From assembly GCF_009765865.1 (NCBI RefSeq), contig NZ_LMUQ01000061.1, positions 1 through 50,067 on the forward strand: 50,067 bases of DNA, given 5' to 3'. The stretch comes from Acidisoma sp. L85 (GTDB lineage Bacteria; Pseudomonadota; Alphaproteobacteria; Acetobacterales; Acetobacteraceae). Below the pieces are notes generated by a model, which saw only the letters and a program-made list of their open reading frames with translations, was not told where the DNA came from and searched no databases. Made by a program: the position numbers and the translations under genes. Positions 1 through 50,067 of the stretch are shown piece after piece. Position 1 is the stretch's first letter, and each line of letters opens with the position of its first letter.

Positions 1-156
1 CTCCAGCAGCGGACTATCACATCGGCCATCGGCATTGGTCACGCGCCGCGCAAGGACTTCGCCGTCGCGGTTGAGATTCAGCGCCATGCCGGCAGCGGGT
101 AGCCCTCGCGCCATATCGAGTACATGCACGGTAAGACGACGCCGAGAGTCAGTCAT
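1..156 (-). CDS. uraH: 5-hydroxyisourate hydrolase, N-terminal part (cut by window edge)
   Basis: The 52 visible codons start at an ATG at 156 and read out of the left edge, so only the N-terminal half is present. The visible protein contains LTVHVLDMARGLPAAGM followed by a Leu-Asn-Arg-Asp-Gly strand, which is the start of the transthyretin-like hydroxyisourate hydrolase family. The family enzyme hydrolyses 5-hydroxyisourate, the product of urate oxidase, to OHCU. The start overlaps the 3' end of the upstream uraD gene by 8 bases, so the two are translated together. Urate oxidase is divergent about 570 bp away, which supports the role. The catalytic C-terminal Tyr-Arg-Gly-Ser motif of the family lies outside the window and cannot be checked. 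Confidence 0.9.
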   Translation of the reverse strand, partial: MTDSRRRLTVHVLDMARGLPAAGMALNLNRDGEVLARRVTNADGRCDSPLLE

Positions 157-652
157 TCACGATGTCCTCCAGCCGGAACCGCGCAATGCGCGCGACCTCG
201 CGAAGTGCCGTCACGTGTTCGCTTTCAGGCGACTGCGTAAGGCGTTGGCGCAGTGCCGCCTCGATTGCCTCTGGATCACGCTGGCCGCGCACGGCGATGA
301 TGAAGGGAAAACCGAAACGGTCCCGATAAGCGCGATTGAGCGCCATGAACTCCGTGGCCCGGTCACCCGCCAGCCGATCCAACCCTGCCGCTGCTTGCTC
401 GGAGGCCGAAGCCGCCGTCAGCTTCGCTGGCTTCGCGAGTTCCGGATGTGCCCGCAGTAGTGCCACCTCGGCTTCGGTTCCGGCGGCGGCAAGGACAGCC
501 ATCATCGCGGCTTGCAAGGCATCGAGGCTCGCAAAGGGCCTTGCCTGCCAGGCGCCTAGCGCGATCCAGGGTGAGTGCTCGAAGACCCGCCCGAAGCGCT
601 CGGTAAAGGCGCTCTCGTCGAGTGTATTGACTGTATCGAGCGTGATCTTCAT
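149..652 (-). CDS. uraD: 2-oxo-4-hydroxy-4-carboxy-5-ureidoimidazoline (OHCU) decarboxylase
   Basis: This enzyme decarboxylates OHCU to S-allantoin, the third step after urate oxidase and hydroxyisourate hydrolase. The protein is about 167 residues, the usual length. It carries the family signatures LRAHPELA with the catalytic histidine, a following SEQ segment, and FGFPFIIAVRG near the C-terminus. The start is uncertain. ATG at 652 gives MKITLDTVNTL, the usual N-terminus for the family; ATG at 661 (MTGMKIT) and ATG at 706 are in frame, and none has a strong Shine-Dalgarno sequence. It overlaps uraH by 8 bases and diverges from the urate oxidase gene at 727, so the two transcripts probably share a control region of about 70 bp. 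Confidence 0.92.
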   Translation of the reverse strand: MKITLDTVNTLDESAFTERFGRVFEHSPWIALGAWQARPFASLDALQAAMMAVLAAAGTEAEVALLRAHPELAKPAKLTAASASEQAAAGLDRLAGDRATEFMALNRAYRDRFGFPFIIAVRGQRDPEAIEAALRQRLTQSPESEHVTALREVARIARFRLEDIVND

Positions 653-726
653 TCCGGTCATACCAGGACCATCGCCCAACCCGCGCCCGGCATCAACCGA
701 GACCATCGCGAAAGGAAGACCGCCGC

Positions 727-1572
727 ATGACCATGATCCGGAACACCTACGGCAAAAGCCGCGTGCGGGTGATGCGCGTGCATCGCGATGGCCCCCATCA
801 CGGCGTTCGCGAGCTTTCCGTACAGGCGATGCTGGAGGGTGACTTCGGCCCCTCCTACACCGAAGCCGACAACCGCCTCTCGATCGCGACCGACACCGTG
901 AAGAACCTCACCTATGTCGTCGCCCGCGAGGCGCTGGACGCGGAGGCCGAGATCTTCGGCCAAAAACTCGCGATGCGCTTCCTGGACCTCTATCCGCAGG
1001 TGGAGCGGGCGACGGTCACGATGCACGAAACCAAGTGGCGCCGGGCCTCTTTCGCGGGCCAGCCGCATGACCACAACTTTGTGCTCGACGCCAACGGCAA
1101 GCCGTTCGCCGAAGTCGCCATGACACAGGACGGCACGACCATTCGCTCCGGCATCGAAGGCTATACCTTCATGAAGTCCACGCAATCCGGCTGGGCCGAT
1201 TTCCACCGCGACGCCTATACGACGCTACCGGATACGAGCGACCGGCTTTGCGCGACGGCGATGGACGCGCACTGGTCCTGGTCCGCCGCCCCAGAGAGCT
1301 ATGACGACGCGAACGCGCGTATTCTCGCGACAATGCTGCAGGTCTTCGGCACAACCTATAGCCATAGCGTGCAGGATAGCCTCTATCGCATGGGCGAGGC
1401 CGCGCTGGCCGAGGTCCCTGAGCTTGCGACCATCAGCATGGCCTGTCCCAACAAGCACTATTTGCCCGTAAATCTGGCACCCTTCGGCATGACAGCCGAC
1501 AATGCGGTGTTTATCCCGACGGACGAGCCGCATGGGCAGATCGAATGCGTCGTGGGGCGAGGCCAGCCGTGA
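727..1572 (+). CDS. Urate oxidase (uricase, factor-independent urate hydroxylase)
   Basis: The enzyme oxidises urate to 5-hydroxyisourate with O2 and no cofactor. The 281-residue protein has the catalytic Lys10 in YGKSRVRV, Thr57 in the ATDTVKN motif, and His244 in NKHYLPV, the Lys-Thr-His set of cofactor-free uricases. Both T-fold halves are present and the length is normal. The ATG at 727 is preceded by AGGAAG at a good distance; a second ATG two codons on is less well placed. The stop overlaps the GTG start of the following GNAT gene. Together with uraD and uraH, divergent on the other strand, it gives a complete urate-to-allantoin set. Confidence 0.95.
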   Translation: MTMIRNTYGKSRVRVMRVHRDGPHHGVRELSVQAMLEGDFGPSYTEADNRLSIATDTVKNLTYVVAREALDAEAEIFGQKLAMRFLDLYPQVERATVTMHETKWRRASFAGQPHDHNFVLDANGKPFAEVAMTQDGTTIRSGIEGYTFMKSTQSGWADFHRDAYTTLPDTSDRLCATAMDAHWSWSAAPESYDDANARILATMLQVFGTTYSHSVQDSLYRMGEAALAEVPELATISMACPNKHYLPVNLAPFGMTADNAVFIPTDEPHGQIECVVGRGQP

Positions 1573-1994
1573 CTGAACACCGCCGCGTAATCTACGCCCG
1601 CGAGCCCGGCCTGACCATATTCGAGTTTCGCCGCCTCCTGGTCGAATCTGGGCTGGGATCGACACGCCCGGTTGGGGATGAGCCTCGATTGGCCGCGATG
1701 CTGACCGCCGCTGACATGATCCTCACGGCGCGGGTGGACGAACCCGGCAATGCCTTGGTGGGCGTCGCCCGCTGCATCACCGATTTCGCCTGGTGCTGCT
1801 ACCTTTCGGAATTGGCGATCGCCCCTTCGGCGCAAGGCTTGGGCATCGGCAAGGGGCTGCTGGACGAAGCGCGGCGGCAACTCGGCCCCGCTGTCACCCT
1901 GATCCTCATTTCCGTGCCCGAGGCTGTGGGCTTCTATGAACGCGCCGGGATGGCGCGGGTACCCCACACATTCTGGTACCGCCGCGAGCATTGA
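1569..1994 (+). CDS. GNAT family N-acetyltransferase
   Basis: A small (about 141 residues) acetyltransferase of the GNAT fold. The acetyl-CoA loop is QGLGIGKGLLDEA, preceded by the SELAIAP strand, and the tail PEAVGFYERAGM is typical of the family's last motif. The chosen start is GTG at 1569, inside a GTGA overlap with the uricase stop; the frame is open a little further upstream, but that would overlap uricase more. The overlap implies co-transcription with uricase. The substrate cannot be told from sequence, and a link to purine breakdown is only positional. Confidence 0.85.
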   Translation: MTEHRRVIYAREPGLTIFEFRRLLVESGLGSTRPVGDEPRLAAMLTAADMILTARVDEPGNALVGVARCITDFAWCCYLSELAIAPSAQGLGIGKGLLDEARRQLGPAVTLILISVPEAVGFYERAGMARVPHTFWYRREH

Positions 1995-2040
1995 GCGCAC
2001 GAAGAACCAAAGATGCTGACCAGCTTTGCGGATGACCCGT

Positions 2041-2066
2041 CATGCTCGGCGAAGGCCGAGGATAAC
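2041..2066. terminator. REP-like hairpin between convergent genes
   Basis: The short gap between two convergent genes (1994 and 2109) holds a perfect 6-bp stem CTCGGC/GCCGAG with a GAAG loop at 2045-2060, preceded by CCCGTCATG. The GTCATG core also occurs in the larger extragenic palindrome at 25361, so this may be a half-copy of that repeat family. It could terminate both transcripts. No T-run follows on either strand, so a classic intrinsic terminator is not shown. Confidence 0.45.
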
Positions 2067-2108
2067 GTCGGAGAATAGTTCCCGTGACGATTGGGATCAG
2101 GCCGTAGA

Positions 2109-3407
2109 CTACGAGACATGTGATGCGCCCCCGCCGTGCGGACTTTCGGGCTCAACCCAAAACGATTCGTCGTCCGCCAGCATCTCGATCGCGGAGCAAA
2201 GCACCATCACCGAGACGCCCGCATCCTCCAACGTGATGCTCTCCGCAGGCGTATGGCTCACACCCCCGCGACACCGCGTGAAGAGCATGCCAATGCGGCC
2301 CAGCGGACCCATCACCAAAGCATCATGCCCCGCACCGCTCTGCAAATGACACACCGGCAAGCCAAAGGCCGTGACGGCTCTGGCCAAGATCGCTTGCAAA
2401 CCCGCATCGCACTGGACAGCCGGTGCTTCATAGGTTGCGCGCAATTCGACCATGACTTGGCGCGTCGCGGCAATGGCGCGAGCCGCCGTCTCGATAAGGT
2501 GCAGCGCCGCGTCCCGCACGTGATCGCGTTCAGCCCGCAGGTCGATACTCAGCACAACCTCGCCCGGAATGCTGTTTGAGGCCCCAGGACGCAGGGTCAG
2601 TTGCCCAACAGTCGCGACCAGACCGCCGCCATTCACCTGAGCCGCTTCTTCCACCGCCAGCACCAACTCGGCGGCGGCAGTCAACGCGTCACGCCGCATC
2701 GCCATCGGCACGGTGCCCGCATGACCCGCTACCCCTCGCAATGTTGCGGTCACGCGCACGGCGCCAGCGATGGCGGTGACGACACCCACAGGCAGGCCCT
2801 CGGCCTCCAGCACCGGCCCCTGCTCGATATGCAATTCGAGGTAGCCGACCACACGCCGCCCCCGTCGCGAGAGAGCCCGAATGTCGGCCGGATCGCAGCC
2901 GAACGCCTCCAGCGCCTGTCGCAGGCTGACACCTTCAGCATCGACAACATCGAGCGTCGCCAGATCGAAGCTACCCGCGACAGCGCGCGAGCCTGAGAGC
3001 GTAGCCGGGAAACGGGCGCCCTCCTCATCGCCAAAGGCAATGACCTCGACGTCGAACGGCAGCGCCGCACCGCGCCGCCGCAACTCCTCGACGGCGGCGA
3101 TCGCGCCCAGCACACCAAGCGCGCCATCGTAGCGGCCGGCATCGCGAACCGTGTCGATATGGGAACCGAGGATCAGGAGCGGCCGATCCGAAACCACTCC
3201 CGCGCGGCCAACGACATTGCCGATCGCGTCGATCTCGCTTGTCAGCCCCGCCTCTTCCATCCAGCCGCGCAATTGATCGGCCGCGGCTCGATGAGCGGGA
3301 GTAAGGTAGAAGCGCGTCAGCCGACCGGGTTCGTCCGTGAACCGTGCAAGCGCATCGAGCCGCGCCATCAGCGCCGCGCCAATCTCCGCGACCCGCGCGT
3401 CCTGCAC
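2109..3407 (-). CDS. M20-family amidohydrolase, allantoate amidohydrolase / N-carbamoyl amino acid hydrolase type
   Basis: A zinc-dependent M20 peptidase-fold enzyme of about 432 residues that hydrolyses an N-carbamoyl or ureido group. Visible metal-site motifs are GSHIDTV, GRYDGALGV, AFGDEEGARF and the dimerisation-domain segment GVAGHAGTVPM; the C-terminal histidine is in RGGVSHTPAE. AllC, HyuC and beta-ureidopropionase share this fold and cannot be separated by motif alone. I chose GTG at 3407, preceded by GGAGG 11 bases upstream and 8 bases after the upstream stop; the longer in-frame start at 3500 would overlap the DUF3830 gene. Next to a hydantoinase, it probably completes a two-step ring-opening and carbamoyl-release pair. 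Confidence 0.85.
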   Translation of the reverse strand: MQDARVAEIGAALMARLDALARFTDEPGRLTRFYLTPAHRAAADQLRGWMEEAGLTSEIDAIGNVVGRAGVVSDRPLLILGSHIDTVRDAGRYDGALGVLGAIAAVEELRRRGAALPFDVEVIAFGDEEGARFPATLSGSRAVAGSFDLATLDVVDAEGVSLRQALEAFGCDPADIRALSRRGRRVVGYLELHIEQGPVLEAEGLPVGVVTAIAGAVRVTATLRGVAGHAGTVPMAMRRDALTAAAELVLAVEEAAQVNGGGLVATVGQLTLRPGASNSIPGEVVLSIDLRAERDHVRDAALHLIETAARAIAATRQVMVELRATYEAPAVQCDAGLQAILARAVTAFGLPVCHLQSGAGHDALVMGPLGRIGMLFTRCRGGVSHTPAESITLEDAGVSVMVLCSAIEMLADDESFWVEPESPHGGGASHVS

Positions 3408-3414
3408 CGTCCGT

Positions 3415-3834
3415 TCAGCCCTCCGCAACGGCGAAGGTAATCGGCTGCGCGCCCTTCCGCAGAGTAAGCCGCCCCAAGCTGGCGAGATCCTCAAGCCCAT
3501 CCGGAATGGTCAGGAAGTGGTTGCCCGCAAGCTGCCCGGCTTTGCTGGCGAAGCAGCAAGGACCATAGGCAATCAAAATCTCCGTCTCGCTCACGCCGCC
3601 GGGATAGAGAATCACATGACCCGGCGCGGGATAGCTCGTCGCATTCTCCGGCCCGAGGCCGAGATCATAATCGCCCATCGGAATCCAGCACGCCTCGCCG
3701 CTCCAGCGAACATGGATGAGGGATTCCCGATAGGGCAGCATGCCGCGAAACGCAGCGACGGTCTTAGGCGCCGCCGTCTCCTCGAAACGCGCGACGAAAC
3801 TGAAATCGCCAGCCGTGATGCGGATCAAGCTCAT
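3415..3834 (-). CDS. DUF3830 family protein (cyclophilin-like fold)
   Basis: A 139-residue protein resembling the DUF3830 family, which is predicted to have a cyclophilin-like barrel. Visible conserved parts include the GEACWIPMGDYDLGLGPENAT region and the YPGGVSETEILIAYG segment. Members are often found beside hydantoinase or amidohydrolase genes, but no biochemical role is established that I know of. The ATG start overlaps the stop of the hydantoinase gene by 4 bases (ATGA), and the M20 amidohydrolase follows 7 bases after its stop, so the three are translationally linked. It may assist or regulate hydantoin breakdown. This is inference. Confidence 0.72.
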   Translation of the reverse strand: MSLIRITAGDFSFVARFEETAAPKTVAAFRGMLPYRESLIHVRWSGEACWIPMGDYDLGLGPENATSYPAPGHVILYPGGVSETEILIAYGPCCFASKAGQLAGNHFLTIPDGLEDLASLGRLTLRKGAQPITFAVAEG

Positions 3835-5324
3835 ACAAGCCGCTTCCCCGACGGGCCGACCGCCATCGCCGCCGCATCGAAGCCATCCGCCAGCCGGCCG
3901 GTCGGCTTGATGAGATCATAGGCATCGCGCGCGAGGAACTTGCCGCTGCCCGGCGCCGCCACGACCTTGCCGGATTGCATCGCAAGCTGACCGCGCAGAA
4001 ATACCGCTTCGGCCCAGCCAGTGACCTCCATCCCCTCATAGGGCGTGTGGTCAATGGCATGGCCGAGCTTATCGTTGGTGATCTTGACTTTACGCGTCGG
4101 ATCCCAGAGCAGGATATCGGCATCGGCGCCCGGTGCGATGCGCCCCTTGCGCGTTAGGCCAAAGATCCGTGCCGGCTGGCTCGCGACGAGCCGCACGAAA
4201 TCCGTCACATCGATGCGCCCCTTCGCAACACCCTCGCTGAACAACAAGGGCAGCCGCGTTGCCAAGCCTGGAAGCCCATTGGGGATATTGGTGAAAGGCG
4301 CGTCCTCGCCATTGCTGCGTTTGCCGAGATCACCGTGATACGAAAAGCCACTATGGTCCGAGGAAACCACGTCGATCGTGCCGCGACGAATGGTATCCCA
4401 CAGGCCCTCCTGCGCCTGAACATCACGCGGAGACGGGCTGCACATGTATTTCGCCCCCTCGAAGCCAGGGCGGTCCATATCGGCGGCCGTCAGCGTGAGG
4501 TATTGCGGGCAGGTCTCGGCCCAAACCTTCACGCCACGGGCCTGCGCGCGCGCGATTTCCTTCGCGACCCCTGCGGAGGAGACATGGAAAATCTGGATCG
4601 GCTGATCGACCAGCTCGGCCAAAGCGATGGCGCGATAAGTCGCTTCGCGCTCCACAATCTCTGGCCTCGACCAGGCGTGATACTTCGGCGCGGTACGGCC
4701 GTCCGCCAACAGCGCGCGAGCGCGCCAGTCGATCGCGTCGTAATTCTCGCAATGCACCGTGACCAGCGCGCCCGTGCGGCGCGCTACGGACAGCACCTGT
4801 AGATACTGTCGATCGTCAAGATGCACCGTGTCGTAAGTCAGAAAGACCTTCAGGCTGCGGATACCCGCCTCGACCAGACCGGGAATTTCCGCGAGAACCT
4901 CATCGGTCGGGTCCGAAATGATCTGGTGGAAACTGTAGTCGATGGCCGATGCCCGCGCGAGTTCCCGGTACTCGTTGAGCGTGTCGCGGATCGGCTGGCC
5001 CTTGAACTGCGTAGAGAAGGAGATAGCCGTGGTCGTGCCACCAAGAAGTGCAGCCGCGCTGCCGGTGGTGAAGCTCTCCTCATCCGTGCCGCCCTCGGGC
5101 CTTAGCTGCGCGATGTGGCAATGGGTATCCACGCCGCCCGGCATCACCAGCAGCCCGCCGGCATCGACCGACCGCTCGCCTTGAAGGTTTTCCCCAACCG
5201 CCGCGATGCGTTCGCCGATGATGCCGACATCGGCGCGATAAGCGTCTGAGGCAGTGACGACCGTGCCTCCCCGCACGACGAGATTATAATCAGCCACAGT
5301 CGGGGCATCCAAGGTGACGATCAA
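3831..5324 (-). CDS. Dihydropyrimidinase / D-hydantoinase family cyclic amidohydrolase
   Basis: A metal-dependent cyclic amidase of about 497 residues that opens hydantoin, dihydropyrimidine or allantoin rings. Visible active-site motifs are MPGGVDTHCH (HxH, with Cys between the ligands), SLKVFLTYD with the lysine expected to be carboxylated, VHCEN, QIFHVSSAG and SSDHSG with the catalytic Asp. It is closer to the dihydropyrimidinase/hydantoinase branch than to AllB allantoinase, whose HxH region reads differently. The open frame begins at a TTG (5324); GTG at 5297, giving VADYNLVV, is an equally credible start, as neither has a clear ribosome site. It is followed by DUF3830 and an M20 amidohydrolase in one overlapping unit. 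Confidence 0.87.
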   Translation of the reverse strand: MIVTLDAPTVADYNLVVRGGTVVTASDAYRADVGIIGERIAAVGENLQGERSVDAGGLLVMPGGVDTHCHIAQLRPEGGTDEESFTTGSAAALLGGTTTAISFSTQFKGQPIRDTLNEYRELARASAIDYSFHQIISDPTDEVLAEIPGLVEAGIRSLKVFLTYDTVHLDDRQYLQVLSVARRTGALVTVHCENYDAIDWRARALLADGRTAPKYHAWSRPEIVEREATYRAIALAELVDQPIQIFHVSSAGVAKEIARAQARGVKVWAETCPQYLTLTAADMDRPGFEGAKYMCSPSPRDVQAQEGLWDTIRRGTIDVVSSDHSGFSYHGDLGKRSNGEDAPFTNIPNGLPGLATRLPLLFSEGVAKGRIDVTDFVRLVASQPARIFGLTRKGRIAPGADADILLWDPTRKVKITNDKLGHAIDHTPYEGMEVTGWAEAVFLRGQLAMQSGKVVAAPGSGKFLARDAYDLIKPTGRLADGFDAAAMAVGPSGKRLV

Positions 5325-5480
5325 CTCTCATGCGATGGAACCCGCCCTTGCGATGAATTGCTGCGGCCGAGAATGCGGCGCGGCCGGTGGCTGGGCAAGC
5401 TCTAGATCGCAGGCGCGGTCCGGGTTCCGGCGTCTCGCGCCCAGCATCCGGGCACAATCGACCTGCATGGCGTAGCGAAG

Positions 5481-5864
5481 TCAGCGCGACTCAGTCATCA
5501 GCGACACATGAGCCGCGGTAATCTTCCAGCCGCCCGCAGTGAGGATCCAGCTCTGACTCTGGCGGCCTACTTGAGTGCTGCCCGCCCGCCGGAACTCGAG
5601 ATTGCAGGTGGCAAAAGCATCGCCGTAACAGGCGATCTCGCGCCTCAGCACCTTGCGCGGCGGCGAGCCGCCAACCCGGCCTCGCCGGAACGCCTGAATC
5701 TCCGCCGTGCCATAGAGATTCTCACCAACTCCATAGCGAAGGGTCATCGGCGAATCCCAGAACAGCGCGTCGAGGGTCGCGAGATCGTTCGCCATCAGGG
5801 CCGCTTCGTACTGATCACAGGCCGCCGTCACCGCCGCGAGCGTCTCGGGATCGTTGATCTTCAT
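5481..5864 (-). CDS. hpxZ: HpxZ / AtzH-like protein (DUF3225)
   Basis: A small NTF2-like protein of 127 residues. Family features are the INDPETLAAV start, the FWDSPMTLRYGVGENLYG core and the SQSWILTAGGWKI strand near the end. HpxZ proteins belong to the oxalurate branch of purine breakdown, and AtzH-like relatives to the 1-carboxybiuret pathway. I chose ATG at 5864, preceded by GAGGGGG; ATG at 5879 (MTEGE) overlaps the amidase stop as ATGA and is possible. It closes the hpxXYZ trio. A gap of about 155 bp with no visible gene separates it from the hydantoinase. Confidence 0.85.
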   Translation of the reverse strand: MKINDPETLAAVTAACDQYEAALMANDLATLDALFWDSPMTLRYGVGENLYGTAEIQAFRRGRVGGSPPRKVLRREIACYGDAFATCNLEFRRAGSTQVGRQSQSWILTAGGWKITAAHVSLMTESR

Positions 5865-5875
5865 TTCCCCCTCGG

Positions 5876-7255
5876 TCATTTGGCGCGAACCACCCCGGCG
5901 CGCTCCAGGTTGTGCGCGACCCGTAGCGCCAAACCCTCCCGCCAAGGCGGCGCGATGACCTGCACGCCCAGCGGCAAGCCTTCAGTCACGACAGGCACCG
6001 TGACGATCGGCAGGCCGATGAAACTCAGCGGCTGCGTATAGAGGCCGATATTCGGCCGCGCCGGTATCTCGACGCCGTTCAGCACCATCATTGCCTGCCC
6101 GATCCGTGGGGCCGAGAACGGCGTCGCCGGCGCCAACAGAATATCGGTCTCCTCGAAGATCGCCGCGACCTGAGCGCGGAACAGGCTCCGAAAGCGCTGG
6201 GCCTGCAGCACCGCCGTCGCCGGAACCAGCGTGCCCGCCATCAGACGGTCACGTGTCGCCGGGTCAAAGTCGTCTGGCCGGCGGCGCAGATCGGGAAGAT
6301 GCAGGTTGCCGCCTTCACTCGCCGTTATCACGAACGCCGCCGATCGTGCCGTCTCCGCGCCCGACAGCTCGACCTCCCTGGCGGCGCCGAGCGCTTCCGC
6401 CACACGGCCAAGCGCCGCCAGCATCTCCGCCGAAGCGCCAGACATGAACCAGCCGCCTAGCACCTTGCACCGCAGGCCATCGATCGAGGACTCAAGCTCC
6501 GCCAGGGTCGGCTCGATCGGACGGTCGGCGGAGCCGGGGTCAGCTGGATCGTGGCCTGTCTGCAAAGCGTCGTAGCAGAGCGACAGATCGGCCACCGTCC
6601 GGGCGAAGGGGCCGACATGGTCGAAACTGCCGACAAAGGGGAAGCTTCCGGCCCGCGACAGGCGACCATAGGTCGGCTTCAGACCAAAAATGCCGCAAAA
6701 GCTCGCGGGCACCCGGATCGACCCATTGGTGTCCGTGCCGAGCGAAAGCGGAACCAGCCCTGCCGCCACCGCCGCCGCTGATCCGCCCGATGATCCGCCC
6801 GCTACATGCTCCAGCGCGTGGGGATTGTGCGTCGTCCCGTCATGGGAGTTCTCGGTCACGAAGCCATAGGCGAACTCGTCCATATTGGTCGCGCCGACGA
6901 GCACCGCGCCCGCTTGCCGCATCTGGCGCACCAATGCCCCATCCGAGGTCGCCGGCGGCCGGTCGCGCAGGATGAGGGAGCCGGCGACCGTCGTGAGATC
7001 CGCGACGTCGAAAAGGTTCTTCACCGCGAATGGCACGCCCGCCAAGGGACCAGGATCACGCCCCGCTGCGACCGCCTCATCCACCGCGCGCGCATCCTTG
7101 AGCGCGCGCTGTTCGAGCACCGCCGTGAAGCAATTCAGCGCAGCATCGCGGGACGCGATTTCGGCCAAAGCGTCCCGCGCCACCGTCTCGGCGCGCAGCG
7201 TTCCGTCGCGCACCGCCTTCGCCACCGACACCGCATCGCGAACAGCCGCGCTCAA
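5876..7255 (-). CDS. hpxY: AtzE/HpxY family amidase
   Basis: An amidase-signature enzyme of 459 residues. The Ser-cisSer-Lys triad is visible: Lys in VPFAVKNLFDV and the glycine-serine stretch GGSSGGSAAAVAAG, followed by LGTDTNGSIRVPASFCG. It matches the AtzE family, which pairs with a small AtzG/HpxX subunit much as GatA pairs with GatC. The likely substrates are carbamoyl or oxalurate-type amides. Translation appears to start at TTG (7255) in a TTGA overlap with hpxX, suggesting dependence on hpxX translation; nearby in-frame GTG codons are weaker alternatives. No hpxW-like oxamate hydrolase gene is in the window. Confidence 0.88.
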   Translation of the reverse strand: MSAAVRDAVSVAKAVRDGTLRAETVARDALAEIASRDAALNCFTAVLEQRALKDARAVDEAVAAGRDPGPLAGVPFAVKNLFDVADLTTVAGSLILRDRPPATSDGALVRQMRQAGAVLVGATNMDEFAYGFVTENSHDGTTHNPHALEHVAGGSSGGSAAAVAAGLVPLSLGTDTNGSIRVPASFCGIFGLKPTYGRLSRAGSFPFVGSFDHVGPFARTVADLSLCYDALQTGHDPADPGSADRPIEPTLAELESSIDGLRCKVLGGWFMSGASAEMLAALGRVAEALGAAREVELSGAETARSAAFVITASEGGNLHLPDLRRRPDDFDPATRDRLMAGTLVPATAVLQAQRFRSLFRAQVAAIFEETDILLAPATPFSAPRIGQAMMVLNGVEIPARPNIGLYTQPLSFIGLPIVTVPVVTEGLPLGVQVIAPPWREGLALRVAHNLERAGVVRAK

Positions 7256-7452
7256 GGCCGGAACACCGGCGCGGGCTCCACGCTTTCCGAAAGGTCAAGC
7301 GCCATGAGCCGATCGATATGCTGCTGGAGGGTCTTGAGATTAATCACAACCCCCGGCGCGCAGCTTTCCGGAATGTCGAGGCCGATTCCGCGCGCCGTTT
7401 CCCGCCCATGCGCCAGCAGCGCTTCGTCGGAGGCTGGTATTGTCGATTGCAT
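7252..7452 (-). CDS. hpxX: AtzG/HpxX-like small amidase subunit (DUF4089)
   Basis: A 66-residue protein resembling AtzG/HpxX, the small partner that wraps the AtzE-type amidase like GatC on GatA. The central segment (Pro, then a Val-Ile-Asn-Leu-Lys-Thr-Leu helix, then ending in AsxPAPVFRP) is typical of the family. The ATG at 7452 is preceded by AGGAG nine bases upstream. Its stop overlaps the TTG start of hpxY, so the two subunits should be made in step. It lies about 60 bp downstream of the PfkB kinase gene and may be read from the same transcript. Confidence 0.85.
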   Translation of the reverse strand: MQSTIPASDEALLAHGRETARGIGLDIPESCAPGVVINLKTLQQHIDRLMALDLSESVEPAPVFRP

Positions 7453-7514
7453 GCGGCGGCGCTCCTGCGGATGTCAAAGCCAGCGAGCCATCACTCGGGT
7501 AGGAAACGAGCGAA

Positions 7515-8477
7515 TCATATTTCCCGCGCCGAGGCTATCGCAGACGCGTCACCAAGCCCACCACCGAGTGCTGAAACCGGTTGGCCGCCCATGATCACCG
7601 CCGCGGAAGCGCCTGCCTCGACCCCACGCGACAGGCAGCGCTCGATCGCACCACCGCCGAGATGTTCCGAGAGATACCCGGCGAGAAAAGCATCCCCCGC
7701 GCCCGTGGTATCGAGAACCTCGACAGTCGGCGCCGGTTGAGCCCAGCGATCCCGCATCAGACCTCCCGCAATCGCCCCCGCGTTCCCAAGCTTGATGACC
7801 ACCAGCTCGTAGTATTTGCCCAGGATCGCAAATTGCTCCTCCCGATCGGGCGTGCCGGCGAGGAGTGCGGCCTCCTCGCTGTTGGGAAAGCAAATCGAAG
7901 CGCCTCGCGTCCAGCTCAGAAAATTCGCGGCCCCCACCTCCTCGATGAAAGACACTGAACCAGGATCGACCGTCACCTTAACCCTGCGCGCCCGCGCCCG
8001 AGCCATAAGATTGAGAACGGCGCTTCTGGGACTGGGTGTGATCAAGGCATAGCCGGAGACCTGCAGCAGATCGGCACCATCGAGTAGCGCATCAGGCAAG
8101 TCCTCGACGCAGAGTCCGTCATTCGCACCGCGATCGGTAAAGAAGCTGCGCTCACCCGTCGGGTCCACCAGAGCCACCAGGGTTCCAGTCGGCCGCACCG
8201 GATCGGCCCCTAGAAACGGAGAAATTCCCAACGCCTCCATCGCCAGCCGCTGGGCAGCGATATCACCCTCGCCGACTCTCCCGGCAAAGCTAACCGCAAC
8301 ACCGAAATGATTTAGCCACGCCGCCTGATTGGCGCCCGAACCTCCCGGCATCGAACGGATCGCCGCCCGCCGGTCCGAACCCACGATCAAAGGTCCTTCG
8401 GCCCTGACGATGACGTCTGTCATCACATCCCCCACGACCAAAACTCGCCGCGGAAAAGGAGCGCCTTGGGCGCCCAT
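7515..8477 (-). CDS. PfkB-family carbohydrate kinase, probable pseudouridine kinase
   Basis: A ribokinase-fold sugar kinase of 320 residues. The N-terminal RVLVVGDVMTDV strand, the GGSGANQA substrate segment and the C-terminal DTTGAGDAFLAGY motif with catalytic Asp are intact. Position tells the most: it starts 3 bases after the stop of the pseudouridine-5'-phosphate glycosidase gene, and PsuK kinases that phosphorylate pseudouridine are of this family and usually sit beside psuG. A kinase for another nucleoside or sugar cannot be excluded from motifs. Confidence 0.82.
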   Translation of the reverse strand: MGAQGAPFPRRVLVVGDVMTDVIVRAEGPLIVGSDRRAAIRSMPGGSGANQAAWLNHFGVAVSFAGRVGEGDIAAQRLAMEALGISPFLGADPVRPTGTLVALVDPTGERSFFTDRGANDGLCVEDLPDALLDGADLLQVSGYALITPSPRSAVLNLMARARARRVKVTVDPGSVSFIEEVGAANFLSWTRGASICFPNSEEAALLAGTPDREEQFAILGKYYELVVIKLGNAGAIAGGLMRDRWAQPAPTVEVLDTTGAGDAFLAGYLSEHLGGGAIERCLSRGVEAGASAAVIMGGQPVSALGGGLGDASAIASAREI

Positions 8478-8480
8478 TCG

Positions 8481-9437
8481 CTAGCTCGCTCCGCCCGCAC
8501 CCGAAGCTTCAGCGGCCGTGATCGCCACCAGCGCGACCGCTATCTCCGCCGCGACCGCCGCGTTGTTCTTAACGAGCGCGATATTCGCCTCGAGGCTCTT
8601 GCCATCGGTAAGCTCGAAGATGCGCTGCAACAGGAATGGCGTCAGCGCCTTGCGATTGACGCCCGAGGCCTCAGCCTGTGCGACCGCTTCGGCGATCCGC
8701 GCCTCGATTGCGGCCGCATCCAAGCCATGCCCGTGCGGGATCGGATTGGCGACCACCATTCCGCCACCCATTCCGAGCTGCCGGTTCATCGCGATCACCC
8801 CCGCGACCTCGCCTGGCGTATCGAGACGGTGATCGACCGGATAGCCACTCGTCCGCGCGAAAAACGCCGGAAACTCATCCGTGCCGTAGCCGATCACCGG
8901 AACGCCAAGACTCTCCAGCATCTCAAGCGTCTTGCCGATATCGAGGATCGACTTTGCCCCGGCGCAAACAACAGCCACCGGAATCGAGCCGAGGGCCGCC
9001 AGATCCGCTGAGACGTCGAAAGTCTCCTCAGCGCCGCGATGCACCCCACCAATCCCGCCAGTTGCAAAGACGGAAATCCCCGCCATCGCCGCGATATGCA
9101 TCGTCGCCGCGACCGTGGTTCCCGCCAGCCGCCCCGTAAGCAAAAGCGCCGCGATGTCGCGCCGAGACGCCTTCGCCGCCGAATGCCCTTCCGCCGCAAG
9201 CCGCTCCAGCGCCACCGCGTCCAGGCCGACCATCAACCGGCCATCCATCATGGCGATCGTCGCCGGCAGCGCGCCATGGTCGCGCACGACCTGCTCCACC
9301 GCTCGGGCCATCACGAGGTTCTGCGGAAACGGCATGCCATGGGTGATGATCGTCGATTCCAGCGCCACGACAGGACGACCCTTGGCAAGCGCCTCGCTGA
9401 CCTCCGGCGCGATCGACAGCAAGCTCTCGGCGGCCAT
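8481..9437 (-). CDS. psuG: Pseudouridine-5'-phosphate glycosidase
   Basis: PsuG cleaves the C-C glycosidic bond of pseudouridine 5'-phosphate, giving uracil and ribose 5-phosphate. The 318-residue protein has the family motifs ALESTIITHGMP near the N-terminus, an ATGGIGGVHRGAEETFDVS segment in the middle, and NPIPHGHGLD, and is full length. ATG at 9437 has AGGAG just upstream. It lies 12 bases after the livF stop, which ties it to the Liv-type importer, and the PfkB kinase follows. The uracil released could feed the hydantoinase and M20 amidohydrolase further along the same strand, though no dihydropyrimidine dehydrogenase is in the window. Confidence 0.93.
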   Translation of the reverse strand: MAAESLLSIAPEVSEALAKGRPVVALESTIITHGMPFPQNLVMARAVEQVVRDHGALPATIAMMDGRLMVGLDAVALERLAAEGHSAAKASRRDIAALLLTGRLAGTTVAATMHIAAMAGISVFATGGIGGVHRGAEETFDVSADLAALGSIPVAVVCAGAKSILDIGKTLEMLESLGVPVIGYGTDEFPAFFARTSGYPVDHRLDTPGEVAGVIAMNRQLGMGGGMVVANPIPHGHGLDAAAIEARIAEAVAQAEASGVNRKALTPFLLQRIFELTDGKSLEANIALVKNNAAVAAEIAVALVAITAAEASGAGGAS

Positions 9438-9449
9438 CTCATCTCCTAT

Positions 9450-10175
9450 CTAGGCAGCAGCGGCGCCACCGAGATAAGCGGCCTGAACGCGAGGGTCCAG
9501 CGCGAGATCGGCAGCCGCGCCATGGATCAGGATGGACCCGCTTTCGAGGACATAGGCGCGGTCCGCGATGCGTAAGGTTTGCCGCGCATTCTGCTCCACC
9601 AGCAGCACCGCCATCCCCTCGTCGCGCAACCGCTTCACGATGCCGAAGATCGACCGCACGATCAGCGGGGCGAGACCCATGGACGGCTCGTCCAGCACGA
9701 GCAGGCGCGGCTGCAAAACCAAGGCGCGAGCGATCGCCACCATCTGCTGCTCGCCGCCGGAGAGCGTCCCCGCAAGCTGCAACCGCCGCTCCGCCAGTCG
9801 CGGGAAGAGCGCATACATCGTCTCCATCCGCCGCTTCAACTCCGCCGCCTGGTCGCGGATCAGGTAGCCGCCAAGCCGCAAATTCTCCTCAACCGTGAGC
9901 GGGCTGAACAGCCTGCGCCGCTCCGGCACATGGGCCAGGCCGAGCGCCGTGATGCGATGCGCCTTGACCCCGTTGAGGCTTTCACCCCCCAGCACCACTT
10001 TTCCGCCCCGCACCGGCTCCAGCCCCGACAGCGCCCGCAGCGTGGTGGTCTTGCCCGCGCCATTGCTGCCGAGCAGCGCCACGATCTCGCCGGGCGCCAC
10101 AGTCAGGTCGATGCCGTGCAGTACCTCGACCTTGCCGTAGCCGACGCGCAGCCCCTCGACGACGAGAAGGCTCAT
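9450..10175 (-). CDS. livF: ABC transporter ATP-binding protein, LivF type
   Basis: The 241-residue nucleotide-binding subunit of a Liv-type importer. Walker A is GSNGAGKTT, the signature is LSGGEQQMVAIARAL, and Walker B is LLVLDEPSMGLAP. LivF-type proteins are the shorter of the two ATPases in the HAAT importer family. Its ATG overlaps the stop of the LivM-LivG fusion by 4 bases. psuG follows 12 bases after its stop, so the importer may serve pseudouridine or another nucleobase-derived substrate and not an amino acid. That is inference from context. Confidence 0.9.
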   Translation of the reverse strand: MSLLVVEGLRVGYGKVEVLHGIDLTVAPGEIVALLGSNGAGKTTTLRALSGLEPVRGGKVVLGGESLNGVKAHRITALGLAHVPERRRLFSPLTVEENLRLGGYLIRDQAAELKRRMETMYALFPRLAERRLQLAGTLSGGEQQMVAIARALVLQPRLLVLDEPSMGLAPLIVRSIFGIVKRLRDEGMAVLLVEQNARQTLRIADRAYVLESGSILIHGAAADLALDPRVQAAYLGGAAAA

Positions 10176-11992
10176 GCCACAGCCCCAAGCGCGCCGACGT
10201 CCTCGTCGTCCTCCTCGGTGCCGAGATAGGCCGCGATGACGCGGGGATTGGCCTGGATCTCCGCCGGCCGACCCTCGGCAATGACACCGCCGCGATCCAT
10301 GACGATGATGCGGTCGGAGACGCCCATGACCAGCAGCATGTCGTGCTCGATCAGCAGCACCGTAGTGCCAAGATCGCGAATGCGGCGGATGAGGCCCATG
10401 AGCGACTGTTTCTCGGTCGGATTCATCCCCGCCGCCGGCTCGTCGAGCAGCAGAAGACGCGGCTGACCCGCCAGCGCCCGCGCGATCTCAAGCCGGCGCT
10501 GGTCGCCGTAAGGAAGATCGCCGGCCCGCATCCCGGCCTGATCCGCGAGACCGACGAACTCCAGCCAGTTCCGGCAGGCGGCATAGTGCCGGCCAGCCTC
10601 CCGCCGCGCGCCACTGAGCGCCAGCATCTCGGTGACCAGCGGCACTCGGTAGCGGTGATCCATGCCGACCAGCGCATTCTCGAACACCGTCATGTCGTCG
10701 AACAGCCGGATGCCCTGGAAGGTTCGCGCCAGTCCCAGCGCCACCACACGATGCGGCGCCAGCCCGACCAGCGAGGCGCCGCCCCAAAGGATCGACCCCT
10801 CGTTGGGTTGCAGCACGCCGGTCAGGCAATTGAAGACCGTGGTCTTACCGGCGCCGTTAGGTCCGATGATGCTGAGGATCTCGCCCTGCCGCACGGAAAA
10901 GCTGACATCGCTGACGGCGCGCAGCCCGCCGAAGATGCGGCTGATGCCGCGCACCTCCAGCAAAGTGCCGCGATGAGGCGCCGGTACATCCCCTGCCTCA
11001 TCGGCCACCAGCGCCGACGGCTCCGCCTCGGGAACCGCATGGGCGGCTGTGGCGGAGGGCGCCGCGATGTGACGCAGCCGTGCCGGCCACAGTCCTTGGG
11101 GCCGCACGAGCATGAGCAGGATGAGCGCAATCGCGAAGGCGAATTCGCGCCACAGATGGATGAACCGCAGCGCCTCCGGCAGGCCCGCAACGATGATGGC
11201 GCCAAGAATCACACCGGGCAGGCTGCCGCGACCGCCAAGCACCACGATGATCAGGATCGTCACCGACTGCGCATAGGTGAAGGAAGTCGGGTCGATCGCC
11301 CCGAACCGCGCCGCGAAGAGGCTGCCGCCGAGGCCGCCGATGACCGCGCCCATGACATAGGCCAGCATCTTGACCCGAAGCGTCGGCACGCCCACGGCCT
11401 CGGCCGCGGACTCATCCTCGCGCAGACTGGTCCAGGCCCGGCCCAGGCGTGAGCGCCCGAGGCGAATGACGAAGACCAGCACGACGACCAGGAACGCGAT
11501 CCCCAGCTCGTACACCGCTTTGGGCGATGTTATGTCATGCCCGAATAGCCGCGCGGGATTGATGCCGTACAGCCCGTTGGGGCCACCGGTAATGTCGAGG
11601 TTGGTCGCGATGATCCTTACGATCTCCCCGAACCCCAGAGTCACGATCGCCAGATAGTCGCTGCGCAGCCGGAGCGTCGGGAATCCGATGATGACGCCGG
11701 AGACTCCCGCCAGCAGCATGCTGAAAGGAATCGTCTCCCAAAAATTCAGATGCAGCAGCGTCTCCAGCAGCGCCGTCGTGTAGGCACCGATGGCGAAAAA
11801 CGCCGCATAGCCGAGATCGAGCAGCCCCGCGTAGCCCACAACGATATTGAGCCCGAGCGCCAGGATCGCATAAGTCACGACCGTCAGCCCGACATCGATG
11901 ACGTAATTGCTCGACACCAGCGGCAAAGCCGCCGCCAAAACGAGCGCGCCAATGACGAGTGGCGCTACCGGAAAACGGGCGGCCGCCGCCAC
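10172..11992 (-). CDS. LivM-LivG fusion: ABC permease joined to ATP-binding domain
   Basis: A 606-residue fusion of two normally separate importer subunits. Residues 1-305 are a multi-span LivM permease, with the GPNGLYGI loop near residue 137 and LGGRGSLPGVILGA near residue 252. A linker rich in Ala, Pro and Glu runs from about 310 to 342. Residues 343-606 are a LivG ATPase with Walker A GPNGAGKTT (377-385), a variant signature LPYGDQRRLEIARAL near 493 and Walker B LLLLDEPAAG near 513. Translation starts at GTG directly after the livH TAG stop, with GGAG nine bases upstream. One chain guarantees equal amounts of both domains. Such fusions occur in several alphaproteobacterial Liv systems. 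Confidence 0.9.
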   Translation of the reverse strand: MAAAARFPVAPLVIGALVLAAALPLVSSNYVIDVGLTVVTYAILALGLNIVVGYAGLLDLGYAAFFAIGAYTTALLETLLHLNFWETIPFSMLLAGVSGVIIGFPTLRLRSDYLAIVTLGFGEIVRIIATNLDITGGPNGLYGINPARLFGHDITSPKAVYELGIAFLVVVLVFVIRLGRSRLGRAWTSLREDESAAEAVGVPTLRVKMLAYVMGAVIGGLGGSLFAARFGAIDPTSFTYAQSVTILIIVVLGGRGSLPGVILGAIIVAGLPEALRFIHLWREFAFAIALILLMLVRPQGLWPARLRHIAAPSATAAHAVPEAEPSALVADEAGDVPAPHRGTLLEVRGISRIFGGLRAVSDVSFSVRQGEILSIIGPNGAGKTTVFNCLTGVLQPNEGSILWGGASLVGLAPHRVVALGLARTFQGIRLFDDMTVFENALVGMDHRYRVPLVTEMLALSGARREAGRHYAACRNWLEFVGLADQAGMRAGDLPYGDQRRLEIARALAGQPRLLLLDEPAAGMNPTEKQSLMGLIRRIRDLGTTVLLIEHDMLLVMGVSDRIIVMDRGGVIAEGRPAEIQANPRVIAAYLGTEEDDEDVGALGAVA

Positions 11993-12892
11993 CTACATCC
12001 GCTCCACGACGCGCTCGCCAAAGAGCCCGGTGGGCTTGATGACGAGCGTGCCGATGAGCACCGCGAAAACGATAACGTCGGTCCAGCGCGACGAAACATA
12101 ACCGGCGCTGAATGCCTCCAGCAGGCCGATGATCAACCCGCCCGCCATGGCGCCTGGAATATTGCCGATACCGCCTAAAACCGCAGCGGTGAAGGCGCGC
12201 AGGCCGACGATGAAGCCCATGAAGAAGTTGATTTCGGTGTAGTACAGCCCCTCCATCACACCGGCCACCGCAGCGAGCGCCGAGCCCACGAAGAAGGTCG
12301 TCTGGATGACGCGCTCGACATCGATGCCCATCAGCCGCGCCGCATCCCGGTCCACCGCGAGGGCGCGCATCGCGGTGCCCATGAAGGTGCGATGCACAAA
12401 CAGATAAAGTGCCGCCATCAGCGCCAGGCTGCAAAAGATGATGCCGATCTGGACGTAGCTGATCTGCGCGCCACCAATCACGAAACCCGCGGTACTGACG
12501 AGATGCGGATAAGTCTCGAAGCCCGGCCCATAGATCAGCAACACGCCATTTTCCAGCGCGAGAGACACGCCGAGAGCCGTGATCAGAATCGACAGGCGCG
12601 GTGCCGACAGCAATGGCTGATACGCGAAACGCTCGATGACGACACCAATTCCGCCGGTCAGCGCCATCGCCAGCAACACCGCCAGCAGCAAAGCGATGCC
12701 CCAGGGCATGTGCATCGCCGCCAGGGCTGACAGCACTGTCCAGCCCAAGAAGGCGCCAACCATGAAGATGTCGCCATGGGCGAAGTTGATGAGCCGCACG
12801 ATGCCGTAGACCATCGTGTAGCCCAGAGCGATCAGCGCATAGAACGAACCGGTCGTAAGCCCCGCGACCAGAAGTTGGAGAAATTCGCTCAT
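11993..12892 (-). CDS. livH: ABC transporter permease, LivH type
   Basis: A 299-residue inner-membrane permease of the branched-chain-amino-acid (HAAT) importer family. The family N-terminus is visible as GSFYALIALGYTMVYGI followed by RLINFAHGD, and the coupling region AVDRDAARLMGID matches LivH. Several hydrophobic spans are evident. It sits between the binding protein, whose stop is 39 bases upstream, and the LivM-LivG fusion, whose GTG follows its TAG immediately. It would form the membrane channel with the LivM half of the fusion. Confidence 0.9.
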   Translation of the reverse strand: MSEFLQLLVAGLTTGSFYALIALGYTMVYGIVRLINFAHGDIFMVGAFLGWTVLSALAAMHMPWGIALLLAVLLAMALTGGIGVVIERFAYQPLLSAPRLSILITALGVSLALENGVLLIYGPGFETYPHLVSTAGFVIGGAQISYVQIGIIFCSLALMAALYLFVHRTFMGTAMRALAVDRDAARLMGIDVERVIQTTFFVGSALAAVAGVMEGLYYTEINFFMGFIVGLRAFTAAVLGGIGNIPGAMAGGLIIGLLEAFSAGYVSSRWTDVIVFAVLIGTLVIKPTGLFGERVVERM

Positions 12893-12931
12893 GATGCGAC
12901 GCCGCCGGGACCGCGTCGCATCAATGCGTTC

Positions 12932-14080
12932 TTACTGCACCGCGACCCATTTTCCATCGGCATCAAGCTTCTGGCCGGCGACGAACTCACCGTTCTTGAC
13001 GTCGATGGTGATATAGACGGCGGTCGCGCGGTCACCCTTCTCGTTGAAGGTGATGTTGCCGGTGATGCCCGGAAAGTCCTTGATCTTGTGCAGCGCCGCT
13101 GTGATCGCCGCCGGATCGACCGACTTCGCATCAGCGATCGCCTGAGCGATCACCGCCACCGCGTCATATTCGTAAACCGAGTAAGGACCCGGCGCCTTGC
13201 CATAGGCCTTGGTGTAGTTGGTCACGTAATCCTTCGCCCCGCTCAGGAACTGCGGCAGCGGAGCGGTGGTCGAGGTCCAGCCCTCGGCGCCGGGTCCGGC
13301 CGTCTTGATCAAGGTCGGGTCATTGGTGGCGTCGCCACCCATCATCTTGGCTTTGATATGGAGCGCCGCCGCCTGCTTCGCGATCAGCCCGGCTTCCGCG
13401 AAGTAACCGGTATAGTCGATCACATCGGGGTGTAGTGAAGCGACATGCGACAAGACGGCGGAGTAGTCCATCTGCCCAGGCGTGATGGCATCGTAATAGA
13501 CGACGTTCACGCCGTCCTTCTTCAGCGCCTCAACAGTATTGTCGGCCAAACCCTTGGAATAGGTGGTGTTGTCGTCGATGACCGCGGCGGTTTTCGCGTG
13601 CAGGTAATTGGCAATGTAATTCGCGGCGAAAGGCCCCTGCTCGTCATCGCGCCCGATCGTGCGGAAAACGGTGTCGAGACCCAGTTCGGTCAGCTTCGGA
13701 TTGGTCGCACCATCCAGCACGTAGGCAATGCCCGCACGATGCAGCGCCGTCACCTCTGGCAGCGCCGCGCCGGAGCAGTAGGAACCGGCAACCGCGACAA
13801 CGCCGTCATCAGCGATCTTCTGCGCCGCCTGCGCGCCCATTTGCGCGTCACACCCGTCATCCTCAGGCACCAAAACGATCTGCCGGCCCAGCACGCCGCC
13901 AGCCGCATTGATCTTGGCCGCGGCCACCTTGCCGCCATCGACGATATCGATGCCCGCCGCGGCATAGCTGCCCGAGAGCGGCGCCGTGACGCCGATCTTG
14001 ATGGGATCCGCGGCAAAAGCCGCCGTCGCTCCTCCGGCCAGCATCAGGGGGAGCGCGGCGTAGAGGATCGGTTTGATCAT
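12932..14080 (-). CDS. ABC transporter substrate-binding protein, Liv (type I periplasmic) family
   Basis: A 382-residue periplasmic binding protein. The first 23 residues form a signal peptide ending in AAFA, with cleavage expected before ADPIKIGV. The mature protein follows the LivJ/LivK pattern: TAPLSGSYAAAG near the start, and GSYCSGAALPE around the first ligand-binding region. It is the first gene of a long leftward train (importer, psuG, PfkB kinase). The ATG at 14080 is preceded by GGAGA at a good distance. LivJ relatives bind amino acids, amides, urea or aromatic acids, so the ligand cannot be read off; gene context suggests a nucleoside or ureide-like solute. Confidence 0.9.
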   Translation of the reverse strand: MIKPILYAALPLMLAGGATAAFAADPIKIGVTAPLSGSYAAAGIDIVDGGKVAAAKINAAGGVLGRQIVLVPEDDGCDAQMGAQAAQKIADDGVVAVAGSYCSGAALPEVTALHRAGIAYVLDGATNPKLTELGLDTVFRTIGRDDEQGPFAANYIANYLHAKTAAVIDDNTTYSKGLADNTVEALKKDGVNVVYYDAITPGQMDYSAVLSHVASLHPDVIDYTGYFAEAGLIAKQAAALHIKAKMMGGDATNDPTLIKTAGPGAEGWTSTTAPLPQFLSGAKDYVTNYTKAYGKAPGPYSVYEYDAVAVIAQAIADAKSVDPAAITAALHKIKDFPGITGNITFNEKGDRATAVYITIDVKNGEFVAGQKLDADGKWVAVQ

Positions 14081-14222
14081 TGCATTCTCCGTAACGAGGG
14101 GCGGATATCTTGGCAGCTACCGGTCGGTCTTAGTCCCGCCCCGGCACGAGATGCAATCGGTAGGCCAACAGTTCCCGCCAGGCTGGCAAAGGCGCATCCA
14201 GCGCGTGTGGAACCCGCTTCGA

Positions 14223-14243
14223 CCTCGCCTTGATCGGGCGAGG
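14223..14243. promoter_or_regulatory. Hairpin in the leader region of the Liv-type operon
   Basis: A perfect 7-bp inverted repeat, CCTCGCC/GGCGAGG with a 7-base loop, lies about 140 bp upstream of the binding-protein start. The stretch 14081-14383 has no gene. It could be the end of the transcript arriving from the right, part of the liv leader, or an operator. No T-run follows it on either strand, so I cannot choose. Confidence 0.3.
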
Positions 14244-14280
14244 CTGGTTAACATCCAAATCCTTATAAGAAGTAAATGAG

Positions 14281-14372
14281 AGGGCGATCACCCGCGCCCT
14301 ACCGGGAAGCCAGTAACGCCCCTGGCCTGATGGCCCGGGGCGTCCTGATCGCGGCCGCCCGAAGACGGCCGC
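14281..14372 (-). terminator. Cluster of three hairpins ending the SfnB/ribose-type importer operon
   Basis: Three strong stems lie just after the binding-protein stop codon at 14384-14386, read leftward. They are GCGGCCG/CGGCCGC (14351-14372, 7 bp), ACGCCCC/GGGGCGT with an inner GGCC pair (14316-14343), and AGGGCG/CGCCCT (14281-14300). The last is followed on the minus strand by a moderately T-rich tail (CTCATTTACTTCTTAT). Together they look like an operon-end termination zone separating this operon from the Liv-type operon downstream. The sequence supports the stems; termination itself is inferred. Confidence 0.6.
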
Positions 14373-14383
14373 CGTGAGTTAGT

Positions 14384-15355
14384 TTAGCTCGCCTGGCCGA
14401 GTGCCTTCTCAGCCTCCGCCGCGTTCTCTTTCGTCACGAGCACCGACGGGACAAAGGTATAGGGCGGCAGGTCATGGTTGCCGGCGAGGTAGCGAGCGGC
14501 ATTATCCACCGCCGTCTTGCCGATCAGATAGGGTTGCTGAGCCGCCACGGCGGAAGCCGGCGATGCCGGATCCTTCACCATCTTCACCACGTCCGGGCTG
14601 CCATCCACGCCATAGGTCCGCACCTCTGGCCGCTTCGCCGCGACAATCGCCTGGGTCGCGCCAACCTGGGGCACATCCCAAGCCGACCACACCGCCGCGA
14701 TATCGCCCTTGTTGGGATATTTCGAGAGCATGTCGGTGACCTGGCTATAGGCGTTCTGCACGGTATTGGGGATCACGTCCCGCAATTCCGGCGTGATGAT
14801 CTTGATGTCTGGGAATGCCTTCAGCACCAGCTTCAACTCGTCATAGCGAATGGCGCAGACCGGCACGCTGTAGAAGCCGTTGAAGACGAGGATATTGCCC
14901 TTGCCGTGAATGTCGCTCGCCAATTGCAGAGCCAGCTTCTCGCCGATGCCGAAATTGTCGGAGGTCGTATCGTTGATGCTATGCGGCGAGATCGTATCGA
15001 CGGTGAACAGCGGAATACCCGCGTCACGAACCTTCTTGAGCCAAGGCTGCAGCACCGGCCCATTGCCAAGCTGCTCGATGATGACATCGGGCTTCTGCGC
15101 GATCAGGGTTTGGATCTGGCTAATCTGGCGACTGTCATTGCGCCCGCCATCGAGAGCGATCGCGGTACCGCCAAGCCGCTTCACCTCATCCATCTGGCCC
15201 TGATAGGCTTTCAGGTCCCAATAATGCTCCGTGCCGATCACGGTGATGCCGATGCGCTTGCCCTTCAGGCTTGGCACATCATCCGCATAGGCGGTGGTCG
15301 CGGCAAATCCGAAGGCAAAAACAAGTCCGGCGAGAATCCGAGCTTTGAACGACAT
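14384..15355 (-). CDS. ABC transporter substrate-binding protein, ribose (RbsB) type
   Basis: A 323-residue periplasmic binding protein of the sugar-binding type I fold. A signal peptide of about 24 residues ends in TAYA before DDVPSLKG. The body has the GKRIGITVIG first strand, the LIAQKPDVIIEQLGNG hinge region and GIPLFTVDT typical of RbsB-like proteins. It is the last gene of an operon that begins with flavin oxidoreductases, so the ligand may be the compound those enzymes attack and not a sugar. GGAG precedes the ATG at 15355. Confidence 0.87.
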   Translation of the reverse strand: MSFKARILAGLVFAFGFAATTAYADDVPSLKGKRIGITVIGTEHYWDLKAYQGQMDEVKRLGGTAIALDGGRNDSRQISQIQTLIAQKPDVIIEQLGNGPVLQPWLKKVRDAGIPLFTVDTISPHSINDTTSDNFGIGEKLALQLASDIHGKGNILVFNGFYSVPVCAIRYDELKLVLKAFPDIKIITPELRDVIPNTVQNAYSQVTDMLSKYPNKGDIAAVWSAWDVPQVGATQAIVAAKRPEVRTYGVDGSPDVVKMVKDPASPASAVAAQQPYLIGKTAVDNAARYLAGNHDLPPYTFVPSVLVTKENAAEAEKALGQAS

Positions 15356-15387
15356 GACGAGGGTCTCCGATTGATTGATTTGTTATT

Positions 15388-16371
15388 TCAGTCCGCGGCC
15401 TGAAGACGCCGCGTGGCGAAGCTCGCGCCGAGCACCGCGAAGACCAGCAGGCCGATCGCGACCTGCTGCCAATAGAAATTCCAACCGATCAGCAGCAAAC
15501 CGTTATGCAGCATGCCAAAGAGGAAAACCCCGATCAGCGTCCCGAGAACATTCGGCTTCGCCTCCCGGCTGATGGTGGTGCCCACGAAAACGGCACCGAT
15601 CGCATCAAGCAGAAAAGCGTTGCCCGAGAGCGGCACATAGGACTTCACGGTCGCCGCCAGCAGCAGTCCGGAGACGCCGCAGAGCAGCGCCGAAAGCAGA
15701 TAGACCAGCCACGTGGCACGCCTTACGGGCAAGCCCGAATAGCGCGCCACCTGCGGCGCCGCGCCGATCGCCCGGACGTGTCGCCCAAAAGGCGTGCGCC
15801 CCAGCAGCACCTGCACCACGATCACCGCCGCCAGCACGATCCATAGCGGCGCCGGCACACCCAGCGCTGTGCCATGAGCTAACGCGTCCAAACCGGCCGC
15901 GGGGAAGTTGGATACAAGATAAATCGGCGTGCCGCCATTGGTCGCCAATTGCTGCACGCTCTCGCCCACGAACAGCACGCCGAGCGTCGCCAGAAACGGA
16001 CTAATGCCCAACACGGTGATCAGCGCCGCATCGACAACGCCCACCATGAGCGCACCGCCGAGCCCCACCGCGAGACTAAGCGCCAGCCCATGGCCGAGAG
16101 ACATCAATGTCACCGCGACCATCGCCGCGATATCCGCCGATGTGCCAACCGAGAGGTCGATCCCTCCCGCCGACACCACCAGCGTCATGCCGAGCGCCAC
16201 AATCGCGGGAAGGGTGAAGTTGTTCACCAGGATATGCAGCAGGTTTCCCGGCGTCCTGAAGGTCGGCGAGGCCACGGCGAAGATGACGAAAAGCAGGATC
16301 AGCGCGGTAGGCGTCACCCAGCGCACCAATTGCGTGACGCGGAAGCGTGGGGCGGCGATACTGGCTGACAA
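15388..16371 (-). CDS. ABC transporter permease, RbsC type
   Basis: A 327-residue inner-membrane permease. The signature ALGMTLVVSAGGIDLSVGT and the later GAVFVGTT-type loop are characteristic of ribose-type permeases. Many hydrophobic spans are visible. Translation starts at TTG (16371), preceded by GAGAGG six bases upstream and one base after the stop of the previous permease gene, so the unusual start is supported by the ribosome site. It would pair with the adjacent second permease to form the membrane channel. Confidence 0.88.
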   Translation of the reverse strand: MSASIAAPRFRVTQLVRWVTPTALILLFVIFAVASPTFRTPGNLLHILVNNFTLPAIVALGMTLVVSAGGIDLSVGTSADIAAMVAVTLMSLGHGLALSLAVGLGGALMVGVVDAALITVLGISPFLATLGVLFVGESVQQLATNGGTPIYLVSNFPAAGLDALAHGTALGVPAPLWIVLAAVIVVQVLLGRTPFGRHVRAIGAAPQVARYSGLPVRRATWLVYLLSALLCGVSGLLLAATVKSYVPLSGNAFLLDAIGAVFVGTTISREAKPNVLGTLIGVFLFGMLHNGLLLIGWNFYWQQVAIGLLVFAVLGASFATRRLQAAD

Positions 16372-16372
16372 C

Positions 16373-17407
16373 TCACACCTCTCCCGAGCGGCGCGACACG
16401 GACCGAACCGCCACGACGAGCAGGATCAAAACGCCTTGCACTCCATTCACCCAGTAGCTCGACACGTTGAGAAGCTGGAAACCGTTGATGAGGCAGCCGA
16501 TAAACAACACGCTCAGGATCGTGCCGCCGATCGAGGGCAGCAGCCGGCGCGAAAACACCGCGCTCATCAGGCTCGTCAGCACAACGGAGAGAAGAATATC
16601 GCCCGAACCCGGCGAACTGCCGGAAAGCCGCGCCGCCTGCACAATGGCTGCCAGCGCCACCAGCAGACCCGCCGACACATAGCTCAGCGCAAGATAAAGC
16701 GGCACGCGCAACCCGGCCGACCGCGCTGCTTGCACCGACCCGCCGACCGCCTGAAGCCGCAATCCCCAAGGCGTCGCATGCACCACGACCAGCAGCAGCA
16801 GCGCCGTGCCCAGGAAAGTCCAATCGGTCAGCGAAAAGCCCAGCGGCGTGGCACCCGCGATATAGGCGAGCAGCGGGGAATTAGCCGTCAGCACCGTATT
16901 CTGTGTGAGCACCAGTTCCAGCCCGGCGCAGATATTCATTACCGCCAAGGTCGCCAGCAACGGCAGAATACCGAGCCCGACAACCGCAAAAGCGTTGACG
17001 AGCCCAACTGAAGCCCCCGCCGCAAAAGTCAGCACCGTCGCGGTCGCATCCCCCAAGCCGGCATTGACGGCCACCGTAAAGACCGCCGCGCAAAGGCCGA
17101 GATTGGCACCGAGCGAAAGGTCGATCCCGCCACGGATAACGTCACCTCCGCCACCGATGATGACGATGCTCATGCCGAAGGCGAGCAGCGCCAGCACCGT
17201 CGATTGCTCGACCACATTGGTCAGATTGCCGCGCGTGAGAAAGCCGGGCGCCGCGATCGCGAAGACAACAAAGACGATGAGCAGAGCGCCGATGGCGGCA
17301 AAGCGAACGAAGCCCCCCCGCCGGTTTCTTTTCAGCGGCGGCACCTCAGCCTCGGCATCCTCGGTCGCGAGAGCGACGCCGAGACGCTGATCGATCGCCC
17401 CGTCCAT
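16373..17407 (-). CDS. ABC transporter permease, RbsC type (second subunit)
   Basis: A 344-residue permease paralogous to the following one. The family motif appears as GMSIVIIGGGGDVIRGGIDLS, with a short Gly-rich insertion (GGGGDVIRG) compared with the usual SAGGIDLS form. Hydrophobic spans fill the rest, after a charged N-terminal cytoplasmic stretch of about 28 residues. The ATG overlaps the stop of the ATPase gene (TGATG). Two distinct permeases suggest a heterodimeric channel. Confidence 0.86.
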   Translation of the reverse strand: MDGAIDQRLGVALATEDAEAEVPPLKRNRRGGFVRFAAIGALLIVFVVFAIAAPGFLTRGNLTNVVEQSTVLALLAFGMSIVIIGGGGDVIRGGIDLSLGANLGLCAAVFTVAVNAGLGDATATVLTFAAGASVGLVNAFAVVGLGILPLLATLAVMNICAGLELVLTQNTVLTANSPLLAYIAGATPLGFSLTDWTFLGTALLLLVVVHATPWGLRLQAVGGSVQAARSAGLRVPLYLALSYVSAGLLVALAAIVQAARLSGSSPGSGDILLSVVLTSLMSAVFSRRLLPSIGGTILSVLFIGCLINGFQLLNVSSYWVNGVQGVLILLVVAVRSVSRRSGEV

Positions 17408-18918
17408 CAGGCGGCCTTGTCGAGCGGTGCCAGCGCTCCCGTCGCGGCGGCCAGGATCTCGTCGGCGGTCGTTTCCGCAGGGACAAGCCGCCGCACGATC
17501 CGCCCGCGATACATCACCAGTACGCGGTCGCAGATACCCTGCAACTCCATGAGATCGGAGGAGAGGATCAGAACAGCAGCCCCCTGCGCGACTAGATCGC
17601 CCAGCAGCCGGTAAATCTCGACCTTCGCCGCGACATCGATCGCAACCGTCGGCTCGTCCAGGATATAGATATCAGACTTGGCGCTCAGCCATTTGGCGAG
17701 CACGACCTTCTGCTGATTGCCGCCACTGAGGTCGCGCAGCCGCGCATCCGGCCCAGGCGTCTTAATCCCCAGCCGCTCGATCAGGCTCATCACCTGCCCC
17801 CGCTCCCGCCGCGTATCGATCAGACCGAAGCGCGTCAGCCCGCGCAGGCTGGCGAGCGTCATGTTCTCGCGCACCGAGATGTCGAGCGCCACACCCTGAT
17901 GCCGCCGATCCTCCGGCACCAGCCCGAGCCGCCGTGCGATAGCCCGCCCCGGCGAGCCAATCCTGGCCGGCTTTCCGCCGATCAGGATCTGTCCGCGATC
18001 ATGGCGCGTAAGGCCGAAAGCCGTCTGCAAAACCTCCTTCGCACCTGAGCCCACAAGGCCCGTCAGGCCAAGGATCTCGCCTGCATGCAGCGTGAACGTG
18101 ACATCCTCATAAGCGCCCGCCTTGCCGAGCGATTGCAGCGTCAGCGCGGCTTTGCCACAGGGTATCACCTGTTTGGGAAACATCTCGTGGATGTCGCGGT
18201 TGATCATGAGGGACACGATCTCCGCCATAGGCGTCGTGCGCGGATCGACCGTCGCGACATCCCGCCCATTGCGAAGGATCGTCACCACATCGCAGAGATC
18301 ACGAACCTCTTCGAGGTAATGCGAGATATACACGATCGAGGTGCCTTCATCACGCAGCCCCCGGATGATGTCGAAAAGCCGATTGGCCTCCCGCCGCACC
18401 AGCGCCGCCGTGGGCTCATCGAAAACCAGCACGCGCGGCTTGTTCAGAAGCGCGCGGGTGATCTGCACGATCTGCCGCTGCGCCGCGCTCAATTCGCTGA
18501 TCAGCATATTGCCCGAAAGCGAGACTCCGAAGGTCTCCCGGACGATCGCCTCGGCGCGGCGACGCATGGAGAACGGCGCCAGCAGCGGACCATGGCGCAA
18601 CTCGTTGCCCAGGAACAAGGCTTCCGCCACCGTCAGGCCGGGCACCAGAAGCGCTTCCTGGTGGATGATATGGACCCCGAGTTCTTCCACCAGACGCGGT
18701 GTGACGCTGCGGGGTTCCTCGCCATGGATCAGGATGCGGCCGGCATCGAGCTGGTAGAGACCGCCGAGGATCTTGATGATCGTCGATTTCCCCGCGCCGT
18801 TCTGCCCGATCAGCCCATGAATGGTGCCACGCCGCACAACCAGGCTCGCCCCATCCAGCGCGCGCGTCGCGCCGAAAGACTTGACGATATCGCGCAGCGC
18901 GAGCGCCTCCTCCGTCAT
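17407..18918 (-). CDS. Sugar-type ABC transporter ATP-binding protein, RbsA type (two ATPase domains)
   Basis: A roughly 503-residue tandem nucleotide-binding protein of the ribose/xylose importer class. The first domain has Walker A GQNGAGKST and Walker B VLVFDEPTAAL, with a variant signature LSAAQRQIVQITRAL. The second has LSGGNQQKVVLAKWL and YILDEPTVAIDVAAK, and its Walker A position reads GLVGSGAKEV without the lysine, as is usual for the second RbsA domain. I chose ATG at 18918, two bases after the upstream SfnB stop and with GGAG ten bases upstream. The open frame continues to 18990, but that would overlap the upstream gene. Confidence 0.9.
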   Translation of the reverse strand: MTEEALALRDIVKSFGATRALDGASLVVRRGTIHGLIGQNGAGKSTIIKILGGLYQLDAGRILIHGEEPRSVTPRLVEELGVHIIHQEALLVPGLTVAEALFLGNELRHGPLLAPFSMRRRAEAIVRETFGVSLSGNMLISELSAAQRQIVQITRALLNKPRVLVFDEPTAALVRREANRLFDIIRGLRDEGTSIVYISHYLEEVRDLCDVVTILRNGRDVATVDPRTTPMAEIVSLMINRDIHEMFPKQVIPCGKAALTLQSLGKAGAYEDVTFTLHAGEILGLTGLVGSGAKEVLQTAFGLTRHDRGQILIGGKPARIGSPGRAIARRLGLVPEDRRHQGVALDISVRENMTLASLRGLTRFGLIDTRRERGQVMSLIERLGIKTPGPDARLRDLSGGNQQKVVLAKWLSAKSDIYILDEPTVAIDVAAKVEIYRLLGDLVAQGAAVLILSSDLMELQGICDRVLVMYRGRIVRRLVPAETTADEILAAATGALAPLDKAA

Positions 18919-18920
18919 CG

Positions 18921-20132
18921 TCACAGCGCTCCGTGACGTGGCGGCTTGATGCCATTGAGATAGTAATTCCCGATCGCCGCATATTTCCACCGCACTGGAT
19001 CATGCAGCGTGTGGGTGCGGACATTGCGCCAATGCCGATCGAGATTGTGCTGCGCCAAAGTCGATCGCGTGCCCGCAAGCTCATGCAGCTTATTGGCGGC
19101 GGTCAGCGCGGCCTCGGTGCCATAGGCCCGTGCTTCCGCGACAGCGATGGAGGCGAGTGCGACAGTCTCGTCATTCGGCTCGGCAACCGCCTTGTCCACC
19201 GCTCTGCCCGCCCGCGCGAGCAGCGCATCGGCCGCGTTCTGCCGCAGCGTCAGATCGCCGATCTGCGCGATCGTATAGGGATCGTCCGTGGCGCGGTCCT
19301 GGCCACTATCGATCCAGGGACGCGTGAAGCGCCGCACGAAATCGATCGTATCGGCCAGCGCCGCCCGGCCAATGCCGATGTCCATCGCCGCGTGCATGAT
19401 CTGCGCGAAAGCCCCCATCGAGGTCGGCACGTCGAAAGCGTCGTGGAACGGGATTACGCCAATCGGATCGACCTCGACATTCTCGAAGATCGTCGTACCG
19501 CTGCCCGTCGTCTTCTGCCCGAAGCTCGACCAGTCATCCACCAAAGTCACACCTTGCGTCTCGGGCGAGACGAAGGCGAATAGCAAATTCCCTTGCGCGT
19601 CCTTGGCGACAGCCGCGACCCAATGGGCGAAGAGCGCACCGGTCGAATAGAATTTTCGCCCTTCGAGAATCAGGCGGCCATCCTTTGGCAAAAGCGTGGT
19701 CTTGTAGTCATGCACCGTCTTGGTGCCGATCTCGCTCAAGGCATTGCCGAAGCGGTCGCCATTCAGCACCCGCTCGAACCAGAGCTGCTTTTGCTCCTCG
19801 GTCGCGGTAAGCCTGATCGCCTCGACCACGAAGAAGTGGTTCTGCGGGATCTGCCCGATGCTGCCATCCGCCGCGGCTATTATGGCGATCACCTCCGCCA
19901 AGGTCGCCGCCGAAACTCCGGCGCCGCCATGCTCGCGCGGCACGGTGATGCCCCAAAGGCCGCTCTGCGAATATCGATCGATCTCCGCCCTCGGCAACCG
20001 TCGCTCGCGGTCGCGATCGGATGCGCCCACGGCGAATTCGACGGCGAGTTCACGCGCGACGACTAGCGCCTCGGCATCGCTGGAGATGCGGTGCGCGGGC
20101 CTGCGTTCGGAGAAGTTCGACGAGGCGCTCAT
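18921..20132 (-). CDS. SfnB-family acyl-CoA-dehydrogenase-like flavin oxidoreductase (copy 1)
   Basis: A 403-residue protein of the acyl-CoA dehydrogenase superfamily, in the SfnB/DszC-like branch linked to sulfur acquisition from sulfones and related compounds. Visible family parts are SGLWGITVPREHGGAG, SIGQIPQNHFF, RKFYSTGALFA in the flavin region, and ELAGTRSTLAQHNLDRHWRN with HDPVRWKYAAIG near the end. The start overlaps the LLM monooxygenase stop as ATGA, and the ATPase gene begins two bases after its stop. Enzymes of this group probably use reduced flavin to oxygenate their substrate; no flavin reductase gene is seen nearby. The true substrate is unknown. Confidence 0.87.
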   Translation of the reverse strand: MSASSNFSERRPAHRISSDAEALVVARELAVEFAVGASDRDRERRLPRAEIDRYSQSGLWGITVPREHGGAGVSAATLAEVIAIIAAADGSIGQIPQNHFFVVEAIRLTATEEQKQLWFERVLNGDRFGNALSEIGTKTVHDYKTTLLPKDGRLILEGRKFYSTGALFAHWVAAVAKDAQGNLLFAFVSPETQGVTLVDDWSSFGQKTTGSGTTIFENVEVDPIGVIPFHDAFDVPTSMGAFAQIMHAAMDIGIGRAALADTIDFVRRFTRPWIDSGQDRATDDPYTIAQIGDLTLRQNAADALLARAGRAVDKAVAEPNDETVALASIAVAEARAYGTEAALTAANKLHELAGTRSTLAQHNLDRHWRNVRTHTLHDPVRWKYAAIGNYYLNGIKPPRHGAL

Positions 20133-21523
20133 TGGGCGGCTTTCAATGTCGTGTGGCGAGAGGCGGCGGCGGGATGCTGCGCGCCAAGACGCGGGCCGCT
20201 GCCAGGAAACATTTTCTGGCGCAGCGTGCCGGCGCGATACTCGGTCTTGTACCGCCCGCGCCGCTGCAATTCCGGCACCAGAAGATCGGAGATATCGGCG
20301 AAGGTCTCGGGCGTCACGACATAGGCAAGATTGAACCCGTCGAGGTCAGTCTCCGCGATCCAGGCTTCCATCTGATCCGCGACTTCAGAGGCTGATCCCA
20401 CCAGCAGCGGCCCGAAACCGCCGATACCGACATGCTCAGCCACTTCGCGCACGGTCCAGGTCTTGTCCGGATCGGCCGTGGTGAAGGATTCCACCGCCGA
20501 ATGCACCGCCTCATTGCGAATATACCGCACGGGCTCGTCCAAATCGTAGACCGAGAAATCGATCCCGGTCCAACCCGACATAAGCGTCAAAGCGCCCGCA
20601 TGGCTGATGTAGCGCCGGTACTCCGCATGCTTCTCGCGCGCCTCCTCGCCCGTCCGGCCGACAATGGCCGTGGTGAGATTGAAAATGCGGATCGACTCTG
20701 GGGCGCGGCCATACAGCGCGGCGCGCCGACGGATGTCGGAAACATAACCCTTCGCCACGGTCTTGCTCGGCGCCGCCATGAAAACGCATTCGGCATGGCG
20801 CGCCGCGAAGTCGCGCCCCTTGCCGGAAGTACCCGCCTGGAACAACACTGGCGTCCGCTGCGGAGATGGCTCGCTCAGATGAATCGCATCCAGCTTGAAG
20901 AACTCGCCCTCATGCTTGATGCGATGGACCTTCGCCGGATCGGTGAAGATACCGCGCGCGCGGTCGCGCAAAACAGCATCGTCCTCCCAGCTGCCCTCCC
21001 AAAGCTTGTAGACCAGATCCATATATTCCTCGGCGATCTGGTAACGTGTATCGTGCTTCGGCTGCGATGCAGCGCCGGAAACTCCACGCGCCGCGCTATC
21101 CAGATAGCCGGTGACGATATTCCAGCCGATACGGCCCTTGGTCAGATGGTCTAGCGTCGACATGCGCCGCGCGAAGGTGAACGGCGGCTCGTAGGATAGC
21201 GTGCAGGTCACGCCGAAGCCGAGATTCTCAGTCACCCCCGCCATGGCGGAAACGGTCAGCAGCGGGTCATTCAGAGGAATCTGCGTCGCCTCGCGCAGCG
21301 CGGTATCCGTATTGCCGCCATACACATCGTAGACGCCAAGCACATCCGCCAGAAACAGCGCATCGAACTTGCCACGCTCCAGAATTTTCGCGAGGTCGGT
21401 CCAATAGGATAGGTCGATGTAGCGATCCGCCCGGTCGCGCGGATGCCGCCACAGCCCAGGCGACTGATGCACGACGCAATTCATGTCGAAGGCGTTGAAA
21501 AGGATCTCGCGGGTCGCGCTCAT
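20129..21523 (-). CDS. LLM-class FMN-dependent monooxygenase, NtaA/SnaA/DszA family
   Basis: A luciferase-like monooxygenase of about 464 residues. The family motif GRIGWNIVTGYLDSAARG is clear, as are the FDALFLADVLGVYD segment and the LFQAGTSGKGRDFAA flavin-phosphate region. Enzymes of this family (nitrilotriacetate, pristinamycin and dibenzothiophene-sulfone monooxygenases) use FMNH2 from a separate reductase. I chose ATG at 21523 (MSATREILFNAF), 8 bases after the stop of the upstream SfnB gene; the frame stays open to 21643 but overlaps that gene. Flanked by two SfnB-type genes, it probably acts in the same oxidative pathway. Confidence 0.88.
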   Translation of the reverse strand: MSATREILFNAFDMNCVVHQSPGLWRHPRDRADRYIDLSYWTDLAKILERGKFDALFLADVLGVYDVYGGNTDTALREATQIPLNDPLLTVSAMAGVTENLGFGVTCTLSYEPPFTFARRMSTLDHLTKGRIGWNIVTGYLDSAARGVSGAASQPKHDTRYQIAEEYMDLVYKLWEGSWEDDAVLRDRARGIFTDPAKVHRIKHEGEFFKLDAIHLSEPSPQRTPVLFQAGTSGKGRDFAARHAECVFMAAPSKTVAKGYVSDIRRRAALYGRAPESIRIFNLTTAIVGRTGEEAREKHAEYRRYISHAGALTLMSGWTGIDFSVYDLDEPVRYIRNEAVHSAVESFTTADPDKTWTVREVAEHVGIGGFGPLLVGSASEVADQMEAWIAETDLDGFNLAYVVTPETFADISDLLVPELQRRGRYKTEYRAGTLRQKMFPGSGPRLGAQHPAAASRHTTLKAAQ

Positions 21524-21531
21524 CGTCTCGC

Positions 21532-22755
21532 TCACACCCAGGCGTGGCGCGGAGGCAGCACGCCGTTGAGGGCATGATTGCCGATCAGCGCGTATTTCCA
21601 GCGCACCGGATCGTGCAGCGTATGGGTGCGCGCATTGCGCCAATGCCGGTCCAGCCCGTGCTGCGCCAAGGTCGAGCGCGTGCCCGCCAGTTCATGCAGC
21701 TTGTTACCCGCCAGAATCGCGATCTCAGTCGTCAGCACTTTGGCTTCAGCGACCTTGAGTGAAGCCTCACCCACCGTCTGCTCGTTCGCCTCCGCGATCG
21801 CGCGGTCCACCGCATAGCCAGCCTGTTCCAGGATCGCCTCAGCTGCGTGAAGCCGCAGGAAAAGGTCGCCGACCGCCGCGATAGTATAAGGATCTTCCCA
21901 CGCGTGATCTTGCCCACTGTCGATCCATGGCCGCGACTGAGTGCGCACGAACCGCACGGTATCGGCGATGGCGGCGCGCGAGATGCCCAGATCAACCGCC
22001 GCCTGAATGATCTGGGACACGGGCCCATTGGCGGAGGGCTGGTCATAGCCGAGATAGGCGGGCACCACGTTCCGCGCCTCGATCAAGACATTATCCAGCG
22101 ACACGCTGCCACTCGCGGTGGTGCGCTGGCCAAAGCCAGACCAATTATCCGTGATCTTCAGGCCCGGCGCCTGGGGATCAGCAAAGGCGAGATAGACCTT
22201 GCCGTCCTCGCCAGTCGCCGCGATCGGGATGATATCCGCGAAAAGCGCGCCGGTGGAATAGAACTTTTCGCCGGTGACCCTAAACGCGTCGCCGTCCGCC
22301 ACCAGTTTCGTATCGAAGACGCCGGCATTCTTGCTGCCCGCCTCGGAAAACGCATTTCCGAACCTGCGGCCTTCCAGCACCCCGGCGTAGAAGCGGGTCC
22401 TCTGCTCCTCGTTCCCGGTAAACCGCAGAGCCTCCACCACGCCAAGATGGTTCTGCGGAATTTGCCCGATCGAGGGATCAGCCTCAGAGATCATGGCGAT
22501 CACCTCGGCGACGGTCGCGAAGGAAACCTCGGCTCCGCCGTAACCGCGCGGCACCGTCATGCCCCAAAGGCCGCTGCCGGAGAAAAGGTCGAGTTCGGCG
22601 CGCGGCAGAATACGCTGCTGATCCCGCGCGATCGCCTCCTTCGCCATCTGAGGCGCCAGCTCCCGCGCAACCGCGATTGCCTCCGCGTCACTGCGGATGA
22701 CGGTGGCAGGGGCGCGAGAGAAGGCGACGCCCTTGTGGCCGGCGATCTGATCCAT
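21532..22755 (-). CDS. SfnB-family acyl-CoA-dehydrogenase-like flavin oxidoreductase (copy 2)
   Basis: The first gene of the operon, about 407 residues, and a clear paralogue of the SfnB protein at 18921. Shared blocks include SGLWGMTVPRGYGGAE, SIGQIPQNHLG, EKFYSTGALFA, and a nearly identical C-terminal region (KLHELAGTRSTLAQH through HDPVRWKYA). I chose ATG at 22755, preceded by AAGG seven bases upstream; a TTG two codons earlier is also in frame. The sequences have clearly diverged outside the core, so the two copies probably differ in substrate or form a mixed oligomer. Confidence 0.87.
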   Translation of the reverse strand: MDQIAGHKGVAFSRAPATVIRSDAEAIAVARELAPQMAKEAIARDQQRILPRAELDLFSGSGLWGMTVPRGYGGAEVSFATVAEVIAMISEADPSIGQIPQNHLGVVEALRFTGNEEQRTRFYAGVLEGRRFGNAFSEAGSKNAGVFDTKLVADGDAFRVTGEKFYSTGALFADIIPIAATGEDGKVYLAFADPQAPGLKITDNWSGFGQRTTASGSVSLDNVLIEARNVVPAYLGYDQPSANGPVSQIIQAAVDLGISRAAIADTVRFVRTQSRPWIDSGQDHAWEDPYTIAAVGDLFLRLHAAEAILEQAGYAVDRAIAEANEQTVGEASLKVAEAKVLTTEIAILAGNKLHELAGTRSTLAQHGLDRHWRNARTHTLHDPVRWKYALIGNHALNGVLPPRHAWV

Positions 22756-22824
22756 GCTCAAACCTTGTGCAGCAGCAATATTACGAAGCGAAACGCGTGA
22801 ACCCCGTAGCGTAACGCAGCGAGC

Positions 22825-22892
22825 GATCTAACGCAAAAACACCTACCGTCAACGATATTGTTATAATATGCTATCTTAAATAGTGTTATTTG
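22825..22892 (-). promoter_or_regulatory. AT-rich control region upstream of the SfnB-LLM operon
   Basis: This stretch is strikingly AT-rich against its high-GC surroundings. On the minus strand a candidate promoter reads TTGACG (22852-22847), 16-base spacer, TAGATC (22830-22825), ending about 70 bases before the ATG at 22755. Just upstream lie two short inverted repeats, ATATT/AATAT (22855-22869) and CTAT/ATAG (22871-22883), which could be an activator or repressor site. No regulator gene adjoins the operon. The gap 22756-23019 has no convincing gene. Confidence 0.5.
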
Positions 22893-23019
22893 GACGAGGA
22901 CCGATCCATGAGCGCGTGCAGGACGCCCGGTGGCGCACCCAGCGCCGGCGCCTGCTCAGCTCACGCCGAGCAGAGAGCGCGCGCCACGAACTCCGAGCGT
23001 GGTGGGACCAGACGTTCTC

Positions 23020-23859
23020 CTACGCCGCGCAGATCTCCTTGACCGACTTCATCACGGCCTCGGTGCTGAAGACCCGGTCGAGCCAGCCGTCCCGAAAAAT
23101 CTGCGGCTTGGCCTGTTCGATCGCGTAAAGCGCGCCATCGGAGAACTTGCCCTCCGGAAAAACCCCAAAGGCGATCGACAGGCCGATATTGATATGCCCC
23201 AGCATGAAATCGACCGCCGCCTCGCGCGGAACCCCCCGGCGCACGACATCATCCACGGCCTCCTTCATCGCGAGGCACAGCGTAATGCCGACGGTTTCGG
23301 ACAAGGCCGGCTCCAGCATCGCGATATTCTCGACCGTGCAGCGATGCGCCCGCATCACCGGCTTGTAGATTTCTCGCGCCACTTCCTCGCACAGCGCATA
23401 ATGCGCTTCAGGCCCCTGCATCAGCGCGCAAACGATATGCTGCTTGGCGTGAATGCCGCCGAAGAAATCGTTCTTCGCCACCGGGTCGGTCTCGTCATTG
23501 AAAATCGGCGGATGGCAGGGATGGGTCACGAAGTAAGTCACATCCGGGCGCACCGGCATTTCGCCCGCATAGGGCGCCGCGGCGTCGAGTACGATGAGCG
23601 CCGTGCCGGGCCGCACCTTGCCGATGATGTCGTGGGCGATCTTGCCGATCAGCCGGTCCGGCACCGCCATCACCACCACATCGGCCTGGCTCAGTGCAGT
23701 GTCCATTTCGACGCAATCTGCGCCAACCGCTTGCTTGAGCCGCTCGCGCCCTGCCTCGGAAACCTCGACATGATCGACGGAAAATCGCGATCCCTGCAGG
23801 TTCGTGGAGAGACGCACACCCATCTTTCCGCCAGCACCGAGTAAAGCGACCTTCGTCAT
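23020..23859 (-). CDS. apnO: D-apionate oxidoisomerase-like dehydrogenase
   Basis: A 279-residue NAD-linked dehydrogenase with a phosphogluconate-dehydrogenase-like C-terminal domain. The Rossmann motif KVALLGAGGKMG is at the N-terminus, followed by VVVMAVPDRLIGKIA and the THPCHPPIF segment of this subfamily. Its relatives include ApnO, which oxidises D-apionate and moves a hydroxymethyl group to give 3-oxo-isoapionate. The assignment rests mainly on context: the DUF1537 kinase gene lies 15 bases upstream and the RuBisCO-like gene is in the same cluster. It is the last gene of its operon. A dehydrogenase for another branched or C4-C5 sugar acid cannot be ruled out. Confidence 0.78.
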   Translation of the reverse strand: MTKVALLGAGGKMGVRLSTNLQGSRFSVDHVEVSEAGRERLKQAVGADCVEMDTALSQADVVVMAVPDRLIGKIAHDIIGKVRPGTALIVLDAAAPYAGEMPVRPDVTYFVTHPCHPPIFNDETDPVAKNDFFGGIHAKQHIVCALMQGPEAHYALCEEVAREIYKPVMRAHRCTVENIAMLEPALSETVGITLCLAMKEAVDDVVRRGVPREAAVDFMLGHINIGLSIAFGVFPEGKFSDGALYAIEQAKPQIFRDGWLDRVFSTEAVMKSVKEICAA

Positions 23860-23874
23860 CGGACTATCCTTGGT

Positions 23875-25275
23875 TCAAATTGGTTTCGAGGAGGACTCGC
23901 CGCCCGCCTTTATGCGAGCGAAGTAGTCCGGGCTGCCCATCTGGCCGCCCTTCAGAGCCAGTTCCAGCGCGGCATGGGCGGGGTCATCGGAATGCGCCTT
24001 GCACAGCGCCGCTCCGGGCACCGTCGGCGCCAGCGCGCTCAGCGCATAGACGCCGAGCGCCAAAGCCGCGTGGCTCGATGTGTCGCCGCCCGCGATGATT
24101 CCGCGATCGATTCCGGACTTTCGCATGACACGATCCAGGATGCGGCCGAGGCCGTCCCCGATGCGGTCATTAACCGTGTCCAACGCGACGCCAGAAGTTT
24201 CCACCACACGCCGCAATTCGGGCAGCGACGGATCATCCGGCCCCCGCGCCGTATAGATGATCGGGTCCAGCCCAGCCGACAGCGCCTCAAGCGCCGCCGC
24301 CGAGGCGCGATCCTTCTCCCTCTCCCAAGCCGCGCCATCGACCGCGGCCGTGGGATCAAGCCGAATACCCAGGAAACCGTGTTCCTCGGCCCAGGCGATC
24401 TGATGCGCCGTCACCGGCGAGCAGGAGCCCGACACCCCGACGATCCGCGCCGCCGCTGGCGCCGCACGCGGCGGTTCGGCCACCGGAATGAGCCCCGCCC
24501 GCTGCCAATGGGCGATCAGCGCGTATTCGACACCCTGGGAGCCGACAACGAATTGCATCGCCTCCCGATGCTCCCAGACCAGCCGCCCGGCTTCCGCGAG
24601 CGTCTCCTCATCGACAACATCAAGCGACATGATCTGGGCACCCTCGGCCCGCGCGATGGCGAGCGCATCATCCGCGCGTCCCTGCTTCATCGCAACGAAG
24701 TCGATCAAGCCCGAAGGAATAGCCGTCTGGGTCGCAAGATGCCGGGCGAGATCCGCCTCATGCATCGGCGTGACAGGGTGGCGGCTCATAGTCGGATGGC
24801 GGTCGAGCCGATATCCCACGCCCGCAACCGTCGCGAACAGATTCCCGAAGGCCTGGTAGCGGTGAATAGCGGGCGCCGCCGTGATCATGGGAATCCAACG
24901 ATTGCCGAAAATCTCGTCGCCGATCTCGATCGCCGCGCCAATGGAGCCGACCTCGCGCGAGGAATCGAAGGTCGAGCAGATCTTGTACTGCGCGAGTGGC
25001 GCACCGGTAGAATGCAACGCCGCGAAAATGGGCGGCAAGGCGACGCGCATCCAGTCGGGACTCTTGGACCGCGCGATGCCCGCGATGCCGATGCCTCGAA
25101 GGTTAGGGAACCGCGCTAGCTGCTCCGGCCGCGGCACGTCGAAGAACAACACGCTAGGTAGGCCCGCGAAGGTCAAAGCCTCCATCACGGCGGCCGAGCC
25201 CGTAAAGTCGTCACCGTAGAAGGCTATCAGCGGCCCAGCCGGCAGCGGCAAAGGTGTCGTTCTGCGATCACTCAT
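23875..25275 (-). CDS. oiaK: DUF1537 four-carbon acid sugar kinase family, probable 3-oxo-isoapionate kinase
   Basis: A 466-residue ATP-dependent kinase of the DUF1537 family. Visible motifs are FYGDDFTGSAAVME at the N-terminus, YKICSTFDSS, the SGSCSPVTAHQI segment, IIAGGDTSSHAAL and LKGGQMGSPDYF. In the apionate pathway this family phosphorylates 3-oxo-isoapionate at O4. The start is unusual: the only good ATG (25275) lies inside a TATAATG sequence with no room for a ribosome-binding site, suggesting a leaderless message. apnO follows 15 bases after the stop. Other family members act on 3-oxo-tetronate, so the substrate is inferred from neighbours. Confidence 0.83.
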   Translation of the reverse strand: MSDRRTTPLPLPAGPLIAFYGDDFTGSAAVMEALTFAGLPSVLFFDVPRPEQLARFPNLRGIGIAGIARSKSPDWMRVALPPIFAALHSTGAPLAQYKICSTFDSSREVGSIGAAIEIGDEIFGNRWIPMITAAPAIHRYQAFGNLFATVAGVGYRLDRHPTMSRHPVTPMHEADLARHLATQTAIPSGLIDFVAMKQGRADDALAIARAEGAQIMSLDVVDEETLAEAGRLVWEHREAMQFVVGSQGVEYALIAHWQRAGLIPVAEPPRAAPAAARIVGVSGSCSPVTAHQIAWAEEHGFLGIRLDPTAAVDGAAWEREKDRASAAALEALSAGLDPIIYTARGPDDPSLPELRRVVETSGVALDTVNDRIGDGLGRILDRVMRKSGIDRGIIAGGDTSSHAALALGVYALSALAPTVPGAALCKAHSDDPAHAALELALKGGQMGSPDYFARIKAGGESSSKPI

Positions 25276-25282
25276 TATACGA

Positions 25283-25313
25283 TCATTATACCAGCTAAAT
25301 CATGTGGAGCCAA
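25283..25313 (-). promoter_or_regulatory. Promoter and candidate GntR operator of oiaK-apnO
   Basis: On the minus strand, TTGGCT (25313-25308), a 17-base spacer and a perfect TATAAT (25290-25285) form a good sigma-70-type promoter. The expected transcription start falls 3-6 bases before the oiaK ATG. The -10 sits in TGGTATAATGA (25293-25283), and a second CATTATAC unit is repeated 11 bp away (25273-25280 and 25284-25291, plus strand). A near-identical motif lies upstream of the importer binding protein at 33458-33468. NanR, in the same regulator family, binds GGTATA repeats, which fits control by the neighbouring GntR protein. Confidence 0.55.
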
Positions 25314-25360
25314 ACGCCTTCGCTACGGCGCAATGATTCGATATCGAACGCCAACTCAAG

Positions 25361-25466
25361 CACCGTCATGGCACGCGCAGGCGGGGCGGCCCTCGCGTGC
25401 CATCCACGCCTGTCTTTGTTGCGCAAGCAAGGCGTAGATGGCATGCCTTCGCATGCCATGACGGTG
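25361..25466. repeat. Double extragenic palindrome (REP/BIME-like element)
   Basis: Between the gntR stop and oiaK lies a nested inverted repeat. The outer arms CACCGTCATGGCA (25361-25373) and TGCCATGACGGTG (25454-25466) match perfectly over 13 bp. Inner arms 25394-25410 and 25430-25446 match at 15 of 17 positions. The right half alone forms a perfect 9-bp stem, ATGGCATGC/GCATGCCAT, with a CTTC loop (25438-25459). This head-to-head layout and the CGTCATGGC core resemble a palindromic repeat common between genes in many alphaproteobacteria. It may end the gntR transcript or stabilise it. The gap 25314-25513 has no convincing gene. Confidence 0.75.
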
Positions 25467-25513
25467 AGGGAGTGAGCATGGTTCAAACCAGAGACATCCT
25501 GCTTTAGCGAAAG

Positions 25514-26239
25514 CTACGAAGCGGATTCCACCGCCTGCGACAAAAACAAACCACGGCTGCGTTGCAAATGGTCCCGCATCGTCTGCGCAGCTCCCACCTC
25601 GTCATGGGCGATAATCGCATCGAGGATCAGACGATGTTCCTCCAGCGTGATGCGCTCGTGGCCTTTCCAATGCAGCAGACCAGAATGAAACGCACTGAGC
25701 CATTGCAGCATCGCGCGGCTCACCACTTCGAGGATCACATTCCGCGTGATGGCGGCAATGACCGTATGAAACTCCATATCCGCCGCGACGAAACGGCCGG
25801 CGTCGCGGTCAAGAAACGCGGTCTGCCGCGCCAGTGCCTCTTCCAGTCGCTGAATATCGGCGGGCTCCGCCATGCGCGCGGCCTCCCGCACCATGCCCAC
25901 CTCGAAGAAAACCCGCGCATCCTGCAACTGCTTGAGGGATTGCGGCTGCGTCGCCAGAACATGCCGCGCCGCATGGTCGATCTGCTGCATGACATCGGCG
26001 ATCGAGGGATGAGCGATGCGCGCCCGCTCCCCGTGGGTGATGGTAATGAGACCGAGCTTTTCCAGCCGCTGCATCGCCTCCCGCACCGCCGGCCGTCCGA
26101 CGCCATAAGCCACCATGAGCTCCCGCTCAGACGGCATCTGCGCGTCGGCACCGTAAGCCCCGGTCTCGATCTCTTGCAGGAGGCGATCGAAGACCTCGTC
26201 CGACAGCTTGCGCCGCGTGATCTTCTGCGGTGCGACCAT
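25514..26239 (-). CDS. GntR-family transcriptional regulator, FadR/FCD subfamily
   Basis: A 241-residue regulator. The winged helix-turn-helix spans about residues 8-75, including QMPSERELMVAYGVGRPA and REAMQRLEKLGLITI. An FCD ligand-binding domain follows, with FFEVGMVREAARM and the metal-ligand-type histidines in MEFHTVI and EEHRLIL. It resembles NanR/FadR-like repressors that sense sugar acids. The ATG at 26239 is 10 bases after the rpiB-like stop; an in-frame start at 26308 would overlap that gene. It probably controls the whole apionate-type cluster, with candidate sites at 25283-25293 and 33458-33468. Confidence 0.87.
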   Translation of the reverse strand: MVAPQKITRRKLSDEVFDRLLQEIETGAYGADAQMPSERELMVAYGVGRPAVREAMQRLEKLGLITITHGERARIAHPSIADVMQQIDHAARHVLATQPQSLKQLQDARVFFEVGMVREAARMAEPADIQRLEEALARQTAFLDRDAGRFVAADMEFHTVIAAITRNVILEVVSRAMLQWLSAFHSGLLHWKGHERITLEEHRLILDAIIAHDEVGAAQTMRDHLQRSRGLFLSQAVESAS

Positions 26240-26249
26240 CAAGCGCTGA

Positions 26250-26720
26250 TCAGGCTTCCACCCGCTCCTGGTGATATTTCCGGTCCAATTCCTTGATCCC
26301 CTCGACATTGGCGGCCGATGAGCCTTGCGGATCGAAATGCGATTCCAAGAATTTGTCGACGATCGCCTTGGCGACTTCCGTTCCGATCACCCGCGCGCCC
26401 ATCGTGATGATATGCGCGTCGTTGCTTTTCGCGGCGCGCTCGGCCGAGTAGGTGTCATGCGTCTGCGCCGCGCGAATGCCGGGAACCTTATTCGCCGAGA
26501 TACACACGCCGATGCCGGTGCCGCAGCACAGAATCCCGCGATCGAAACGCCCTTCCAGGATCGCGTTAGACACACGTTCGGCGAGCGAGGCGTAAAGCTC
26601 CTTGCCGCCCGGCACCTCACGCCCAAGATCGACGACCTCATGCGGACCGCCGGATAAATGCTTGAAAATGACATCCGACAGCGGCTGTCCCGCGCTGTCT
26701 CCGCCCACGACGATCCTCAT
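26250..26720 (-). CDS. RpiB/LacAB-family sugar-phosphate isomerase, probable D-erythrulose 4-phosphate isomerase
   Basis: A 156-residue isomerase of the RpiB family. The catalytic cysteine is in [15 protein letters not shown], and [18 protein letters not shown] follows as in RpiB/DerI proteins. Classical RpiB interconverts ribose 5-phosphate and ribulose 5-phosphate. In erythritol and apionate pathways a homologue converts D-erythrulose 4-phosphate to D-erythrose 4-phosphate. Here it overlaps the triose-phosphate-isomerase-like gene as ATGA and lies in the RuBisCO-like operon, so the tetrose role is the better guess. Confidence 0.85.
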
Positions 26721-27547
26721 GTCGATAACTCCTCCGTCCCGTTCTGGGTCGATGCGGCATTGGCCGCCTCTGCGACGATGGCGACGATCTCCGCCAAGCC
26801 GTCCGCGTTCCAGGCATAGCGCCCCACGAAGAGCCCGTCGACATCGGGGATCACGGCCAGCTCCGGAGCATTGGCCGCGGTCACGGAACCGCCGTATAGA
26901 ATGCGGGTCGCCGTGGCATTGGCCGCGCCAAACCGTTCGGCGAGCGCAGCCCGCAGCCGCGCGAGGCGGTCCGCGACATAGTCGGGATCGGCGGCGGCGG
27001 CGGCACCGATGGCCCAGCGCGGCTCATAGGCCAGCACAAGGCGCGGCAGGGCATTCGCCGGCTGATCGGCCGTCGCGGTAGCGAGCTGATCCGCCAGAAC
27101 ATCATCCGACCGACCGTCCCGCTTATCCTCCGCCTTCTCGCCTAGACAGAGGATCGGGGTAAGCCCGTGGCGCAGAGCAGCGTTTACCTTGAGGCGCACC
27201 GCGGCGTAGGTTTCGTTGAAATGCTGCAGCCTCTCGGAATGGGCGAGTGCCACGTATCGGCAACCCGCCTCGACGAGCATCGGGGCGGAAACCTCCCCGG
27301 TCCAGGCGCCGCGATCATCCCAATGGACGTTCTGGGCGCCGACGCCGATCTGCGACCCTGCGACGCGCGCGCCCGCCGCGCTCAGCGCGGTGAATGGCGG
27401 CAGAACGAAGACATCGAGCCCATGATGGTTGATGCCGGCCAGCCTTTCGCGCAGCAGGTCGATATAGGCCAGCGTATCGGCGATCCCATGGTTCATCTTC
27501 CAGCCGGTGCCGACGAGTTTGCGCCCCCGCTTCGCTGGCAGGGTCAT
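26717..27547 (-). CDS. Triose-phosphate isomerase family protein, probable L-erythrulose 1-phosphate isomerase
   Basis: A TIM-barrel isomerase of 276 residues. The active-site set is intact: Lys in GTGWKMN, His in [11 protein letters not shown], Glu in [10 protein letters not shown], and the phosphate loop LYGGSV. Compared with housekeeping TpiA the first motif reads GTGWKMN instead of GNWKMN, as in tetrose-phosphate isomerases of the LerI/EryH group. ATG at 27547 overlaps the RuBisCO-like stop as ATGA, with GAAGGG upstream; the longer open frame would run into that gene. It would convert L-erythrulose 1-phosphate to D-erythrulose 4-phosphate. Confidence 0.85.
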
Positions 27548-28833
27548 TGCGCGCCCTTCTCGCCGAAGGCCGCGATCGCCTGAGCGAGTTCGGGATGCTC
27601 GCGCGCATAATCCGCGAGCGGAACCCCGGCCACCGCCGCTTCCCAGGCCTGAGTGATGGCGCGCACGCCAGCGCCAGCCCCGCCCGGATGCCCCATGATC
27701 CCGCCGCCGCCTAGATACAACAAATCGATGGACCGCCCGTTTCGCGCGAAAGTCTCCGGCGCCTGCCCGCCCCATTGCCCCGATCCCACCACCGGCAAAG
27801 CACGGTCGTCGTCGGAAAGAAGCGGCGTGGTGCAGTCACGGAAGGAGCGCAGGAAGGACTCGTCCGGCTCCCAATATTTCGCCCCAATGCCATTGACCTG
27901 AAACTGGTCGATACCGAGCAACCGCCACAGCACCTGATAGACGCTGAAATCGAGCCCCAGATCCGGATGCCGCGTCAGCATGTCCCAGCCGCTACGATGC
28001 GCATGCAGCACCAAGCGCGAGCGCTTCCGCAAAAATGCCAGTCCGCCATAGCCGACCGAGTTAATGTTGATCACCGCCGCATTGCCGCCCGCATCCGCCA
28101 CGATGTCGTGCTGGCGCAGCATGGTCTCCGGGTCCGCGCTGGAAATGCCAAAGGCATACATGACCTTCCGCCCGGTCCGCTGTTCATGGTCCAGAATCAC
28201 CGGCATCACGGCCCGCACCCGCGCTTCGAGCGGCGCATAGCCGGGATTCATCATCTTCTCGTCGTCTTTGATGAAATCCGCGCCGGCCTCGACCAGTTCG
28301 CGCGCAACCTCCGCCGTCTGTTCAGGCGTCAGTCCAAGCGCGGGTTTGATGATGCTGCCGATCAGGGGCCGGCCATGGACATTCGCGAGCCTGCGGCTGC
28401 CGGCGATGCCGAAAGCGGGTCCCGGATGCGCCTTGATAAACGCGGGCGGCAGCCGCAGCCCGACGATACGCGCACCCGACAGGCCGCGCACCGAAAAGAC
28501 CCCGCCGAAAGCGATGGTGAGGAGGGCCGCGATATCCGTGCCAATAACTTCCAGCGGGAAATCGACATCGACATCCGCGCGCTTATAGGGCCGCGGATTC
28601 TGGGAATTGACCGCATCCTGGGGATAAGCCGGCCGCTCATGCGGTTCCAGCATCCGGATATCAACGACCCGCGCCGCGCATCTCGCTTTGAGATCAGCAG
28701 TTTCGCCCGGCACCGCGACGAAGGTTCCGGTCGATTGGTCGCTCGCGATCTTTTCCGCGAGCCGCCCGATATCGCCCGACGTCTCAATCCGATACGTCAG
28801 CCGGATCGCGCTGTCGTTCGACACTTGGCTCAC
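27544..28833 (-). CDS. oiaX: RuBisCO-like protein, probable 3-oxo-isoapionate 4-phosphate decarboxylase
   Basis: A 429-residue form IV RuBisCO homologue. Equivalents of key RuBisCO residues are visible: Lys163 in IIKPALGL, the carbamylated-lysine motif ADFIKDDE (Lys189, Asp191, Glu192), His279-Arg280 in LHAHRSGW, Lys319 in GAKYWE, and Ser351-Gly in VVGSGQWGG. Two positions differ: RuBisCO Glu60 appears to be Asp32, and His327 appears to be Gln312. So it should not fix CO2. RLPs of the apiose pathways decarboxylate or split 3-oxo-isoapionate 4-phosphate, and the adjacent TIM- and RpiB-like genes favour the decarboxylase giving L-erythrulose 1-phosphate. GTG at 28833 overlaps the permease stop (GTGA). 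Confidence 0.83.
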   Translation of the reverse strand: MSQVSNDSAIRLTYRIETSGDIGRLAEKIASDQSTGTFVAVPGETADLKARCAARVVDIRMLEPHERPAYPQDAVNSQNPRPYKRADVDVDFPLEVIGTDIAALLTIAFGGVFSVRGLSGARIVGLRLPPAFIKAHPGPAFGIAGSRRLANVHGRPLIGSIIKPALGLTPEQTAEVARELVEAGADFIKDDEKMMNPGYAPLEARVRAVMPVILDHEQRTGRKVMYAFGISSADPETMLRQHDIVADAGGNAAVININSVGYGGLAFLRKRSRLVLHAHRSGWDMLTRHPDLGLDFSVYQVLWRLLGIDQFQVNGIGAKYWEPDESFLRSFRDCTTPLLSDDDRALPVVGSGQWGGQAPETFARNGRSIDLLYLGGGGIMGHPGGAGAGVRAITQAWEAAVAGVPLADYAREHPELAQAIAAFGEKGAQ

Positions 28834-29855
28834 GATCGACCTGCCACTTTAGTTCCAGCGCCGCCCTGCGTGGTTGGTATCGCGCGCTTCACCGTCCGCC
28901 CCCTGCCACCACCCGCCAGCGACAGCACGGCGATCACCACAACGCCCTGCACGATATCCTGCATCCCGGAAGGCAACCCGGCAATCTGCATGGTCGCCAC
29001 GATGAGGATGAGCAGCACGCAGCCGAACAAGGTGCCGACCGCTGTCGAAGATCCGCCCATGATAAGCGATCCGCCCAACACCACCGCGCCAAGCGATTGC
29101 AGCAGGTAGGGACCGCCCATCTCCAGAAAAGCGCCGCCGACATAAGCTTGCAGCAGCAATCCATCGAGCGCCGCGAGCAGTGAGCTAATCAGAAAAGTAG
29201 CCGCGACAACCCGCGTCACGCCAATGCCGGAGAAATAGGCCGCACGCGTGCTCTGCCCGACAGCCGAAAGCGTGCGCCCATAGACCAGCCGCCCCAGGAC
29301 GATGCTGCCGACAACAACAGCCACCACCGCGAGCATCGCGACCACGGGAAAACCGCCGACCCGCGCCGTTGTCAGCCACTTCAGCGTCGGGCTGACGCCG
29401 TAGCTCACCAGCTCCTTATTGGCGAAGAGACTGGCGGTAGCCAAAATATATCCGGTCGCAAGCGTCGCGATAATCGCCGGTATCCGGAAAGCCAGCACAA
29501 GCACCGCGTTCACGCTGCCAACGACAATGCCAATCCCCAACGTCGCCAACACACCAAGCCATAACCGGCTGTCGTGGCCCTGGATGAGGATCGTGCTGAC
29601 ATAGGCGCTCAGCGTCAGCACGTTGGGAATGGACAGGTCGATATTCCCGCGACCCGCCGTAATCACGAACATTTGGCCCAGCCCGGCCAATGCCAGGAAC
29701 GACGCTGAAACCGCAACGCCGGAGAGACTCTGCAGGCTGAACCGGCTGGTGATGAGGGACAGCACGAACCACAGCAGCACGACGCCGATGAGCGCCCAAA
29801 TCCACCGGTTGCGCTGGCTCCAGTCGATCAGCCGGCCCTCGCCCAGACCCGCCAT
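28830..29855 (-). CDS. ABC transporter permease, RbsC type
   Basis: A permease of about 341 residues for the sugar-acid importer of the apionate-type cluster. It has the RbsC pattern: LAGLGQMFVITAGRGNIDLSIPN, then SLGAVVLGGSLIMGGSSTAVGT and many hydrophobic spans. In the GGIDLS signature the residues read RGNIDLS. ATG at 29855 shares one base with the stop of the ATPase-permease fusion (TGATG). The longer open frame to 30041 lies inside that fusion and is rejected. The RuBisCO-like gene begins at its stop codon. Confidence 0.88.
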   Translation of the reverse strand: MAGLGEGRLIDWSQRNRWIWALIGVVLLWFVLSLITSRFSLQSLSGVAVSASFLALAGLGQMFVITAGRGNIDLSIPNVLTLSAYVSTILIQGHDSRLWLGVLATLGIGIVVGSVNAVLVLAFRIPAIIATLATGYILATASLFANKELVSYGVSPTLKWLTTARVGGFPVVAMLAVVAVVVGSIVLGRLVYGRTLSAVGQSTRAAYFSGIGVTRVVAATFLISSLLAALDGLLLQAYVGGAFLEMGGPYLLQSLGAVVLGGSLIMGGSSTAVGTLFGCVLLILIVATMQIAGLPSGMQDIVQGVVVIAVLSLAGGGRGRTVKRAIPTTQGGAGTKVAGRS

Positions 29856-32323
29856 CACTGCGCCCTCCGCCGGATCAGCGTGGCCCGCAACCCGAGCATG
29901 CCGAGCAGCAGCAAGCCCTGAACCGCCGCATTGTAATCCGTGCTGACATTTAGCGCGCCAAGCAGGGCGCCGATCAGCGACAAGACGATCGCCCCGGCGA
30001 CCACGCCCCAAGGCGACAGCACCCCCCCGATCAGGCTGCACCCGCCGATCACCACGGCCGCGACGCTGGAAAGCGTGAAGGGACCACCGACATTGATGTC
30101 GCTCGCGGTATTCGCGGCGGTCAGCGAGACTCCGGCGATCATGCCGAAGATTCCCGCCAAACCATATCGGATCACCGCATAGCGCAGCGCCGACCAGCCG
30201 CTACGCGCGAGCGCCGGCGCATTGTTGCCAAAAGCGCGCAGCACCACACCAAGCGGCGCGCTGTCGAGGAAGACCGTCACCCCTGCGACGATGAGGATGA
30301 TAATGACGGATGTCGGCAAATGCGGAATGGACCAGCCGAACAACGACGTGACCCAGTCGGGGCTGCTGCCGCCGGGCGCTGGTTGCAGGGAATACCCCGC
30401 TCCCATCCAAATGAACGAAGCGCCTAGCGTCACCACGATCGCGGGAATGCGGCGCAACTGGATGAGCGCGCCGATCAAACTATACGCAATCAGCGCGACA
30501 ACAATGGTGACCGCGCCCAACAGCGGCCGGTCGACCAGCAGAGTCGCACTCACGACATTCATGAGCCCGGCAAAAGCACCGATGCTGAGGTCGATCTCGC
30601 TTCCGCCCACGACAAACATCTGCGCGACAGCCACCAGCACCAGCGCAACCGACGGCCCAAGCAGAAGATCGAGACCGAACACGCTCGCCGCCGCATGATT
30701 GACCAGCATCATGACGCCCAGAACCAGCGCCAGACTCACAAAAGGCGCGGCCTTGATGACTGTCTTGCCCCAGTCGCGATGAAGCCGCTCGACACCCTCG
30801 CCCTCTCCGCCGCGTGCGACTTGCTCCGAAAAAGAGGCGCCAATGATGGCGTCCTCGGTGATCTCCTCGCGCCGCAGCTCGCGCACTATGCGGCCCTTGC
30901 TGAAGACCAGCACCCGGTCGCATTCCATGAATTCGAGGTCTTCGGTCGAAAGCCAAACAATCAGCCGCCCGGCCCCCGCGGCATCGGCGAAGAGCCCATA
31001 AAAATCCGTCTTCGCCGCCACATCGACACCGCGTGTCGGATCGTCGAGCAGGATCGTCGGCGAATCGCTCACCAAAGCGCGGCCGACCAGCGCCTTCTGC
31101 TGATTACCACCGCTGAGATCGAGAATGCCGGAGCCAAAGCGACCAGGATCCAGCCGCAGCTTCTCGGCGGCATCGAGAATGGCGGGGCGATCCTCGGCCG
31201 CGGCGAAAGGCGCGAGCGCGAAACGCCGACCGATGCGCTCGATATCCATATTGGCGAAGACATTCCAGAACGCGAAAACGCCTTCTCTCTGCCGGTCTCC
31301 CGAGACGAAACTGACGGCGCCCGAGCGCTCGATCCCGCCCGAATGACCGGAGGCAGCGAAAATGTCGCGCAGAAACTCCTTCTGCCCCGCGCCTTCCAGA
31401 CCCGCCAGACCCACGATCTCGCCTTCGCGCAGAAGGATCTCGCTGCCGATCTTCTCGACCACCGGGCCACTCACCCGCAGCCGCACTGGCCGTTGCGAAA
31501 CCGGCGCCGCCTCATGCGCGCGCCGCAAAGCGACTTCCGCGCCACCGCCCATCGCCTGAACCAGTGCCTGGATCGAGGTATCCGCCGCTGCACCGCGCCA
31601 GGCCAGACGCCCATTGCGCAGGACCATAACATCGGCCGCGACATCGACGATTTCATGCAGCTTGTGGCTGATGAAAATACTCGCGAGCCCCGCTTCGGCC
31701 TGCTGATGAATGAAAGCCCGCAGTTGTCGGCTGCGTTCCAGATCCAGCGACGATGTCGGCTCATCCAAAACAAGCAGCCGGATGCGCGGCGCCGAGGCGG
31801 CCCGCGCGATCTCCACCATCTGGCGCTGACCAATGGAAAGGTCATCCACCACATGATCGACATCGATGCCGTTGCCGGGAAACACACGGTCGAGCGCGGC
31901 ACGGGCCCGCGCACGATAGGCGCGGCGCCATCCGGGCACCGGCCGCGCCAGATCCGGCGCCTCCAGAAAGAAGTTCTCCGCGACCGAAAGATTGGCGCAG
32001 AGCGAAAGCTCCTGATGCACGATACGAATGCCGTGAGCCTGCGCCTCGGTGGGACCGAAGCGATCCCAATCCGCCGCACGGCCATCCAGCTCCAGCGTAC
32101 CGAAATCGGGCCGGCTGACGCCGCAGAGCGCGCGCATCAGCGTGCTCTTCCCCGCGCCATTGCCGCCCACAAGTCCGAGAATATCGCCCGGCCGCACGAT
32201 CAGCTCGACCCCGTCATTGGCGAGGGTCGAGCCGAAAGCCTTGGTAATGTCGCGCAGCGCAACGAGAGGCACGGTCGCGTCAACGCTTTTGGCGTGCGGC
32301 GAGGCCGTGCTGAGATCACTCAT
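29855..32323 (-). CDS. Fusion of RbsA-type double ATPase with an RbsC-type permease
   Basis: An 822-residue fusion. Residues 1-505 are a tandem ATPase: Walker A GGNGAGKST (53-61), signature LSIGQRQMVEIARA from 162, Walker B LLVLDEPTSSLD from 183; then a second domain with GLEGAGQKEF, LSGGNQQKAL (from 403) and ILLDDPTRGVDV (from 424), in which Asp428 replaces the usual catalytic Glu. Residues 520-822 are a complete permease with the GGSEIDLSIGAF signature. The separate permease encoded next would supply the other membrane half. The start lies 20 bases after the binding-protein stop region. No frameshift is needed; the join is in frame. Confidence 0.9.
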   Translation of the reverse strand: MSDLSTASPHAKSVDATVPLVALRDITKAFGSTLANDGVELIVRPGDILGLVGGNGAGKSTLMRALCGVSRPDFGTLELDGRAADWDRFGPTEAQAHGIRIVHQELSLCANLSVAENFFLEAPDLARPVPGWRRAYRARARAALDRVFPGNGIDVDHVVDDLSIGQRQMVEIARAASAPRIRLLVLDEPTSSLDLERSRQLRAFIHQQAEAGLASIFISHKLHEIVDVAADVMVLRNGRLAWRGAAADTSIQALVQAMGGGAEVALRRAHEAAPVSQRPVRLRVSGPVVEKIGSEILLREGEIVGLAGLEGAGQKEFLRDIFAASGHSGGIERSGAVSFVSGDRQREGVFAFWNVFANMDIERIGRRFALAPFAAAEDRPAILDAAEKLRLDPGRFGSGILDLSGGNQQKALVGRALVSDSPTILLDDPTRGVDVAAKTDFYGLFADAAGAGRLIVWLSTEDLEFMECDRVLVFSKGRIVRELRREEITEDAIIGASFSEQVARGGEGEGVERLHRDWGKTVIKAAPFVSLALVLGVMMLVNHAAASVFGLDLLLGPSVALVLVAVAQMFVVGGSEIDLSIGAFAGLMNVVSATLLVDRPLLGAVTIVVALIAYSLIGALIQLRRIPAIVVTLGASFIWMGAGYSLQPAPGGSSPDWVTSLFGWSIPHLPTSVIIILIVAGVTVFLDSAPLGVVLRAFGNNAPALARSGWSALRYAVIRYGLAGIFGMIAGVSLTAANTASDINVGGPFTLSSVAAVVIGGCSLIGGVLSPWGVVAGAIVLSLIGALLGALNVSTDYNAAVQGLLLLGMLGLRATLIRRRAQ

Positions 32324-32342
32324 CGCTTAGTCACGGAACTGC

Positions 32343-33374
32343 CTATTTCTGCGACAGCAGATTCGTCTTGACCCAATCCTGCGAATAGGACGGGCTGACG
32401 ATGATGTTCGGCGGCAGATTGGCGTAGCTCTTCAGATTGGCCTGATCGACGGTCGCCACCGGCATGATGAGCTTCTGCGGCACATGCGCGCCCTGCACGA
32501 TGGCAAGGCTCAACCAGAAAGCCGCGCCGCCGATACCGGGCGTCGTGTTCATCGAGATGGTCGTATAGCCGTTGCTCGCATTCTCCTGCGCCCACCAGCG
32601 GATGAAGTTCGAGCTGCCGCCGCCCTCGATGACAGGCATGTGGCCCTTATACTGGCCGCCATACTGGTCGAAGGCCTGCGCCACGCCGTAATCGTCACCG
32701 CCCTGGCCGAGCACCGCATCGACATGCGGCAGGCTGGGCAACACATTGGCGATGGCCGATTGCGCGACCGAAGCGGTGGCTTGGCCATAGACCGTCGCCA
32801 CGACCTTCACATTCGGATTGTTCTTGAGCACGGCTTCCTGTGCTGCATACATCGACACGTCCGGCGCCGAACCCTTCACGCCACGGACCAGGATGATGTT
32901 GCCCTGGTTATGGATGAGCTTCAGCGCGGCGGTGGCCTGCTGCGTCTTATAGCCGGTGAAGTCGAAATTGAGCTGCGTATTGCAAGGCGCCGAGGCGATG
33001 GAATCGAAGGAAATCACCTTGATCCCGGCGTGGCAGGCTTTCTGGATAATGCCATTCTCCGCCGTCTCGGAAGCGGCATCGACCGCGATCGCATCGACAC
33101 CCTTGAGAATGAGCTCGGCGAGCTGGCTGTTCTGCTGGCTGACGCTGCCGTCGCCGTTCTGGATGATGTAGTCCGAGATCAGGCCGGCCGCCTTGGCCTG
33201 CTTGGCCGCCGCCTCGAAGGCCTCGACCATCTGATGGCGCCAGATGTTGCCGTAATAGGAGTTGGACAAAGCGATGACCGGCTTGTCGGCCGATGCCATC
33301 GCCGGCATGGCCGGTGCGACCATGGCCGCCGCCGCCAAAGCGAGGCTGGGAATAAGCGAGCCAGCAATCTTCAT
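32343..33374 (-). CDS. ABC transporter substrate-binding protein, RbsB type
   Basis: A periplasmic binding protein of about 343 residues and the first gene of the importer/RuBisCO-like operon. A signal peptide (basic MKIAGS start, Ala-rich core) ends near AMASA before DKPVIALSN. The body shows the type I sugar-binding fold: SYYGNIWRHQMVEAFEAAAK, ILKGVDAIAVDAAS and GIKVISFDS. ATG at 33374 has GGAGG eight bases upstream; the longer frame to 33437 lacks such a site. It likely binds D-apionate or a related branched sugar acid, by context only. Confidence 0.87.
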   Translation of the reverse strand: MKIAGSLIPSLALAAAAMVAPAMPAMASADKPVIALSNSYYGNIWRHQMVEAFEAAAKQAKAAGLISDYIIQNGDGSVSQQNSQLAELILKGVDAIAVDAASETAENGIIQKACHAGIKVISFDSIASAPCNTQLNFDFTGYKTQQATAALKLIHNQGNIILVRGVKGSAPDVSMYAAQEAVLKNNPNVKVVATVYGQATASVAQSAIANVLPSLPHVDAVLGQGGDDYGVAQAFDQYGGQYKGHMPVIEGGGSSNFIRWWAQENASNGYTTISMNTTPGIGGAAFWLSLAIVQGAHVPQKLIMPVATVDQANLKSYANLPPNIIVSPSYSQDWVKTNLLSQK

Positions 33375-33457
33375 GACATGTTCCTCCGCGCACCCGTTAA
33401 GCCCGGGCTGAGCGCTGCATATGCCCCGACATGACAAGCCTAGGCAAGGTGATTATC

Positions 33458-33468
33458 TCATCATACCA
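33458..33468 (-). promoter_or_regulatory. Candidate GntR operator upstream of the sugar-acid importer operon
   Basis: The minus strand reads TGGTATGATGA, matching 10 of 11 bases of the TGGTATAATGA element at the oiaK promoter (25283-25293). It lies about 85 bases upstream of the binding-protein ATG and includes TATGAT, a possible -10, with GATAAT just downstream. No good -35 is visible. Two copies of one motif, each in front of one operon of the same cluster, suggest a shared regulator. Confidence 0.5.
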
Positions 33469-33523
33469 CCAGAACCTGCGTTTCTCTGTGCTCGCCCGCA
33501 TAGGCGCGCGTCGTTCGTCCAGA

Positions 33524-33551
33524 TTGACTCTCCTTCGTCCGAGGCGATACC
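33524..33551 (+). promoter_or_regulatory. Candidate fabD promoter
   Basis: TTGACT (33524-33529) is followed after 16 bases by GATACC (33546-33551), about 90 bases before the fabD ATG. The -35 is good and the -10 weak, as is common in alphaproteobacteria. The region diverges from the importer operon on the other strand. Confidence 0.35.
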
Positions 33552-33640
33552 CCGGCACGCCGCGCCGGCATCCGCCGGCGGCCTCCAGGCGGCTGGAGCA
33601 GACATCCGGCTGCGCCGGTCCGCTTCCCGAAGGACATGCA

Positions 33641-34600
33641 ATGCCCGTTAACGCCTTCATCTTCCCGGGTCAGGGGAGCCAGTCCGTCGGTATGGGGCAA
33701 GACCTCGCCGCCGCTTTCGGCGCGGCCCGGGACGTCTTCGACGAGGTGGACGAGACACTCGGACAACGTCTCTCCAAGCTGATGTTCGAGGGACCGACCG
33801 AGGAACTCACCCTCACCGAAAATGCCCAGCCCGCGCTGATGGCCGTCTCCCTCGCCGTCATGCGGGTACTGGAGCGCGAGGGCGGCCTCGTTCTGCCGCA
33901 GAAGGCAGCCCTCGTCGCCGGCCACTCGCTTGGCGAATACAGCGCGCTCGCAGCTGCGGGCAGCCTCCAATTGGCCGAGACCGCGCGGCTGCTACGCCTT
34001 CGCGGGACCGCGATGCAACGCGCGGTTCCCGCGGGAGAAGGCGCCATGGCGGCTCTCCTCGGCACTGAACTCGAACAGGCCGCCGAGATCTGCCGCGAGG
34101 CAGCCACCGACCCGGAGACCGGTGCTCATCAGGTCGTGCAGCCAGCCAATGACAATGGCGGCGGCCAGGTCGTCATCTCGGGGCATAAGGCTGCGGTGGA
34201 GCGCGCTATCGAGATTTCGCGGGCGCGCGGCATCAAGCGCGCCATGCTTTTGCCGGTCTCTGCCCCCTTCCACTGCGCCCTCATGGCGCCCGCTGCCGAT
34301 GCCATGGCAGAGGCGCTCGCCACCGCCGCGATCACGGCCCCGCTCGTGCCGGTTGTCGCGAATGTCTCCGCCGCCAAGGCGACGGACCCGGCCGCCATCC
34401 GGACACTGCTGGTCGAGCAGGTGACGGGCCTCGTGCGCTGGCGGGAGAGCGTGCAGGCCATGGTGTCCATGGGCGTCGACACCTTCATTGAGATCGGAGC
34501 GGGCCGGGTTCTCGCCGGTCTCGTCCGCCGCATCGCGCCGGAGGCGACAACTCGCTCCATCGGCACGCCGGCGGAGATCGAGGATTTCCTCAAAGGCTAA
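33641..34600 (+). CDS. fabD: Malonyl-CoA:ACP S-malonyltransferase
   Basis: FabD loads malonyl groups onto acyl carrier protein in fatty acid synthesis. The 319-residue protein has IFPGQGSQSVGMG at the start, the nucleophile motif AGHSLGEYSAL, the malonyl-binding arginine region RLRGTAMQ, and the catalytic histidine in SAPFHCALM. ATG at 33641 has GAAGGA upstream; the frame continues 70 codons further 5' without family sequence. fabG, acpP and fabF follow on the same strand. Confidence 0.96.
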   Translation: MPVNAFIFPGQGSQSVGMGQDLAAAFGAARDVFDEVDETLGQRLSKLMFEGPTEELTLTENAQPALMAVSLAVMRVLEREGGLVLPQKAALVAGHSLGEYSALAAAGSLQLAETARLLRLRGTAMQRAVPAGEGAMAALLGTELEQAAEICREAATDPETGAHQVVQPANDNGGGQVVISGHKAAVERAIEISRARGIKRAMLLPVSAPFHCALMAPAADAMAEALATAAITAPLVPVVANVSAAKATDPAAIRTLLVEQVTGLVRWRESVQAMVSMGVDTFIEIGAGRVLAGLVRRIAPEATTRSIGTPAEIEDFLKG

Positions 34601-34668
34601 AACACCCCGCACGGATTGCGTCGCTGGCGCACCATGCGGCCTCAATCGAAATGATTAAGGGAGCGGAC

Positions 34669-35406
34669 ATGTTCGATCTCAGCGGAAAAACCGCCCTCGT
34701 AACGGGCGCCTCGGGCGGCATCGGCGGCGCCATAGCGCGCGCCCTCCACGCCCAAGGCGCCGCGGTCGCCCTCTCCGGCACCCGTCAGGCGCCTCTCGAC
34801 GCCCTGGCGGGTGAATTGGGCGAGCGTGTCGCCGTCTGCCCAGCCGATCTGCGCGACTCAGCCGCGCCCGATGCCCTTGTGGCAACAGCCGAAGCGGCCC
34901 TCGGCCCCCTTGCCATCCTCGTCAACAATGCCGGCTTCACGCGGGACATGCTGGCGATGCGCATGACCGATGAGGACTGGCAGAGCGTGCTGGATGTCGA
35001 TCTCGCGGCACCCTTCCGCCTCATCCGCGCCGCCATGAAAGGCATGCTGCGCCGCCGGGCAGGCCGGATCATCAATATCGCCAGCATCGTCGGCGTCACT
35101 GGCAATGCCGGCCAGGCCAATTATTCCGCCGCCAAGGCTGGAATGATCGGCATGACCAAGTCACTCGCGCAGGAAATCGCTAGCCGTGGCGTAACGGTCA
35201 ATGTCATCGCCCCAGGCTTCATCGAAACGGCAATGACCGCCGGCCTCCCCGAGGCGCATAAAACCAAACTGCTCGGCGCCATCCCGCTCGGCCGCATGGG
35301 GAAGCCTGAGGACATCGCTGCCGCCGCCGTCTATCTCGCCGCGGAGGAGAGCGCCTGGGTCACCGGCGCCACCATTCACGTCAATGGCGGGATGGCGATG
35401 ATCTGA
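34669..35406 (+). CDS. fabG: 3-oxoacyl-ACP reductase
   Basis: A 245-residue short-chain dehydrogenase that reduces 3-oxoacyl-ACP with NADPH. The cofactor loop is TGASGGIGGAIAR, the NNAG motif is VNNAGFTRD, and the catalytic residues are Ser in NIASIVGVTG and Tyr-Lys in QANYSAAKAG. ATG at 34669 (MFDLSGKTAL) has GGGAG upstream and is preferred to an in-frame ATG six codons earlier. It lies 68 bp after fabD. Confidence 0.95.
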   Translation: MFDLSGKTALVTGASGGIGGAIARALHAQGAAVALSGTRQAPLDALAGELGERVAVCPADLRDSAAPDALVATAEAALGPLAILVNNAGFTRDMLAMRMTDEDWQSVLDVDLAAPFRLIRAAMKGMLRRRAGRIINIASIVGVTGNAGQANYSAAKAGMIGMTKSLAQEIASRGVTVNVIAPGFIETAMTAGLPEAHKTKLLGAIPLGRMGKPEDIAAAAVYLAAEESAWVTGATIHVNGGMAMI

Positions 35407-35452
35407 GTCGGGCCGCGACGGCCAGGGGCTTAGGTTTGCTCACCCCGGGCTG

Positions 35453-35481
35453 TTGGCGACCTAATTAAAACCGTGCTAAGC
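35453..35481 (+). promoter_or_regulatory. Candidate acpP promoter
   Basis: TTGGCG (35453-35458), a 17-base AT-rich spacer and CTAAGC (35476-35481) lie about 115 bases before acpP. A CCCCG/CGGGG hairpin (35483-35498) follows at the start of the predicted leader. A separate promoter would fit the high ACP levels that cells need. The gap 35407-35596 has no gene. Confidence 0.4.
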
Positions 35482-35596
35482 GCCCCGCTGTTCCGGGGTG
35501 CATCGTCGGGAAGGTCGGCGGGTGCTCCGGCCCGGCGCTTGCCCCCAAGGCGTTTGGATTGTCATCAATAGCCGCCAGGCAGGAGTTTCGAGGTCC

Positions 35597-35836
35597 ATGA
35601 GCGAAGTCGCCGACAAGGTGAAGAAGATCGTGGTGGAACATCTGGGCGTGGAGGAGTCGAAGGTGACTCCCGAAGCGTCCTTCATCGACGATCTCGGCGC
35701 GGACAGCCTCGACACGGTCGAGCTTGTCATGGCTTTCGAAGAAGCCTTCAGCGTCGAAATCCCCGAGGATGCCGCCGAGAAGATCAGCACCGTCAAGGAT
35801 GCGATCGACTACATCGAGAAGCAGAAGGCCGCCTGA
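35597..35836 (+). CDS. acpP: Acyl carrier protein
   Basis: A 79-residue acidic carrier protein. The phosphopantetheine attachment serine is in [15 protein letters not shown], and helices before and after match bacterial AcpP. It carries the growing acyl chain between fatty acid synthase enzymes. ATG at 35597 follows GAGGTCC. It sits between fabG and fabF in the usual order. Confidence 0.97.
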
Positions 35837-35849
35837 CGGCAGCTTCCAG

Positions 35850-37136
35850 ATGACCGGCTTGAGAACGATTGAGCTGCGCCGCGTCGTCGTCACCGGGATG
35901 GGCATCGTATGCCCCCTGGGAGTCGGCGTGGAGCATGTCTGGCAGAGGCTGATCCGGGGCGACTCGGGCATTTCAGCGATTCAAAGCTTCGACGTGACCG
36001 ACCTCCCCGCGAAAGTCGCCGGGGAAGTCCCGGCCGGAGTCCGCGCGGAGGGTGGTCTCGACCTCAACGAGTGGGTTCCGATCAAGGACCAGAAGAAGAT
36101 GGATCGCTTTATCCATCTTGGCATGGCCGCGGCGATCGAGGCCGTCGAGGATTCCGGCTGGATGCCGACCGACGAGGAAGATCGCTGCGTCACGGGCGTG
36201 ATGATCGGCTCCGGAATAGGCGGCCTGCAGGCCATCGCCGATGCCGCGGTCCAGGTGCATCAGGGGAAGGTCCGGCGGCTTTCGCCTTTCTTCATTCCAT
36301 CCGCCCTCATCAACCTGGTCTCCGGCCATGTTTCCATCCGCTACGGCTTCAAGGGTCCCAACCACTCGGCGGTGACGGCCTGCGCCACCGGCGTCCATGC
36401 CATTGGCGACGCCGCACGGCTGATTTCGCTCGGCGATGCCGATGTCATGGTCGCCGGCGGGGCCGAGGCCGCCATCTGCGCGCTGGGCATCGGCGGCTTC
36501 TGCGCCTCGCGTGCCCTATCGACCGGTTTCAACGCCGAACCGGCCCGCGCGTCGCGTCCCTGGGACAAGGATCGTGACGGTTTCGTGATGGGTGAAGGCG
36601 CCGGCGTGCTGGTGCTCGAGGAATACGAACACGCGAAGGCGCGCGGCGCGAAGATCTACGCCGAGATCGGCGGCTACGGCCTCTCGGGCGACGCGCATCA
36701 CATCACGGCGCCAGCCGAAGGCCATGACGGCGCTTTTCGCGCCATGAAGGCGGCGCTGAAGAACGGCCAGGTCGATCCATCCGAGATCCAATACGTCAAT
36801 GCCCACGGCACCTCGACGCCGCTCGGCGACGACCTGGAACTCTCCGCGGTCGAGCGTTTCTTCGGCGACAATGCCCGCGGCCTCGCCATGTCCTCGACTA
36901 AATCGGCGACCGGTCATCTGCTTGGCGCCGCCGGGGCAATCGAGGCAATCTTCTCGATCCTCGCCATCCGGGACGGGGTGGCGCCACCGACCCTCAATCT
37001 CGACGAGCCAAGCGTGCCGAGTGTGATCGACCGCGTCGCCAATACGGCGCAGCAGCGGCCGATCAAGGTCGCGCTGTCGAATAGCTTCGGCTTCGGCGGC
37101 ACCAACGCCAGCGTGATCTTCCGCGCTGCCGCCTAA
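35850..37136 (+). CDS. fabF: 3-oxoacyl-ACP synthase II
   Basis: FabF condenses malonyl-ACP with acyl-ACP and shapes chain length and unsaturation. The 428-residue protein has the catalytic Cys in TACATGVHAIGDAA, the first active His in VNAHGTSTPLGD, and Lys-His in SATGHLLGAAGA, with the terminal SFGFGGTNAS. ATG at 35850 lies 13 bases after acpP; the frame is open into acpP but without family sequence. mltG-coding sequence begins at or just before its stop. Confidence 0.96.
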   Translation: MTGLRTIELRRVVVTGMGIVCPLGVGVEHVWQRLIRGDSGISAIQSFDVTDLPAKVAGEVPAGVRAEGGLDLNEWVPIKDQKKMDRFIHLGMAAAIEAVEDSGWMPTDEEDRCVTGVMIGSGIGGLQAIADAAVQVHQGKVRRLSPFFIPSALINLVSGHVSIRYGFKGPNHSAVTACATGVHAIGDAARLISLGDADVMVAGGAEAAICALGIGGFCASRALSTGFNAEPARASRPWDKDRDGFVMGEGAGVLVLEEYEHAKARGAKIYAEIGGYGLSGDAHHITAPAEGHDGAFRAMKAALKNGQVDPSEIQYVNAHGTSTPLGDDLELSAVERFFGDNARGLAMSSTKSATGHLLGAAGAIEAIFSILAIRDGVAPPTLNLDEPSVPSVIDRVANTAQQRPIKVALSNSFGFGGTNASVIFRAAA

Positions 37137-37278
37137 CCGCCGAAGCTCCCCCATCGGCCGGATCGCGAAATGGGTCCTGCCTCTGGCGGTACTCCTCGCT
37201 GTCATCGGGACGGCGCGGGGATTCATCCGCCAGAGCTGGTCGGGCTTCGGTCCCCTCCCGGCCACCACCGCCCTTGTC

Positions 37279-38121
37279 GTGCCGCATGCGGACACCGCCC
37301 AGCTTGCCGATCTGCTGCAACAACGGCAGGTGGTGGATAACGCGCTGATTTTCCGCATCGCGGTGCTGATCACCAGCCGCGACGGCGCGCTGCATGCCGG
37401 CGAATTCAGCTTTCCCGCCCATGCCCGGCTCTCCGATGTGCTTGCGATCCTCCGGCACGGCCGCCAGGTCGAGCATCACGTCACCATCCCGGAGGGCCTA
37501 ACGGCGACAGCCATCGCCACGCTCGTCAATCAGGCGCCCGCGATGCGGGGCAAAGTCTCGCCGCCCGCCGAAGGCGCTGTCCTGCCGAACACCTACGACT
37601 ATCTCTATGACGCCGAGCGCCCGGCATTGCTCTCACGCGCGGAAGCCGCTCTGGACTCGGCGCTTGCCACCGCTTGGACAGCCCGCGCGCCAAATTTGCC
37701 GCTCACCTCGCCGCAAGAGGCCGTGACGCTCGCCAGCATCGTGGAGCGGGAGACGGCCAAGCCCGATGAGCGGTCAATGGTCGCCGCCGTCTATCTCAAC
37801 CGTCTGAAGCTGGGCATGCCGCTGCAGGCCGACCCGACGGTCATCTACGGCCTGAGCAAGGGCGCCGGCGTGCTTCCTCGGCCGCTGACCCATGCCGACC
37901 TCGCGACGCCCGACCTCTACAACACCTATGTGCGGACCGGCCTGCCGCCGGGGCCGATCGCCGCGCCCGGCATTGCGTCGATCCAAGCCGTGCTGCATCC
38001 CGCGCAGTCCGACGCGCTCTACTTCGTCGCCGATGGCACCGGGGGCCACGCCTTCAGCCACGACTATGCGGGGCAGGTGCGCAACATCGAAAAGCGCCGC
38101 AAGGAAACGGCGGCGCCGTAA
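37279..38121 (+). CDS. mltG: Endolytic peptidoglycan transglycosylase, MltG type (start uncertain)
   Basis: MltG cleaves nascent glycan strands at the inner membrane. The part from GTG 37279 is 280 residues and has TLASIVERETAKPDE with catalytic Glu156, the ADPTVIYG and LYNTYVRTGLPPGPIA motifs, and a final AFSHDYAGQ segment. The reading frame is open and family-like upstream: from about 37138 it encodes a basic stretch, a hydrophobic span (KWVLPLAVLLAVIG) and FIRQSWSGFGPL, as expected for the membrane anchor. No ATG, GTG or TTG is in frame there. The true start may be a rare codon such as CTG 37126 overlapping fabF, so the given start is a minimum. Confidence 0.85.
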   Translation: MPHADTAQLADLLQQRQVVDNALIFRIAVLITSRDGALHAGEFSFPAHARLSDVLAILRHGRQVEHHVTIPEGLTATAIATLVNQAPAMRGKVSPPAEGAVLPNTYDYLYDAERPALLSRAEAALDSALATAWTARAPNLPLTSPQEAVTLASIVERETAKPDERSMVAAVYLNRLKLGMPLQADPTVIYGLSKGAGVLPRPLTHADLATPDLYNTYVRTGLPPGPIAAPGIASIQAVLHPAQSDALYFVADGTGGHAFSHDYAGQVRNIEKRRKETAAP

Positions 38122-38123
38122 TC

Positions 38124-38438
38124 CTACTTCGGCACCACGTTCGGATTGCCCCCCGGCGAACCGGCTGGCGGAAAGACCGGCATATTGCTCGGCGCCAACG
38201 GCTTGATAACCGGCATCCTGCTGTTCACCGAGGGCACGATCACACCATTGACGGAGCCGGGCGCCGTGATCGCTGGCGCGCCAGGATTGACGAGGTTCGG
38301 ATGGGCGGGATCCTGCGGAGCGGGAGGTGCCGTCACCATCGGCTTGTAGGAATTCGGCATCTGCGCCCCCGCCGCCATCGGCATTGCCGCCCCTAGGCCG
38401 ATCAGGCCGCAAAGCACTATCGTCTTTCGAGCGATCAT
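38124..38438 (-). CDS. Small Pro-rich secreted protein of unknown function
   Basis: A 104-residue protein I do not recognise. It has a clear signal peptide (MIARKTIVLCGLIGLGAAM, cleavage near AGA) and a mature part rich in Pro, Ala, Asn and Val, with repeated short Pro-Ala stretches and no cysteines after cleavage. ATG at 38438 follows GGGAG at a proper distance, which supports it as a real gene. Its stop is two bases from the convergent mltG stop. Probably periplasmic and partly unstructured. Confidence 0.65.
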   Translation of the reverse strand: MIARKTIVLCGLIGLGAAMPMAAGAQMPNSYKPMVTAPPAPQDPAHPNLVNPGAPAITAPGSVNGVIVPSVNSRMPVIKPLAPSNMPVFPPAGSPGGNPNVVPK

Positions 38439-38516
38439 CGTTTTCTCCCAAGCCGCGAGTCCGCCGGAGCATAAAGGCTTCCGGCGCGGATAAGTTTCAG
38501 ATGGCCGTGTGCGCCG

Positions 38517-41030
38517 TCAGCCATTCTCCGCGCGTAGACGCGGCGCGGCTGGCAGGCGAAGTACCCGCTCGGTTGCGAGAAAGCCAAGCATCACCATCGT
38601 GACAATGCTGATCACTATGGTCATCACCATAATCCCCGGCAGAAAATGCCATTCGGTGTGAAACACTTCCCGAATGGTGACCATCGCCGCGAGATCGCCC
38701 AGCACCGCCGCAGCGATGCCCGCCGCGCCACCTGCCACCGCGAATTCCGTGAGCCAGGCCAAACGGATCTGCGCGCGCCGCGCGCCCAGCGTCTTGAGGA
38801 TCACCGACTCGGCGATCCGCGCCTCCCGCTCCACCGCAATGGCGCTGACGAGCACCAGCCCGCCCGCCAGAAGCGCGACCAGACCGACCAGGCTGACCGC
38901 CGTGCCGATCTGGCCCAGGAGGCCAGCCAGACCACGCAACACCGCGCCGACATCGATGCCGGTCACGCCAGGCAATGCATCCGTCACCGCCGCCAGCACG
39001 CGCCCCTCCTGCCCCGGTGGCGTGCGAAGCGTCGCGATCATCGTATGCGGGGCACCCGCAAAGGGGTCCGGCGTGGCGACGAAGAAGAAATTGAGCTGCA
39101 GCGATTGCCAGTGGATATCTCGCAGATTGGCGATGCGAAGGTCGAAGCTGCGGCCGAGCACACTCACCGGCAGCAAATCCCCGACACCGATCCCCCAACT
39201 CCGCGCCACCCGCGCATCGAAGGACACGAGCGGCGGCCCGATATAGTCAGCCGCCCACCAATGCCCGGCGACAAGACGCGTCCCCGCTGGCGGCGCGGCA
39301 GCGAAACTCAGCCCCACATCGCTGCGCAGCGGCCAGTCGGTGCCGGAGGGAGCATGAAATTGCGCGACCGGAACGCCGCGTACCGCGAGAATGCGGGCGC
39401 GAAGACTAGGGAGCGCCGCCAGATCATAGGCTCCCGCCGCGCGCGCCACCGTCTCGAACTTGGGGAGGTCAGCCGGCTGCACGTCGATGAAGTAGAAACT
39501 TGGCGCCCGACTAGGCAGCGCCCCGGTGAACTCGGCGACCAGATTGGCGCGTATCTCGGCGACCGCCACCAGCACCGTCAGTCCAGCGCCAAGCGAGAGC
39601 AGCATCAGCGGCAAGGAGGAAGCCGGTCCATGCAGCCGGCGCAACCCGAAGGCCAGCGCCGCCGATCTCGGGCGTGGCAAGCGGGCCAGCGCCCTCATAA
39701 GAAGCCACGCCACACCGCGCAGCAGCAGCAGCGTCGCGGCGGTTCCGGCGCAGAAGCCGAGCGCGATCACCGGCCGCGGCACCGAAACGGCGGCGAGCCC
39801 GACCAGCAGCGCAAGGCAGAAGCCTTCCGCCAGTGCGAACTGCAGGGTCCAGGGCAGACGCTGCGGCAGAACCGCCGCCCGGAACAGTGCCGCGCCCGAG
39901 ATCGCCGACGCGCGCCGCAACGGCGGCATCGCGAAGACAAGGGCCACCAGCAGCCCGAACGCCGCCGCAAGAGCCAAAGGCAATGAGTAAAGTGCGAGAT
40001 TTGCCGGCACCGGCAGCTGGTTCCGCAACAGCGGCAGAACCAGCAACGGCGCCAGCCCACCGACCACCAGTCCGAGCAGAATCCCCGGCAGCCCGAGCAA
40101 CGCCAGCTCGAAGCCCAACACAGCGCTCATCAACTGCGCGGAGGCGCCGAGACAGCGCAGTGTCGCGATGCTGCGCGCCCTCGCGGCAAGCCATGCCTCG
40201 ACGCCATTCGCCACGCCGATTCCGCCGACCAGCAGCGCCCCCAGGCCGAGCAGGATCATGAACAACGCGGCCTGATCGACGAAACGCGTTATATCGGGCG
40301 CCGCCTCGCCAACGCCGCGCACGCGCCAGGCCGCCACCGGAAAGGTCTTTGCGAGATCGGCCGTGACCCGCTCCGGCGCGAGACCGGCGGGCAACGCCAC
40401 CTGCAATGCGTAGGTCGCGAGGCTACCGGAAGCCAACAGGCTGCTATTGCGCAGGGTATCGAGCGGCACCAGCGCTTTAACCCCGAAGAGCTGGCTGTCC
40501 GATATGCGGTCGGGCGCATCAACTATCTTGCCGAGGTAGCGTAACGGGACACCGCCGAGCGTCACCCGGTCGCCAGGTTTGAGGCCGAGCGTATCAGCGG
40601 CTGTCGGGTCCAACAGCAATCCCGGCAAGGCGCCGGACGCCAACAGTTCTGAGAATCCCCCGGCAGGCGCGGTCGTCACGCGTCCCAGCAACGGCCAAGT
40701 GGGACTGACCGCCTCAACCGCTGCCAATAAGCGCCGGCCCGAGGGGGCGACGAGGATTGACCGTGTCCGCACCGTCTCCGAAAGCCGCCCATGACGCGCC
40801 AAGAACCAATCGCTCAGCGCCGGCGGCAACGCTCCACTGCCAGTGGAAATGGCGAGATCGCCACCCAGAATAGCCCGGCCATCCTGCGCCAGACCCTGGT
40901 TGATCGCCGCCCGCAGGGAGCCGACGCCCGCGATGGCGGCGACACCCACGGCCAGGCAGAGCACGACAATGAGCAGCCCTCGCCGCCCGCCGCGCAGGTC
41001 GCGCAGCGCAAGCCGCCAAGCGAGGCGCAT
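38517..41030 (-). CDS. ybbP: FtsX-family ABC transporter permease, YbbP type
   Basis: An 837-residue membrane protein with the layout of YbbP/MacB-type permeases: one N-terminal span, a large periplasmic domain, three central spans (about 255-385), further spans, a second periplasmic domain and three C-terminal spans. Visible pieces are LALRDLRGGRRGLL at the start, ARARSIATLRCLGAS and a matching EARIAESVILKTLGARRAQI in the second half, the repeated cytoplasmic motif of FtsX domains. ATG at 41030 shares a base with the ybbA stop; a GTG one codon earlier is possible. With YbbA it likely extracts a lipophilic substrate. The divergent tesA-type esterase is a common partner. Confidence 0.9.
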   Translation of the reverse strand: MRLAWRLALRDLRGGRRGLLIVVLCLAVGVAAIAGVGSLRAAINQGLAQDGRAILGGDLAISTGSGALPPALSDWFLARHGRLSETVRTRSILVAPSGRRLLAAVEAVSPTWPLLGRVTTAPAGGFSELLASGALPGLLLDPTAADTLGLKPGDRVTLGGVPLRYLGKIVDAPDRISDSQLFGVKALVPLDTLRNSSLLASGSLATYALQVALPAGLAPERVTADLAKTFPVAAWRVRGVGEAAPDITRFVDQAALFMILLGLGALLVGGIGVANGVEAWLAARARSIATLRCLGASAQLMSAVLGFELALLGLPGILLGLVVGGLAPLLVLPLLRNQLPVPANLALYSLPLALAAAFGLLVALVFAMPPLRRASAISGAALFRAAVLPQRLPWTLQFALAEGFCLALLVGLAAVSVPRPVIALGFCAGTAATLLLLRGVAWLLMRALARLPRPRSAALAFGLRRLHGPASSLPLMLLSLGAGLTVLVAVAEIRANLVAEFTGALPSRAPSFYFIDVQPADLPKFETVARAAGAYDLAALPSLRARILAVRGVPVAQFHAPSGTDWPLRSDVGLSFAAAPPAGTRLVAGHWWAADYIGPPLVSFDARVARSWGIGVGDLLPVSVLGRSFDLRIANLRDIHWQSLQLNFFFVATPDPFAGAPHTMIATLRTPPGQEGRVLAAVTDALPGVTGIDVGAVLRGLAGLLGQIGTAVSLVGLVALLAGGLVLVSAIAVEREARIAESVILKTLGARRAQIRLAWLTEFAVAGGAAGIAAAVLGDLAAMVTIREVFHTEWHFLPGIMVMTIVISIVTMVMLGFLATERVLRLPAAPRLRAENG

Positions 41031-41755
41031 CACGCGATGCGGCCGTTTTTCAGGGTGACGATGCGGCCACAGCGCGCGGCAATGCCGGGATCATGGGTGA
41101 TGAGCATCAAGGTCGTGCCGCCCTCGGCACAGAGTGCGAAGAGCAAATCCATCACGCTGCGGCCAGTTTCGACGTCAAGACTGCCGGTCGGTTCATCCGC
41201 CAACAACAGGCGCGGCCGCGGCGCGAAGGCTCGGGCGATCGCCACGCGCTGCTGCTCGCCGCCGGAGAGCTGAGCCGGTCTATGATGTAAGCGATGACCC
41301 AATCCGACCTGTTCCAGCGCCCCAGCCGCGACCTGTGCGGCATCCGCCCGCCCCGCGAGTTCGAGCGGCACAGCGACATTCTCCGCCGCCGTCATAGTGG
41401 GGATGAGATGGAACGACTGGAACACGATACCGAGGTTCCGCAGGCGAAAGAGCGCCCGCGCCTCCTCGTCCAGCGCTTCCAGCGCCTGACCCGCCACCCG
41501 GATGCCGCCGCCGCTCCCCCGCTCCAGGCCGGCGATCACCATCAGCAGGCTGGTCTTGCCCGAGCCGGAGGGGCCAAGCACCCCCACGCTCTCGCCAGCG
41601 GCGATATCGAGGTCCAGCCCCTGAAGAATGGCGACCGCGCCGGTGGAGGTCGGGATGGTCAGCCGCAAGTCGCGAAGGGCGACGATCGGGGTTCCCTCCT
41701 CGCGCGAGATTGCGGGACCGGCGGGCAGAGGATTTCGTCTCGACATGCCGGACAT
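41030..41755 (-). CDS. ybbA: ABC transporter ATP-binding protein, YbbA/LolD type
   Basis: A 241-residue ATPase with Walker [13 protein letters not shown], signature [15 protein letters not shown] and Walker [12 protein letters not shown], close to YbbA/LolD/MacB ATPases. It overlaps ybbP by a few bases. I chose ATG at 41755; ATG 41746 is also possible, and neither has a good ribosome site. The open frame extends to 42535 over the divergent esterase gene, and that extension is not coding. It probably drives YbbP. Confidence 0.88.
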
Positions 41756-41950
41756 CTGGTGTCGAGGAGGGCATCCGCCATCGTATTGGCGGACAACGCG
41801 GTCATTCGTCGATGGTGGGAAGACAGTCCTTCGCGGCAACCGGTAACTTGTGCTCTGTCCCACCGAAAGACGATTAGCCCGGAGTTGTGCGGGCACGGCG
41901 CGCGCTCTTCTATTGCGGCAGACTGACATACATCGATCTTGAGGGATGAA

Positions 41951-42643
41951 GTGAATCAGACAGCCCGTCTCGCCAGCCGAATTCTGCTTGCTGCCCTGAT
42001 GGCGGCGGTGGCTCCGTGGCCGCAGCAGGCGGCGAAGGCGGCGACCGCAGGGGCACCGGTGCGATTGCTCGTCCTCGGCGACTCCCTCACTGCCGGCTAT
42101 GGCCTGCCCGTTGAGGACGGTTTCCAGGCTCGCCTCGCGGCGGCTTTGAAGGCTCAGGGCGCGTTGGTCACGCTCGTCGACGCGGCGGTCAGCGGCGATA
42201 CCACCTCCGACGGGGCGGCCAGGCTTGGCTGGGTGCTGGGCGGCGGTCCGGTCGACGCGGCACTGATCGAGCTCGGCGGCAATGACGGGCTGCGCGGCCT
42301 CGACCCCGCCCTCATGCAGCACGCGATGACCCAGATTCTCGATGCGCTGGCGGCCAAGCATATCCCGGTGCTGCTCAGCGGCATGCTCGCACCACCCAAT
42401 CTCGGAGCCGACTACGACAACCGTTTCCGTGCCGTCTTCACTGAACTCGGGAAGCGGCCGGACGTGATCTTCGACCCCTTCTTTCTGCAGGGCCTCATCG
42501 GGCATCCCGAACTGACCCAGGCTGATGGCATCCATCCCAATGCGGCGGGCGTGAAAATCGAGGTGGCGCGGTTATTGCCGCTGGTCCTGCAACTCGTGGC
42601 GCGCGCCAAGGCGCAGGAGACCGCGAAGGCGCCGGCCGGATGA
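41951..42643 (+). CDS. tesA: GDSL-type arylesterase / acyl-CoA thioesterase I (TesA)
   Basis: An SGNH-fold lipolytic enzyme of about 230 residues, exported by an N-terminal signal (NQTARLASRILLAALMAAV, cleavage near AAKAA). The four blocks are visible: LVLGDSLTAGYGL with catalytic Ser, a Gly in DAAVSGDTT, ELGGNDGLRGL with Asn, and DGIHPNAAG with catalytic Asp-His. GTG at 41951 with GAGGGA just upstream is preferred to a TTG four codons earlier. It diverges from ybbA-ybbP, as in other Proteobacteria, and thpR overlaps its stop. Confidence 0.93.
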   Translation: MNQTARLASRILLAALMAAVAPWPQQAAKAATAGAPVRLLVLGDSLTAGYGLPVEDGFQARLAAALKAQGALVTLVDAAVSGDTTSDGAARLGWVLGGGPVDAALIELGGNDGLRGLDPALMQHAMTQILDALAAKHIPVLLSGMLAPPNLGADYDNRFRAVFTELGKRPDVIFDPFFLQGLIGHPELTQADGIHPNAAGVKIEVARLLPLVLQLVARAKAQETAKAPAG

Positions 42644-43173
42644 GGCTCTTCGTCGCTTTGGATCTACCCTGGCCGCTGCGGGAACGGCTGGCGTCGCTCG
42701 CCACCGGCATACCCGGCGCGCGCTGGGTCAGCCGCGAAAACCTGCACCTTACTCTCCGCTTCATCGGCGAGGTGCCACCCTGGCGCGCCGAGGAGATCGA
42801 CCTCGCGCTGCATGGCCTGCGCGGCCGCGGCTTCAACCTGACTTTGGCCGGCGCCGGACTGTTTGAACGCGGCGGCCGCGTCACCTCCCTCTATGCGGGC
42901 ATTGAGCGGTCGCCGCCGCTCGAATTGCTGCAAACGAAGATCGAGACAGCGTTGCAGCGGGCAGGGCTGGAACCGGAACGACGACGATTTCTTGCCCACG
43001 TCACGCTTGCCCGCATGGATCAGCCGCCGAGCGAGAAAATCACCGGCTTCGTCCAGCAGAACAACCTCTTCCGATCAGAAGCTTTCGCGGTCGATCGCGT
43101 CACATTATTCAGCTCGCAGCTCACCAGCACTTCGCCGATCTACACTGCCGAAACGGAGTATCTTCTGGACTGA
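42640..43173 (+). CDS. thpR: RNA 2',3'-cyclic phosphodiesterase
   Basis: A 177-residue 2H phosphoesterase of the ThpR/LigT family, acting on RNA 2',3'-cyclic phosphate ends. Both catalytic HxTx motifs are present, HLTL (His36) and HVTL (His120), with the MRLFVALDLP start typical of the family. The ATG overlaps the tesA stop as ATGA. Its physiological substrate in bacteria is not settled. The 218 bp after it show no convincing gene. Confidence 0.93.
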   Translation: MRLFVALDLPWPLRERLASLATGIPGARWVSRENLHLTLRFIGEVPPWRAEEIDLALHGLRGRGFNLTLAGAGLFERGGRVTSLYAGIERSPPLELLQTKIETALQRAGLEPERRRFLAHVTLARMDQPPSEKITGFVQQNNLFRSEAFAVDRVTLFSSQLTSTSPIYTAETEYLLD

Positions 43174-43391
43174 AGAGCGGTGTTTTCCGCTAATTGGAGC
43201 GCCGGGAGCTACGAACTCTCATCCTTTGTGACACGTTCGACGACGATCGCGTGATGCCAAGGTCCCATGGCAGCGCTTGTGCAACTGGCGGCGCGCTGTC
43301 TAGAAGGCTTCATGCCTTTCGCTGCCTCCCGGATTCTCAAACGCGCACATGGCTGGCCGATGCGGTGGTGCGCCACTAACGGAACGATAGC

Positions 43392-44993
43392 GTGAGCGGC
43401 TCGGACCCCAGGCGATGGCTACGTGACGCCCGGCGGGCCATGGCGCGCCTGCCCAGCCTGCGTCTCACCCGCGTGCCGGATGCGCCGACTTTACCGGTGC
43501 GGGACCTTTGGCCGGGTGACCCGACCCAGGGCGCGCGACTGCTGAAAGGCGAACTTGTCGTCGGCAACTCGGTGCGAGCGTTGCAGCCCGGCGGCTGGGG
43601 CGACTCCAGCGGTTCCCCGGTACTGCGCGCAGCGGCGCATTCCTTCACGTGGCTGCGGGATCTCAGGGCGCTCGGGACCGATGCAGCGCGCCAGCGCGCC
43701 CGCACGCTCGTTTCCGAATGGATCGCGACGCCGCAGCATGATCCCGTCGCCATACGGCCGGATGTGGTGGGCGCGCGGATTGCCGCCTGGCTCGGCCATT
43801 ACGATTTCTTTGCCGCGAGCGCCGAGGACGCTTTTCGCCAGAAGCTCATGGCGCGGCTGGTGGGAGACGCCCGTGCGCTCTCCGCCGCCATGCCGGTCGA
43901 GGAGAATGAGGCGCGCGGCTTGACCGCCATCAAGGGGCTGGTCGCGGCGGCGGTTGCCTTGCCCGATCAAGGCTCTTTCCTTAGCCGCGCCCTGCGCTTC
44001 CTGCCTCAGGAACTCACGCGGCAGATTCTACCCGACGGCAGCCATATCGAGCGCAGCCCGGCGACCAATCTCTCCGCCCTGCAGGATCTCACCGAGATCC
44101 GTGCGCTGTTGCAAGCCGCCCAGGCGACGCCGCCACCGGCGCTCGGCCCTTCGATCGAGCGGCTTGCCGCCGCACTTCGCGTGTTGCGGCACGGTGATGG
44201 CGGACTCGCTTTGTTTAATGGAGCGCGGGAGGAGACCTCCAGCCTCGTCGATCTCGCGCTCACTCAGGCGGGACGCGCAGGCAGGGCTCCGACGCAATTG
44301 GTGGATGGCGGTTTCCACCGGCTGCAGGCCGGACGCAGCGTGCTGCTGATGGATACGGGCGCGCCGCCGCCGACTGGCTTCGACCGCAATGCCCATGCCG
44401 GCACGCTCGCCTTCGAATTGTCGATCGGCCGCGACCGCCTGGTGGTCAATTGCGGCTCTGCGCCCGCCGCGATGTCCGAATGGCGGGACGCCTTGCGCGC
44501 GACCGCCGCGCATTCCACCCTGATCATCGACGACACCAGCTCCTCCGAGCTGAAGCCCGAGGGGCTCGGCCGGCGCCCGGAACAGGTCGAGGTGCAGCGC
44601 CAGGAGGCGAGCGGCGCGCATTGGCTCGAAGCAAGCCATGACGGCTGGTTGAAGACCTTCGGCGCCCTCCACCGCCGCCGCCTCTATGTTGCGGCAAGCG
44701 GCGAGGATATCCGCGGCGAGGACGCCGTGGAATCGGCGACACCGCAGAGCTTCGCGGTCCGCTTTCATCTGCATCCCAATGTCCAGGCGACGCTGCAGCC
44801 CGATGGCGAGGGCGTGACGCTGCGGCTGGCCGGGGGCGCGAGCTGGCGTTTCAGGGCCGACGGCGCCCGCATCGGGATCGAGGAAAGCGTCTATATGGGC
44901 GGCAGCGAGCCCCGCCGCGCCGAGCAGATTGTCCTGACCTCCGAGGCCGAGGGGCCGCAGCAGGTCAAATGGGCAATCACCAAGCTGGGCTAG
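43392..44993 (+). CDS. Heparinase II/III family protein
   Basis: A 533-residue protein with an alpha-helical first half (RIAAWLGHYDFFAA, LPQELTRQILPDGSHIERSP) and a beta-rich C-terminal half (DTGAPPPTGFDRNAHAGTLAFE, RATAAHSTLIIDD), matching the heparinase II/III family of polysaccharide lyases. Members are common in alphaproteobacteria near purH, where their substrate is unknown; heparin is unlikely. No signal peptide is evident. GTG 43392 is the likely start. A glycosyltransferase gene follows, so a role in an exopolysaccharide or cell-envelope glycan is plausible. Confidence 0.85.
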   Translation: MSGSDPRRWLRDARRAMARLPSLRLTRVPDAPTLPVRDLWPGDPTQGARLLKGELVVGNSVRALQPGGWGDSSGSPVLRAAAHSFTWLRDLRALGTDAARQRARTLVSEWIATPQHDPVAIRPDVVGARIAAWLGHYDFFAASAEDAFRQKLMARLVGDARALSAAMPVEENEARGLTAIKGLVAAAVALPDQGSFLSRALRFLPQELTRQILPDGSHIERSPATNLSALQDLTEIRALLQAAQATPPPALGPSIERLAAALRVLRHGDGGLALFNGAREETSSLVDLALTQAGRAGRAPTQLVDGGFHRLQAGRSVLLMDTGAPPPTGFDRNAHAGTLAFELSIGRDRLVVNCGSAPAAMSEWRDALRATAAHSTLIIDDTSSSELKPEGLGRRPEQVEVQRQEASGAHWLEASHDGWLKTFGALHRRRLYVAASGEDIRGEDAVESATPQSFAVRFHLHPNVQATLQPDGEGVTLRLAGGASWRFRADGARIGIEESVYMGGSEPRRAEQIVLTSEAEGPQQVKWAITKLG

Positions 44994-45051
44994 CGTCCTA
45001 GCCGGAGCGTGTTCGCTGGGTGGCGAGATAGGCCGCCGGGCCGAGAGCCGC

Positions 45052-46179
45052 ATGAAGATCATCGAACTTACCAACACCGATTTCGCCATGCGGCACTTCC
45101 TCGCGCCGCTCCTGCGCGAGGGCCGGGCGCGAGGTCATGAGATGGTGGGCGCCACAACGGAGGGCGCGCTACTGAGCCCGCTGCGGCAGGAGGGCTTTCG
45201 TGTCCTGCCGCTGCCGCTTTACCGCGATCTTTCGCCGCGCAACCAATGGGCTGCTTTCGTGGCACTCCGTGACCTGTTCCGGGCCGAGCGGCCCGATCTG
45301 GTCCATGCGCATATGCCCATCAGCGGCTTCCTCGGCCGCATGGCGGCCCGCGCCGCCGGGGTGCCGCGCATCGCCTATACCTGCCACGGTTTCCTCTTCA
45401 ACCAGCCGGGCTCCCTGCTGCGGCGCGGCGCGGCGCTCGCCATGGAAGAGGTAGCCGGGCGTGTCACGGACCTCTTCCTCACCGTTTCGGCCGAGGAGGC
45501 GCGGGATGCGCGACGCCTCGGCATAGCGCGGCACCCGATCGCCATCGGCAATGGCCGCGACCCCACCGTCTTTCGTCCGGACCCTGAAGCTCGCGCTGCG
45601 TTTCGGGCAAGTTTCGGCGTGCCGAAAGATCGCGTTGTTGTCGTCATCGTCTCCCGCCTCGTGCGTCACAAAGGCCACCCAGAGCTTCTCGCAGCGATGG
45701 AGCAGGTCCCGGGCACCGAGCTCTGGGTTGTCGGTGACCGGCTGCCCTCGGACCATGGCGCCGAGATTGAAACCGCATTCGCCACAAGCTCGCTCGGAGA
45801 CCGCTTGCGCCGTCTTGGCTATCGCGAGGACACGGCGGCGGTTTTGGCGGCGGCCGACATCTTTGCTTTGCCGAGCCATTTCGAAGGCCTGCCTATGTCG
45901 GTCATCGAGGCGATGATGAGCGGCTTGCCCGTGGTCGGGACCGATATTCGCGGACCACGCGAACAGATTGTCGATGGCGAAACGGGCTTCCTGGTGCCGC
46001 GACGCAGTGTGCCATCCCTTGCCGCCGCGCTGAAGCGACTCGCGGCCGATGCCGGACTTCGCGCCAAGATGGGTGCCGCCGGCCGCAGCCGCGCCTGCGC
46101 GCTGTTCGACGAGAGGCGCATCGTGCGTCGCACGTTGGACCTGCTGACGGGCGAAGAGTCACCGAGCGCGCGCGAATAG
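45052..46179 (+). CDS. Glycosyltransferase family 4 protein
   Basis: A 375-residue GT-B glycosyltransferase of family 4. The N-terminal acceptor domain has LVHAHMPISGFLGRMAARAAGV and the C-terminal donor domain has VSRLVRHKGHPELLAAM and the ExxxxxxxE-type motif in FEGLPMSVIEAMMSGLPVV, followed by GPREQIVDGETGFLV. It transfers a nucleotide-activated sugar to an unknown acceptor on the cytoplasmic face. It follows the heparinase-like gene by 58 bp and converges on the next gene with only 5 bp between. Confidence 0.9.
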   Translation: MKIIELTNTDFAMRHFLAPLLREGRARGHEMVGATTEGALLSPLRQEGFRVLPLPLYRDLSPRNQWAAFVALRDLFRAERPDLVHAHMPISGFLGRMAARAAGVPRIAYTCHGFLFNQPGSLLRRGAALAMEEVAGRVTDLFLTVSAEEARDARRLGIARHPIAIGNGRDPTVFRPDPEARAAFRASFGVPKDRVVVVIVSRLVRHKGHPELLAAMEQVPGTELWVVGDRLPSDHGAEIETAFATSSLGDRLRRLGYREDTAAVLAAADIFALPSHFEGLPMSVIEAMMSGLPVVGTDIRGPREQIVDGETGFLVPRRSVPSLAAALKRLAADAGLRAKMGAAGRSRACALFDERRIVRRTLDLLTGEESPSARE

Positions 46180-46184
46180 TGCTC

Positions 46185-47063
46185 TCACGAGGGCATCCAA
46201 TCCTTCATTTCTCCCGCCAAGCGGTAGAAATTGACACGGCCGCAGGCAGGGCCAGACTTCGAGGACGGCGCGGGACCATGCTGCGCCGCTTCAGGGTCAA
46301 AGCTGCTGGCAAATGAAGCGGAGACGGCGTTGATGCCGTGACCGCCCTTGCCCGGCCCCCTTAAGAGAATGCCCTGCAACGGCAGAATCTGCTTAAGGCC
46401 GGCGACAACCAGCAGGTTGCGGCCGCCATCAATCTGTTGCCGCACCGTCTCGGCCATAGCGCGGTCAGCACCCTCCGAGCCGCCTTCCGGCGGGGAATCG
46501 ACGGGGATAATCGCCAGGCCATAAGCCCTAGCGAGCGCGCAGACGAGCGCCGCCATCTTCGATTGCGCCCGCGCGGGGCCAATTTGCTTGAGGTAACGCG
46601 CCGCGCCACCGGCCCGCGCCATGCCCTGCTCGACCTCCCGCATGCCGTGGCGCAACTCCTCGAGCTGGGTCGGGGTGATGGCGGCCAGCAGCGCGCGGTA
46701 GCCCTTGTCCCGGGCACTGCCAAACAAGGCGTCATAGAGCGGGAGGAGGCCGAGATTGCCGCTCGGAGCCGCGATCAGGATGGCGGAGGCAAGGCCCGGC
46801 CGGCTGAGGCGGGCCGCTGTAGTGAAGAGGTCCTTCGCGATTAGCGGGGCCTGGGCCGGCGAGCGATATACCCCAAGATGCGAAGCGCCTGCGGCGTTCG
46901 CGACTCCGGGCTCACCGGACGCGGACGACTTGCGAGGCTCATCTGGCTTGTCCGCTTTCGATGGCGTCCCTTTCTGCCGCATCGCCGCCCGCCAAGACGG
47001 AGATACGGTGGCGCCACCCGCGGACCGGGCGGATTGGGTTGCTTGGGGTAGGGCTGCATCCAT
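46185..47063 (-). CDS. Hypothetical protein
   Basis: A 292-residue protein I do not recognise. The first 60 residues are low-complexity, rich in Ser, Ala, Pro and Lys, and probably unstructured. The middle (about 75-245) looks folded, with alternating hydrophobic strands and helices such as SAILIAAPSGNLGLLPLYDAL and GRNLLVVAGLKQILPLQG, and a Gly-rich GPGKGGHG near 240. No signal peptide or membrane span is evident. ATG at 47063 has a strong GGAGGAA upstream, so it is a real gene. It diverges from purH across about 150 bp. Confidence 0.7.
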   Translation of the reverse strand: MDAALPQATQSARSAGGATVSPSWRAAMRQKGTPSKADKPDEPRKSSASGEPGVANAAGASHLGVYRSPAQAPLIAKDLFTTAARLSRPGLASAILIAAPSGNLGLLPLYDALFGSARDKGYRALLAAITPTQLEELRHGMREVEQGMARAGGAARYLKQIGPARAQSKMAALVCALARAYGLAIIPVDSPPEGGSEGADRAMAETVRQQIDGGRNLLVVAGLKQILPLQGILLRGPGKGGHGINAVSASFASSFDPEAAQHGPAPSSKSGPACGRVNFYRLAGEMKDWMPS

Positions 47064-47102
47064 GGCCGGTTCCTCCTGCGCTATAGCGCAATCCGTTACG
47101 AC

Positions 47103-47131
47103 TAGGCATCATTACCCTGGACTTCGATAAT
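47103..47131 (+). promoter_or_regulatory. Candidate purH promoter
   Basis: TAGGCA (47103-47108), a 17-base spacer and GATAAT (47126-47131) form a fair sigma-70-type promoter 87 bases before the purH ATG. The -10 region is AT-rich against high-GC surroundings. A leader of about 80 bases follows, in which no known riboswitch fold was recognised. Confidence 0.5.
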
Positions 47132-47217
47132 AAACTGTAACCAATTGGGCCGGTAGAGGCTGGACGAGGCGGGGACGCCGGCTCTATCTCGGCGCCACCT
47201 GCCGGAGCATTGCCCCC

Positions 47218-48786
47218 ATGAGCCTTATCCCCGTTCGCCGCGCCCTAATCTCGGTCTCCGACAAAACGGGGCTGCTGCCTCTCGCGGCGTCTCTCGCGGC
47301 CGTGGGGGCAGAGATCCTCTCGACCGGCGGCACCGCCCGCGCGCTGCGCGAGGCCGGCTTCGAGGTGACGGAAGTTTCCGACCACACCGGCTTCCCGGAG
47401 ATCCTGGATGGCCGCGTGAAAACGCTGGTGCCGCAAATCCATGGCGGATTGCTCGCGCGGCGAGACCTTCCCGAGCATATCGCGCAGATGGATCGCCACG
47501 GCATCGCGCCGATCGATCTGCTGGCGGTGAATCTCTACCCCTTTGAGGCGACGGTCGCCCGAAATGCCGATGCCGAGACCACGATCGAAAATATCGACAT
47601 CGGCGGTCCGGCTTTGATCCGTGCCGCGGCGAAAAACCATGACTTCGTGGTGGTTCTGACGGACCCCTCGCAATATGACCAAGTGCAGACGGCGCTCGCC
47701 GAGGGCGGTACCGAACTGAGCCTGCGGCGCGCCCTTGCCGCTGCTGCCTATGCGCGCACCGCGGCCTATGACGTTGCGATCGCCGCCTGGTTCGCGCGTG
47801 AGGCCGAAGAGACGGCGCCGGAGCGTTTCGCCATCGCCGGCCGGTTGCGCCAGCGGCTACGCTACGGCGAAAATCCCCACCAAACCGCAGCGTTCTACGT
47901 CACCGACCAGCGGCCCGGCGTCGCCACCGCGCGGCAGGTGCAGGGCAAGGAACTGTCCTACAACAACCTCAACGACACCGACGCGGCCTTCGAGTGCGTC
48001 GCGGAATTCGCTGAACCCACCGTGGTTATCGTCAAACACGCGAATCCCTGTGGAGTGGCTTCCGCCACCAGCATGGCGATTGCGTGGGATGCGGCATTGG
48101 CCTGCGATCCGGTGAGCGCTTTCGGCGGCATCGTGGCGTTGAACCGGCCGCTCGATGCCGCGACAGCCACAAGGATCGCGACAATCTTCACTGAGGTCAT
48201 CGTCGCGCCGGATGCGAGTGCCGAAGCGCAGACCGTCCTTGCCGCGAAGAAGAACCTGCGGCTGTTGCTGACCGGTGCGCTGCCTGATCCGGCGGCACCC
48301 GGCACCAGCTTCCGCTCGGTTTCGGGCGGTTTTCTGTTGCAGTCGCGCGATGCGGGCCGGGTTGCCCGCGCCGATCTGCGCGTGGTGACGAAACGTGCGC
48401 CCAGTGAGGCGGAGTTCCTCGACCTGCTCTTCGCCTTTCGGGTCGCGAAGCATGTGAAGTCGAATGCGATTATCTATGCGCGTGATCAAGCGACCGTCGG
48501 CATCGGCGCGGGTCAGATGAGCCGCGTCGATAGCGCCCGGATCGCCGCGTGGAAGGCAGCAGAGGCAGACAAGGCGGCGGGACGTGTGCGGCCCAGCACG
48601 CAGGGATCCGTCGCTGCCTCGGACGCGTTCTTTCCCTTCGCTGATGGGCTCGAAACGATCATTGCCGCGGGCGCCACGGCGGTCATTCAGCCCGGCGGCT
48701 CTATGCGGGACGAGGAAGTCATCGCAGCGGCCGATGCCGCCGGTATCGCGATGGTGCTGACGGGGATGCGCCACTTCCGGCATTGA
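47218..48786 (+). CDS. purH: Bifunctional AICAR transformylase / IMP cyclohydrolase
   Basis: PurH makes the last two steps to IMP in purine synthesis. The 522-residue protein has the N-terminal cyclohydrolase domain ([29 protein letters not shown]) and a C-terminal formyltransferase domain ([13 protein letters not shown], and the catalytic Lys-His in [11 protein letters not shown]), ending in TGMRHFRH. One oddity is that the usually conserved KTLHPKVHGG segment reads [10 protein letters not shown], with Val and Gln in place of His and Lys. Length and all other motifs are normal. Confidence 0.96.
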
Positions 48787-48834
48787 GCGGTTTCGGTGGA
48801 AGCGCTTCTTTCAGCCCACCCGCAAGGCCGGCTT

Positions 48835-49038
48835 CTACCTTGACGGCGGCTTCCGAGCTCCATTCAGCAACTGGCTCGCGAATTTTCGATTTCTCGGTGC
48901 AAATGGCGCCGGAGAAGCATCTCCGGATACAGCCAACTTTCGCGCGGCAAAGTCCAGCAACTCGCGAAACCGGACGTTCCCATCTGATCTCCTCACGACA
49001 AGCTTGGGGTGGCCTATGCGATCGATGGTTAAAGTCAT
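48835..49038 (-). CDS. Small hypothetical protein
   Basis: A possible 67-residue basic protein of unknown function, starting [17 protein letters not shown], with a helical centre ([14 protein letters not shown]). ATG at 49038 is preceded by GAGGA ten bases upstream, which favours it. An in-frame start at 49074 is less likely. It shows no recognised domain. It is short and could be a chance frame. Confidence 0.4.
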
Positions 49039-49142
49039 GCTGTCGCTGTCCTCGTTGGGATCCTGACGCCACATTTTGCGGCCGCGAGGATTGACGAGGC
49101 GTGATCACCGTTGCAGTTTGCGTATGATTTTCATGCGTCGGG

Positions 49143-49769
49143 TCAAGGCGATGGCGCAGCGGGGTTTTTCCGCGCCTCGTATTTCTCGGCTTCGTGGTTC
49201 ACGTCCCATGCACCGACAATCATCCAGAGATCGGCGTCGCTGGAAACGTCTCCGGGTCTGAGCCCCAGCGCCACCTTGAGCCTCGACAGCGCCTCCGGCT
49301 TGTTCAGGAAGAGATCCCGGGCCTGCTGCACGCTGAGCGTGGATAGATAGCTATCGGGCAACGCGTCGATGATTTTGAGAAGATCGTCGTCCGCGGGAGT
49401 TTCTCCTGGTTCGAGCTCCAGCACTGTTTTAAGGGCCACGAGCGCTTCCGGCTTATCCTTGAGGAGAATCTCGAGCGCCTTCTTGCCGATCGGGGACAAA
49501 AACTTGTCGGGAACGAGAGCCGAAGGCGCTGCCGGGATGGGCTCCCGCGCCGGGGCGGTGCGTCTCTGTCCCCCGCGTGCAATGAATCCGGGTCCCACGG
49601 GCGCACGAAGCCTATCCGAACGCCCTATCCCGTGGATGCCCGGCTTGTGAAAAGCCTCAGCCTTCCGCTGACTGACGATGTGCTGGAACTTGTTCTCGCC
49701 GTCGCTAACGGGAATGCCCGTCAAGGCGGCAGGACTGGCGTCCTTCGCGGTACCCACACCAAGTCTCAT
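49143..49769 (-). CDS. Hypothetical protein with a duplicated 40-residue motif
   Basis: A 208-residue protein I do not recognise. Its first 90 residues look unstructured. Residues 96-136 and 148-187 are two copies of one motif: an acidic/basic helix, KPEAL-xx-LK-xx-L-x-L-x-PG, then a D-DL-xx-I segment, with a period of about 51 residues. Each copy could be a helix-turn-helix pair. No signal peptide or membrane span is seen. ATG at 49769 has AAGGA eight bases upstream. The genes on both sides offer no functional clue. Confidence 0.6.
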   Translation of the reverse strand: MRLGVGTAKDASPAALTGIPVSDGENKFQHIVSQRKAEAFHKPGIHGIGRSDRLRAPVGPGFIARGGQRRTAPAREPIPAAPSALVPDKFLSPIGKKALEILLKDKPEALVALKTVLELEPGETPADDDLLKIIDALPDSYLSTLSVQQARDLFLNKPEALSRLKVALGLRPGDVSSDADLWMIVGAWDVNHEAEKYEARKNPAAPSP

Positions 49770-49875
49770 CAAATAGTTCCTTCGCGATTCCCTATCCCTT
49801 CATGTGAGCAAGCATGCGTTGACACGAAACTAACAAACCAAACCTAGCCCCGATCACGGTCGGACTTCCGCAAGC

Positions 49876-50067
49876 CTAAGCTCCCACCGCCTCGCCCGCG
49901 CCGATCCGCGCATGCTCGCGCAACTCCGCCTCGCCCACAGCGTCAAGCGCGTCGAGGAATGCGGCGGCGAAGCTGCCTGGTCCACTGGCGCGCGCTTCCG
50001 CCCGTTCGGAAGCGACCGCCATATGGGCATGCGCGGCGACAATGGCGGTGGACGGGTCGGGGGCCGC
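49876..50067 (-). CDS. thiM: Hydroxyethylthiazole kinase, C-terminal part (cut by window edge)
   Basis: The last 63 residues of a gene entering from the right edge, ending at a TAG (49878-49876). The segment has the form HAHMAVASERAEARASGPGSF followed by AAFLDALDAV, which matches the C-terminal helices of ThiM, with its gpGSF turn and final FLDAL helix. ThiM salvages the thiazole moiety of thiamine by phosphorylation. The catalytic N-terminal part is outside the window, so the call rests on this short match. Confidence 0.65.
   Translation of the reverse strand, partial: AAPDPSTAIVAAHAHMAVASERAEARASGPGSFAAAFLDALDAVGEAELREHARIGAGEAVGA

Follow-up and report, generated by a model that had tools for sequence, protein, structure and literature searches.

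D-Apionate is a branched acid derived from a plant cell-wall sugar, and RuBisCO-like proteins are cases in which the RuBisCO fold is reused for carbon release, not fixation. In Acidisoma sp. L85, a gene cluster on a contig of 50,067 nucleotides (the window, that is, the whole stretch of DNA analysed) appears to bring the two together, and it raises the question of which compound the cell actually takes up. Two peculiarities set the cluster apart: the genes for the parent sugar are missing and the importer is a different one, so the cluster may take up the acid itself. We propose, with a probability of about 0.78, that the cluster serves the regulated utilisation of D-apionate, with a fused importer for D-apionate and GntR repression of both operons, a reading in which the sequence families, the gene linkage, the lack of ApsD and ApnL and a shared site were computed, and the cargo, the repression and growth deduced.

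Gene layout and predicted enzymes

All the genes named in the earlier note were recovered at their positions as open frames on the minus strand (probable starts set by inspection), with family matches far above chance. Their order from left to right is ApnO, OiaK, GntR, DerI, LerI and OiaX, so that the second block (GntR, DerI, LerI, OiaX) runs backwards relative to the pathway, and the statement that the genes follow pathway order is only partly right. From the fused importer protein through the RpiB-like gene, successive genes overlap by 1-4 bases, the binding protein gene ends 19 bases ahead of the fused importer gene, and a gap of 238 bases separates the GntR gene from oiaK. This gap, together with one operator copy before each block and a weak sigma-70-like site, supports the division into two leftward operons. 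The sigma-70-like site, which lies inside the gap, is the only one in 22700-33700 and constitutes weak evidence because 2.3 were expected by chance. The promoter and terminator scan gave no more than chance level, and Rfam yielded no matches in 22000-34500.

The RuBisCO-like protein (27544-28833, minus strand) is the sole PF00016 match in the genome. It matched the OiaX equivalog model NF042437 over positions 1-412 of 412 (4e-226; 750.5 bits, cut-off 700), its KDDE motif aligns with that of RuBisCO 8dht, and it is 67% identical to Sinorhizobium meliloti proteins annotated oiaX. With the labels X and T assigned from identity between RuBisCO-like proteins, it is 64-83% identical to X-type and 42-49% to T-type proteins. 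In the tree, a 100/100 branch split 24 X-type from 24 T-type rows, and the window protein fell among the former; the trees took 17 of 80 loci from genome contigs, and the metagenome-assembled locus L002, duplicate short copies and matches below 70% length were dropped. By sequence the protein is OiaX-type and a predicted decarboxylase of 3-oxo-isoapionate 4-phosphate. The type III RuBisCO model gave 210 bits against a cut-off of 497. Many relatives of such proteins are still named carboxylase in public genomes, as are 28 of the best 40 listed plasmid relatives of one T-type protein (366 found).

The kinase of the DUF1537 family (23875-25275, minus strand; PF07005/PF17042) has the OiaK model NF042436 as its best model (2.2e-164), with 547 bits and thus under the cut-off of 700. 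In Brucella pseudogrignonensis, the OiaK-like kinase encoded next to an OiaX that passes its model reaches 474 bits only, which indicates that this cut-off leaves out pathway neighbours and weakens the view that the lower score reflects another substrate. We therefore class the kinase as OiaK-like and take it to work like OiaK, as a putative 3-oxo-isoapionate kinase.

Whether the two proteins cluster instead with methionine salvage or tetronate catabolism was the family check named in the earlier note. Those families are distant homologues of the RuBisCO-like protein and the kinase, and this is what such an assignment has in its favour. The scores are far under the respective cut-offs: 161.6 against 409 and 120.9 against 514 bits for the methionine-salvage enolase MtnW, and 161.7 against 350 bits for the 3-oxo-tetronate kinase model NF043035. 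Moreover, the genome encodes two separate DUF1537 kinases that do exceed the 3-oxo-tetronate threshold (410 and 531 against 350). The chance that our two proteins belong to either route is close to nil; the RuBisCO-like protein scores with OiaX and the kinase with OiaK.

For the remaining steps, the ApnO-like putative D-apionate oxidoisomerase (23020-23859, minus strand; PF16896, 2.4e-62) had no ApnO equivalog match in NCBIfam and gave 330 bits to PDB 5t57, which we take to be ApnO. A gene product of Cupriavidus necator N-1 is identical to 5t57 from the methionine on, in the alignment shown, and its gene adjoins a T-type RuBisCO-like gene and an OiaK-like gene. The LerI-like protein, a putative L-erythrulose-1-phosphate isomerase of the triosephosphate isomerase (TIM) type (26717-27547, minus strand; PF00121, 1.6e-69), carries the motifs GTGWKMN (GWKMN), AHSER and YEP; it is 61% identical to the product of the TIM gene in a Methylocapsa OiaX locus and 35-36% to canonical TIM, and a second TIM gene, of the canonical type, lies elsewhere in the genome. 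In the congener G130, the RuBisCO-like gene lacks a neighbouring TIM gene. The RpiB-like DerI (26250-26720, minus strand), the sole PF02502 match in the genome, passed NF051858 with 246.2 bits (cut-off 240). The ApnO and LerI assignments draw on homology and context. The reactions of the D-apiose pathway and their order are reportedly those of Carter et al. 2018. With the OiaX and DerI models passed and OiaK as the best model of the kinase, the idea of an apionate-type pathway around a RuBisCO-like protein held up, and the cluster very probably encodes the known route from D-apionate to D-erythrose 4-phosphate in another organism. The LerI and DerI steps of the pathway appear in the available text of PMC10733421, which also describes an Escherichia coli strain without either transketolase (delta-tktAB) as dependent on erythrose 4-phosphate.

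Regulator and shared operator-like site

A GntR/FCD regulator of the NanR subfamily is encoded at 25514-26239 (minus strand); it was scanned as the longer frame 25514-26308, its start being set by inspection, and gave 273.7 bits with NF003011 (cut-off 260). The pattern GGTATRATGA has two matches in the window, where 0.09 were expected: GGTATAATGA before oiaK (25283-25292, minus strand) and GGTATGATGA before the importer operon (33458-33467, minus strand). Across 95 related loci it was found at 141 sites in 83 loci, as compared with means of 2.45 sites in 2.3 loci for permuted patterns, and 139 of the 141 sites lie close to where a cluster gene begins; loci shorter than 13,500 bases (9 of 79, L003-L081) were excluded from the operator and gene-linkage counts. 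The exact operator is absent in 12 of the 95 loci (L037, L121, L172, L179-L184, L197-L199), and seven of these 12 (L172, L179-L181, L197-L199) have the fused importer. The NanR-type protein would repress both operons through this element.

Importer, its cargo and the missing apiose-side genes

The importer consists of a periplasmic sugar-type binding protein (32343-33374; PF13407, 9e-43), a fused protein of 822 aa with two ABC ATPase stretches and a permease (29855-32323; PF00005 twice, PF02653 at residues 555-810) and a second permease (28830-29855; PF02653, 1.4e-26), all on the minus strand. Ten additional loci from the family were compared: in nine (L172-L180) the orthologue of the fused protein is a single frame of 823-856 aa, and in the tenth, L181, the frame is interrupted at unread bases; that of G130 has 850 aa. 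Orthologues of the binding protein (65-77% identity) were present in 11 further family genomes, i.e., in 12 of 397 with the window's own counted, in a survey that scored at most five candidates per genome. In eight of these 12 genomes no more than 4 kb separates the gene from an OiaX- or T-type RuBisCO-like gene, and it is also linked in Methylocapsa (L003), S. meliloti LMB1 and Paraburkholderia sprentiae (where a neighbouring gene is annotated oiaK). The fetched stretches of the other four (L178-L181) lack a RuBisCO-like gene, one of these genomes (G221) having a T-type gene on another contig, and in R. jaguaris the importer adjoins a gluconolactonase-type gene with no RuBisCO-like gene in 10 kb; the importer may therefore have other or wider cargo.

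ApsD and ApnL, which the earlier note stated to be absent from the window, are lacking genome-wide too at the sensitivity used. The genome is 99.5% complete and gave no ApsD orthologue, its best match (43-46%) lying on a different contig, and the same query, taken from genome G086, found ApsD at 58-73% in six of 13 other genomes searched. The ApnL model NF049900 had no matches in the genome; over 16 genomes it matched in five, two of them above the cut-off. The usual importer occurs only beside ApsD (71 of 71 loci), and the fused importer mostly without it (8 of 13 loci), which is not a random-sample count because ten of the 13 (L172-L181) were fetched for holding the binding protein. A genome-wide search agrees with this pattern: besides the window genome, seven fused-importer genomes yielded nothing for ApsD at E 1e-60, although three of the eight are only 79-87% complete. 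In addition, the window binding protein lacks motifs conserved in the binding proteins of the usual importer. The linkage pattern and the altered binding pocket motifs point to D-apionate itself as the probable cargo, which the fused importer would bring into the cell.

It is also conceivable, if unlikely, that the cell starts from D-apiose, with apiose as the cargo of the fused importer, a diverged dehydrogenase encoded on contig C59 in place of ApsD, and the role of ApnL taken either by a lactonase unrelated to it or by spontaneous hydrolysis. The C59 product is a Gfo/Idh/MocA protein with 41-47% identity to ApsD proteins and might convert apiose to apionate; G130 combines the fused importer with ApsD, with no usual importer in its fetched stretch. 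Lactonases may be swapped, since the ApsD-positive genomes G041 and G232 likewise have no ApnL match and the importer has SMP-30/gluconolactonase-type genes next to it in both P. sprentiae and R. jaguaris. Nevertheless, the eight cluster-linked ApsDs compared resemble one another (50-92%) more closely than any of them resembles the C59 protein, and the latter is encoded alongside a split transketolase and a 3-oxo-tetronate kinase; the scarcity of ApsD in fused-importer genomes and the binding protein motifs likewise speak against apiose import.

It is still less probable that the enzymes act with the same chemistry on another branched sugar acid, e.g., of the hamamelonate type. The ligand of the importer is not fixed by sequence and the kinase scores under its model cut-off, which leaves some room for this; the RuBisCO-like protein and DerI, on the other hand, exceed thresholds chosen for families of the apionate route. 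Furthermore, in G130 ApsD and a divergent ApnL-like gene share one run with the same importer, RuBisCO-like protein, RpiB, OiaK and ApnO, and S. meliloti LMB1 has the same importer with a T-type RuBisCO-like protein, OiaK, ApnO, ApsD and ApnL. The literature found on hamamelonate and carboxyarabinitol pathways, in its accessible portions, concerned plant RuBisCO or related carbon fixation.

Under the preferred reading of D-apionate uptake, a cluster holding only the apionate half, with its own importer and operator, makes apionate as a nutrient in its own right a testable matter; a second testable question is whether exchanging a single RuBisCO-like protein alters the outcome of a pathway. Such clusters may be recognised in public genomes with the operator and the importer as handles. 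More tentatively, and with somewhat less than even confidence, we suggest that the fused importer and binding protein form a dedicated uptake system for D-apionate (or apionolactone) in at least four proteobacterial families, many under the GGTATRATGA regulon, that some bacteria live on apionate freed by others, and that in the window lineage OiaX plus isomerases took the place of an OiaT-like RuBisCO-like protein, so that the kinase and oxidoisomerase were retained and the end products altered.

Comparison with related loci and known systems

Among 77 OiaX-type loci (window counted), OiaK-like genes were found in 76, GntR in 76, ApsD in 75, ApnO in 67, RpiB in 38 and TIM in 35, presence meaning a match above hand-set identity thresholds in a fetched stretch of about 10 kb at most on each side. 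The D-apiose/D-apionate pathway via OiaX, of the Agrobacterium radiobacter K84 type, is said to have been described by Carter et al. 2018. The window resembles it in its ApnO, OiaK, OiaX, LerI- and DerI-type genes and GntR regulator, and its RuBisCO-like protein is 64-71% identical to those of 79 loci, L002 excepted. Unlike these clusters, the window genome has no ApsD or ApnL orthologue and a different importer, and its OiaK (ApnO not significantly) is closer to loci with the other RuBisCO-like type. According to the available part of PMC11747546, D-apiose supported the growth of a Rhodobacteraceae strain that carries an ApnL-ApsD-ApnO-OiaK-OiaX cluster.

The accessible text of PMC6302742 cites the Carter et al. 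2018 work on D-apiose/D-apionate and treats a D-apionate pathway via OiaT, a transcarboxylase/hydrolase RuBisCO-like protein, of the Xanthobacter autotrophicus type, to which the T clade presumably corresponds. The fused importer of the window occurs in six of ten T-type loci, none of which (0 of 10) has a TIM or RpiB match, and the window kinase and ApnO have their closest counterparts beyond the genus in a T-type locus of the same family; the window RuBisCO-like protein, unlike OiaT, is OiaX-type. Chemistry of the OiaT kind would yield glycolate and 3-phosphoglycerate in place of CO2 and erythrose 4-phosphate. The mosaic test was significant for OiaK (p 0.0011, not from a blind test since the idea arose after the identities had been seen) and not for ApnO at 0.05 (AU p 0.057). 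Judged from these relationships, the cluster looks mosaic: its RuBisCO-like protein is OiaX-type, and its kinase is akin to kinases encoded next to an OiaT-like one.

As in rhizobia with the RbsB-type apiose importer (PDB 4ry0, 5ibq), a CUT2-type ABC importer stands beside the pathway; the ligand of these two binding proteins is presumably apiose. The window importer differs from that one: its ATPase and permease are fused, no gene for a DUF2291 lipoprotein accompanies it, and its binding protein does not carry the motifs common to the usual type. Finally, the regulator shares with the Escherichia coli NanR system the GntR/FCD regulator of the NanR subfamily and an operator starting with GGTAT; in contrast to the (GGTATA)3 operator given for E. 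coli NanR in the available part of PMC8012715, the element here is a single GGTATRATGAGT...ATCA and stands before apionate, not sialic acid, genes.

Gene identities and the predicted route

The window covers bases 1-50067 of contig C83 (606 kb) in a 6.38-Mb genome that is 99.5% complete. Profile scans of nine window proteins with NCBIfam-type and Pfam models confirmed the apionate-type gene set that the earlier note had placed around the RuBisCO-like protein (RLP) at positions 23020-33468. The RLP passed the OiaX model NF042437 (750 bits, cut-off 700), the RpiB-like protein passed the DerI model NF051858 (246 bits, cut-off 240), and the best model for the DUF1537 kinase was OiaK (547 bits, below the cut-off of 700). 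Judged from these sequence matches, the proposed D-apionate pathway is supported. Two other DUF1537 kinases of the same genome passed the 3-oxo-tetronate kinase model, so that role is already taken. The window genes are the sole matches to the RuBisCO and RpiB families in the genome, and a second TIM gene, the canonical triosephosphate isomerase, lies elsewhere. The RLP of the closest genome_contigs record, the proteobacterial MAG JABBOH010000011.1, is 82% identical to that of the window. The name oiaX in S. meliloti records sits on proteins 67% identical to the window RLP, and oiaK is named in P. sprentiae in a cluster with the same fused importer, in which ABC ATPase and permease form one protein.

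The route attributed to Carter et al. 2018 reportedly leads from D-apionate via 3-oxo-isoapionate, 3-oxo-isoapionate 4-phosphate, L-erythrulose 1-phosphate and D-erythrulose 4-phosphate to D-erythrose 4-phosphate. Parts of this order are also given in PMC6302742 and PMC10733421, and PMC11747546 describes growth on D-apiose of a Rhodobacteraceae strain that has all the genes.

The RLPs compared form two clades, X (OiaX) and T. RpiB and TIM matches occur in 38/77 and 35/77 X-type loci, respectively, and none of the 10 T-type loci gave a match to either. This pattern fits a putative identification of clade T as the transcarboxylase OiaT, whose products need no such isomerases. The window kinase and its counterparts in four congeners cluster with the T-linked ones (support 96/95), and forcing all X-linked kinases together was rejected (AU p 0.0011); ApnO gave the same picture without significance (p 0.057). 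Most simply, the genus would have retained its kinase and acquired OiaX together with one isomerase or both; the position of the root, the sampling and the choice of the test after the fact allow for other histories.

Steps upstream of apionate

The absence from the window of genes for the dehydrogenase ApsD and the lactonase ApnL, as noted earlier, extends to the genome. ApnL had no match there in a search that found matches in 5 of 16 genomes as a positive control; further ApnL searches agreed, as did one that used a divergent ApnL as query and was run without a control. For an ApsD orthologue, the best genome match reached only 43-46% identity and lay on another contig; this protein is 41-47% identical to cluster-linked ApsD sequences, which share 50-92% among themselves. 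The genome has a second sugar-acid cluster (C59:352000-371900). Besides a 3-oxo-tetronate kinase and a split transketolase, it encodes an ApsD-like Gfo/Idh/MocA protein and a D-2-hydroxyacid dehydrogenase-like protein; inspection of its reading frames adds an ABC importer.

Divergent ApnL-like proteins lie between ApnO and ApsD in the congeners G130 (L117:13214-14896) and G217 (L115:7257-8969); they are 28-29% identical to ApnL, and the former scored 265 bits (cut-off 750). An SMP-30/gluconolactonase-type gene adjoins the fused importer in P. sprentiae (L197:12477-13406) and R. jaguaris (L199:7804-8862), and is possibly a replacement of ApnL.

Putative regulatory sites

Each of the two operons is preceded by one copy of a putative operator, GGTATRATGA, and these are the only two copies in the window (0.09 expected). 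In 2.0 Mb of sequence from 95 loci, 141 copies were found in 83 loci, although these loci share kinship and the sites are thus not independent events; 60 permuted patterns gave on average 2.45 sites in 2.3 loci, and at most 44 sites in 42 loci. All but two sites (139/141) fall close to the estimated start of a cluster gene, from 350 bases before it to 150 bases into the gene. Which gene follows the site varies, the nearest being the RLP in 73 cases (68 X, 5 T), the usual binding protein in 40, ApnO in 15, GntR in 6, the fused-type binding protein in 3, and TIM and OiaK in one each, with none in 2; in Methylocapsa, the fused importer and ApnO have one site between them. The exact site is absent from 12 of the 95 loci, seven of which carry the fused importer (L172, L179-L181, L197-L199). 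The window regulator is a member of the NanR subfamily, and E. coli NanR is described as binding GGTATA repeats (PMC8012715).

In the gap between GntR and oiaK, nested inverted repeats at 25362-25466 contain ATGGCAYGC four times, with the orientation switching from copy to copy, and look like a REP/BIME-type element; this 9-mer occurs six times in the window (2.3 expected).

The fused importer and its relation to known clusters

Of the 397 genomes searched in the family, 12 (counting that of the window) have the binding protein of the fused importer, with 65-77% identity to the window's in the other 11 and at most 41% in the next matches. Loci from ten of these genomes (all except the window's and G130) were compared: nine carry ATPase and permease on a single frame of 823-856 aa, and the gene of the tenth (L181) is interrupted at unread bases. 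The G130 frame has 850 aa, and the Methylocapsa locus ends within the importer gene, before any fusion could be seen. Among the 15 records listed of 82 matching ones, related fused proteins (55-59%) are plasmid-borne in P. sprentiae, R. jaguaris (where the record splits the protein into two frames) and S. meliloti; the remainder of these 15 reach at most 44%, and the one opened, from Agrobacterium leguminum, lies amid unrelated genes. In a neighbouring leftward cluster (15391-22761), two SfnB-family sulfur-acquisition oxidoreductases flank an NtaA/DmoA-type FMN monooxygenase and adjoin a CUT2-type (sugar-type) ABC ATPase with two permeases, a neighbourhood that seems unusual for a sugar-type importer.

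The usual RbsB-type importer is present in 71 of 91 loci, always with ApsD; 13 loci have the fused importer, 5 of them alongside ApsD and 8 lacking it. A genome-wide search agreed, detecting ApsD at an identity of at least 58% in 5 of these 13 fused-importer genomes; four of the five also possess the usual importer.

In an alignment of 27 binding proteins, six motifs that we take to form the ribose-binding pocket of RbsB (NPF, DR, R of RS[KQ]G, ND, DG and QP) are kept in 11/11 usual-type and, at the same positions, 0/16 fused-type proteins. WR[HR]QM replaces NPF in all 16, one of which has NPF only in the leader of its frame. At the level of sequence, these substitutions fit a different, possibly acidic, ligand for the fused-type protein.

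The usual importer has a DUF2291 predicted lipoprotein gene between binding protein and ATPase in Brucella pseudogrignonensis (L027:14598-15272) and P. sprentiae (L197:16035-16694), whereas no DUF2291 match was seen in the window. The enzymology of the pathway is already known; the combination of an apionate-only gene set, a second importer and a shared operator represents a variant worth recording.
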